A model generated the notes under the pieces. The model had not been told where the DNA came from. It was given only the letters and a program-made list of their open reading frames with translations, and made no database searches. A stretch of 43,392 nucleotides of DNA, from positions 10,368-53,759 of the forward strand of contig JAGOHA010000008.1 in the NCBI GenBank assembly GCA_017996395.1. Reading direction: 5' to 3'. Numbering within the stretch: the stretch's first letter is position 1; every line of letters starts with the position of its first letter. This DNA is from Acidobacteriota bacterium (lineage in GTDB: Bacteria; Acidobacteriota; JAAYUB01). The translations under genes and the position numbers were made by a program. Positions 1 to 43,392 of the stretch are shown here, piece by piece.

Positions 1-1013
1 GCCGGCCGGGCGAGGCGATCGAGTCGCTGCCGGCCGAGTCGCCGCAGCCGGCGGCGACACCGGCCCCGCCCGCGGCGGACGCGTCCGCCGGCACGCCGGC
101 ACCCGCCAGCGCCGCGGCGCCGCCGGTAAGCGCGCCGCTGCCCCAGGCGCCCGGCGGGCGGGTGAAAGCGTCGCCCCTGGCGCGCAAGCTGGCCGCCGAT
201 TCGGGGCTCGACCTGCGCGCCGTGAACGGCACGGGACCGGGCGGCCGCATCATCAAGCGGGATGTGGAGCAGGCCCTGGCCGGAGGCGCCGCCGCCGTGC
301 GACCGGCCGCGACGGTCGCCGCGCCACCGGCGGTCGGTCAGACGGTGCCCGTGACACAGAAGCGGCGCGTGATCGCGCGCCGACTCGCCGAATCGAAATT
401 CGGCGCGCCGCACTACTACCTGAAACTTTCCGTGGACATGGCCCTGATCCTGGAGGCCCGCGAGGCGCTGCGGCATCCGGATGGAACCAAGCTGTCGCTC
501 AACACCTTTCTGATGCGCTTTGCGGCCGAGGCGCTCCGGCGTCATCCCATGGTGAACGCCACCTGGGGCCAGGACGCCATCACCCTCCACCCGCGGGCCG
601 ACATCGGCCTCGCGGTCGCCCAGCCCGACGGACTGATCACGCCGGTGGTGCGCGACTGCGGCGCCAAGGGCCTGCTGGCGATCGACCAGGAGCTGCAGGA
701 GCTGGTGGGACGGGCGCGCGCCGGCCGACTGGCGCCGGAGGAGTACACCGGCGCCACGTTCTCCATCAGCAACCTGGGGGCGTTCGGCATCGAGGAATTC
801 ACGGCCATCATCAACCCGCCCGGATCGGCCATCCTGGCGGTGGGCGAGATCCGGCGCCAGCCGGTGGCCGGCCCGGGCGACGCGCTCGTCGTCCGCCCGC
901 TGATGAAGCTGACGTTGTCGTGCGACCACCGGGTCGTCGACGGCGCCGTCGGCGCCGCGTTTCTGAAGGAACTCAAGGAGCTGATGGAGAATCCCATCCG
1001 CCTGATGGTCTGA
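1..1013 (+). CDS. 2-oxoacid dehydrogenase E2 (dihydrolipoamide acyltransferase), 5' truncated by window edge
   Basis: The frame is open from position 3, so the gene begins upstream of the window. What remains (about 336 residues) reads as the end of a lipoyl domain (GEAI), a long Ala/Pro linker of about 45 residues, a peripheral subunit-binding domain (KASPLARKLA through GRIIKRDVEQAL), a second linker, and the complete catalytic acyltransferase domain. The catalytic motif DHRVVDG near the C-terminus carries the active-site His, and the protein ends with the usual KELMENP-type tail. The enzyme transfers an acyl group from lipoyl-lysine to CoA in the pyruvate or branched-chain 2-oxoacid dehydrogenase complex; the sequence in view does not decide which. 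E1 and E3 would be expected upstream. The GTG at 162 is only an internal codon. Confidence 0.93.
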   Translation, partial: RPGEAIESLPAESPQPAATPAPPAADASAGTPAPASAAAPPVSAPLPQAPGGRVKASPLARKLAADSGLDLRAVNGTGPGGRIIKRDVEQALAGGAAAVRPAATVAAPPAVGQTVPVTQKRRVIARRLAESKFGAPHYYLKLSVDMALILEAREALRHPDGTKLSLNTFLMRFAAEALRRHPMVNATWGQDAITLHPRADIGLAVAQPDGLITPVVRDCGAKGLLAIDQELQELVGRARAGRLAPEEYTGATFSISNLGAFGIEEFTAIINPPGSAILAVGEIRRQPVAGPGDALVVRPLMKLTLSCDHRVVDGAVGAAFLKELKELMENPIRLMV

Positions 1014-1044
1014 CGTCCGGTACCCCGTCGCGAGGAAGACTGCC

Positions 1045-1968
1045 ATGTGTCCGCCGCCCAAGCTGCCGCCCGAAACGATTCAGGCGCTGTTCGACGAGAT
1101 GGAAAACTTCCAGGACATCGCCGCCCAGCTCAAGCCCCTGCCCGGAGAGGTCCCCGCGCTGGAAGGCATCGATATCCACGGTGAGGTCATCCCGTGCTCG
1201 GGACCCATCGGCGGCGATCACATCATCTACATCGATTTCAAGAAACGGTTCGACCTGGCCGCGCGGATCCGCCGGGCCCAGGCCGCCCGCCGCTGGCGCG
1301 TCGCGCGCCGGCTGGAGGAGAACTACCGCCAGGCGGGCATCCTGCTCGCCGACGTCGCCGGCCACCGGATCACCGATGCGCTGCTCACGGCGATGCTCCA
1401 CCAGTCGTTCCTGCTGGGTGTGCAGTACGAACTCGAAATCAGCGGCACCATCACGTTGCGCCTGTTCGAGTACATCAACAAGCGGTTTTACCAGTCGTCG
1501 GCCGTGGGCAAGTTCCTCACGATGATCTACGGGGAGATCAACGAGCAGGGCCGGTTCCGGTTCATCTCCGCGGCGCATCCGCCGCCGAAGATCTTCAGCT
1601 TCGAGTTCGACCGGTTCGTCGAGATTTCCGAGGACCGCCTCATCAGCTTTCCGCCCATCGGCACCGTGCCGCTGCGGGATGATGTGGATGTCCGCCGCCA
1701 CTCCAGCCTGCTGGGGCACAAGGACCAGTACACCGTGAACGAGATCAGCCTGCTGGGTCACCAGGACATCCTGCTCCTGTACTCGGACGGCCTGGCCGAT
1801 CATGAGAACGCCGCCGGCGAACCGTATTTCCCGGCGCACCTGGAGGCGCGGCTCCGCGAGGTGAAGCATGGCACGGCGCTGGAAATCTGCGCCGCGCTGC
1901 GCGAGCACCTGCTGGCGTTCGGCCAGCCGGCCGACGACGTCAGTTTCATCGTCATCAAGTGCCAGTGA
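1045..1968 (+). CDS. SpoIIE/RsbU-type PPM serine phosphatase, stand-alone
   Basis: A 307-residue protein consisting almost only of a PPM-type (SpoIIE) phosphatase domain. Visible metal-site motifs are GGDHIIYIDF near residue 57, LLADVAGH near residue 99, LLLYSDGLADHENA near residue 248 and the terminal DDVSFIVIK. A basic insertion of about 30 residues (RIRRAQAARRWRVARR) lies between the first two motifs. Family members dephosphorylate anti-anti-sigma factors in partner-switching pathways or other phosphoproteins. No receiver, GAF or HAMP sensor is fused and no STAS or anti-sigma kinase gene is next to it, so its substrate is unknown. The ATG is preceded by GAGGAAG, 31 bases after the E2 stop. 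It is probably cytosolic. Confidence 0.85.
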   Translation: MCPPPKLPPETIQALFDEMENFQDIAAQLKPLPGEVPALEGIDIHGEVIPCSGPIGGDHIIYIDFKKRFDLAARIRRAQAARRWRVARRLEENYRQAGILLADVAGHRITDALLTAMLHQSFLLGVQYELEISGTITLRLFEYINKRFYQSSAVGKFLTMIYGEINEQGRFRFISAAHPPPKIFSFEFDRFVEISEDRLISFPPIGTVPLRDDVDVRRHSSLLGHKDQYTVNEISLLGHQDILLLYSDGLADHENAAGEPYFPAHLEARLREVKHGTALEICAALREHLLAFGQPADDVSFIVIKCQ

Positions 1969-2016
1969 TCGCCGCGGTTGCCGCGCGGATCGCCGGACCG
2001 CCCGGCTGCAAACACC

Positions 2017-3018
<1,002 letters not shown>

Positions 3019-3100
3019 GCGCGGCCGACCCCCGTGATAAGATGACGATTCGGGGCCGCGAACCGGCGGCATCCGGCAATTCCGTCGGGAGGATGTCCTG

Positions 3101-4696
3101 GTGCGACACGCAAGTCTTGTCCTCGTGATGGTGATGTTCGTGATCTTGACGCTGACCGGTCTCGCCGGCGCCGCGGAGCCGGCGCCGGAGCGCCGGCTGT
3201 CGCGCGACGAGATGCGGGCGGTGATCCAATTCCTGGCTTCCGACCTGCTGGAAGGCCGGGCGCCCGGCACGCGCGGCGGCGAGCTGGCGGAGGCGTACGT
3301 CGAGAGCCTGTTCCAGTTGCTGAGCCTGCGGCCCGGCAACGGATCCGGGTACCGCCAGCCCTTCGCGCTGAAGGGATTCCAAACCCACGACACAGAGGCC
3401 CGGTGCGGCGGCATCGCCCTGGAAGCGGGCCGCGATTACATGCTGGCCTACCTGCGCGACGAGGCGCGGTTCCGGTTCGACACCGAAGCGGTCTTCGTCG
3501 GCTTCGGCATCCGCGCGCCCGGTTATGACTGGGACGATTTCAAGGATACGGACGTCCGGGGCAAGCTGATCTTCGTCCGCGTCAACGATCCCGGCTTGTT
3601 CGAGCCCGCCCGGTTCAACGGGCGGCGCATGACGTATTTCGGCCGGTGGCGCTACAAGGTCGAGGAGGCGGCCCGGCGCGGCGCCGCGGGCGTCCTGTTG
3701 GTCCACACCGACGCCACGGCCGGATACGGCTGGGACGTGGTGCGCCACTCCTGGAGCGGCGAGGAGATCTGCCTGCCGGCGGACCTCGACAACAACCTGC
3801 GCCTGCGGGGCTGGATCACCGAGGCGGCGCTGCGGCAGGTGCTGAGCCGAGAAGGCCTCGACCTCGGCGCGCTCTGCGAGCGGTCGCTGCGCCCGGACTT
3901 CCAGCCGGTGCCGCTGCGCGGCCGTTTTACGCTCACCGGCCGGAACAGCTTCCGCCAGTTCCAGACCAGCAACATCATCGGTGAAATCCCCGGCCGGACC
4001 GGCCGGCGCATCGTGGTCAGCGCGCACATCGACCATCTAGGCATGGCCCGAACCGAAAACGGCGACCGCATCTACAACGGCGCGGTGGACAACGGCTCGG
4101 CGGTCGCGACCATGGTGCTGGTGGCCAAGCGACTGGCCGAGCGGGGCGAGCCGCTCGACCACACGATCACCTTTCTGGCCTGCCAGGCGGAAGAGGCCGG
4201 CCTGCTGGGGTCGCGCTATTACGTCGACCACGCGGACACCGCCGCCATCGTGGCCAACCTGAACCTGGAGTCGGTGCCGGTGCGCGAGGCGGCCCGCGAT
4301 TTCCACGGCATCGGCGCCGAGCATTCCACCCTGGGCGAGTTGCTGCGCGACGTGCTTGCGGCGGAAGGGCTGGCCATGACGCGATCCTTTCTGGAGGAGC
4401 AGGGCTTCTTTTTCCGATCCGACCAGTTTCCCTTCGCGCTGCGGGACATCCCGGCCATCATGCTGATGCCCGGCACCGACTATCCGTCGGGCGTCAATCA
4501 CCAGGCGGAGTACTTCCGGCTCCGCTACCACACGGTCGAGGATGAGTTCCTTCCGGAGTGGGAGCTGGAGGGCGTGCGGCAGGCGGTGCAGGTCACTGTG
4601 CGGATGATCGAGGCGATCGACCGCGCGGCGGAGCCGCCGGCCACGAAGCCGGTCAAGGTGTTTCCGATCACGCCGCGGGCGCAGCGCCTCGACTGA
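3101..4696 (+). CDS. Secreted M28 family zinc aminopeptidase with PA domain
   Basis: The GTG start is preceded by GGGAGG at 3087-3092 with good spacing, and residues 1-25 form a Sec signal peptide (hydrophobic LVLVMVMFVILTL core ending near AGA). A PA-like insert (KLIFVRVNDPG ... GAAGVLLVHTDA) precedes the M28 catalytic core. Expected zinc ligands are visible: SAHIDHLG (His), GAVDNGSA (bridging Asp), CQAEEAGLLG (catalytic Glu and ligand Glu) and RYHTVEDE (His). The remaining ligand position reads NLNLE where the family usually has N-x-D, a conservative Asp to Glu change. M28 enzymes of this type remove N-terminal residues from peptides in the periplasm or outside the cell. A paralogue with a standard site lies at 34362-35906. 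Total length 531 residues, normal for PA-M28 proteins. Confidence 0.9.
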   Translation: MRHASLVLVMVMFVILTLTGLAGAAEPAPERRLSRDEMRAVIQFLASDLLEGRAPGTRGGELAEAYVESLFQLLSLRPGNGSGYRQPFALKGFQTHDTEARCGGIALEAGRDYMLAYLRDEARFRFDTEAVFVGFGIRAPGYDWDDFKDTDVRGKLIFVRVNDPGLFEPARFNGRRMTYFGRWRYKVEEAARRGAAGVLLVHTDATAGYGWDVVRHSWSGEEICLPADLDNNLRLRGWITEAALRQVLSREGLDLGALCERSLRPDFQPVPLRGRFTLTGRNSFRQFQTSNIIGEIPGRTGRRIVVSAHIDHLGMARTENGDRIYNGAVDNGSAVATMVLVAKRLAERGEPLDHTITFLACQAEEAGLLGSRYYVDHADTAAIVANLNLESVPVREAARDFHGIGAEHSTLGELLRDVLAAEGLAMTRSFLEEQGFFFRSDQFPFALRDIPAIMLMPGTDYPSGVNHQAEYFRLRYHTVEDEFLPEWELEGVRQAVQVTVRMIEAIDRAAEPPATKPVKVFPITPRAQRLD

Positions 4697-5001
4697 TGCG
4701 CGTGCGCGTTCCGCGCACCACCGCGACCGATCCGGCGGGCGCAGGCCGCCGCGCGAACTCGCCCGGCGACTTTTTGCTGTTGACGCTCAGCGGAGTGATG
4801 TACAATCAACCCTGCTGAACGAGGAGGACGCAAGGAATCGTTTCCGCCATCATCATGAGTGCCGACGCCTCACACCTTCAGCCTGCCCGGACGCCGACCT
4901 TGTTCTCCGGCCACCCGTTCCCCGCACGACACCTGCCTGATTCCGCCGCAGCCGCGCCGGCCGCCCGGCCGTACCGTTGACGGGGGGAGGGCGAGGGTCG
5001 C
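4697..5001. other. Intergenic region with a candidate promoter
   Basis: 305 bases between the M28 peptidase and the sigma-54 activator. It holds a sigma-70-like element (listed separately) and a GAGGAGG Shine-Dalgarno-like run at 4821-4827 that has no well-placed ATG, GTG or TTG. A 41-codon frame runs from ATG 4855 to the TGA at 4978-4980, but it is 28 bases from that run and has no recognisable sequence, so I do not call it a gene. A purine-rich ribosome binding site (GGGGGGAGGG) near 4981-4990 serves the downstream activator. Confidence 0.4.
4780..4806 (+). promoter_or_regulatory. Candidate sigma-70 promoter for the sigma-54 activator gene
   Basis: TTGACG at 4780-4785 and TACAAT at 4801-4806 with a 15-base spacer, which is short. 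The elements are close to consensus and lie about 195 bases upstream of the activator start. Transcription would begin near 4813. No other promoter-like pair is obvious in this gap. Confidence 0.4.
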
Positions 5002-6441
5002 ATGAAAGCCATCCTGGTGATCGCCACCGACGCGGAAGCCTGCAAGACCATCACCGAGTGCCTGCGGGCGGAATACAAGGTGGAAGTCCACCCGAACAAG
5101 GAAGCCTGCCTCGACGCGCAACGGAAGAAGCGGTACGAATTCATCCTCATCGACCTCCTGCTGCTGCGGGACGGCCGGCCGGTGAACGGCTACTTCGATT
5201 ACAAGGCGGTGCTGCAGCCGTTCTGGCAGGCTTACCCGATGTCGGAGCTCATCGTCATGAGCCAGCCGGCGATGATCCGCGACGCGGTGATGGCGGTGAA
5301 ACAGGGCGCCAGCAACTACATCACCTATCCCATCCACCCCGACGAGCTGCGGTACGTCAAGGAGAGCCTGCAGGAGGCCCTGAAGATCCACTACGAGCTC
5401 CAGTACCTGCGGGACAGTTTCTGGCAGGAGGATTCGCTGGAGCTTATCCGCACCAACAGCCCGGTGATGAAAGAGGTCTTCGGCAAGGTGCGGGCCGTCT
5501 CTACCACCAAGACCACCGTGCTGCTCACCGGCGAGACGGGGACGGGGAAGGGGGTCGTGGCCAAGCTGATCCACCAGCACAGCACCCGGCGCGACAACCA
5601 GTTCATCGCCATCCACTGCGGCGCGATTCCCGACACCCTGCTGGAGAGCGAGCTGTTCGGTCACGAGAAGGGCGCGTTCACCGGCGCCATCCGCCGCAAG
5701 CTCGGCAAGTTCGAAATCTCCCAGGGGGGCACCATCTTCCTGGACGAGATCTCCACGATCAGCCCGTCGATGCAGATCAAGCTGCTGCAGATCCTTCAGG
5801 ATCGGACCTTCCAGCGGGTGGGCGGTGAAGACGTCATCGAGGTGGACGTCCGCATCCTCGCCGCCACGAACGAGGATCTGGGCAAGATGTGCGACGACGG
5901 CAGCTTCCGGCGGGACCTGTACTACCGCCTCAACGTCTTCCCCATCGAACTGCCGCCGCTCCGCACCCGTCTCGAGGACATCCCGGTTCTGACCGAGGTG
6001 TTTCTCGATCGGCTGAATCGCCACCACCTGAAGGATATCGTGGGCATTCACCCGCTGGTCATGGAGGCGTTCACCCGCTACACGTGGCCGGGCAACATCC
6101 GCGAACTGGAAAACCTTGTGGAACGGGCTTACATTCTGGAGACTTCGTCCATGCTGACGCCGGAGAGCTTCCCCAGCGAGCTGTTCGCGTCGGGGGATTC
6201 CGGCACGCGCATCGAGATGGACACCTCCCTGACCCTGGCAGAAATCCGCCACCGCACCGTGGAAAGCGTGGAGCGGCGCTACCTGAAAGAGATGCTGACG
6301 CTCCATCGCGGCAAGATTGCCGAAACGGCCAAGGCGACGGGCATCAGCGTGCGGCAGCTGCATAAACTGATGGCCCGCTACGGCATCCGCAAAGAAGACT
6401 TCAAGTACATTCCCCTTGCTAAAACAAAAAAGGAACTTTGA
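5002..6441 (+). CDS. Sigma-54-dependent transcriptional activator (NtrC-type) with degenerate receiver
   Basis: 479 residues: receiver-like domain (1-125), AAA+ sigma-54 activation domain (about 145-385) and a C-terminal Fis-type helix-turn-helix (IAETAKATGISVRQLHKLM). The central domain is intact: Walker A GETGTGKG at 177-184, the sigma-54 contact loop GAFTGA at 224-229, Walker B GGTIFLDE at 242-249 and the WPGNIRELENL segment. The receiver keeps Asp51 (FILIDLLLL) but the usual acidic pair in the first loop is replaced (VIATDAE) and the conserved Lys-Pro is Tyr109-Pro110. It may therefore not use standard phosphotransfer. No histidine kinase is adjacent. Immediately downstream lie a cluster of palindromic sites and a near-consensus sigma-54 promoter for kamA, making kamA the obvious target. 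The ATG follows a GGGGGGAGGG-rich ribosome site. Confidence 0.92.
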   Translation: MKAILVIATDAEACKTITECLRAEYKVEVHPNKEACLDAQRKKRYEFILIDLLLLRDGRPVNGYFDYKAVLQPFWQAYPMSELIVMSQPAMIRDAVMAVKQGASNYITYPIHPDELRYVKESLQEALKIHYELQYLRDSFWQEDSLELIRTNSPVMKEVFGKVRAVSTTKTTVLLTGETGTGKGVVAKLIHQHSTRRDNQFIAIHCGAIPDTLLESELFGHEKGAFTGAIRRKLGKFEISQGGTIFLDEISTISPSMQIKLLQILQDRTFQRVGGEDVIEVDVRILAATNEDLGKMCDDGSFRRDLYYRLNVFPIELPPLRTRLEDIPVLTEVFLDRLNRHHLKDIVGIHPLVMEAFTRYTWPGNIRELENLVERAYILETSSMLTPESFPSELFASGDSGTRIEMDTSLTLAEIRHRTVESVERRYLKEMLTLHRGKIAETAKATGISVRQLHKLMARYGIRKEDFKYIPLAKTKKEL

Positions 6442-6479
6442 GTTCCGATACTGTATTTATCGGTACTAATAGTTCCGAT
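6441..6479. promoter_or_regulatory. Putative upstream activator sites (AGTNCCGAT half-sites) for the kamA promoter
   Basis: Three copies of the half-site AGTNCCGAT in alternating orientation: AGTTCCGAT at 6441-6449, its inverse ATCGGTACT at 6459-6467, and AGTTCCGAT at 6471-6479. The last two form a 21-bp near-palindrome (arms ATCGGnACTA and TAGTnCCGAT around one central base). The first copy overlaps the stop codon of the activator gene. The cluster lies about 175-210 bases upstream of the predicted kamA transcription start, the usual place for enhancer sites of sigma-54 activators. There is no U-tract, so a terminator is a weaker explanation. Confidence 0.6.
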
Positions 6480-6557
6480 GTAGTTGTGTATAATCTTTTA
6501 TATCAATAACATAGAAGTTCATAAATGTCTAAGTATAGGCTTTATAAGGAGCAAAAC

Positions 6558-6584
6558 ATGAAGTCCGGTGACTGCTATTTTTGA
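6558..6584 (+). CDS. Possible 8-residue upstream peptide (MKSGDCYF)
   Basis: AAGGAG at 6546-6551 stands 6 bases before an ATG followed by seven sense codons and TGA. The ribosome site is nearly ideal for this window. The frame lies upstream of the sigma-54 start site, so it could be translated only from read-through transcripts of the activator gene or from an unseen promoter. It may be a chance match; no homology can be judged at this length. Confidence 0.2.
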   Translation: MKSGDCYF

Positions 6585-6625
6585 CCATACAAAGTAATAT
6601 TCTTTAAAATCAATAATATAAATAA

Positions 6626-6642
6626 TTGGCACGATAATTGCT
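6626..6642 (+). promoter_or_regulatory. Sigma-54 (-24/-12) promoter of kamA
   Basis: TTGGCACGATAATTGCT matches the sigma-54 consensus YTGGCACG-N4-TTGCW throughout, with the invariant GG (6628-6629) and GC (6640-6641) at the required spacing. Transcription would start near 6653, giving an untranslated leader of about 107 bases before kamA that begins with a 6-bp hairpin. It directly follows the gene of a sigma-54 activator. Confidence 0.85.
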
Positions 6643-6759
6643 ATAATGAAAATGAGCCGCTTTGCGGCTGCTTAATTGCTGTTTTGGAGATGTTTCAGAG
6701 CCGAATATTTAAGATCAGCAACTTGAACGGACAGTTCTGATCAGGTGCGAAGGAGATAG

Positions 6760-8085
6760 ATGAAACGCGACATTTGGATCAGTGAGGAAGAGGAACCTCC
6801 CAGTACGGAGATCGGCCACGCCGAAGCCGATTTCGTGGATTCTCACGCTCCCCACGTCATCCCGTTCCGCTTGACGAGGCCCCCGCTCGTCGCCAAAAAG
6901 GCCCTGCGATCGAAGGGTCGCGGTTATGCCATTGCGCCCAGCGAGCGGTCATTGGCGTTCATGGAACGCCACTTTCCCGAGGCGACTCCCGACGAGTGGA
7001 GCGACTGGCGCTGGCAGGTGCGACACAGCATCCGGACTCTGGCTCAACTGGAACGGATCGTGGCCCTGTCCCCGGAGGAGCGGGATGCGATTCTGAGTCT
7101 GAACGGTTCGCTGCCGCTACGGATCACCCCGTATTACGCCAGTCTGCTGGATCCCATGGACGCGCTCCAGCCGATCCGGCGCAGCGTCATCCCGGTCAGC
7201 GACGAGTTCGCTGTATCGCCGGGCGAAGCGGCCGATCCACTGGGCGAAGATCACGACAGTCCCGTCCCCGGCCTGGTCCATCGCTATCCTGACCGTGTGC
7301 TGTTCCTGACCACCGGCTTTTGCGCCGCGTTCTGCCGGTACTGCACCCGCTCCCGAATGGTGGGCCACAGCAGCCACGGCGCGGGGTGCTCCAAGACCCG
7401 CTGGCAGAAAGCGATCGATTACATCGCCGCCAATCCGGCCATCCGCGATGTGCTGCTGTCGGGCGGCGATCCGCTGACCCTGTCCAATGAGCAGCTCAAC
7501 TGGCTGCTCACCCGGCTGCGGCAGATCCCGCATGTGGAATTCGTGCGCATCGGCACCAAGGTGCCGGTGGTGCTGCCCCATCGCGTCACGCCCAGCCTGG
7601 TGCGCATGCTGCGCCAGCACCACCCGCTGTTCCTCAGCATCCACTGCACCCATCCCGACGAGTTGACGCCCGAAGCCGTCCAGGCCTGCGAACGTCTGGC
7701 GGACGCGGGCATCCCGCTCGGTAGCCAGACGGTGCTGCTGGCTGGCATCAACGACAGCGTGGACACCATGAAACGACTGGTGCACGGCCTGCTGAAGGCG
7801 CGGGTGCGGCCCTACTACCTGTACCAGTGCGACCCGATCCAGGGTTCGCGGCACTTCCGGACGCCGGTGGCCAAGGGGCTGGAGATCATCCGCGGCCTGC
7901 GCGGACACACGACCGGCTACGCGGTGCCCACCTACGTGATCGACGCCCCCGGCGGCGGCGGGAAAATCCCCCTGCTGCCGGATTACGTCGAGGGCCGGGA
8001 CGGCGACGATCTGGTGCTCCGGAACTTCGAGGACAAGCTCTTCCGCTACCCCGACCCGGCGAGCGCGCCGGCGGCGGATCAATAG
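6760..8085 (+). CDS. kamA: Lysine 2,3-aminomutase (radical SAM, PLP)
   Basis: 441 residues with the radical SAM cluster motif CAAFCRYC (Cys188, Cys192, Cys195) and the PLP-lysine motif APGGGGK (Lys402). The two Asp residues that bind the substrate epsilon-amino group in the clostridial enzyme appear conserved at 358 (YQCDP) and 395 (VIDAPGGGG); glutamate 2,3-aminomutases carry Lys and Asn there. This favours L-lysine to L-beta-lysine. The N-terminal 60 residues are an extension of low similarity to what I recall of the family. There is no ablB acetyltransferase beside it (osmolyte route) and no kamDE, kdd or kce (lysine fermentation route), so the pathway is open; an EF-P lysylation role would also need epmA elsewhere. 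Start ATG has AAGGAG at 6750-6755. Expression is predicted to need sigma-54 and the upstream activator. Confidence 0.9.
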   Translation: MKRDIWISEEEEPPSTEIGHAEADFVDSHAPHVIPFRLTRPPLVAKKALRSKGRGYAIAPSERSLAFMERHFPEATPDEWSDWRWQVRHSIRTLAQLERIVALSPEERDAILSLNGSLPLRITPYYASLLDPMDALQPIRRSVIPVSDEFAVSPGEAADPLGEDHDSPVPGLVHRYPDRVLFLTTGFCAAFCRYCTRSRMVGHSSHGAGCSKTRWQKAIDYIAANPAIRDVLLSGGDPLTLSNEQLNWLLTRLRQIPHVEFVRIGTKVPVVLPHRVTPSLVRMLRQHHPLFLSIHCTHPDELTPEAVQACERLADAGIPLGSQTVLLAGINDSVDTMKRLVHGLLKARVRPYYLYQCDPIQGSRHFRTPVAKGLEIIRGLRGHTTGYAVPTYVIDAPGGGGKIPLLPDYVEGRDGDDLVLRNFEDKLFRYPDPASAPAADQ

Positions 8086-8120
8086 TCGAAACAGAATTCG
8101 GAAACAAATGGTTGGTCGTT

Positions 8121-8148
8121 CAAGCGGCGGACACGGGTCCGCCGCTTG
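8121..8148 (+). terminator. GC-rich hairpin after kamA, no U-tract
   Basis: A perfect 12-bp stem (8121-8132 with 8137-8148) closed by the 4-base loop ACGG, 35 bases after the kamA stop and between convergent genes. There is no run of T on either side, so it would be an atypical intrinsic terminator or an mRNA-stabilising structure. Confidence 0.5.
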
Positions 8149-8155
8149 GCGTTAT

Positions 8156-8190
8156 CAGTGAACAGTAAACAGTGAACGGTGAACGGTGGA
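8156..8190. repeat. Short degenerate tandem repeat (GTGAACRG unit)
   Basis: About four imperfect 7-8-base units of the form GTGAACAG/GTGAACGG follow the kamA hairpin. A second low-complexity stretch with repeated CGGATG lies at about 8285-8308. The rest of this 269-base gap between convergent genes shows nothing else. Replication slippage is the simplest origin. Confidence 0.5.
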
Positions 8191-8354
8191 AAGTCGGATT
8201 GCTCACAGACAAGTGAATTAATGAATGAGCGGTATCGAGGAAACAGGGTGAAGTGACCCGGACGCAGGAAATAGGGAACGAGGCCGGATGACCGGATGGA
8301 CGGATGAGACGGGTTTCTCGGCCTGCTGTTGCCGGGCAGTGATTCGGGTGCGGA

Positions 8355-9920
8355 TCACTTTCTGATGACGCGATGGACCGTCAGGGGGACGCTGAGGCCG
8401 CGCAGGGCGACGGTGCCCATGTCCTCGGTGGGGAACTTGTCGCCGATCAGCTGTTTCGTCATGTCGCCGATCACGATCTCGTCCGCCTGGGCCACCGATG
8501 ACTCGATGCGCGAGGCGATGTTGACCGTGCTGCCGAGCACGGTGTAGTCCACGCGCTTTTCCGAGCCGATGTCGCCGGCGACCACCCGGCCGCTGTTCAC
8601 GGCGATGCGCATCCGCAGGGGCGCCGGCAGCATGCCGGACGCGTTGATGTCGTCCAGGGCCCGATACATCTCGATGGCCGTCTTGACGGCGCGCTCGGCG
8701 TGGTCCGGCTGGGCGAAGGGGACTCCGAACACGGCCATCACGGCATCGCCGATGTACTTGTCCAGCGTGCCCTCGTTCTGGAAGATCACCTCGGTCACGG
8801 CGGTGAAGAAGCAGTTCAGGATGCGGGCCACCTCGGACGGCTCCAGCTTTTCGGCCATGGAGGTGAAGCCCACCAGGTCGGAGAACAGCACGGTGATCTC
8901 GCGCTCCTCGGTCTTCATCATGACATCGCCGCCCGAGTGGATGATCCGGTTGACCACCGACGGCGAGTGGTAGCGTTCGAGACGCTCGCGGATCCGCTTC
9001 TGCCGGTCGATCTCCTGGTTGAGCCGGTACTGGTCGATGGCGATGGCCGAGATGATGGCGATGGTGGAGAGCAGGTCCAGGTCGCGTTCCTGGAAGAAGT
9101 TCTCGAAGAAGAGGCAGTCCACGTAGATGATGCCGATGATCTTCCGCTCGTCCCAGAGCGGCACGCACATGCAGGAGCGGATCTGCTGCATCATGATGCT
9201 TTCCTGGGCGCCGAAGCGGCTGTCGCGCATGGCGTTGGCGGTGAGGATCGCCACCCCCTCGGTGAACACCTTGCTGACGATGGTCCGGGAGAAGCTGATG
9301 TCCTTCTCCGAGCGCGACGCGGAGGGATGGCGCAGCTTGATCACGTAGGGCACGAGCTCGTTCGTCTCGTCCTGGAGCATGAGGAAGCCGCGGTCCGCCT
9401 TCAGGTACTCGAACACCAGGTCCATGACGCCGGAGAGCACGCTGTCCAGGCTGTTGGAGCCGATCAGCGCCTTGGTGGAATTGAAGATCACCTGGATCAT
9501 CTGCTGGGGGTCGCGCTGGAGCTGGGGGGTGGTTTTGCCTTCGGAGAGCGAGAAGCGGGAGATGGGGAAGGCGATGGTCATGTTCGCGTCGGTCTCATAC
9601 TCATCCGACAGGTTGACGCGCGAGACCAGCGGATTGCAGAACGTCACCACCACCGTGCCCAGCTTGATCCGGTCGCCGTGGCGCAGGAGGTGGCTGGTGA
9701 TCTGCTGGTCGTTGACGAACGTGCCGTTGACGCTCTTGTTGTCCTCGATCAAAAACTGCTCCCCCTGCCGGAAGATCCGGGCGTGGTACCGGGACACCTG
9801 GGGGAAGGCCAGCACGACGTCGCAGTCGGGCGCCCGGCCGACGGTGTTGGACACGCTGGTCAGGGGATATCGGCGGGACTGCGTCTTGTCCCGGAGTTCC
9901 AGGTAAACGTTTTCACTCAA
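8355..9920 (-). CDS. Adenylate cyclase, class III, with FHA and GAF domains
   Basis: 521 residues. An FHA domain (about 1-100) shows VGRAPDCDV, SRYH and the NGTF signature, so it should bind phosphothreonine. A GAF domain (about 140-305) follows, then a short coiled linker and a class III cyclase domain (340-521). Metal-binding Asp348 (FSDLVGFTSMAE) and Asp392 (DKYIGDAVMAVFG), Lys388 and Asp458 (VDYTVLG), which select ATP, and the transition-state pair Asn467/Arg471 are all present, so an active adenylate cyclase is likely. The start is a TTG overlapping the stop of the upstream metallo-beta-lactamase fold gene by 8 bases (TTGAGTGA), which implies translational coupling. Its FHA domain could receive a signal from a Ser/Thr kinase such as the one at 21075-23609. 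It is cytosolic. Confidence 0.92.
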   Translation of the reverse strand: MSENVYLELRDKTQSRRYPLTSVSNTVGRAPDCDVVLAFPQVSRYHARIFRQGEQFLIEDNKSVNGTFVNDQQITSHLLRHGDRIKLGTVVVTFCNPLVSRVNLSDEYETDANMTIAFPISRFSLSEGKTTPQLQRDPQQMIQVIFNSTKALIGSNSLDSVLSGVMDLVFEYLKADRGFLMLQDETNELVPYVIKLRHPSASRSEKDISFSRTIVSKVFTEGVAILTANAMRDSRFGAQESIMMQQIRSCMCVPLWDERKIIGIIYVDCLFFENFFQERDLDLLSTIAIISAIAIDQYRLNQEIDRQKRIRERLERYHSPSVVNRIIHSGGDVMMKTEEREITVLFSDLVGFTSMAEKLEPSEVARILNCFFTAVTEVIFQNEGTLDKYIGDAVMAVFGVPFAQPDHAERAVKTAIEMYRALDDINASGMLPAPLRMRIAVNSGRVVAGDIGSEKRVDYTVLGSTVNIASRIESSVAQADEIVIGDMTKQLIGDKFPTEDMGTVALRGLSVPLTVHRVIRK

Positions 9921-10677
9921 TGTGGATCATCTCCCCCGCGCGGGCGATGTGCATGCGCGGACCGCTCAACCCGGCGATCTCCCGCTCGATCTGTTCCACG
10001 TACTGGTTCTTGTAGTGCGTGAGGTAGATCGGCACGTGCTTCTTGAGCTTCCGGAGCTCCTGCTCGAGGAGCTTCGGCGTGAGATGCCCCGCCGACTGGG
10101 CCAGATCCACGTAGGCGTCGGGGAACGAGATTTCGCTGAAGATGGCCTTGAGGTGCGGGCTGCGGTTGGCCTCGATCCAGATCACATCGCAGATGGTGGT
10201 GTCGGACGTGAAGAGCACCTGGCTGCGCGTGGCTTTCTCCTCCAGCAGGATGCCGTAAGTGGGGACGGGGTGGTTGACGGGAAACAGGTAAAAGTTGAAA
10301 TGGTCCAGGTCCACCGTCCGATAAGGCTCCACGTCGCACATCGTGAAAAAATGGTCGGAGATGTTCTGCAGCTCAGGCCACAGGACGTTGTTGAACAGAT
10401 GCTTCCTGACCATGGCCAGGTTGTGCGCCGTGGCATGGATTACGGGCGGCGGGGTGGAGTCGGACCAGCGGTTGTCGATGAAGATCGGCAGGGTGGCCAG
10501 ATGATCAATGTGGGTGTGGGTGATGAGGATGTTCTGGATGCGTTTCTGTTCCGCCACGGTCAGGCCCAGCCCGATGGCGCCGGCGTCGATGGCGAGCTCG
10601 CCGTTGATGACGTAGGTGGTGAGAATGAAGCGCTGCGAGAGTTCGCCCGGATAGGTTCCGAGGATCTGGATGTCCAT
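9913..10677 (-). CDS. Metallo-beta-lactamase fold, class II cAMP phosphodiesterase-like protein
   Basis: 254 residues with the metal-binding motif HTHIDH (His54, His56, Asp58, His59) and further candidate ligands in VNHPVPTYG, FTSDTT and LTHYKN. The layout, an early GTYPGE segment, HxHxDH with Ile in place of Leu, and a late S-x-G-H-L-T stretch, resembles class II cyclic nucleotide phosphodiesterases more than ribonuclease Z. Being cotranscribed and overlapping with an adenylate cyclase strongly supports a role in cAMP hydrolysis, but that is inference from context. It would let one promoter set both synthesis and breakdown. The ATG at 10677 has only a weak AGGG ribosome site. Confidence 0.75.
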   Translation of the reverse strand: MDIQILGTYPGELSQRFILTTYVINGELAIDAGAIGLGLTVAEQKRIQNILITHTHIDHLATLPIFIDNRWSDSTPPPVIHATAHNLAMVRKHLFNNVLWPELQNISDHFFTMCDVEPYRTVDLDHFNFYLFPVNHPVPTYGILLEEKATRSQVLFTSDTTICDVIWIEANRSPHLKAIFSEISFPDAYVDLAQSAGHLTPKLLEQELRKLKKHVPIYLTHYKNQYVEQIEREIAGLSGPRMHIARAGEMIHIE

Positions 10678-10729
10678 GGCACAATCCCTGGCGGTTGTCC
10701 TTGCGGCTGGCTATTGTTCCGGCGCCATC

Positions 10730-10757
10730 ACTATAGCATAAAACATCGGCGGTGCAA
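10730..10757 (-). promoter_or_regulatory. Sigma-70 promoter of the cAMP operon
   Basis: Reading the minus strand: TTGCAC (10757-10752), a 16-base spacer and TATAGT (10735-10730). Transcription would start near 10723, giving a leader of about 45 bases before the phosphodiesterase-like gene. Confidence 0.6.
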
Positions 10758-10777
10758 CAGGGTCCCGCCGCGGACAA

Positions 10778-12139
10778 TCAGAGGCCGGCGGAGAGGTACC
10801 GCCGGCGGACGTGCTCCAGCGCCGCCTCGCGAGTCGTGAGCCGGTCTTCGAGTTGGAGGGTCTCGACCTCGTCCAGGATGGTCTTGAACAGGGGGCCCGG
10901 CTGGAAGCCCAGCGCGATGAGGTCGCGGCCGGAGAGGAGCGGCGGGGGGCTGATGGCCGCCGTCCCCAGGGCGGCGAGCTGCTCGCGGCAGAAGGTGTGA
11001 TGGTCCAGCAGGCGGTGGGAGCCCAGGCAGTCCAGGCGGTGGAGCTCCAGGTGGAGATCGAAATCGTCCATCCGCAGGAACCGCTTCAGCCGGCTGGGGC
11101 GCATCTCCTGGACGTGCATGAACTGCAGGTGCGACGCCACCAGCGCGCAGACCCGCTCGTTCTCCTCCCGCGAGAAACGCAGCCGCTCCATGATCCGCCG
11201 GCTCATGCCGACGCCCAGCTCGACGTGGCCGTGGAATCGGATCCGGTCCCGGATGCGGAACGTGGGGGGCTTGGCGATGTCGTGGAGCAGGATTCCCATG
11301 GCCAGGGCGTCCGGCAGGGGGTAATCTGCGGCGGCGAACATCGCCCGCACGTGGGTGAATACGTCGCCTTCGGGGTGATAGGTTTCCGGCTGGGGGATGC
11401 CCACCATGGCGCTCGCTTCCGGCAGGATGGCGGCGAGCAGTCCGGAACGTTCCAGCAGGTCGAGCGCGGTGTCGGCGCCCCGGCGGGTGAGGCCCTTGAG
11501 GAGTTCCTCCCGGATGCGTTCGGGCGCCACCCGGAGGATGGAGGGCGCCAGCCGCCGCAGGGACTGCCACGTGGCCGCGTCGATGGTGAACTCCAGGCCG
11601 GCGGCGAACCGGACGGCCCGCATGAGCCGGAGGTGATCTTCGCTGAAGCGGTCGTCCGGCGCGCCGATCGTCCGGATGCACCGGGACGCCAGGTCGGCTT
11701 CGCCGCCGACGTAGTCGATGATGACCCGCCGGCGGGGATCGTAGAACAGGCCGTTGACGGTGAAGTCACGGCGGCGGGCGTCCTCTTCGGGTGTGCTGAA
11801 ACGGATCCCTTCGGGATGTCGCCCGTCGCGGTAGGCCAGGTCGGCGCGGAACGTGGCGACCTCGAACGGGATGCCCTCCAGCTTCACCAGGATGACGCCG
11901 AACTGGGCGCCCACGGCGCGGTGGTCGGGGAAGAGGCGCTGGATCTCAGCCGGGACGGCGTCGGTGGCGATGTCGACATCCTGGACGGGGCGGCCGAGCA
12001 GCAGGTCGCGGATGCAGCCGCCGGCGAAATAGGCGGTGAAACCGGCCGCGTGCAGCGTCTCCACGATTCGGCTGGCGGCCCCGAACAGGACGGGGTCGAC
12101 ACCCGAAGGCTCGTAGGGGCGGAGGGGTTCAGGCGCCAT
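10778..12139 (-). CDS. CCA-adding/poly(A) polymerase family nucleotidyltransferase with HD domain
   Basis: 453 residues. The class II nucleotidyltransferase head shows GGCIRDLLLGR at 40-50 and the metal-binding pair DVD at 54-56, followed by RRRDFTVNGL and the RLMRAVRF segment of the tRNA-binding neck. An HD phosphohydrolase domain with LLHDIAK (His286-Asp287) and a helical tail follow, the layout of bacterial HD-containing CCA enzymes. CCA addition to tRNA 3' ends is the most likely role; a CC- or A-adding half-enzyme or poly(A) polymerase cannot be separated by eye. The gene starts inside the end of the acyltransferase gene upstream (11-base overlap), so the two are cotranscribed. Confidence 0.87.
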   Translation of the reverse strand: MAPEPLRPYEPSGVDPVLFGAASRIVETLHAAGFTAYFAGGCIRDLLLGRPVQDVDIATDAVPAEIQRLFPDHRAVGAQFGVILVKLEGIPFEVATFRADLAYRDGRHPEGIRFSTPEEDARRRDFTVNGLFYDPRRRVIIDYVGGEADLASRCIRTIGAPDDRFSEDHLRLMRAVRFAAGLEFTIDAATWQSLRRLAPSILRVAPERIREELLKGLTRRGADTALDLLERSGLLAAILPEASAMVGIPQPETYHPEGDVFTHVRAMFAAADYPLPDALAMGILLHDIAKPPTFRIRDRIRFHGHVELGVGMSRRIMERLRFSREENERVCALVASHLQFMHVQEMRPSRLKRFLRMDDFDLHLELHRLDCLGSHRLLDHHTFCREQLAALGTAAISPPPLLSGRDLIALGFQPGPLFKTILDEVETLQLEDRLTTREAALEHVRRRYLSAGL

Positions 12140-12869
12140 GTTGCGCCGGCTCGGGCTGGGTGTACACCGAGAGCATCGCGGCGCGGACGCGCTCGGCCAG
12201 GTCTTCCGCGTCGCGGGCGGTGAGGCCCGCCGTCTCGATGGGCGGCAGCACGGTCATGTGGATGTCGCCCGGTTGGATGCGCATTGAGGTCTTGGGGAGC
12301 AGGAACCGGCTGCCGGCGATGGCGATGGGCACCACGGGCGCCTGGGCGTAGATGGCGATGAGCAGGACCCCCTTCTTGAAGGGCAGGATCACGCCTTCGG
12401 GATTGCGTTGACCCTCGGGGAATACGAGTACGCTGACGCCGCCGGCGATCTTGCGCGCGCCGTCGCGGATGCTGCGGAGCGCCTTGCGCGGCTCGCCGCG
12501 ATGCACGGGAATGTTGCCGCTCCGGCGCAGGTGCCAACCGAGGAACGGGACGCGGAAGAGCGATTCCTTGGCGGCGAACCGGAACTGGACCGGGATGTGC
12601 GCCAGCAGCGTCCAGATGTCGAAGAAGCTCTGATGGTTGGAGGCGAAAACGCACGGCCGGCCGGGGGGAATGTGTTCCAGACCGACGGTGGTGACGCGGG
12701 CCTTGCTGATCCATAGGACGAAGCGAGACCACGTCCGGGCGCACCAGTGCTGCTTGACCCCGCTGCCGTCGAACAGCGACATGATCACCGACAGGCACGA
12801 CATGAGCCCGGTGAAGGTGATGATGATGGGGTCGATCCAGATCCAGCGGTACGACGTTCGCTCCGCCAC
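12129..12869 (-). CDS. 1-acyl-sn-glycerol-3-phosphate acyltransferase (PlsC family)
   Basis: 246 residues with a hydrophobic N-terminal membrane segment (about 11-33), the catalytic NHQSFFD motif (His79 to Asp84), the glycerophosphate-binding FPEGQRNPEG near 150-159 and VVPIAIAGS. These are the standard acyltransferase blocks I to IV, so the protein should transfer an acyl chain to lysophosphatidic acid on the inner face of the membrane. The start is GTG with GGAGG about 8 bases before it. It is the first gene of a two-gene unit with the nucleotidyltransferase. Confidence 0.88.
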   Translation of the reverse strand: MAERTSYRWIWIDPIIITFTGLMSCLSVIMSLFDGSGVKQHWCARTWSRFVLWISKARVTTVGLEHIPPGRPCVFASNHQSFFDIWTLLAHIPVQFRFAAKESLFRVPFLGWHLRRSGNIPVHRGEPRKALRSIRDGARKIAGGVSVLVFPEGQRNPEGVILPFKKGVLLIAIYAQAPVVPIAIAGSRFLLPKTSMRIQPGDIHMTVLPPIETAGLTARDAEDLAERVRAAMLSVYTQPEPAQHGA

Positions 12870-12935
12870 GCCGGGGCCTCCTGCGCCCGAGATCGTTCCA
12901 GTCTATCCCAGGGCGGAAGCGCACGCAAGTGCGAA

Positions 12936-12960
12936 GCAGCCGGCGGGCCCGGCCGGCTGC
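12936..12960 (-). terminator. Hairpin downstream of the efflux operon
   Basis: A 9-bp stem (12936-12944 with 12952-12960) around a 7-base loop, about 100 bases past the last gene of the long minus-strand operon. No T-run follows, so function as a terminator is only a suggestion from position. Confidence 0.35.
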
Positions 12961-13059
12961 GGGACTTGCAGAAAATTGATCCGGCGCGCGCAATGCGACG
13001 AGCCGGATCGGACGGTGCAGTCGGTGGATGGGGCGGCAACTCCGCCCCCGGGATCAGGC

Positions 13060-13248
13060 TCAGCCGATGGGGCCGGGCCCGCATCCGGCGTGACCCGGCG
13101 ATCCGGCGCTGGCGAAGGTCGAGAACTCGCGATCCACCTTCTCGGAACCGCAATGGGGGCAGCGCACGTCGGCGTCGTCGTCGGACAGGCGCCGCAGCGC
13201 TTCAAACGATTTCCGGCATTCCCGGCAGAAGTACTCGTACAGCGGCAT
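13060..13248 (-). CDS. FmdB-family zinc ribbon protein
   Basis: 62 residues beginning MPLYEYFC, with CxxC (FCREC) and a second CPHC pair that together form a zinc ribbon, then a Gly/Pro-rich tail with one further Cys. This is the FmdB/CxxC_CXXC_SSSS type regulatory-like zinc ribbon. Its role is unproven in most bacteria. The ATG at 13248 has GAGG about 8 bases upstream; a GTG two codons earlier is also possible. It is the last gene of the efflux operon. Confidence 0.85.
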   Translation of the reverse strand: MPLYEYFCRECRKSFEALRRLSDDDADVRCPHCGSEKVDREFSTFASAGSPGHAGCGPGPIG

Positions 13249-13321
13249 GGACACCTCACTCCGAATCCGGTGGCGGCGGTTGCTTCCGATCTCGGGACCC
13301 GAGATCGCAGGCGTCGGACAT

Positions 13322-13411
13322 TCAGGTCCTGACGCCCAAGCGGGGCAGGATGACCGCCTGGAGCAGGATCCAGATCCCGACGAACACTAAAATCGTCAAC
13401 ATCTCGGACAT
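13322..13411 (-). CDS. 29-residue single-pass membrane peptide
   Basis: The frame reads MSEMLTILVFVG at the start and ends with LPRLGVRT, 29 residues in all, with one hydrophobic helix (about 5-22) and a short basic tail. It sits 19 bases after the DUF2892 gene and 73 bases before the FmdB gene, in the same orientation, and is preceded by a GAGGCGGGG purine run. Composition, topology and operon position make it a credible gene although it is too short for usual gene callers. I recall similarly short peptides ending in LPKLG-type tails near DUF2892 genes, but cannot confirm this here. Function unknown. Confidence 0.6.
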   Translation of the reverse strand: MSEMLTILVFVGIWILLQAVILPRLGVRT

Positions 13412-13430
13412 GGCGTCGCCCCGCCTCTCG

Positions 13431-13637
13431 TCACTGCTTGCATGGGGCGGTGTCGGGCACGCCCAGCTTGCGCAGGATGGTCATCATGGGGCACCAGTTC
13501 GTGAAGGCCGACTGGAGGAGGTTCAACCCGACGAACGCGGTGAAGTAGAACCAGTTCGAATGGACCCAGATGCCCAGGGCCACGGTGAGCAGAATAAAGA
13601 ATCCGGCGATCAGTCGAAGCAGGCGATCAACGGTCAT
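13431..13637 (-). CDS. DUF2892 (YgaP-like transmembrane domain) protein
   Basis: 68 residues from the ATG at 13637, which has AAGGAG at 13646-13651; the upstream in-frame extension has no ribosome site. Two hydrophobic segments (about 7-25 and 31-48) lead to the family signature FTNWCPMMTILRKLGV, with a Cys at the membrane edge. Homologous domains occur alone or behind rhodanese domains as in YgaP. Its place between UspA and a tiny membrane peptide in an RND operon suggests a membrane accessory or stress role, which is inference. Confidence 0.85.
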   Translation of the reverse strand: MTVDRLLRLIAGFFILLTVALGIWVHSNWFYFTAFVGLNLLQSAFTNWCPMMTILRKLGVPDTAPCKQ

Positions 13638-13709
13638 GATGTGTCTCCTTTGGACCCGATCCACATGGACCAGTCAGTGGCATTAGATGATGCGAACCGC
13701 CGGTTCGTC

Positions 13710-14576
13710 TCAGACGACCGGGACGGTCAGTACGGCGCACGATGCGTGACGGGTGATCCGGGCGACGGTGGCCCCGAGCACGGTGACGTCTTGAAACAGC
13801 TTGTGGCGAGTCGGCAACACGATGAGCTCCGCACGCGACTCCCGAGCCGCCAGGAGGATCTGCTCGGCCGGTTTGCCCGGGCGAATCACCTCGTGAAGGC
13901 GGCAGCTGGTGCGGGCGGCGTCCGGCACCCAGGCGCACAGGGCCTCCCGCGCGGCGCGCTCCGTGCCCGGGTCCGGCGCCGATTCCGCCACGTGGAGCAC
14001 CTGGAGCTCGGCTTCGAAGGCCGCAGCCAGCCGGGCGGCCAGCAGCAGCGCGGGCCGGGCGTCCTCGCCGAGGTCCACGGGGCAGAGGATGGTGCGGATC
14101 CCCGGGAAGGCGGCCGGGTCCGTCTCCGCGGCGAGCTTGACCGCGAGTACCGGGCGGTCCGCCAGCCGCAGGACCCGTTCGGTCACCGAGCCCAGCATGA
14201 TCCGGTCGAAGGCGCTGTGGCCGTGCGATCCCATCACGATCAGCTCAGCGTTCCGTTCGGCGGCCAGCCGGATGATCGCGGGCACCGCCAGGTCCTGGAC
14301 CACCACCGGCTCGGTGGCGACGGCCGGGGCGATCATCCGGCCCGTCTGCTCGACCAGCGCCTGCCGGGCGGCGGCGCGGGACTTGTCGAGCTCCTCGACG
14401 AGGGTGTCGATCTGCCGCGCCGTGAAGTGCGGCGGCGGCAGAAACCGGTCGGCGTACAGGGCGACCAGCGGGCGGGACAGCCGGATCGCCAGCTCGCCGC
14501 CCCAGCGAAGGGCGTGGCCGGCTTCGGCGCTGAAGTCCGTGGGACACAGGATCGGTCGGGTAGATTCGGCACTCAT
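13710..14576 (-). CDS. Tandem universal stress protein (UspA)
   Basis: 288 residues forming two Usp domains. The first carries the ATP-binding pattern G-x2-G-x9-G-S (GSHGHSAFDRIMLGS near residues 115-129). The second (from about 158) reads LPTRHKLFQDVTVLGAT and lacks the first two Gly residues, so it probably does not bind ATP. The ATG follows AGGAGGAG and lies 13 bases after the RND pump stop, so both are translated from one message. Such proteins are cytosolic and respond to stress; here it may sense energy state or stress linked to the pump. Confidence 0.88.
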   Translation of the reverse strand: MSAESTRPILCPTDFSAEAGHALRWGGELAIRLSRPLVALYADRFLPPPHFTARQIDTLVEELDKSRAAARQALVEQTGRMIAPAVATEPVVVQDLAVPAIIRLAAERNAELIVMGSHGHSAFDRIMLGSVTERVLRLADRPVLAVKLAAETDPAAFPGIRTILCPVDLGEDARPALLLAARLAAAFEAELQVLHVAESAPDPGTERAAREALCAWVPDAARTSCRLHEVIRPGKPAEQILLAARESRAELIVLPTRHKLFQDVTVLGATVARITRHASCAVLTVPVV

Positions 14577-14589
14577 GGTCTCCTCCTGA

Positions 14590-17500
14590 TCAGGCCGACG
14601 GCGCCGCCGGGTGCTTGTGCCACCGGCGGTGCACCACGAAATAGACGATGGGGACGGTCATGCGCGACAGGGCCAGCGAGGCCACCTCGCCGGCCATCAG
14701 GGCGATGGCCAGCCCCTGAAAGATCGGGTCGAACAGAATGACCGCCGAGCCGACGATCACCGCCGCCGCCGTGAGCATCATGGGACGGAACCGGACGGCG
14801 CCGGCGTCGATCACGGCCTGGTCCAGGGGCATCCCTTCGCGCAGGCGCAGCTCGACGAAATCGACGAGGATGATGGAGTTGCGGACGACGATCCCCGCGC
14901 CGGCGATGAAGCCGATCATGGACGTGGCGGTGAAAAAGGCGCCCATGAGGCCGTGGGCCGGCAGGATGCCCACCAGCGAGAAGGGGATCGCCGCCATGAT
15001 GATGAGCGGCGTGTCGAACGACTGGAACCAGCCCACCACCAGGATGTAGATGAGCAGGAGCACCGCGGCGAAGGCGATGCCCAGGTCGCGGAACACCTCG
15101 TAGGTGATGTGCCACTCGCCGTCCCACTTGAGGGCGTACCGCTCGTCGCTCTCGGGCAACCGCGCGGTGAGCTGCTCGATCTGGTATCCCTCGGGCAGTC
15201 GGATCGCATCGATCTTGGGCCCCAGGGCGAGGATCGCGTAGACCGGGCTCTCGTGGGCGCCGGCCACGTCGGCGGTCACGTAGGTCACGGGCATCAGGTT
15301 CTTGTGGTAGATGCTCTTGTCCTCGACCGTCTGCTCCGCCCGAACGAGTTCCGACAGGGGCACCAGCCGGCCGTCGCGCGAAGGGAGCTTCAGATCCAGG
15401 AGGCGGTCCAGGTCGGAGCGCGCCGCGCGGTCGAGACGCACGCGGATGTGCACGTCCTCTTTCTCCAGCTCGCTGTGGAGCAGGCCGGCCGACTCGCCGG
15501 CGGTGGCGATCCGCAGCGTCCGGGCGACATCGTCCTCGGAGATCCCGTGCAGCGCGGCTTTCTCCTTGTCCACCAGCAGACTGGTCTTCGGCTGGTCGTC
15601 CTCGAGGTACATGTCCACGTCCACCACACCCTCGACGCTTTCGAAGATGTCCCGCACCTGACGGGCCAACCGGTGCTGGCCGGCCTGATCGGGGCCGTAG
15701 ATCTCGGCGACCAGCGTCTGGAGCACCGGCGGGCCCGGCGGCACCTCGGCCACCTTGATCCGGGCGCCGAACGCCCGGGCGACGGGCACGAGGTCGGCGC
15801 GGATCTTCTTGGCGATGTCGTGGCTCTGGAGATCGCGGTCGCCCTTGGGCAGAAGGTTGACCTGGATGTCGGCCACGTTGGCGCCCTGGCGCAGGAAGTA
15901 GTGCCGCACCAGGCCGTTGAAGTTGTACGGCGACGCCGTGCCGGCGTACGTCTGCAGGTCCACCACCTCGGGGTGTTCCAGCACCTTCTCGGCCAGGCGG
16001 CGGGTGACCATCGCGGTGGTCTCCAGGGTGGTCCCCTCGGGCATGTCCACGATGACCTGGAACTCGCTCTTGTTGTCGAAGGGAAGCATCTTGACCTCGA
16101 CGAACTCGATGAAGATCAGTCCCACCGAGCCGAGAAGGAGCACGATCACCATCAGCAGGAAGCCGTACCGGTACGCCGGACGGTGGAGCAGGTAATCCAT
16201 CGCCCGCCGGTAGAACCGGGTGAGCAGGTCCTCCTGCTCGTCGTGCCCGTGGCCCCCGCGCAGCTTGAGGAGCCGGACCGCGGCCCACGGGGTGACCATG
16301 AAGGCGACGATGAGCGAGAAGATCATGGCCGCCGAGGCGCCCACCGGGATGGGCCGCATGTAGGGGCCCATGAGCCCGCCCACGAAGGCCATGGGCAGGA
16401 TGGCGGCGATGACGGTCATGGTGGCCAGGATGGTGGGGTTGCCCACCTCGTCCACCGCCTCGATGGCGATGTCGACGATGGGACGGCCTTTGTTGGCGGC
16501 CATCCGGGCGTGGCGCACGATGTTCTCCACCACGACGATGGCGTCGTCCACCAGGATGCCGATGGAGAAGATGAGCGCGAACAGGGTGATCCGGTTGAGG
16601 GTGTACCCGTACAGGTAGAACACCGCCAGGGTGAGGGCCAGGGTCACCGGGATGGCGATGAAGACGATCCACAGCTCCCGGATGCCCAGGGTGATGCCGA
16701 TCAGGATGCTCACCGAGATTACGGCGATGGCCATGTGAAAGAGCAGCTCGTTCGACTTCTCCGAAGCCGTTTCGCCATAGTGGCGGCTGATGGTCACGTT
16801 CACATCGGCCGGAATGACGCGGCCTTTGAGGCTCTCGACACGCTGTAGCACTTCTTCGGCCACGGCGATGGCGTTGGTCCCCTTGCGCTTTGAGATGGAC
16901 AGCGTCACCGCGGGGTGGAACGCCCCGCCGTGGGCGTGCATGACGTACTGGGCCGGTTCCTCGCCGCCATCGACCACCGCGGCGATGTCGCGGACGTAGA
17001 CCGGCTTGCCCTGGGCGACGCCGACGACCACGTTCCCGACGTCGGCGGCGCTGGCCAGGAACTGGCCCACCTCCAGGGTGAACTCACGGTTGTCGGCGGC
17101 GAACCGGCCGCCGGGGAGGCGCCGGTTGAACGCGCCGAGCGCGCCGTACACCTGCATGGGCGACAGGCTGTAGGCGGCGAGCCGGTTCGCGTCGAGCACC
17201 ACCCGGACCTCGCGGCGCTGGCCGCCGATGATGGTGGCCGCCGACACGTCGGGGGCCTGCTTGACGGTATCGTGCACCTGGGCGGCGATGCGACGCAGGT
17301 CGAAGTCGCCGTAGCGCTCGCTCCAGAGCGTCAGCGCCAGGATGGGCACGTCGTCGATGGAGCGCGGCTTGATGAGCGGCTGGGAGGCGCCCGGCGGGAT
17401 GAGGTCGAAATTGGCGTACATCTTCTGGTTGAGCTTGACGATGCTGTCTTCCTCGTCCTCGCCGACGTAGAAGCGGACGATGGCCATGGCCATCCCCGGG

Positions 17501-17781
17501 CTGGATGTGGAGTAGATGTACTCGACGCCCGGGATCTCCCAGATCAACTTCTCCATGGGCTTGGTGACCCGCTCCTCGACTTCCTTGGCGCTGGCGCCGG
17601 GCATGGCCACGAAGACATCGAGCATGGGCACCTTGATCTGCGGCTCCTCCTCGCGGGGGAGGCGCCACACGGCGAACGCGCCGAGCGCCAGTGAGGCGGC
17701 GATGAACAGCGGCGTCAGCTTCGAGTTGATCCACGAGCGGGCGAAGCGGCCCGCAATGCCGAGCGGTTGCGGCTCTTTCAC
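14590..17781 (-). CDS. RND efflux pump inner-membrane subunit (AcrB/HAE1-like)
   Basis: 1063 residues from the GTG at 17781, which overlaps the adaptor stop as GTGA and has GGAGG 8 bases upstream; the 55 longer in-frame residues are the adaptor sequence read in another frame. Twelve membrane helices and two large periplasmic loops fit the family. The helix 4 proton-relay pair is visible ([16 protein letters not shown]); the matching helix 10 segment reads [13 protein letters not shown], with Arg near the position of the AcrB lysine. The pump would expel drugs, solvents or metabolites by proton antiport through the adaptor and TolC channel of the same operon. Substrate cannot be read from the sequence. 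Confidence 0.93.
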
Positions 17782-18926
17782 GACCGGACCTCCACCTTCG
17801 CCCCGTCGGACAGGTCGGCGGTGACGGGGTAGATGATCGACTCGCCGGCGGCGAGCCCGGAGAGAATCTCGCGGCGGCCGTCGCGTTCGGCGCCGGTGGT
17901 GACCATGCGCAGGCGGGCCGTGCCCTGGTCGGCCACGAACACCCACTGCAGCTGGCCGCGGGTCCGGATGGCGTCGGCGGGCACCGCCAGCACGTTGCGG
18001 CTGCCCACGGTGAACGCGGCCCGGCCGAACAGGCCGGAGCGCAGGTCCGGCACGGCCGGCAGGTCGATCTTGACCATGAAGGCGCGGGCCGCGGGATCGA
18101 TGGTCGGGACGATGTCGGTCACCCGGGCGTCGATCCGGCGGTTCAAGGCGTCCAGCGTGACCGCAACCGGTGCGCCCGGCCGAATCGAAGCCAGCTGCGA
18201 TTCATCCACCGACGCCTCCAGGCGGTAGTCGCCGCGGCGCTCCAGGGTCAGCAACGGCACTCCCGGAGCGGCCAGGTTGCCCTGCTGCACGGTCTTGTCT
18301 ATGACCACGCCGGCGAAGGGCGCGCGGATCTCGGCATAGCCGGCCATGAGCTCGGCCGATCGGACCCCTTCTTCCGCCTGCCGGATCCTGGCCTGAAGTT
18401 GACTCCGCTTCGACAGGGCCATTTCGTGATTGGCCTCGGCCATCTTGAGGCGGGTGACGACCTCGTCAAATTCCTGGCGGGAGATGGAGCTCTTCTCGAA
18501 CAGGTCGCTCATCCGCCGGTGGGTGGCCCGAGCCAGCTCGAGATTGGCCTCGGCGGCGCGGATGGCGTTCTCCACCTCGTTCATGGCGTCTCGCGCTTCG
18601 GCCAGGCCGGCCTGGGCGGTGCGCAGGGCCGCTTCCTGGTCCCGGGCGTCAAGCAGCACGAGAAGATCGCCTGCGCCCACGGCGTCACCGGCCTGGACGC
18701 GCACCTCGCGCACGTGCCCCATCACCTTGCTCGCGATCGTGGCGCTGGTCCGGGCGTGCACGGTGCCTACGGCCTCCAGAGTCGCCGGCCATTCGATCGG
18801 CTGGACGACCAAAGTCCCGACGGCGACGGGCGTTCCCGGGGCCGGCACAGCGGCCTTCTCGGGTGCGCCGCCGCAGCCCGCCAGCAGGACGACCAGCAGG
18901 GCGACAGGCAGAATATTCCGGAACAT
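17778..18926 (-). CDS. RND periplasmic adaptor lipoprotein (membrane fusion protein)
   Basis: 382 residues from the ATG at 18926, with GGGAGG about 12 bases upstream. Residues 1-18 form a lipoprotein signal with lipobox LLAGC, so it should be anchored by lipid in the inner membrane. The barrel-lipoyl-hairpin order is clear: a lipoyl half ([18 protein letters not shown]), a long alpha hairpin rich in Ala/Glu/Arg, the second lipoyl half ([17 protein letters not shown]) and beta-barrel/membrane-proximal domains. It joins the pump to the TolC-like channel. The open frame extends 33 codons upstream without a signal peptide. Its TGA overlaps the pump GTG. Confidence 0.93.
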
Positions 18927-19021
18927 AGGATTGAACCTCCCTGAATTGAATGCGGCGGAATGAAACCGACGGATCCCGACGTTGTTCAGTTGCTGCATCA
19001 TGGCGCTGTTCCTCCCGGCGT

Positions 19022-20395
19022 TCACTGGAAGAGGGGGCTGCCCAGGTTCAGCCGACCGGCTGCCAGCTCGAGGTTGGCGTGCGCCAGGTGGTACTGGTAG
19101 ATCGCCTGGCTCAGACTGGTGCGTGCGGCCGTCAGCGCCGTTTCGGCGTTCAGCAGGTCGGTGAGGGTGGCCAGGCCCGCCTCGTAGCGGTCCTTCATGA
19201 TCCGCAGACTCTCGTCCGCCTGGGCCACCGCTTCCGCAGCGACCTGGTGCTGCTGGCGAGCGGTGCCCATACGGAGGGAGGCGTCCTTCACCTGCAGACC
19301 GATGAGCTGGGTGAGGCGCCGGAGCTGCGACTCGCGGGCGCGGGTGTTGGCCTCGGCCTCGGCCACCTTGGCCCCCTTGTACATGCCGTCGAAGATGTTG
19401 TACGACAGCTGCACACCGAGCAGGTAGTTGGTGCCGGAGGAGCCGGACCGCGTGCCCTGGTCGTATTCGAACGTGGCGAAGGCGCCGACCTGCGGCCGGT
19501 TGTAGCCGCGGGCCTCATTGACCTGCTCCCGGCCGATGGCGATGGCGCGCTCCAGTTCCGCGATCTCCGGTCGGTTCGCCAGAGCGGCGGCCTGCAGCGT
19601 CGCCTCGTCGGGCAGCGCGTCGCCGCGCATCGCCAGCGGCGTGGCCGGCTCGAAGCCCTCGCCGAGCTGACGGCCCGTGTCGATGTCCAGGGCGGTGACG
19701 CTGAGCCGGAGGTGGTTTTCCGCCTCGAGCAGCTGCCGTCTCACGTCGGCGATGTGGACCTGCATGCGGAGCAGGTCCGACTTCACCACCAGCCCCGAGT
19801 CGAACATGTTCTGGATGCGGGCGAGGCTGGCTTCGGCGGACCGGCGGGCGGCCTGGACGGTCTCCAGGTTCTGCCGGGCGAGCTGGATGGCGTAGTAGTG
19901 GGTGACCACCTCCAGCAGGAGTTGCTGCTGGGTTTGGTCCAGCCGTTCGGCGGCGATCTCCTCGCCCAGCCGGGCCATGGCGCGCCGCGCCTGCGTCTGG
20001 CCGCCCTGCCAGATCGACTGGTACAGGGTGAGCTCGGTCTTGAAGTTGTTGATGGGATCCGGATTGTTCAGCATCTCGATGTCGAAGTCGGAGGCGGCGA
20101 ACTTCTCCTGGGTCAGCTTCGATCCGAAAACATAAATCGGGTTGTTGCCGTTGGTGAAGCTCTCTCTGAAGTCGAGGCGCGGCAACTGCTGCGATTTCGC
20201 CTGCCGGCTCACCTGGCGCGCGGCCTCCTGCTGTTCCCGGACCGCCTGAACCGACGGATTGTGGGCCAGAGCCAGCTCCGCGGCCTCGCGGAGCGTGAGG
20301 GGACGCGGTCCGGGCGCGTCCACGGCGGCCAACCAGGCCCCGAGCATCGCCCACACCAGCCAGGACGACGTCAGTCTGCGGGGTGTCATCGCCAT
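19022..20395 (-). CDS. TolC-family outer membrane channel protein
   Basis: 457 residues from the ATG at 20395, which has AAGGAG 7 bases upstream; an earlier in-frame ATG lies inside the previous gene. A short Sec signal (residues about 5-30) is followed by two tandem outer membrane efflux protein repeats, recognised by LTLREAAELALAHNPSVQ and by NIFDGMYKGAKVAEAEAN, each with long Gln/Ala/Arg-rich helices. It forms the trimeric exit duct for the pump. It lies 49 bases after the TPR-like gene and 95 bases before the adaptor gene, in one transcription unit. Confidence 0.92.
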   Translation of the reverse strand: MAMTPRRLTSSWLVWAMLGAWLAAVDAPGPRPLTLREAAELALAHNPSVQAVREQQEAARQVSRQAKSQQLPRLDFRESFTNGNNPIYVFGSKLTQEKFAASDFDIEMLNNPDPINNFKTELTLYQSIWQGGQTQARRAMARLGEEIAAERLDQTQQQLLLEVVTHYYAIQLARQNLETVQAARRSAEASLARIQNMFDSGLVVKSDLLRMQVHIADVRRQLLEAENHLRLSVTALDIDTGRQLGEGFEPATPLAMRGDALPDEATLQAAALANRPEIAELERAIAIGREQVNEARGYNRPQVGAFATFEYDQGTRSGSSGTNYLLGVQLSYNIFDGMYKGAKVAEAEANTRARESQLRRLTQLIGLQVKDASLRMGTARQQHQVAAEAVAQADESLRIMKDRYEAGLATLTDLLNAETALTAARTSLSQAIYQYHLAHANLELAAGRLNLGSPLFQ

Positions 20396-20444
20396 CTTGA
20401 ACTCCTTGAACATACAATATAGTGCATGCTGAGTCATGATCTTC

Positions 20445-20855
20445 TCAGCGAATGTTCCACTCGGGCTCCATCTCACCGATCAGCCGGCGGCAGCGGGCCG
20501 CCTCCGTCTCATCTTCCAGCAGTTCCGCCAGCACCATCCGGTTGCAGGCGGTGGCCCTGGAGTCGGCGTGACGGCACAAGTCGCCCAGCCGGGCCCGAAG
20601 GCCGACGATGAATTCTGCAGAAAAACGATGGCCGTACTGGCGGATCCGGTCGGTATCCAATACCGGGCTCGCGATCAGGATCCGGTGAACGGTTTCGGAA
20701 ACGTCCCGGCAGCGCAGCTGCACGGCATGGCAGACGAGCAGGGCGTAAAGGGCATGCACCCTCTGGGCTCCATCCGCAGCCAGGGCTTCGAATATTGGAA
20801 CCGCTCGCTCCGTTTGGCCTTCCGCCAGGTATTTGTTGGCCAACATCGCGTTCAT
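20445..20855 (-). CDS. Small TPR-like cytosolic protein heading the efflux operon
   Basis: 136 residues from the ATG at 20855 (MNAMLANKYLAEGQ). The longer frame begins at a TTG inside a sigma-54 promoter (20918), and would start upstream of the predicted transcript start, so it is rejected. The helical pattern ANKYLAEGQTERAVPIFEALAADG looks like one or two tetratricopeptide units; the rest is Arg/Leu/Ala-rich with five Cys and no membrane segment. A GGAGG lies 14 bases before the ATG, somewhat far. I do not recognise a family. Position suggests a regulator or scaffold for the efflux operon, without direct evidence. Confidence 0.6.
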   Translation of the reverse strand: MNAMLANKYLAEGQTERAVPIFEALAADGAQRVHALYALLVCHAVQLRCRDVSETVHRILIASPVLDTDRIRQYGHRFSAEFIVGLRARLGDLCRHADSRATACNRMVLAELLEDETEAARCRRLIGEMEPEWNIR

Positions 20856-20901
20856 GGTGTCGTCGGCAACCTCCTCGGCGCACTCGTGACCCCGAGTCCA
20901 T

Positions 20902-20918
20902 TGCATTTCAAGTGCCAA
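20902..20918 (-). promoter_or_regulatory. Sigma-54 (-24/-12) promoter of the efflux operon
   Basis: On the minus strand TTGGCACTTGAAATGCA keeps the invariant GG (20916-20915) and GC (20904-20903) at the exact sigma-54 spacing; it departs from consensus at only two less conserved places. Transcription would start near 20891, about 36 bases before the ATG at 20855. The upstream array of TGTTGC sites supports it. Confidence 0.72.
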
Positions 20919-20982
20919 TTGCGCATTAACTATGTAATATATTTTAAATCAAATAATTAGATCGAATAGAGCACTAAATTGA

Positions 20983-21043
20983 ATGTTGCGCGTATGTTGC
21001 AATCAGAGACTTATGTTGCATTTATATGCAACTATATGCAACT
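20983..21043. promoter_or_regulatory. Array of TGTTGC/GCAACA half-sites, likely enhancer for the efflux promoter
   Basis: Five copies of one 7-base half-site in 60 bases: ATGTTGC at 20983, 20994 and 21013, then its inverse ATGCAAC-type copies at 21026 and 21036. The inner pair makes a perfect palindrome, GTTGCAT-TTAT-ATGCAAC (21015-21032). Several copies are 10-11 bases apart, on one face of the helix. The array lies about 90-150 bases upstream of the sigma-54 transcription start, the normal place for an activator. It falls in an AT-rich gap (20919-21074) that holds no gene. The half-site differs from that near kamA, so a different activator is expected. Confidence 0.65.
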
Positions 21044-21074
21044 TCCAATTCGTTGTCTTCAGTCTGGTGGGGAT

Positions 21075-23609
21075 TTACAGTGATCGTGTCTTTCGGTAAA
21101 CGATGTCCCGGAGAAATTCCTTGAGCTCTTCGCTGGCGGGGCTGAGCGGGATGAGCGAGTTGACGATGTCCAGCGCCTCGTCAATCCGTTGTTCCTTCAG
21201 AGCGATGCGCGCTTTCTCCATCTCCGCCTTGATGTGCTCCTCTTTTCGGTTTTCCATATCCAGGTTGTCTTTCAGTTCCTGGAACACGGGCTCGTCTTTC
21301 ATGAGCTTGAGGCTGAGGGTGCTGTCCAGAAGCGCAGCGGCCTCCTGGAAGGAGCCCGCGGCAATGGCTTTTTCGATCTTCTCCTGCTGTAGGCTGACCA
21401 GGCGTTTCTTGAGTGCCTGCGACAAAGTGATCAGGGCGTCTTCGTTGGGGAATCGGTCCATCAGGGTCAGGGCGAGCTCCGCCGCCTGGTACAACTCACC
21501 GTTTTTCTCGAGGCGGTCCAGCTCCTCGAGGCCGGACAGCAGCTCCTCACGATCGCGCGTTTCCTTGTCGGACTTGATCTTCAGGTAATTGGTGTACAGG
21601 AACGTGTGCTCCGGATTCTGCGCCATCAGCTCGCGGATGATCTCCAGCGCCTTGTCATAGGCGCCCTTCGATGCCAGGTTTACGGCACTGGCCAGCCGGG
21701 ACTGGCTGCATTCGAGCAGATCCTCGTTCTGGAAGCTCAAGCGCAGGTTGTCCAACTCATGCTTGAATATCGTCACCTGCTTTTCGTCCGGATACGCCTC
21801 GGTGACCAGCTTGTACAGCTCCTCCGCCTTGCCGAGATCGCGCGCGTCCAGCGCTTCACGGATCTCGCGGAACGACTGCTGGAGCTCGATCTGATTGGCC
21901 ACCTCGATCATCTTCTCTTCGAACGGCGCCGTGCCGGGGAACTTGTCCAGCAGCTTCATGAGGTAGATCTGCGCCTGTTCGGTCTGCTCGGACTTGAGCA
22001 GGGTGTTGACGATCTTGATCTGATCGCTGACAAAATGCTGCATCGATTCCTGACGGTCCTGCTCCAGCTTGGTGGCCATCAGGGTGTTGTACTTCTCCAC
22101 AAGCTCCCGGTTTTTGGAATACATGCGGAGCAGGGGCCGCAGCAGCGCCACGGCCTCCTCCAACCGGCCCGACTCCTCGAGCGGAACGAGCTGGTCGAAC
22201 AGGGAGTCGATGGCGCTCTTCTCGCGACGGTTCTCCAGGTGCTCGCGGCGAGCGATGTAGTCCTTCACTTTGCCGAAGAGACGGTTCCCCGCTTCGATAT
22301 GGGCGGCGAGTTCATCCCAGCTGCCGCGGTTGGCCAGTTTCTCGCCCTCTTCCGCCCACTCGTTGATCTGCCACGTTGACTCCCGCGTGGAGATCAACCG
22401 GTCCAGCTTGCTGATCTGGGGCGACGACGGATCGAGCTTGAGCAGCGTCTCCAGCTCCAGCCGGGCCAGCTGGAAGTTGTCCTCGTCGAGGAGCCGCAGC
22501 GCGTCCTGGTAGTGCTTCTGGAACATGGCCCGCTTGTCGAAAGATTCCTTTTCCTGGCGCAGCTGGCGGTAGTAGGTCTGGAATTCGGGATCGTGCTGGT
22601 AGGTCTTGTGATGCTCCTTGAGTAGCCCGATCGCCTCGGTCAACCGGCCGTCCGACGCCAGCGCCCGGCTCTGGTTGAGCAGCTCGCTGAGCGTCAGCCA
22701 GGATTTGGTGTCGGACCCTTTCTTCTCCCCGGTCCTGGGCGAGGCCGCCGGTTCCACCGTCACGGTCTGCTGGAGCTGGAGCGTGTCGTCGGCCGCGACC
22801 GTCGCATAGAGCTGGGACAGCACCCGGCCGAACTCGTCGAGGTTGGGATAGCGCTTGTCGCGGTCTTTCTGAAGGCTCCGCAGGACGGCGGTCTCCAGCG
22901 CCTCGGGACAGTCGTCGCGGATGGCCCGGATGGGGATGGGCGGCTTGTTGAGGATGGCCTGGATCGTGGTGGGGATGTCTTTTTCCAGAAACGGCTTGGC
23001 ACCCGTGATCAGCTCGTACAGGATCACCCCGAGCGAATACTGGTCCACACGGCCGTCCACCTTCTGACCGATGATCTGCTCGGGAGGCATGTAGCCGAGC
23101 GAACCCAGCAGCATGCCGGCCTGGGTCATGGTGGAGGTCAGGACGTGGGCCACGCCGAAATCCAGGATCTTCACCAGACCGTCGGAGCAGATGAAGATGT
23201 TCGCCGGCTTGATGTCCCGGTGGACGACTCCGTTCTGGTGGGCGAAATGCAGACCCTTGCTCGTCTGGATGGCGATGTTCAGGAGCTTTCGGTAGGGCCA
23301 GCGCTGGTTGGACTGCATCATGGTCTTCAGGTCGGTCCCGTTGAGCAGCTCCATGACGATGTAAGGCGTCTTCTGCTCCTCGCCCAGCTCGAAGATGGTG
23401 ATGATGTTGGCGTGCCGCAGGCTGCCGGCCGCCTTGGCTTCGGTGTTGAAACGCTTGCGGAGCTGCGGGTCCGTCATCAGCTCCGACGTCATGGTCTTGA
23501 TGGCGACCTTGCGCTCGAGGGCGGTGTCGAAGGCGATGTAGATCACGCCCATCGATCCCTTCCCGAGGGTTCCCTGGATCTGGTACTTGCCCAGTGATTT
23601 GTGCTGCAT
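21075..23609 (-). CDS. Cytosolic Ser/Thr protein kinase with long TPR/helical C-terminal region
   Basis: 844 residues. The kinase domain (about 8-270) is complete: glycine loop GKGSMG at 16-21, Lys38 in AIK, catalytic HRDIKPAN from 130, DFG at 150-152 and an activation loop with several Thr/Ser (LTSTMTQAG), then GYMPPEQ. After a short low-complexity linker the remaining 570 residues are a chain of charged helices with tetratricopeptide-like pairs (for example LEEAVALLRPLL and EQAQIYLMKLLDKFPG). There is no transmembrane helix or PASTA repeat, unlike PknB. It should phosphorylate proteins in the cytosol; the FHA domain of the adenylate cyclase in this window is a possible reader. It is divergently transcribed from the MFS gene. 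Confidence 0.93.
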   Translation of the reverse strand: MQHKSLGKYQIQGTLGKGSMGVIYIAFDTALERKVAIKTMTSELMTDPQLRKRFNTEAKAAGSLRHANIITIFELGEEQKTPYIVMELLNGTDLKTMMQSNQRWPYRKLLNIAIQTSKGLHFAHQNGVVHRDIKPANIFICSDGLVKILDFGVAHVLTSTMTQAGMLLGSLGYMPPEQIIGQKVDGRVDQYSLGVILYELITGAKPFLEKDIPTTIQAILNKPPIPIRAIRDDCPEALETAVLRSLQKDRDKRYPNLDEFGRVLSQLYATVAADDTLQLQQTVTVEPAASPRTGEKKGSDTKSWLTLSELLNQSRALASDGRLTEAIGLLKEHHKTYQHDPEFQTYYRQLRQEKESFDKRAMFQKHYQDALRLLDEDNFQLARLELETLLKLDPSSPQISKLDRLISTRESTWQINEWAEEGEKLANRGSWDELAAHIEAGNRLFGKVKDYIARREHLENRREKSAIDSLFDQLVPLEESGRLEEAVALLRPLLRMYSKNRELVEKYNTLMATKLEQDRQESMQHFVSDQIKIVNTLLKSEQTEQAQIYLMKLLDKFPGTAPFEEKMIEVANQIELQQSFREIREALDARDLGKAEELYKLVTEAYPDEKQVTIFKHELDNLRLSFQNEDLLECSQSRLASAVNLASKGAYDKALEIIRELMAQNPEHTFLYTNYLKIKSDKETRDREELLSGLEELDRLEKNGELYQAAELALTLMDRFPNEDALITLSQALKKRLVSLQQEKIEKAIAAGSFQEAAALLDSTLSLKLMKDEPVFQELKDNLDMENRKEEHIKAEMEKARIALKEQRIDEALDIVNSLIPLSPASEELKEFLRDIVYRKTRSL

Positions 23610-23644
23610 GCCGCCCGTTCCGATCTGACAAGAAAGACAAAGTC

Positions 23645-23672
23645 ATTATAGCAAACGGACCACCTGTGACAA
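23645..23672 (-). promoter_or_regulatory. Sigma-70 promoter of the kinase gene
   Basis: Minus strand: TTGTCA (23672-23667), 16-base spacer, TATAAT (23650-23645). The -10 is a perfect match. Start would be near 23638. Its -35 overlaps that of the divergent MFS promoter. Confidence 0.7.
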
Positions 23673-23694
23673 TCGTTTTCCGAATTGCTACAAT
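23666..23694 (+). promoter_or_regulatory. Sigma-70 promoter of the MFS gene
   Basis: GTGACA at 23666-23671, 17-base spacer, TACAAT at 23689-23694. The -35 box shares five bases with the -35 of the opposite kinase promoter, so the two probably compete for polymerase. Confidence 0.55.
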
Positions 23695-23782
23695 GCATCC
23701 CGCCCAAACAGAGTGGTTCACAGGGCAAATCCGGGTTTTCCCGCCCGAGCGGGACGAAAATTGCGGGGTGTAGGCCACCGCC

Positions 23783-25018
23783 ATGTTGCGACACGTGATC
23801 AGCCTGTACCGGGATGCGTTCGGGGGATTGGCAAGGGAGACCTGGGTGCTGGTGGCGGTGGCGCTGGTCAATCGCGCCGGAACCATGGTGCTGCCCTTCC
23901 TGACACTGTATCTGACCCGGGAGCTTCGATTCGACAAGGGCGAGGCCGGCTGGGTGATCTTCGCGTTCGGCATCGGGTCGGTGATCGGCACCTTCGCCGG
24001 GGGCCGGCTGAGCGACCGGGTGGGAGCGATCCCCGTCCAGCTCTTCAGCCTGATCGCCGGCGGGGCGGGCTTCCTGCTGCTGGGGCTGCTGCGCACGGTG
24101 CCCGCGCTCATGGCGGGTTTCGCCGTGCTGGGGATGCTGGGCGACGCGTTCCGGCCGGCCTGCATGACGGCGGTGGCCGAATCGGCGTCACCCGAGACGC
24201 GCACCCGCGCCCTGACGCTCCTCCGGATGGCCATCAACCTGGGCATCACGGTGGGGCCGCTCGTCGGGGGCATGCTGGCTCTCGTCGATTACTTCTGGCT
24301 GTTCGTGGTGGACGGGAGCACCTGCTGCATGGCGGCCGCGCTGCTCTGGGTGACCGTGGGCCGCCGGTACCGACGACAGGGCGCCGCGGCGGCTACGGCG
24401 ACACCGACCCCATCCGGACCGTCGCCGCGGAAGCGGGACTGGCCGTTCCTGGGTTTGCTGGCGGTGCTGTTCGGACTGGCCGTGGTGTTCTTCCAGACGA
24501 TGGGGACTCTCCCGCTGTACTACCGGGAGCATTTCGGCCTGCTGGAAAACCGGATCGGGATGCTGTTCGGGCTCAACGCCCTGATCATCGTGATCGTGGA
24601 GATGGTCCTCGTTCATCGGCTGCAGCAGTGCGATCATCTCCGGATGATGGGCTGGGGCTGCCTGCTGGTCTGTCTCGGCTTCGGCCTGATGCCGTGGGGC
24701 TCGGGCTGGCCGTATGCCGTTCTCACGGTGCTGGTCTGGACCGCCGGCGAAATGCTGGCGCTGCCGTTCGCCAACAGCCTGGTGGCGGCCCGCGCCGGCA
24801 CGACCGATGTGGGGCGGTACATGGGGGCCTACACGGCGCTGTTCGCCGTGGCGCTGGTGATCGCACCGGCGACGGGGCTCTGGATTTACGCCCGGGTGGG
24901 CGGTACCGCTCTATGGTCCGCGGCCGGGATGCTTGGGCTGGTCCTGTGGGCCGGTTGCGCGGCCCTGGCGCCGCGGTTCCGCGCGCACGGGCGCCCGGCG
25001 GGTCCGGCCGGGAGCTGA
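23783..25018 (+). CDS. MFS transporter
   Basis: 411 residues with about twelve hydrophobic helices. The loop 2-3 signature of the major facilitator superfamily is present as FAGGRLSDRVGAIPVQ. A hydrophilic centre (about residues 195-225, Ala/Thr/Pro-rich, ending SPRKRDW) separates two six-helix halves. The closest recalled type is the drug/sugar MDR-like transporter group (YdeB/MdtH-like), but the substrate is not readable. The ATG has no strong ribosome site. It converges with the large secreted hydrolase gene, with only 10 bases between the stops. Confidence 0.85.
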   Translation: MLRHVISLYRDAFGGLARETWVLVAVALVNRAGTMVLPFLTLYLTRELRFDKGEAGWVIFAFGIGSVIGTFAGGRLSDRVGAIPVQLFSLIAGGAGFLLLGLLRTVPALMAGFAVLGMLGDAFRPACMTAVAESASPETRTRALTLLRMAINLGITVGPLVGGMLALVDYFWLFVVDGSTCCMAAALLWVTVGRRYRRQGAAAATATPTPSGPSPRKRDWPFLGLLAVLFGLAVVFFQTMGTLPLYYREHFGLLENRIGMLFGLNALIIVIVEMVLVHRLQQCDHLRMMGWGCLLVCLGFGLMPWGSGWPYAVLTVLVWTAGEMLALPFANSLVAARAGTTDVGRYMGAYTALFAVALVIAPATGLWIYARVGGTALWSAAGMLGLVLWAGCAALAPRFRAHGRPAGPAGS

Positions 25019-25028
25019 GCGGCGCCGC

Positions 25029-28000
25029 TCACGGCGCGGTCGAGTCGTCCGGGGGCACGGCCGCCGCGTTCGGTTTCCCGAACCGGATGGTGAATCGCTC
25101 CTCCGCATGCGGCCCCTTCGCCTTCACCGCATCGCCCTTGAATACCGCCCAACCGCCCAGGTCGCGCTGGAACCGGCGGGTCATGGCGTGGAGCTGGAGC
25201 TGGGAATTGGCGGCGAACAGGTAGAGGACCCGTTTCGGATTGAAGGGGTTGGGGAGCACGAGCACCAGCCCGTCGTCCGGATCGGTATAGACGCAGTCCT
25301 GCCAGCGGAACCAATTGCGGCCGAACGCGGCCGGCAGACGGCCCGACTGGGCGAGACTTGCAGCCAGCGCGTTGTCGCTGGGGCTGCCCAGGACGATCAG
25401 GTCATGCGCGGCCGCGTCCGGCGCCGAGAGCTCGCAGTCCTTGCGCACCGGCGCCAGGATCTCGGCGTACGCGTCGGCCAGTGTGAGGGCCCAGCGGTCG
25501 GCGGCGGAGTGGTTCGCCTCCACCTGCCGGGTGGTCCCGTAGACGATGCAGGTGTCGTGAAAGTCATCGATGAAATTGGACCACGTGTAGAACCGTTCCC
25601 GGTTCACGGGGATGTCGAAGCCGGGGTTGAAGGTGATCGCGTCGGGTGGTTCCGTCAGCGTGTAGCGGAACTCCTGGTCTGGCGCGTCAACTTCCAGAAC
25701 CTCGTAGCGGACCTTCTGACCCGTCCGGATGGCCAGGGTGGTGATGAAATGGTACGGCGACCCGTTCTGGCGGACGGTCACGGTGAGCTCGACGCCCGCT
25801 TTGGTGGGGTCGGAGACGGCCGCCGTGACCCGGGGATCCGGCAGATCGTCCCGATCGGTCCACTGGCGGACGAACGGCGTCAACTCGCGGTCGGCGGCCA
25901 GGCCGGCCGTCGCGATGAACTGGGCGGTGGTCATGGGCGTGTCGGCGTACTGGTCGTGCACCGCCGCCATGACGCGGGCGAACGCCGCGTTGCCCAGCAG
26001 GAGCCGGAGCTGGTGGAGCAGGTAGGTGCCCTTGATGCGCGGCACCTGGTACGGCGTGTAGCGGTCGTAGGCCCGGCGGGCCGCAGCGGGGGCCACCGTG
26101 CCCTCCCGGGCGGTCAGGTACAGGTACCGGTCGTTGAGCTCGCCGAAGGTCTGGAGCAACTGGGTCTGCGCGCCCGCGGCCTTTTCCGGCAAGTCCCGCA
26201 GGATCCGCCAGTAGGCGGCCGATCCGGAGACGAACCAGTTCTCGGCGTCGGTGGCCGGCGTCACGGTGTTGTGCCACAACCGCTCGCGCGGATAGGCCAG
26301 CCAGCCGGCGATCGCCTGCCGGTCCGTCTCCGGATCGGCTGTCCTGGCCTGCGGCTCGGGCGCCTGGGCCCGGGCGGCGTGCAGCCGTTCGGTGATGACG
26401 ACGGGGCTGAAGGCCGTCCAGCCCAGGGCCAGGTGCGGCCGCGCGCCCGGCAGGTCGGGGATCCAGCGGCCGCCGACGGTTTTGTCCCGCAAGGTGGCCT
26501 TGCCGTGGTGCGCCAGGAAGACGAGCTGCTCGGCCATCTCGGCGGTGGTGACCTTGGCGTCGCAGGCATGGGCGCGGTTGATGGGCGAGGAGGCGGCGAG
26601 ATTCACCGCGGCGATGGAATCGATGCGGCCGTCGCCGAAGCGGCGGTAGAATTCGTTGAAGGCGATGTCGCGGTTCCAGGCGCCGAACGCGAGGTCGTAG
26701 GGGGCGTTTTCGGGGTGGGCGACGTACTCCCGCGTCACCGCCGGGTCGCGGTTGTTGTTGTTGGCCCAGATGAAGTCGCGCAGGCCGCCCGGCGTGTCCG
26801 CGGCGGCGGAGGCGGTGCCGGTGCGCCACAGCCGCGAGGCGCGGGTGCCCAGCAGCAGAACGGCGCCCTCGTCGGTCTTGGCGTCGGCCATGGTCCAGTC
26901 GTTGGTGTACATCCCGTTGTTGTGCTCGCGCAGGATGGCGCAGGCCTCGTCGATGCTCGACGCGTACTGGGCGGCCTTGCGGATGCGGTTGGCCTGGGGT
27001 GTCCCCTCGGCGTTGAAAGGGGTCTGCCCCACGGTGGTCTCTCCGATGACGAGGCCGGCCGCGTTGATGTAGAAGTCGGCGCCGGAGTGGATGCCGCCGG
27101 GGAACGTCTGGTACACCAGCCGGTGGCCGGCGGTGGGCTGGACGTCGACGACGATGTTCCAGTGGACGCCCGTGTAGCCGTTCCACATGAAGAGCTGGTT
27201 GAAGACGAACCGGCCGTCGGTGGTGGCCGAGCGGGTGGCCACCATGGAGGAGCAGCGGTTCCGGTCGGCCGGGACGTCCATCTCCTCCTCGGGCTTCAGG
27301 AATTTACGGCCGCTCAGCGCGTGGGGGGTGCGGTCCAGCGCGTCCTCCAGGCTGTCGAGATCGATGAAGGCGTTGATCGTGACGATGTCCACCAGATCCA
27401 GCGGCCGGCCGTCGTAGCGGGCGCCCGCGGCGGCGGCCCCGTCGGCGATGCCGCGCATCTCCAGGAGAAACTCCTCGTCGAACCGGCGGAGGAAGAGGGC
27501 GTCCGCCATGAAGCGCAGTTGCTGCCAGCCGCGGGCCGGCTCCTGGGCGTGACGCTGCACGGCCAGTTTGGACAGGTACTGGACGATCTCGTCGGCGACC
27601 AGCGAGCCGTACTGGAATCCGCGGACGTACGGTTCGCCCTCGATGTGGACGAAGGTCCAGCCCTGGTCGTCGTAGCGGTAGGCCGGCCCGTGCCAGCGGA
27701 CCGTCTCCAGGGGGATGAACTCGGCGATATCCGTCACTTCCTCGAGACGCAGCTCGTCGAACCAGGCGCGGCCCGTGGCGGTGCCGTTGCGGCCCAGGTG
27801 CAGCTGGACGCGGTCCACGCCCTTTGTGGCGATGAAGACCGTGCTCACCGCGGTCCAGTCGGAATCGGCGCCCACGGCCGGGGCGTGATTGGTGAAGGGG
27901 AAGGAGTGCATGCTCAGGGTGGCGGGCACGGCGGTGGGATACCGGCTGAGCGGGTCGGACAGTGCCTCCTCGGTCCGGATCCAGCCGCTGAGCCGGTAGA

Positions 28001-28370
28001 TGCGCCCCACGGTCAGGCGGACCGGTTCGGAAGCGACCGTGACGCGTTCCGGGCGGGAACATTCGATGAGGAGACTGGCCGAACCGGCGTGCCGCACGGC
28101 GGTGCTCCGAGTGACCGCCGCCGCCCCGGGCGTCACCGGCTCGGTGACGTGCCAGCCGGCGGGTGTCGCGCCTCGGCCGGCGGTCTCGAACCCGGCGTTC
28201 GTCAAGGCCGGCGGCTGGGCGGCGGCCGGCAGCGCCGGCGGCTGAGCCGCCCACAGACTGGCGGCCAGCGCAATCACGGCGGCTCCGAGAGCCGGCGATA
28301 CCCGGCGCGCGCGTCTCGGGCTCGGGTGCCGTTGCATGGGGGGAGGAACCAGGCGTCGGTCGGGTTGCAT
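25029..28370 (-). CDS. Giant secreted protein: C45-like Ntn-hydrolase fused to a degenerate M1 peptidase-like domain
   Basis: About 1113 residues. The second of two adjacent ATGs (28370) has AAGGAG 7 bases upstream. A signal peptide with a twin-Arg-like stretch (RRARRVSPALG) and hydrophobic core lies near residues 20-50. Residues about 57-215 look like a carbohydrate-binding jelly-roll (NAGFETA, HAGSASLLIE). Residues about 230-600 resemble peptidase C45/acyl-CoA:6-APA acyltransferase or phospholipase B-like Ntn-hydrolases; Cys374 (NRCSSMVATRSATTDG) is the likely nucleophile. Residues about 690-850 match the M1 region HExxH...WLSEGLAEY and the KGxYLLHxLR tail, but read YPRER and FVSGSAAY, so zinc ligands are absent. 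The last 250 residues form another beta-rich domain (VLPNPFNPKRVLYLFAANS). Substrate unknown. Confidence 0.75.
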   Translation of the reverse strand: MQPDRRLVPPPMQRHPSPRRARRVSPALGAAVIALAASLWAAQPPALPAAAQPPALTNAGFETAGRGATPAGWHVTEPVTPGAAAVTRSTAVRHAGSASLLIECSRPERVTVASEPVRLTVGRIYRLSGWIRTEEALSDPLSRYPTAVPATLSMHSFPFTNHAPAVGADSDWTAVSTVFIATKGVDRVQLHLGRNGTATGRAWFDELRLEEVTDIAEFIPLETVRWHGPAYRYDDQGWTFVHIEGEPYVRGFQYGSLVADEIVQYLSKLAVQRHAQEPARGWQQLRFMADALFLRRFDEEFLLEMRGIADGAAAAGARYDGRPLDLVDIVTINAFIDLDSLEDALDRTPHALSGRKFLKPEEEMDVPADRNRCSSMVATRSATTDGRFVFNQLFMWNGYTGVHWNIVVDVQPTAGHRLVYQTFPGGIHSGADFYINAAGLVIGETTVGQTPFNAEGTPQANRIRKAAQYASSIDEACAILREHNNGMYTNDWTMADAKTDEGAVLLLGTRASRLWRTGTASAAADTPGGLRDFIWANNNNRDPAVTREYVAHPENAPYDLAFGAWNRDIAFNEFYRRFGDGRIDSIAAVNLAASSPINRAHACDAKVTTAEMAEQLVFLAHHGKATLRDKTVGGRWIPDLPGARPHLALGWTAFSPVVITERLHAARAQAPEPQARTADPETDRQAIAGWLAYPRERLWHNTVTPATDAENWFVSGSAAYWRILRDLPEKAAGAQTQLLQTFGELNDRYLYLTAREGTVAPAAARRAYDRYTPYQVPRIKGTYLLHQLRLLLGNAAFARVMAAVHDQYADTPMTTAQFIATAGLAADRELTPFVRQWTDRDDLPDPRVTAAVSDPTKAGVELTVTVRQNGSPYHFITTLAIRTGQKVRYEVLEVDAPDQEFRYTLTEPPDAITFNPGFDIPVNRERFYTWSNFIDDFHDTCIVYGTTRQVEANHSAADRWALTLADAYAEILAPVRKDCELSAPDAAAHDLIVLGSPSDNALAASLAQSGRLPAAFGRNWFRWQDCVYTDPDDGLVLVLPNPFNPKRVLYLFAANSQLQLHAMTRRFQRDLGGWAVFKGDAVKAKGPHAEERFTIRFGKPNAAAVPPDDSTAP

Positions 28371-28395
28371 CATGTCGCTCCTTCAGGAACTGGGG

Positions 28396-28989
28396 TCAGA
28401 TCGTGGTGGCGGCGGCCAGCCGCCGGATTTCCGCGTGCCGGTAGCAGCTCACCAGGTGGTCGTTCACCATGCCGGTGGCCTGCATGTGGGAATAGACGAC
28501 GACGGGGCCCGCGAAGCGGAAGCCGAGCCGGCGCATCTCCCGGCTGATCGTCGCGGCCAGCGGCGTCTGGGCGGGTACTTCCCGGAGCTCCCGCCACCGG
28601 TTGACGACGGGACGGCCGTCGGTGAACGACCAGATCCACCGGTCAAAGCTGCCATGAGCAGCCTGCACCTCGAGGAACACCCGGGCGTTGGCGATGGCCG
28701 CGTCCACCTTCAGCCGGTTGCGGACGATGCCGGCGTCCGCCAGCAGCCGCCGCCGGTCCCGCTCGTCGAAGCGAACCACCCGCTGCGGATCGAAGCCGGC
28801 GAAGGCGCGGTGAAAATTGTCCCGTTTTTTCAGGATGGTCAGCCAGCTCAGGCCGGCCTGAAAGGTTTCCAGGACGAGAAACTCGAACAGTCCGCGGTCG
28901 TCGTGCAGGGGGACGCCCCACTCCTGATCATGGTATGCTAGGTACAGCGGATCACCCAGACACCAGGCGCAACGCGGTTTGTCGTTCAC
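28396..28989 (-). CDS. tag: DNA-3-methyladenine glycosylase I
   Basis: 197 residues, the normal length for TagA. The zinc site residues are visible: Cys in CAWC near the N-terminus, His in AYHDQEWG, and the late His and Cys in NDHLVSCYRH. The core EWGVPLHDD, LVLETFQAGLSW and ILKKRDNFHRAF segments are typical. The enzyme removes 3-methyladenine from alkylated DNA in the cytosol. The start is GTG with CAGGAG six bases upstream. It precedes the giant hydrolase gene by 25 bases and may share its message. Confidence 0.93.
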   Translation of the reverse strand: MNDKPRCAWCLGDPLYLAYHDQEWGVPLHDDRGLFEFLVLETFQAGLSWLTILKKRDNFHRAFAGFDPQRVVRFDERDRRRLLADAGIVRNRLKVDAAIANARVFLEVQAAHGSFDRWIWSFTDGRPVVNRWRELREVPAQTPLAATISREMRRLGFRFAGPVVVYSHMQATGMVNDHLVSCYRHAEIRRLAAATTI

Positions 28990-29137
28990 TGGCGCTCCTG
29001 CCGCCCGGATCCGTGCCGGCCGGGCGGGTCGTCTGGCAGTATACGATATCCGGATGAAAAGTTCTGCCGCGGCCGTCTATTCCGGTCGGAATCCGGGTGG
29101 CGGATCAGGATCTGTATCTCGAGTCAAAGGAGGCCAT

Positions 29138-30475
29138 ATGAAAACTGTGCGGGCTCTAGCCGTCTGTGTCGGGATGATCGCCCTGTTGGGGATGATGGCG
29201 CCGGTCCACGGCGGCGCGGACACGCTGCTGAACCCGGCCGGCGGCAAGGTTTGGTTCGTCTCGGCCAAGACCGGCAGCAACAGCAACCCGGGAACGCAGG
29301 CGCAGCCGTTCAAGGACATCGACAAGGCGATCAAGGTCGCCCAGGCCGGCGACACGGTGGCGGTCGCCGAGGGTGTCTACAGCGGCACCTTCAACATCGG
29401 CTACATGGAGATCGACAAGCCGCTCAAACTGTACGGCAGCTTCGCCCAGGATTTTTCGACGCGCGACATCCGGCGCACGCCCACCTTGTTCCAGCCCGAC
29501 AACGCCAGCGCGGGGAATGCCCGGAAGGCCGTGCTCACTTTCACGCGCGAAATTGACGGGGCGGTGGTGGACGGGTTCGTCTTCGACATGGGCCTCCGGA
29601 ACGCCTACTCGCCGGTCGAGGGAAAACCGGCCGGTTGCGAGACGGGGATGCTGTTGCTGCCGCCGGAAAAGGGTTCCGCGGCCAACGCCACGGTGACGGA
29701 ACCCATTTTGTCGGTGCCCAGCGCGGCCAACGGCGGCGAGCTGCTCATTCAGAACAACGCGTTCATCAACGGCGCCAGCTTCGGCGTGCAGATCGGCCTG
29801 CGCAGCGGGACCTGCCGCATCCTCAACAATGTCTTCGTGGCCAACCGCATGGCGGCCATCGAGGTGTACGGCACCTGCCGGAGCACCGGCGGACCCAAGA
29901 CGCTGAGCTTGTGCGGCCAGGTGGAGATCGCCCACAACACCATCCTGTTCAGCTGGAGCCGGCTCAAGGATTTCAAGGACATGGGCTACGGCGTACGGGT
30001 GATGACCAAGCTCGAGTACAACATCCACCACAACATCATCGGCGGGAACATCCAGGGCGGCGTGGACCACACCCGGTTCAACAAGAACGAATGGGTGCGG
30101 ATGGACGACAACGTGTTCTTCGTCAACAAGACGGCGGACCTGTCGTTCAGCCCGGCCAGCAACACCATGCTGGATCTCCGGGTCAACCAGTTCGGTGATC
30201 TGGAGTTCGCCAGCGCCCGCAGCAACCGGGAGGAGATCCCCAAGACGCTCCCCGTCGACAAGAGCTACCTGGAGGGGTATCTCAGTGCGCGGTACTCGGA
30301 GCAGGCGGACTTCGACCGGAATTCGCCCGCCAATCAGTGGCGATCCATCCTGGGCCTCAACCTGCAGGGCAAGCTGACCACGAAGGTCTCGATGTTCGGG
30401 AACCGGTACGCCTGGCAGAAGGCGCTGGAACTGTTCGGCGCGGTGTCCGGCGTGGGGGCCCAGTCGTTCCGCTGA
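29138..30475 (+). CDS. Secreted right-handed beta-helix (DUF1565-like) protein
   Basis: 445 residues from the ATG at 29138, with AAAGGAGG at 29126-29133; the 53-codon upstream extension has no such site. A Sec signal peptide (about 1-25, ending HGGA) precedes the DUF1565-type opening (VWFVSAKTGSNSNPGTQAQPF, KAIKVAQAGDTVAVAEGVYSGTF), then Asn-rich beta-helix rungs such as LLIQNNAFINGASFG and RILNNVFVANRMAA. Such proteins often bind or cleave polysaccharides or act as surface proteins; no catalytic residues can be named. The final third is not helix-like. It is transcribed divergently from tag. Confidence 0.8.
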   Translation: MKTVRALAVCVGMIALLGMMAPVHGGADTLLNPAGGKVWFVSAKTGSNSNPGTQAQPFKDIDKAIKVAQAGDTVAVAEGVYSGTFNIGYMEIDKPLKLYGSFAQDFSTRDIRRTPTLFQPDNASAGNARKAVLTFTREIDGAVVDGFVFDMGLRNAYSPVEGKPAGCETGMLLLPPEKGSAANATVTEPILSVPSAANGGELLIQNNAFINGASFGVQIGLRSGTCRILNNVFVANRMAAIEVYGTCRSTGGPKTLSLCGQVEIAHNTILFSWSRLKDFKDMGYGVRVMTKLEYNIHHNIIGGNIQGGVDHTRFNKNEWVRMDDNVFFVNKTADLSFSPASNTMLDLRVNQFGDLEFASARSNREEIPKTLPVDKSYLEGYLSARYSEQADFDRNSPANQWRSILGLNLQGKLTTKVSMFGNRYAWQKALELFGAVSGVGAQSFR

Positions 30476-30490
30476 TCGCGACGGCCGGCC

Positions 30491-30517
30491 GGCGGACGGT
30501 CGGACGGGCCGTCCGCC
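30491..30517. terminator. Bidirectional hairpin between convergent genes
   Basis: A perfect 9-bp stem (30491-30499 with 30509-30517) with a 9-base loop fills the 42-base gap between the beta-helix gene and the methyltransferase gene and abuts the stop codon of the latter. There is no T-run on either strand. Confidence 0.5.
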
Positions 30518-31294
30518 TCAGGCCGAAGGTGATGGTTTTCGGGCAACCAGCAGGAGCTGGTCGGATCGGTCGGGATCGAAGGGGCGGCCGTCGTAGCCGT
30601 TCCAGCGTGCCGCCTCTTCGAAACCCGCGGCGGCGGCCATCCCGGCCAGACGGTCGGGGCCGAGGGGGCGCTGGGCGGCGGTGAGCACCTGGGTCTCCGC
30701 CCGGCCGTCGTCGGAGCGGCTCACCGTGACCAGGTGCAGGTCGATGACGGACGCGTGGTGGTGAAACACCCGGAGGGTGGTGACAGAGCGTCCGTCGATC
30801 TCCACGATAATCGCCGGCATGATCTTCAATCCCGCGGCGACCACGCGGTCCCAATTGAACACGTGCACCACCGCAATCCCGCCGGGACGCAGCACGCAAT
30901 GCATGGCGCGCCATGCCGCCGCCACGTCGTCGTCGGTGGGCGCCAGGGTGAGGGAATTGCCGATGCACAGGACGGCATCGAAGGCCGCCGCCGGGCCGAA
31001 TGCCGCGTCCAGCCCGGTGAACGAGGCGGTTCGGAAATCGGCGGCGACGCCGGCGGCGTGGGCGTTGGCCCGGGCGGCCTCGATCATTCGCGGGGACAGG
31101 TCGGAGCCGCAGGCCTGGTATCCCCACTGGCTGAGGGCGATCACGTGCCGCCCCGTGCCGCAGGCGCAGTCGAGCACGCTCCGGACGCCCGCCCCTTCGA
31201 ACAGGCGGCGCAGGAACGGCCCCTCCTTGGCCAGGCGGGTCTCCCAGGGGAACATCCGGTCATAGACTTCCGAGAATTCGTTGAACACGGTCAT
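30518..31294 (-). CDS. Class I SAM-dependent methyltransferase
   Basis: 258 residues with a Rossmann-type SAM site: motif I VLDCACGTGRH near residue 40, the acidic GSDLSPRMIEAAR, and FDAVLCIGNSL. The end of the domain (WNGYDGRPFDPDRSDQLLLVARK) resembles glycine/sarcosine N-methyltransferase-like and small-molecule enzymes. The substrate cannot be named. AGGAGAGG precedes the ATG. It follows two radical SAM genes on the same strand after a 91-base gap, so it may belong to the same pathway. Confidence 0.82.
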   Translation of the reverse strand: MTVFNEFSEVYDRMFPWETRLAKEGPFLRRLFEGAGVRSVLDCACGTGRHVIALSQWGYQACGSDLSPRMIEAARANAHAAGVAADFRTASFTGLDAAFGPAAAFDAVLCIGNSLTLAPTDDDVAAAWRAMHCVLRPGGIAVVHVFNWDRVVAAGLKIMPAIIVEIDGRSVTTLRVFHHHASVIDLHLVTVSRSDDGRAETQVLTAAQRPLGPDRLAGMAAAAGFEEAARWNGYDGRPFDPDRSDQLLLVARKPSPSA

Positions 31295-31385
31295 GGACCT
31301 CTCCTGACGGGGAAGCGTTCACCAGCCGGCGCGTCCGACTGCCTGTCCCCTATGGTTGGGGATCAGCGGAGTCGATGGCCATCCA

Positions 31386-32600
31386 TCATGGCTGTCCGTT
31401 CCCGCCGGTTTTGATGTAGGCTTCGTGATGGTCTCGGAAAATGACCTTGCAGCGGGCACAATCCCGATAGAAATGTCCGCTGAACAGGCCGTCCCGGTAC
31501 CGCCAGGCCTCCTCGCTGTTCCAGATGGCGGGAAAGTCCTCTGCCAGCAGGTTGCCGATCCGAGTCTCGCCCTCGCAGCAGAAGAACACGTCGCCGTTCT
31601 CGAAAACCTGGACCTGCCGCCAGGGGTAATGGCAGGGCAGACTCATGTCGCGGCGGGGCGGCCGCCCGATGAACCGGCGGCCGTACGCCCCGATGAACCG
31701 GATCAGGCGCTCGCGGAAGAGCCGCGGATCGTCGCGAAGCATCCGCCCCGCCCGAACCACCAGCGGCGGCCGCCGCCGGAACGGGCTCAGCTTCTGTGTC
31801 ACCCGGTTCGCGCCCCAATTGCCGCTGACGCGGGTGTTGAGCTCGGGCCACATCTCGCACTCAACGGGGATGCCGACGGTGTGGGCCGCCCGGACCTGCT
31901 CGCGCGCCAGGCGGGTCAGGTCGGGATCCTGATGGATCGCTTCGGTCTGCAGTTCCTGGTTGAACACCCAGAGGCTCTTGTACTGGATCCGGGAGAACCC
32001 CATTTCCTTGGCCAGATGAGCCGCCGGGATGATGTCGTCCAGATTCCGCCGCATGACGATGAAGCCGATGACCAGGATTTCCGGTTTGCCGCCGGCCCGG
32101 CGTGCGTCGCGAACGAACTCCAGGTTCCGGCGGATGAGCGGGTAATGGCTCCCGGTCATGACCCGGTCGTAGCTGGCCACGCCGTTGAGCGAGATGTGCA
32201 CCTCGTTGAAGAAGGAAAGCAGGCGTTCGGTCTGCGTCCGGCTGGAGAAACAGGTGCCGTTGGTGAACGTGAGGAGGTAGGCGTCGCGGTTCCACTCCCG
32301 GATCTGCGCCAATCGGTCCAGGATCCGCCCGGTGAACAACGGCTCGCCGCATCCGCCCAGATTGATGGTGTCGGCCCGGGCGACAAGCGGCTGCAGGCGG
32401 GCGAACACCTCGTCCGGCATGTCCCGGAACGAGGCGGGATCGACGGCTGAGCCCTCCATGTGGGCGTTGCACATGAAGCAGCGCAGGTTGCACCGGCTCG
32501 TGAGATCCAGGATCAGCGAACGGGGAGAGTCCTCCGGCCTGGGGATCTGTTGCCCACCGGAGTCCGCCCGTTGCGCATCGTGTCTGTTCGAGGGGTTCAT
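31386..32600 (-). CDS. Radical SAM protein with SPASM-like C-terminus
   Basis: 404 residues from the ATG at 32600, which overlaps the previous stop as ATGA. The cluster motif is CNLRCFMC near residue 37, followed by the GGCGEPLF strand typical of radical SAM barrels. The C-terminal third has CHYPWRQVQVFENGDVFFCC, IGNL and a late CARC, the pattern of a SPASM/twitch auxiliary iron-sulfur domain. Enzymes of this type modify peptides or sugars. No small precursor peptide gene is evident in the gaps on either side, so the substrate is open. Confidence 0.85.
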   Translation of the reverse strand: MNPSNRHDAQRADSGGQQIPRPEDSPRSLILDLTSRCNLRCFMCNAHMEGSAVDPASFRDMPDEVFARLQPLVARADTINLGGCGEPLFTGRILDRLAQIREWNRDAYLLTFTNGTCFSSRTQTERLLSFFNEVHISLNGVASYDRVMTGSHYPLIRRNLEFVRDARRAGGKPEILVIGFIVMRRNLDDIIPAAHLAKEMGFSRIQYKSLWVFNQELQTEAIHQDPDLTRLAREQVRAAHTVGIPVECEMWPELNTRVSGNWGANRVTQKLSPFRRRPPLVVRAGRMLRDDPRLFRERLIRFIGAYGRRFIGRPPRRDMSLPCHYPWRQVQVFENGDVFFCCEGETRIGNLLAEDFPAIWNSEEAWRYRDGLFSGHFYRDCARCKVIFRDHHEAYIKTGGNGQP

Positions 32601-34153
32601 GGCCACATGCTTTTCCGGGTGGCTTCATGTGGCCGCGCGATCGCCGGAACGAAGAACGGCGCGTGGTTGGAAGTGAACTCGGGCGGCGTCCGGCGCAGGG
32701 TCTCCGCGATGGCCGGGTGGCGGTTGAACTCCCGATCCAGAAAGCGCCGGACCGCCAGGCGGTCCCAGCCCAGGGGATGCCGGAAATCCTCGTACAGCGA
32801 CAGGTCGCCGTCGGAAAACGGCCGGGTGTCCAGCGCGGCGGCCTCGTCGCACCCGCGCGGCAGGTTGAAGATGGACACATTCAGGAAGCCGATCGCCGCC
32901 GCGTGCGCGACCGCGAACTCCAGCGTGCGCCGGGCGGCCGGCTCCGCCTCCCACGGCGTGCCGAACAGCAGGTAAACGTACGTCCCGATCCCTGCCTCGC
33001 GCAACCGGTGCAAGGTCAAGCCGGCCGCCGCCAGGTCGATGCCCTTGCGCATCCGGGCCAGGACGTCCGGGTCGCCGGACTCCAGCCCCAGTTGCAGCAT
33101 CCGGCAGCCCGCCTGTCGCAGCGCGCGGCAGAAGTCCGGCTCGGACAGCTCGGGGGTGAACCGTGCGAATCCGTACCACGGCGCACCCGGCGGATCGGCG
33201 ATGAGGGCGTGCAGCGTCGCCGGGCTCAGCGCGTTGTCCAGCAGGTGGATGAGCGCCGGCCGGTAACGGGCGGCCGCCTCGCGCAAGCGCGCCGTCGCGT
33301 CTGCGGGTGTCCAGGCGAGGTACCGCCGATCCTCGGTGCGCTCGGAGCAAAAGGCGCAGCGATTCCAGTAGCAGCCGTCCGAGAAGCTGATGCCCAGAAT
33401 GAGGCCCGGCGCGAGGTATTCCTTCCCGCGGAACAGGCTGAAATCCGGCACGGGAAAATCGTCCGGCTCGCCCGTCAGTCCCGCCGCCCGAAGCAGCGGG
33501 CGCTCGCCGGCGCCGGCGATCCAATCGTCGGCCAGGTCGCGGAACGGTTCGGTCCACCCCGGTCGGCCCAGCCACGAACTCACCAGGCCGCCGCCCGCGA
33601 GGATGCGCACGCCGGGGTGGTCGCGGCGGAGAATGCCCAGCAGGGCGAACGCGCTCAAGGCCTGGTTTAAAAAATTGATTGAGATGCCGACAATCCGTGG
33701 CGCCGTTCCGGACAGCGCGTGGTCGAGGCGCTCGCGGAAGAAGGCGTACAACGGGTGGCGCTCGGGCTCGGCGGCCTGGGCGATCAGATCGGCGCTTCGC
33801 AACGGCGACCGGGCCGGATCCGCGTAGTCGGCCAGGCGGATGCGCACACCGGCGGCTTCACCGTGGGCCTCCAGGAGCCGGCCCAAGCCGCGGACCGCGG
33901 TGGTGTAGGCGGCGATCCGCCGGTACGTCCTGACGTCGCGGATCGCCGCCAGGTTGCGATCCCGCTGCTTCACGGCCCGCCGTGTCCACGTGTCGCCGGC
34001 CGGCGGAGCCGCACCGATGAGATGCAGTTGCGCGTCCAGATTGAGGTCCAGCACCGCCGCGCGTCCACCGGCGGCGGCGACCGCCCCGGCCAGGCGGGCG
34101 AGCCCGGCGGGCGGTTCGGACGCCTTGGTGAAAGGCGGATGAATGAGCAGCAT
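32597..34153 (-). CDS. B12-binding domain radical SAM protein
   Basis: 518 residues from the ATG at 34153 (MLLIHPPFTKASEPPAGL); the open frame runs about 100 codons further up but crosses two divergent promoters and has no coding pattern. The N-terminal third has the layout of a B12-binding Rossmann domain (PPAGLARLAGAVAAAG, IVGISINFLNQAL, RILAGGGLVSSWL). The radical SAM cluster is GCYWNRCAFCSE, giving CX4CX2C spacing, a known but less common variant. A barrel with QLGLESGDPDVLARMRKGI and a C-terminal extension follow. It may methylate or rearrange an unknown substrate. A cobalamin-regulated uptake system lies 4 kb away. Confidence 0.83.
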   Translation of the reverse strand: MLLIHPPFTKASEPPAGLARLAGAVAAAGGRAAVLDLNLDAQLHLIGAAPPAGDTWTRRAVKQRDRNLAAIRDVRTYRRIAAYTTAVRGLGRLLEAHGEAAGVRIRLADYADPARSPLRSADLIAQAAEPERHPLYAFFRERLDHALSGTAPRIVGISINFLNQALSAFALLGILRRDHPGVRILAGGGLVSSWLGRPGWTEPFRDLADDWIAGAGERPLLRAAGLTGEPDDFPVPDFSLFRGKEYLAPGLILGISFSDGCYWNRCAFCSERTEDRRYLAWTPADATARLREAAARYRPALIHLLDNALSPATLHALIADPPGAPWYGFARFTPELSEPDFCRALRQAGCRMLQLGLESGDPDVLARMRKGIDLAAAGLTLHRLREAGIGTYVYLLFGTPWEAEPAARRTLEFAVAHAAAIGFLNVSIFNLPRGCDEAAALDTRPFSDGDLSLYEDFRHPLGWDRLAVRRFLDREFNRHPAIAETLRRTPPEFTSNHAPFFVPAIARPHEATRKSMWP

Positions 34154-34220
34154 GCGGCAACCTCGCGGCGCCGGACGCCTGCCGGCGGCGGGCGCCCGAA
34201 CCGGGTATGGGTACGGCGGC

Positions 34221-34249
34221 ATTGTAACAGAGTCGTCCGGGCGGTTGAA
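34221..34249 (-). promoter_or_regulatory. Candidate promoter of the radical SAM gene pair
   Basis: Minus strand: TTCAAC (34249-34244), 17-base spacer, TACAAT (34226-34221). The -35 is weak. Start would be near 34214, about 60 bases before the ATG at 34153. Confidence 0.45.
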
Positions 34250-34292
34250 GCGCGTCACGGCATTTGGGGCTTGCGTGGCCTGCATGGATGGG

Positions 34293-34321
34293 TTGACCGG
34301 AGCGGATTCGGGCCCTACAAT
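34293..34321 (+). promoter_or_regulatory. Sigma-70 promoter of the second M28 peptidase
   Basis: TTGACC at 34293-34298, 17-base spacer, TACAAT at 34316-34321. Start would be near 34328, followed by AAGGAGG and the ATG at 34362. Confidence 0.7.
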
Positions 34322-34361
34322 CAGGACCCAGATGGATCCAGCTGATTTCGAAGGAGGCGAC

Positions 34362-35906
34362 ATGCAGCGAAGCGTGCGTTCCTGGTTGATCCTGCTTGGG
34401 ACGATCGGGATCATCCTGACCCAACTGGTGTGGGCGGCCGCGCCCTGTCCGGCCACGCAGACGACCGGCGCGCCATCCGTCGAAAATCAGCTCATCGCCC
34501 TGACGCACCGCATGGGGAGCGACGAGCTGATGGGAACCGTGCGGGAACTCTGCGATCCGAAGTATGACGGCCGGCTCACGGGCACGCCCGGCTACGATGC
34601 GGCGGCCCGTTGGGTGACGGAACGGCTGCGCGAGTGGGGCTACCGACCCGGCGGCGAGGACGGACGGTGGACGCAGGAATTTCACAATCCCTACACGCTG
34701 GTCATGGATACCGGGGAATTGGCGCTGCGGCTGCCCGCCGGCGCAGACAGCTGGATCGAGAAGAGGTACCGGTACGAGGACGAATACTACCCCGGGGCGA
34801 CCTCCGGCACCGGCGAGGTCACCGCCGAGGTGATCTACGTGGGTTTCGGCATCTCCGCGCCGGAGCTCGGCTACGACGACTACGCCGGGGTGGACGTGCG
34901 AGGCAAGATCGTGCTGGTGGAGGTTGAAGCTCCGGTATCGCCGGACGCCGGCGCCGACGCGTTCCTGAAATGGCGCCCCTACACGTTTCACCAGTACAAG
35001 GTGGCCAACGCGTGGAATCATGGCGCCGCGGGGATGCTCTACCACTATCACATCGTCAACCCCAACTGCGCCTATATCCCAGGGCTTGGCTTGACCTACG
35101 TGAGCCGCGCGGTTGTAGACGACCTGTTCGCGGGGACCGGCCGGGACTGGAAGGGGACGATGGCGGGCATACGAAACGACCTGCAGCCGGCCTCATACGC
35201 CACCGGCAAGACGGTCCGGATGCGCAACTGCACCGAGCACCACCCGGCGGGCGTCGGCCGCTCGGTGATCGGCTGGCTCGAGGGGTCCGATCCCGCGCGG
35301 CGCCACGAGATCGTCGTGCTGACGGCCCACCTGGACTTCCTGGGTCGCAATCCCGAGCTGCTGGTGGGCGCCAACGACAACGCCTCGGGCGTGGCGGTGG
35401 TGCTGGCCGTGGCCCGGGCGCTGGCGCAGTCGCCGGTGCCACCCGAACGTTCGGTGGTGATCATCCTGTTCGGAGCGGAAGAGCAGGGCGTGCGGGGATC
35501 GGAATTCTACCTGGAGCAGCCGTTGTTCCCGCTGGCGCAGACGGTGGCCTGCCTGAACTTCGACGGCGTAGGCGTTGGTGAGGAGATCCGTGTCCTCGCC
35601 GGTTTGAATTTTCCAAAGCTCTGGGACTATTTCGACCGGGCCAACGGGCGCTGGGTGCACCGGGTCTGCCAGCCCTCGCAGACGGCGAACCTGGGACGTC
35701 AGCGCCTGGACGCCGCTCACTTCCTGAAAGCGGGGATTCCCACGCTCTCCTTCAGCACCGGCGGCGGGCCCGAGGGCGGACCGCCCACCTATCACACCAC
35801 CCGCGACCGGCCGGAGATCCTGAACCCGGAGATCATGGAGGATCTGGCGCGCGTCGTCTTTCGCGGACTCGTGGAACTGGCAGCGGACGATCGGCCGCTG
35901 CACTGA
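34362..35906 (+). CDS. Secreted M28 family zinc peptidase with PA domain
   Basis: 514 residues from the ATG at 34362, which has AAGGAGG five bases upstream. The signal peptide (about 1-27, LILLGTIGIILTQLVWAAA) is clear. A PA-like insert (VDVRGKIVLVEVEAPVSPDAG, NHGAAGMLYHYH) is followed by the M28 core with all expected ligands: TAHLDFLG (His), GANDNASG (bridging Asp), GAEEQGVRGSEFYL (Glu pair), LNFDGVG (Asp) and YHTTRDRPE (His). Unlike its paralogue at 3101-4696 the N-x-D position is intact. It should cleave peptides outside the cytoplasm. Upstream radical SAM genes are transcribed in the opposite direction. Confidence 0.91.
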   Translation: MQRSVRSWLILLGTIGIILTQLVWAAAPCPATQTTGAPSVENQLIALTHRMGSDELMGTVRELCDPKYDGRLTGTPGYDAAARWVTERLREWGYRPGGEDGRWTQEFHNPYTLVMDTGELALRLPAGADSWIEKRYRYEDEYYPGATSGTGEVTAEVIYVGFGISAPELGYDDYAGVDVRGKIVLVEVEAPVSPDAGADAFLKWRPYTFHQYKVANAWNHGAAGMLYHYHIVNPNCAYIPGLGLTYVSRAVVDDLFAGTGRDWKGTMAGIRNDLQPASYATGKTVRMRNCTEHHPAGVGRSVIGWLEGSDPARRHEIVVLTAHLDFLGRNPELLVGANDNASGVAVVLAVARALAQSPVPPERSVVIILFGAEEQGVRGSEFYLEQPLFPLAQTVACLNFDGVGVGEEIRVLAGLNFPKLWDYFDRANGRWVHRVCQPSQTANLGRQRLDAAHFLKAGIPTLSFSTGGGPEGGPPTYHTTRDRPEILNPEIMEDLARVVFRGLVELAADDRPLH

Positions 35907-35951
35907 CCGGCGGCGTGAACGCCGGCAGAAACCGTTTGTGGTCAGGGCAAA

Positions 35952-36461
35952 ATGGCGGAGTGGTTCACCTGGTATGACCTGGCGTTGCCCGCGGCCCTGG
36001 CGCTGGCGCTGGGCGGCGGCTTCATCGCGGCCGAACGGTGGCCGGCTCTTCGGACGGCGTACTATCGCTCCATCCGCTGGCTCCTGGCGCCCGTTGTGGC
36101 GGTTTCGGGACTCCTGACGCGCTGGGAACGGCGCCTCCGCCCGCCGCGGTGGAAGCTGTCCGGCGGATGCAACCGGTGCGGCGAATGCTGCGAACTGCTC
36201 GCGGTGAGCATCACCCCGTCATTGGCGCGGCATCCGGCCGCCGTACGGTTCGTGCAGCGGTTCCATGAGATGAACTACGGATTCGTCTATGAAGGCTACG
36301 AGGCGGGGAAAGGCCTGCTGTTTGGGTGTCCCCACCTCGGGCCCGACCGGCTCTGCCGGATCTACAGTCGCCGGCCGCGGCTGTGCCGCGAATACCCGTC
36401 GGCGTACGCGGCCTTTCCGCCGGACCTGCCGCCTGCTTGCGGCTTCCGCCTGGAGGAATGA
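35952..36461 (+). CDS. YkgJ-family CxxCxxCC cysteine cluster protein
   Basis: 169 residues. A hydrophobic segment at 10-22 may anchor it in the membrane. The signature CNRCGECCELLA lies near residue 75, followed by GCPHLGPDRLCRIYSRRPRLCREYPS and a last Cys at PPACGF, the eight-Cys set of the UPF0153/YkgJ family, which is thought to bind zinc or an iron-sulfur centre. Function is unknown in general. It lies 45 bases after the peptidase gene with only a weak ribosome site before the ATG. Confidence 0.85.
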   Translation: MAEWFTWYDLALPAALALALGGGFIAAERWPALRTAYYRSIRWLLAPVVAVSGLLTRWERRLRPPRWKLSGGCNRCGECCELLAVSITPSLARHPAAVRFVQRFHEMNYGFVYEGYEAGKGLLFGCPHLGPDRLCRIYSRRPRLCREYPSAYAAFPPDLPPACGFRLEE

Positions 36462-36498
36462 TCAATCCGCCCGTCCGGGCGCACATCTAACTGCCTGC

Positions 36499-36530
36499 GG
36501 ACCGGCTGCGGAAACATTGAGGGCCGGTCC
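36499..36530 (+). terminator. Hairpin with T-rich tail after the cysteine cluster gene
   Basis: An 8-bp stem (36499-36506 with 36523-36530) around a 16-base loop, followed by ATCGTTTATTAT. It lies between two same-strand genes and is the only hairpin in this window with a T-rich tail. The long loop weakens it. Confidence 0.4.
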
Positions 36531-36565
36531 ATCGTTTATTATGGTGAGCGCTCGGGAGACGTCCC

Positions 36566-37864
36566 ATGACCATTGTCCGGATTCTGATTCCTCTGGCCAT
36601 CCTGGTGGGCCTCGATATCTACGCGTACCAGGCGGTGCGGGTGATCGCCCGCCGGTGGGCGCCGCTCGGCTGGGCGCGGCGCGCCTACTGGTGGGTGCAC
36701 GGCGCGTTCTATCTGGCCCTGGTGGGCGCACCGCTGGCGGCGCTGGGGGGCTTCCGGTTGCCGCCGCGGGGCTACTACTACCTGATCACCCTGTTCGTGC
36801 TGATGTACGTCCCCAAGATCGCGGCGGCGGCGGTGCTGCTCCTGGAGGATGTCAGCCGGGCGGGCCGCTGGATCTGGCGACGCCTGGCGCGGCTGTTCCG
36901 CCCTGCGCCGCCGCCGGCGCCGGTGGCCGCCGCGGGGATCAGCCGGAAGGAGTTCCTGAGCCTGGCCGCCGTCTCCCTGGCCGGGATCCCATTTGCCGGG
37001 ATCGTGCACGGCGTGGTCCGCGACCGGTACGCGTTCACGGTCCGGCGCGAGCGGATCGTCCTGCCGCACCTGCCGGCGGCGTTTGGCGGCTTCCGGATCG
37101 TCCAGTTGTCGGATATCCATGTGGGCAGCTTCGACGACCTGGAGGCGGTCCGCGACGGTATTGCCCTGGCCAATGACCAAGGGGCCGACCTGATCGTCTT
37201 CACGGGCGACCTGGTCAACAACCTGGTGGACGAACTGGGGGCCTACCGCGAGGTGTTTGCGGCCCTGCGGGCGCCGCAGGGCGTGCTCTCCGTGTTGGGA
37301 AACCACGACTATGGCGACTACTACCCGTGGCCCGGTGACCGGGAACGGGCGATTCACTTCCAGCGCATGCTGGACTGCCATCGGGAACTGGGTTGGCGGC
37401 TTCTCCGGAATGAGCATGTGCTGGTCGCGCGGGGGGACGACCGCCTCGCTGTGATCGGCGTGGAGAACTGGAGCGCCCGGCGCGGCTTCAGCCGCTACGG
37501 CGACCTGGCCCGGGCGGTGCGCGACTTGCCGGACGTGCCGGTGCAGGTCCTGCTGTCGCACGATCCCACCCACTGGGACGGCGAAGTCCGGGAACGGTAC
37601 CCCCGGATCGACCTGACGCTGTCCGGTCACACCCACGGCTTCCAGTTTGGCGTGGAGACGCCGGGCTTCCGCTGGAGCCCCGTCCAGTACGTCTACCGCC
37701 AGTGGGCCGGACTCTACCGGGAGGGCGGGCAGTACCTCTACGTGAACCGCGGCTTCGGCCACATCGCCTTCATGGGCCGGGTGGGGATCCGGCCGGAAAT
37801 CACCGTGTTCGAGCTGGCGCGCGAGGCGCCCGACCACCGCCGCCTCGGGCCGGATCAAGCTTGA
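36566..37864 (+). CDS. Membrane-anchored metallophosphoesterase (YaeI-like)
   Basis: 432 residues. Four hydrophobic helices (about 5-20, 48-66, 72-90 and 129-146) precede a calcineurin-type domain. The dinuclear metal motifs are complete: LSDIHVG (D-x-H), FTGDLVNN (GD), LGNHDYGD (GNHD), LLSHDPTHW and SGHTHGFQFG (GHxH). Members of this group include UDP-2,3-diacylglucosamine hydrolase-like and lipid phosphoesterases, so a membrane lipid substrate is plausible but unproven. The ATG follows GGGAG about ten bases upstream. Its stop codon overlaps the -35 box of the cobalamin riboswitch promoter. Confidence 0.87.
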   Translation: MTIVRILIPLAILVGLDIYAYQAVRVIARRWAPLGWARRAYWWVHGAFYLALVGAPLAALGGFRLPPRGYYYLITLFVLMYVPKIAAAAVLLLEDVSRAGRWIWRRLARLFRPAPPPAPVAAAGISRKEFLSLAAVSLAGIPFAGIVHGVVRDRYAFTVRRERIVLPHLPAAFGGFRIVQLSDIHVGSFDDLEAVRDGIALANDQGADLIVFTGDLVNNLVDELGAYREVFAALRAPQGVLSVLGNHDYGDYYPWPGDRERAIHFQRMLDCHRELGWRLLRNEHVLVARGDDRLAVIGVENWSARRGFSRYGDLARAVRDLPDVPVQVLLSHDPTHWDGEVRERYPRIDLTLSGHTHGFQFGVETPGFRWSPVQYVYRQWAGLYREGGQYLYVNRGFGHIAFMGRVGIRPEITVFELAREAPDHRRLGPDQA

Positions 37865-37889
37865 CAGTCCAGCCACCGCTCTTTAGAAT
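37861..37889 (+). promoter_or_regulatory. Sigma-70 promoter of the cobalamin riboswitch transcript
   Basis: A perfect TTGACA at 37861-37866, 17-base spacer and TAGAAT at 37884-37889. The -35 overlaps the stop codon of the metallophosphoesterase gene. Start would be near 37896, about 20 bases before the aptamer. Confidence 0.78.
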
Positions 37890-37914
37890 CACGTCGGGTG
37901 TTTGAGCGAAACCG

Positions 37915-38076
37915 TTGACCGGTGCCCTCGGGCGATTTGGGAAAGTGGTGCGAATCCACTGCGGGCCCGCCGCTGTGACCGGGGACGAAGGCCGCAAGTT
38001 GCCACTGTCCGGACGGATTCCGGATGGGAAGGCGCGGCCGGAGGACGATCCGGGAGCCAGAAGACCGGCCGGTCGA
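37915..38076 (+). promoter_or_regulatory. Cobalamin riboswitch aptamer
   Basis: Conserved blocks appear in the right order: GGTGCC with the GGGAAAG core at about 37920-37946, GGTGCGAATCCACTGC, CCGCTGTGACCGGGGACGA, GCCACTG, GGGAAGGCGCGGCCGGA, and the B12 box GAGCCAGAAGACC at 38054-38066. The outer P1 stem pairs 37915-37922 with 38069-38076. It should bind adenosyl- or hydroxocobalamin and lower expression of the downstream transporter. Confidence 0.92.
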
Positions 38077-38142
38077 TGTTTTCACTGGACTCCTCGCGGA
38101 GACAGGATACAGTGATGCCCCGCTGGCTTTCCATTCTCGCTG

Positions 38143-38179
38143 GCCGGCCCGATGCTTTCGGGCCGGCGCTCATCGCCGG
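38143..38179 (+). promoter_or_regulatory. Mutually exclusive hairpins, likely riboswitch expression platform
   Basis: A perfect 10-bp stem (38143-38152 with 38158-38167, 5-base loop) overlaps a second 6-bp stem (38163-38168 with 38174-38179), so only one can form. A third short hairpin, CCGCCG-TT-CGGCGG, is at 38189-38202, 20 bases before the ATG. No T-run follows, so control by masking translation or Rho-dependent termination is more likely than intrinsic termination. Confidence 0.5.
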
Positions 38180-38222
38180 TCAAGTCAACCGCCGTTCGGC
38201 GGGACTGTCCCTGCCAAGGTCC

Positions 38223-39089
38223 ATGCGCAGCCGGTGGGCGCTGATCGTCCTGGCAGCCGCACTCTGGGCGGCGCTGCCGGCGGCGGCGCCGGCAACCGGC
38301 GCCCGCCGGGTGGTGTGCATGGCGCCCGCGTTCACCGAGATCTGCTTCGCGCTGGGCCATGGCGACGCCGTGGCCGGCGTGACCGACTACTGCGATTTTC
38401 CCGACGCCGCCCGGCGGCTGCCCCGCGTGGGCGGCTTCCTGAATCCCAACCTCGAGGCGATCATCCGGCTTGCGCCCGACCTCGTGCTGCTGGTGCCCGA
38501 GGAGGCGGAGCTGGCGCAGCGGCTGGGCGCGTTGGGGATCCGCGCCGAAGTCCTCTCCCTGTACACGCTGGCGGATATCGAGCGCGCCATGCGCGTCGTC
38601 GCCCGGCGGCTGGGCGATCCGGCGGCGGGCGAGGCGCTGGCGCGCTCGTGGCGCCGGGAACTCCAGGCAGTGGCGCGAGAGAGGTCGGCCGATGCGGCCC
38701 CCCGGGTGATGGTGGTCGTGGGGCGCAACCCAGCCAGCCTGAACAACGTGTTCGTGGCCGGTCCGAAGACGTTTCTCGGCGAGTTGGTGCAGCTCGCGGG
38801 CGGCCGGAACGTCTACCAGGGAAAGGTCCGTTATCCCAGCCTGTCCCTGGAGGGGATCGCCCACGCCGACCCCGAGGTGATCGTCGAGATGTACCCGGGG
38901 ATGAAGCTGGACGCCGCACAGATGGCGGCGCTGGCGCGCGACTGGGACCGGCTGCCCGCGCTGGCCGCCGTGCGGAGCCGGCGCGTGCATGTCCTGGATG
39001 ACGCGTACCTGGCCATCCCCGGCCCGCGGGCGGTGGCCATCGCCCGCGTCCTCCGCGAGTGCATGATCGGGAAGGGGGATCCGCGATGA
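38223..39089 (+). CDS. btuF: Vitamin B12 ABC transporter substrate-binding protein
   Basis: 288 residues from the ATG at 38223, where a clean Sec signal (RWALIVLAAALWAALPAAAPATGA) starts and AAGG lies upstream; an ATG at 38115 would place the riboswitch hairpins inside the gene. The fold is the helical-backbone periplasmic type: RVVCMAPAFTEICFALGHGDAVAGVTDYCDFP, LPRVGGF, EAIIRLAPDLVLL, and a C-terminal lobe with DPEVIVEMYPG. Identity as a cobalamin rather than siderophore binder rests on the riboswitch. Its TGA overlaps the ATG of the ATPase gene. Confidence 0.88.
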   Translation: MRSRWALIVLAAALWAALPAAAPATGARRVVCMAPAFTEICFALGHGDAVAGVTDYCDFPDAARRLPRVGGFLNPNLEAIIRLAPDLVLLVPEEAELAQRLGALGIRAEVLSLYTLADIERAMRVVARRLGDPAAGEALARSWRRELQAVARERSADAAPRVMVVVGRNPASLNNVFVAGPKTFLGELVQLAGGRNVYQGKVRYPSLSLEGIAHADPEVIVEMYPGMKLDAAQMAALARDWDRLPALAAVRSRRVHVLDDAYLAIPGPRAVAIARVLRECMIGKGDPR

Positions 39090-39883
39090 GCGCCGCGCTC
39101 CTCGACGTGAAGGACCTGGGCTACGCCCCCGAGGGGAAGCGGGTGCTGGCCGGCGTGTCGTTCGACGTGGGCGAGGGCGAGTTCGTCTCCGTGCTCGGGC
39201 CGAACGGGGCCGGCAAGTCGACGCTGCTCAAACACCTGAACCGGCTGCTGCCGGTCCGGGAAGGAGCGGTGCGACTGCGGGGCCGGTCGGTGGCCGACTA
39301 CGCGTTTCGCACTCTGGCCCGCCTCCAGTCGTACGTGCCGCAGGCCAAGGGCTACATCCCGCCGTACCGCGTGGCCGAGTTCCTGCTGATGAACCGGTTC
39401 CCCTACCTGCAGGCGCTGGGAGCGCCCGGACCGCGGGACCGGGCCGTCGTCGAGGACGCGCTGGCGCAGGTGGCCATGACCGAATTCCGCGACCGTTTCC
39501 TGGACACCCTGAGCGGCGGCGAGCGCCAGAAGGTGTTCATCGCCGCCGCCGTGGTCCAGGAGACGGACGTCATCCTGCTGGACGAGCCCACCACCTTCCT
39601 CGATCCGCTGCACGCGCAGGAGATTTATCAGCTCCTCGGACGGCTGCATGCGCCGGGCGGGAAAACGATTGTCATGGTCACCCACGACGTGAACGCCGCC
39701 CTGGCGCTTTCGAGCCGGCTGCTCTGTCTCAAGGCCGGCCGGGCGGTGTTTTTCGGTCCGCCGGCGGATTTTCTGGCCGGCCGGATTCTCGATAGACTGT
39801 ATGACACACCGTTCCGGCGCTACGAGTGCCCCGACGATCCGGCCGGGCCGCCCGCCTACCTGCCCGGGAGGTCCGCGCCATGA
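39086..39883 (+). CDS. btuD: Vitamin B12 ABC transporter ATP-binding protein
   Basis: 265 residues from the ATG at 39086, inside the ATGA overlap with btuF. All ABC motifs are present: Walker A GPNGAGKS, the signature LSGGERQK, Walker B VILLDEPT and the switch His in VTHD. The Q-loop segment reads YVPQAKGYIPPYRVAEFLLMNR, typical of the FecE/BtuD group. It powers import from the cytosolic face. The open frame reaches nine codons further up but overlaps btuF without a better ribosome site. Confidence 0.92.
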   Translation: MSAALLDVKDLGYAPEGKRVLAGVSFDVGEGEFVSVLGPNGAGKSTLLKHLNRLLPVREGAVRLRGRSVADYAFRTLARLQSYVPQAKGYIPPYRVAEFLLMNRFPYLQALGAPGPRDRAVVEDALAQVAMTEFRDRFLDTLSGGERQKVFIAAAVVQETDVILLDEPTTFLDPLHAQEIYQLLGRLHAPGGKTIVMVTHDVNAALALSSRLLCLKAGRAVFFGPPADFLAGRILDRLYDTPFRRYECPDDPAGPPAYLPGRSAP

Positions 39884-40890
39884 AACGCGCATCCCGCCGG
39901 CCGCTCTGGATCGCCGGACTCCTGGCAACGGCCCTGGTCGTGACGCTGATCCTCGCGCTCGCCGGGACGCCGGCCATCTCGCCGGCCCGGCTGCTGGATC
40001 CCGCCTTCGCCGGAAGCGCGGACGGGCGGATCTTCTGGCAGCTCCGTCTGCCCCGCGTCCTGCTGGGCTTTCTGGCGGGTGCGGCGCTGGCCATCGGCGG
40101 AATGGTTTTTCAGGCGGTGTTCCGAAACCCGCTGGCGACGCCGTTCACGCTGGGCGTGTCCACCGGCGCCTCGTTCGGGGCCGCCGTGGCGGTGAAGCTG
40201 GGACTGGTGACCGGACTGCTCGGATTCTCGTCGGTCAGCCTGTTCGCGTTTCTCGGCGCCGCGCTGACCGTGGGCATCATCTATCTGCTTGCCACCGTGA
40301 AGCAGGAGTTCTCCACCGAGGTGATGCTGCTTGCGGGCGTGGCGCTGAGCTTTCTGTTCTCCTCAGCCATCCTGCTCGTCCAGTACCTGAGCGATTTCAC
40401 CGGCTCCTACCAGATGGTGCGCTGGCTCATGGGCGACCTGAACGCGGTGGGGTTCCAGCGGCCGCTGCAGCTGGCGGCGGTGCTGCTGCCCGGCGCCCTG
40501 GTGGTGCGCTGGCTCTGCCTGGACCTGAACCTGATCCTGGTGGGGGATGACTTCGCGCGCAGCCGCGGGGTGGACGTGCGGCGGGTCCGATTGGTGCTGT
40601 TCGGCGTAGTCTCGCTGCTCACGGGGGTGGTGGTCTCGTTCTGCGGGCCCATCGGATTCATCGGGATGATGGTGCCCCACATCCTCCGGCTGCTGATCGG
40701 AGCGGAGCACCGGTGGCTCTTCTGGGGGAGCCTGCTCGGCGGCGGGATTTTTCTGGCGTGCTGCGACTGGGTGGCCCGCGGGCTCATCTTCCCGGCGGAG
40801 GTGCCGGTGGGGATCATCACGGCCCTTCTCGGCGGCCCCTTCTTCCTCTGGCTCCTCATCCGCGGCCGCTCCAGCCGGTACTTTATGTGA
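39880..40890 (+). CDS. btuC: Vitamin B12 ABC transporter permease (FecCD family)
   Basis: 336 residues from the ATG at 39880, overlapping the btuD stop as ATGA, with GGGAGG upstream. About ten hydrophobic helices fit the BtuC/FecCD fold. Family blocks are visible: LPRVLLGFLAGAALAIGGMVFQAVFRNPLATPFTLGVSTGASFGA near the N-terminus, GDLNAVGFQRPL, and CGPIGFIGMMVPHILRLLIGAEHR near the C-terminus. With btuF and btuD it forms a complete type II importer behind a cobalamin riboswitch. Confidence 0.92.
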   Translation: MKRASRRPLWIAGLLATALVVTLILALAGTPAISPARLLDPAFAGSADGRIFWQLRLPRVLLGFLAGAALAIGGMVFQAVFRNPLATPFTLGVSTGASFGAAVAVKLGLVTGLLGFSSVSLFAFLGAALTVGIIYLLATVKQEFSTEVMLLAGVALSFLFSSAILLVQYLSDFTGSYQMVRWLMGDLNAVGFQRPLQLAAVLLPGALVVRWLCLDLNLILVGDDFARSRGVDVRRVRLVLFGVVSLLTGVVVSFCGPIGFIGMMVPHILRLLIGAEHRWLFWGSLLGGGIFLACCDWVARGLIFPAEVPVGIITALLGGPFFLWLLIRGRSSRYFM

Positions 40891-40964
40891 CCGGCCGTCG
40901 AGCCGCGGCCGCGCCCGCCGCGTCCGCCGGACGGGGCGGGGGAATACAGCCCTGTCTGGCGATT

Positions 40965-40987
40965 GGCCGCGCCCGCCGGGCGCGGCC
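40965..40987. terminator. Bidirectional hairpin between btuC and the HdrD-like gene
   Basis: A perfect 10-bp stem (40965-40974 with 40978-40987) with a 3-base loop, touching the stop codon of the HdrD-like gene and 75 bases past btuC. Extremely GC-rich and without a T-run. Confidence 0.5.
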
Positions 40988-42327
40988 TACTGCGCGGGGA
41001 GGACCAGGGCTTCGGCGACAAGTTCGCAGACGGTCTTGATGGCGACGCCCAGTTTGTACTCCTTGTTCAACTCGGAGAGTTGGTCCATGCAGTTGTGGCA
41101 CGGCGTGGCCACGACCTTTGCGGCGGTGGCGCCGATCTGGTCCGCCTTGATCCGGCCGGCTTGCAGACGACGCTGGGCGTAACGGGTCATGGCCAGCTGG
41201 CCGCCCCCGCCGCCGCAGCAGAAATTCTTCTCCCGGTTGGGCGTCATCTCGACAAAATGCTGAACGGCGTGTCGGAGAACGAAACGCTGCGCCTCCACCA
41301 CGCCGCCGAGGCGCACCAGGTTGCACGGATCGTGGAGCGTCACCGGCTCAGTGTGCTTCGACGGATCCAGCGTGATCCGGCCGTCGCGGATGTACTCCGC
41401 CAGCAACTCCAGCACGCTCCGCACCCGGAAGGGGTAGCGCTTCGACAGCCACTCGGGCGCCGCCCAGCGGTTGGCGTTGAAGCCGTGGCCGCACTCGCCC
41501 AGGATCAGCTCCTGGCAGCCGAGGCGCTCCACGGTCCGCACCAGCCGGTCCGACAGCTCGCCGGCCACCGGCGCCTCGCCGCTGTACAATCCGTAATTGG
41601 TCACGTCGTAGTAGTCGGTGGCCAGCGTCCAGCTCTCGCCGGCGGCGTAGAATACCTTGCCGGCGGCCAGCAACGACAGGGGAAAGAATTTCGGCTCGCG
41701 CGGGTTGACGGTGTAGAGCATCCGCGCGCCGTGGAGGTCGAGGGGCATCCGGGCGGTCGGGTCGCCGGTTTCGGCCTGCAGCTCCTCCTCCAGCCACTGC
41801 ACCGTTTCCACCCAGTCGTTCTGGGCGATGCCCATGTTGTTGCCGGTGGTGTACGCGGTGGTGATGGTGGACTGCAGCTCGGGCGGGATGAGCCCGATGG
41901 CGGTGAGCGCGGCCCGGGCCGCGGTGATCAGCGCGGTGATGTTGAGCCCCACCGAGCAGTTCAGGTTGCAGCGGCCGCAGAGCGAGCAGCGGCCGAACAG
42001 CACGTCCACCCACTCGCGAGCCAGTGTCTCGTCCAGCTCCCGGGCGCCCACCCAGCCGGGGACGGTCCGGCCCAGCCGGGTGAAGTAGCGCTTGAACACG
42101 GCCATCACCAGGTTGACCTTGTAAGCCGGCGGGTTCTCCGGATCGGCCGAGGTGAGCGCATAGTGGCAGGTGTCGGCGCACAGCCCGCAGTGGACGCAGG
42201 CGTTCAGGTCGGCGGCGCCCTGGTGCCCCAGCGCGGCGCGGAAAGCCTCGACGGCTTTCTGGATGTCGGTGGAGGTGAGCCGCCCGAGACGCTCTTCCAG
42301 GATGTCTTTGGTGGGCTCGGCGGTCAT
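40987..42327 (-). CDS. HdrD/DsrK-like iron-sulfur (CCG domain) protein
   Basis: 446 residues from the ATG at 42327, which overlaps the membrane subunit stop as ATGA. Two CxxCxxCxxxC clusters (Cys44/47/50/54 and Cys114/117/120/124) bind [4Fe-4S] centres. The C-terminal CCG motif has Cys335, Cys370-Cys371-Gly and Cys410xxCys413, which in HdrB/HdrD/DsrK holds the catalytic cluster for disulfide or trisulfide reduction; an earlier CCG-like copy is degenerate (GECGH). With a NarI-like partner and DsrC next to it, this is most like DsrK, TmcB or HdrD, passing electrons between a quinone and a DsrC disulfide. The direction is unknown. No dsrAB is in view. Confidence 0.85.
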   Translation of the reverse strand: MTAEPTKDILEERLGRLTSTDIQKAVEAFRAALGHQGAADLNACVHCGLCADTCHYALTSADPENPPAYKVNLVMAVFKRYFTRLGRTVPGWVGARELDETLAREWVDVLFGRCSLCGRCNLNCSVGLNITALITAARAALTAIGLIPPELQSTITTAYTTGNNMGIAQNDWVETVQWLEEELQAETGDPTARMPLDLHGARMLYTVNPREPKFFPLSLLAAGKVFYAAGESWTLATDYYDVTNYGLYSGEAPVAGELSDRLVRTVERLGCQELILGECGHGFNANRWAAPEWLSKRYPFRVRSVLELLAEYIRDGRITLDPSKHTEPVTLHDPCNLVRLGGVVEAQRFVLRHAVQHFVEMTPNREKNFCCGGGGGQLAMTRYAQRRLQAGRIKADQIGATAAKVVATPCHNCMDQLSELNKEYKLGVAIKTVCELVAEALVLPAQ

Positions 42328-42965
42328 GGCTGCGACTCCCGCGGCCGCGGCGGCAGCACGCCCCGCCGGCCGAAAAAGATGCCGAACAGGATCCGGCTGT
42401 AGAAAAAGAAGAAGCAGTGGCGGATTTTCCCCAGCGGTATATATAGGAAGAGCAGGGCGGCCGTCGCCAGAAGGACGGCGTCCGCGCCCGGAATCCACAA
42501 GCTGGCGATGGCCGCCGCCAGCAGCAGGTCGACCAGCACGTTGGCGGCGAAATCGTCCGGGCAGCTGATGCCGCGGAGCACCGGCTTGACCGCGCGCTTG
42601 ACCAGCAGGCCGATCCCGCCGGCGGCGCCTGCCGCGAAGACGGCGGTGAGCGGAATCCTCCATTCTGCGGGCAGGGCGACGCGGATCATCACGGTGACGA
42701 GATAGCCCAGGGCGACGAACACCGCGCCGTGATACCCGATTCCGGTCAGGTAGGTGGGCAGGTGCCGGGCGGCGCTCTCCTTCCCCCACGGCATCATGCC
42801 GGGCCCGAAAGCGTAGACGATGCCCTTCAGGGAAACGCCCGCCGCCGCCGAATGGATCTCATGGCTGCCGAACCGGTACGCGCGGACGGTCTGGAAAACC
42901 AGCGCCGCCAGGCACCACGCGGCGGCGGCCAGCACGGCCAGACGGAGCGGATCGAGCCCGGCCAT
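42324..42965 (-). CDS. NarI/DsrM-like membrane cytochrome b subunit
   Basis: 213 residues with five or six hydrophobic helices. Candidate haem-binding His residues occur in GSHEIHSAAAG, ARHLPTYLTGIGYHGAVF and the final KIRHCFFFFYSRILFG, the last being the pattern of respiratory gamma subunits (NarI, DsrM, TmcC). It should exchange electrons with menaquinone and hand them to the HdrD-like partner on the cytosolic side. Start and stop overlap the neighbours closely: the DsrC stop lies 7 bases upstream and its own TGA overlaps the downstream ATG. Confidence 0.75.
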   Translation of the reverse strand: MAGLDPLRLAVLAAAAWCLAALVFQTVRAYRFGSHEIHSAAAGVSLKGIVYAFGPGMMPWGKESAARHLPTYLTGIGYHGAVFVALGYLVTVMIRVALPAEWRIPLTAVFAAGAAGGIGLLVKRAVKPVLRGISCPDDFAANVLVDLLLAAAIASLWIPGADAVLLATAALLFLYIPLGKIRHCFFFFYSRILFGIFFGRRGVLPPRPRESQP

Positions 42966-42972
42966 CGGCGGT

Positions 42973-43293
42973 TCACACGCAGCCGTCAGGCTTCGGGAGC
43001 CCCGCCAGCTTGCACGCGCCCTTGGCCGGACCAGACGGGAACATCTCGTAAATCTGGCGCAGCGGGAAGCCGGTGGTCTTGCAGATCGCCCGAACCATGG
43101 GCGCGAGCTGCTTTTCCAGGAAGTATGCCCGAATGAACTCGATCACCGCCCAGTGGGCCGGGGAGAGCTCCTGCAGGCCTTCTTCCTGACGAGCCAGCGC
43201 CGCGGCGATATCGCGGTCCCACTCCATGGGATTGACCATGAAGCCTTCCTCGTTGAGCTCGTGCTGTTTGCCGTTCACCTCGATTACGCCCAT
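42973..43293 (-). CDS. dsrC: DsrC/TusE-family sulfur-carrier protein
   Basis: 106 residues, full length for the family. The N-terminal VIEVNGKQHELNEEGFMVNPMEW and the helix-turn-helix-like middle are typical. The C-terminal arm keeps both redox Cys: Cys94 (KGACKLAGLP) and the penultimate Cys105, ten residues apart, as in true DsrC; TusE has only the last one. It would form an internal disulfide or bind sulfane sulfur. The ATG has CAGGAGA upstream. It is the first gene of a three-gene unit with an HdrD-like partner, its probable reductase or oxidase. Confidence 0.93.
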   Translation of the reverse strand: MGVIEVNGKQHELNEEGFMVNPMEWDRDIAAALARQEEGLQELSPAHWAVIEFIRAYFLEKQLAPMVRAICKTTGFPLRQIYEMFPSGPAKGACKLAGLPKPDGCV

Positions 43294-43392
43294 ACCCGGT
43301 CTCCTGTGTAGTCAATATGTAAAGCTTTATCTTTATTGAAATTACAATACTAAAACAGTCAACGTTTGGATGCAAGCGGTACTTTACGGGAG
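43294..43392 (-). promoter_or_regulatory. AT-rich promoter region of the dsrC operon
   Basis: The 99 bases upstream of dsrC are AT-rich. On the minus strand a TTGACT box (43366-43361) stands upstream, but no good -10 lies 16-18 bases beyond it. A perfect 10-bp palindrome, TAAAGCTTTA, at 43320-43329 could be an operator. The window ends here. Confidence 0.35.

Follow-up and report, generated by a model that had tools for sequence, protein, structure and literature searches.

The 43,392-nucleotide stretch of DNA analysed here (the window) carries on its minus strand the genes of a tripartite efflux pump of the RND type, preceded by a gap that combines a sigma-54 type promoter with an upstream array of short repeats. 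The source genome (G000) was compared with those of two congeners (G001 and G002) and of a member of another genus of the same family (G003), all of them draft assemblies. The features of the locus, in window coordinates and running along the minus strand, are the following:

21075–23609, minus strand: PknB-type Ser/Thr kinase with TPRs, the upstream gene
20985–21042: array of five GTTGC/GCAAC half-sites, probable activator (enhancer) sites, kept in G001, G002 and G003
21015–21032: palindrome GTTGCATATAAATGCAAC (GTTGC-N8-GCAAC), whose inner positions differ in the congeners as A/T or G/C pairs
20947–20959, plus strand: site resembling the IHF consensus, AATCAAATAATTA, lying between array and promoter; a weak match, expected by chance in about 3% of cases
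20902–20918, minus strand: sigma-54 type -24/-12 promoter TTGGCACTTGAAATGCA, read from the sequence and kept in G001, G002 and G003
20891, minus strand: predicted transcription start, about 12 bases past the -12 GC, placed by the known geometry of sigma-54 promoters
20445–20855, minus strand: leader gene for a 136-aa helical TPR-like protein (weak TPR scores), first gene of the operon
19022–20476, minus strand: TolC/OEP outer-membrane efflux protein (limits of the ORF; the true start is probably some 20–30 codons in)
17778–19025, minus strand: RND periplasmic adaptor (HlyD-type)
14590–17946, minus strand: RND permease (ACR_tran); translation probably begins at a GTG near 17784
13710–14576, minus strand: tandem universal stress protein (Usp), directly after the permease, in the same order in G001 and G002
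13434–13640, minus strand: YgaP-like transmembrane protein (PF11127), also following the permease in G001, G002 and G003
13063–13254, minus strand: FmdB-type zinc-ribbon protein, the probable end of the operon

Since a single operon unites genes for an ACR_tran permease, a HlyD-type adaptor and an OEP protein, the identification as an RND efflux operon made in the first-pass annotation is confirmed, and the set of permease, adaptor and TolC is that of the tripartite pumps with AcrB, MdtB, MexK and CmeB folds. Unlike those pumps, the operon also includes genes for Usp, a YgaP-like protein and the TPR leader. The label “multidrug-type” holds at the level of the fold; however, the scores of the permease fall far short of the NCBIfam cut-offs for multidrug pumps, with 467 bits against 1250 for the best multidrug (HAE-1) family, NF033617. 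They are equally far from the CusA/CzcA cut-off (TIGR00914), with 253 bits against 701. Among solved structures the permease comes closest, at low scores, to MdtB and MexK. Both congeners retain the kinase, leader, TolC, adaptor and RND genes, while G003 retains the leader (33% identical), TolC, adaptor and RND genes behind a different upstream gene; the Ser/Thr kinase, being absent upstream in G003, was rejected as part of the unit. In the pump operon of G003, a weakly P-II-like small protein is encoded after the YgaP-like gene (L260, about 1893–2186; G003:C223).

The longest open reading frame of the leader begins at TTG 20918, within the promoter. This automatic start had already been mistrusted in favour of a plausible ATG, and the comparison of the four genomes agrees on both points: the leader proteins align from ATG 20855 and all start downstream of the promoter. 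The ATG lies 36 bases from the predicted transcript start, with GGAGG just upstream. Among 396 genomes of the phylum, homologs of the leader were limited to the four family members, apart from generic TPR matches.

On the minus strand, TTGGCACTTGAAATGCA (20918–20902) deviates at one position from the sigma-54 consensus TGGCAC-N5-TTGCW and, as had been read from the sequence before, has the GG-N10-GC spacing intact; the GG is at 20916–20915 and the GC at 20904–20903. When the 219 nt preceding ATG 20855 are shuffled, a match to TGGCAY-N5-WTGCW arises in 0.24% of cases, and the strict form TTGGCAC-N5-WTGCW occurs twice in the 3.73-Mb genome, both times inside the window (6626–6642, plus strand; 20918–20902, minus strand). 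The plus-strand occurrence is a perfect sigma-54 site, TTGGCACGATAATTGCT, situated between an activator gene (5002–6441) and a lysine-2,3-aminomutase-like radical SAM gene (6760–8085); it is kept in G001 and G002 and has GTTCCGAT-type repeats upstream.

Conservation of the GG and GC bases in relatives had been named as a check on the promoter. In the alignment of upstream regions, all four genomes, and thus two genera, retain GG-N10-GC, while spacer and flanks vary. The G003 site is a perfect TGGCACAAGACTTGCA (TGGCAC-N5-TTGCA), and that of G001, TTGGCATCAGAAGTGCG, has a weaker -12 element and a score of 8.8, reached in 10% of shuffles, with a matrix that represents the general sigma-54 consensus rather than one fitted to the host lineage. 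Two genomes of the same order (G004 and G005) encode the pump and lack such a promoter, so that the sigma-54 control would be specific to the lineage.

Upstream of the promoter, the five half-sites extend from -94 to -151 relative to the predicted start near 20891, which matches the earlier description of an array 90–150 bases upstream; three are strict TGTTGC and two are AGTTGC. Of 20,000 dinucleotide-shuffled versions of the gap, none contained five half-sites within 70 bases and three contained the GTTGC-N8-GCAAC palindrome; since the motif was picked from the same sequence, these values are optimistic, and the independent support for the array is its conservation. Each of the four aligned upstream regions contains the array. 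In G001, the palindrome reads GTTGCG-N6-CGCAAC, the inner bases therefore being altered on both sides, and in G003 a TGTTGC array occupies the same place with differently spaced repeats and without the exact palindrome. The exact palindrome was found at no other place in the source genome, and a wider regulon can therefore not be read from it. The IHF-like site recurs in G002 and, as TATCAATGTGTTA on the opposite strand, in G001; it is absent from G003.

A second case of this arrangement was found among 98 loci from relatives encoding this permease. In a member of the Gemmatimonadota (L102, JABJJN010000079.1), a trx-TolC-adaptor-RND operon has a perfect sigma-54 site, TGGCACGCTGCTTGCA, which none of 3,000 shuffles equalled with the same consensus matrix, and about 90 bp upstream a repeat of the same kind, TTGTTGCAACATTACGCTGCAACG (0.14% of shuffles). 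A gene for a PAS activator (11197–12699) follows directly, starting at the end of the RND gene. In a deltaproteobacterial locus (L077, about 590), a strong sigma-54-like site, TGGCATGTGTATTGCT, precedes the TolC gene, with no GTTGC array at the site. Promoter candidates at two further loci (L086 and L154) fail correction for the many loci searched.

The source locus thus presents together a GG/GC core, its conservation, RpoN (encoded in all four genomes) and sigma-54 activators in the genome, and upstream repeats within the range of about 80–200 bp, as expected of a sigma-54-dependent promoter. The promoter assignment is solid, and what we infer beyond it concerns the activator and its signal. 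Most probably, judging from the sequence, a true sigma-54 promoter and an activator-bound array drive the leader-TolC-adaptor-RND-Usp-YgaP-like operon. RNA polymerase with RpoN would sit in a closed state at 20918–20902, an AAA+ activator would bind the GTTGC/GCAAC array at 20985–21042 and contact the polymerase via DNA looping, and transcription would start near 20891 and read through the genes in that order. That an RND efflux operon is driven from a sigma-54 promoter with an enhancer array had been put forward in the first-pass annotation, and this part of the reading is now well supported by conservation across genera, by the presence of RpoN and activators, and by the independent gemmatimonadotal locus with its adjacent activator gene.

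Two other explanations of the upstream region have to be weighed. The sigma-54-like site could be a chance match, with transcripts of the operon arising from a sigma-70-type promoter in the gap or running on from the kinase gene; the gap is indeed AT-rich (33% GC), has no terminator-like stem and contains one weak sigma-70-like match (9/12) at 21059–21031. That match, however, is at chance level (0.6 expected), the strict sigma-54 form occurs so rarely in the genome, and the core is kept across genera while the upstream gene is not, which leaves this explanation very improbable. Somewhat less improbable, yet still unlikely, is that the promoter is of the sigma-54 type and the array is the site of a repressor or another regulator. 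The direct and inverted spacing of the array varies between species, and ArsR-type regulators often adjoin this pump in other bacteria; on the other hand, the array lies in the usual range of activator sites, where a repressor would not directly block the promoter, and at the gemmatimonadotal locus, which has the repeats as well as an activator gene, the neighbour clusters include no ArsR member.

If the array is taken as an activator site, the question is which protein binds it. The search for sigma-54 activators that had been proposed returned 15 full-size activator domains in the source genome, and the best single candidate is a cysteine-rich PAS-PAS protein (the C162 activator; G000:C162:71283–73007, equivalent to L190 9281–11008). 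It is preferred because it accompanies the promoter in all four genomes (at 94%, 95% and 61% in the three relatives), because its DNA-binding helix is the closest to that of the gemmatimonadotal activator (RTTLWRKM), and because its two PAS domains carry conserved cysteine clusters, NCxACxxNCPF and CYKILNSSxCxxACPLK, which recur in G003 (L259 4211–6028, G003:C82). No ortholog of similar identity was found among 36 further genomes sampled. Activators of this kind commonly carry RTTLWRKM, which makes the match between the two helices a weak one, and the GTTGC array is absent at the C162 activator's own gene; its candidacy is accordingly the strongest of any individual protein and still falls short of an even chance. 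Both the C162 activator and its G003 counterpart adjoin an alanine-racemase-like gene.

Taken together, the other conserved activators have a slightly better than even claim to the array. Those with G003 orthologs include response-regulator types (C98, C238, C158, C140, C188 and C189) and a PAS activator at an ORP-like locus (C105), the latter being the best whole-length match to the gemmatimonadotal activator (47%); against C105 stand the facts that it adjoins targets of its own, which have sigma-54-like sites, and that C162, not C105, has the nearest DNA-binding helix. The C105 locus (L191; G000:C105) encodes this cysteine-containing PAS activator at 5198–6610 beside iron-molybdenum-cofactor-like, rubrerythrin-like and ParA-like genes, has sigma-54-like sites at 5054 and 5167, and resembles the Desulfovibrio ORP locus. 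The activator encoded within the window (5002–6441) shares a contig with the pump operon, at a distance of about 14 kb, and is present in the congeners. It has, however, no reciprocal ortholog in G003, which possesses promoter and array and in which about ten other activators have one, and the promoter next to its gene (6626–6642) is accompanied by different repeats, of the GTTCCGAT type; the chance that it controls the pump is slighter than that of any explanation considered above.

As to the signal, the first-pass annotation had suggested solvent, phage-shock-like envelope stress or a metabolite. None of these finds support; the content of the operon and the neighbourhoods of the pump relatives point to sulfur or redox instead. 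Genes near the relatives encode ArsR (18 loci), YgaP-like proteins (12 loci), rhodanese, OsmC, thioredoxin and a fusion of a CoA-disulfide-reductase-like protein with rhodanese. Rhodanese and ArsR genes were not found in the operon itself and are known only from near the relatives, while the YgaP-like gene is present. Because of these adjoining ArsR, YgaP-like, rhodanese and thioredoxin genes, together with the YgaP-like gene in the operon, sulfur or redox is favoured over solvents or drugs, and by gene association our best guess for the signal would be sulfane-sulfur or redox stress. RND pumps are reported to be among the likely targets of sulfane-sulfur-responsive ArsR regulators (PMC12423496), and many permease relatives share ArsR, rhodanese and YgaP-like neighbours with such sHdrR-related, ArsR-associated pumps near sulfur genes. 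Unlike these, the present operon has a sigma-54 promoter, and no ArsR gene was found in it. A speculative and rather doubtful extension is that a sulfur-linked RND class has switched from ArsR to sigma-54 control at least twice, in the source family and in a lineage of Gemmatimonadota, and that a PAS activator (cysteine-rich in the source family) recognises GTTGC/GCAAC arrays and acts as a sensor of sulfur or redox state. Should the signal indeed be sulfur or redox, a widespread and unassigned RND class would be tied to the handling of reactive sulfur in lineages that are uncultured and probably acidobacterial.

Among sigma-54 promoters with activator arrays, which are known as a kind, this locus is a new, well-conserved example with an unusual target. 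The sigma-54 regulome of Desulfovibrio vulgaris (PMC4641369) shares the -24/-12 core, the upstream activator sites and the many one-component PAS activators; the text of the paper, when searched, yielded neither an RND or efflux target nor the GTTGC-N8-GCAAC motif. The Geobacter RpoN paper makes no mention of RND or efflux, and in an rpoN mutant of Paraburkholderia phymatum RND genes changed in both directions; it is on these reports that the target is judged unusual. In a literature search that mostly covered papers outside subscription journals, neither the motif nor sigma-54 control of this pump class was found. As an example of an efflux operon controlled strictly by an activator, the locus is clean and open to testing, and a defined DNA motif links it to few candidate sensors.

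Two further features of the window deserve mention. A fusion of FHA, GAF and guanylate cyclase domains (8355–9920, minus strand) adjoins a class II cAMP phosphodiesterase-like gene (9913–10677), possibly forming a cyclic-nucleotide pair, and a cobalamin riboswitch (37903–38087, plus strand; Rfam RF00174, 116.6 bits) lies upstream of genes that include one for a FecCD-type permease (39826–40890).
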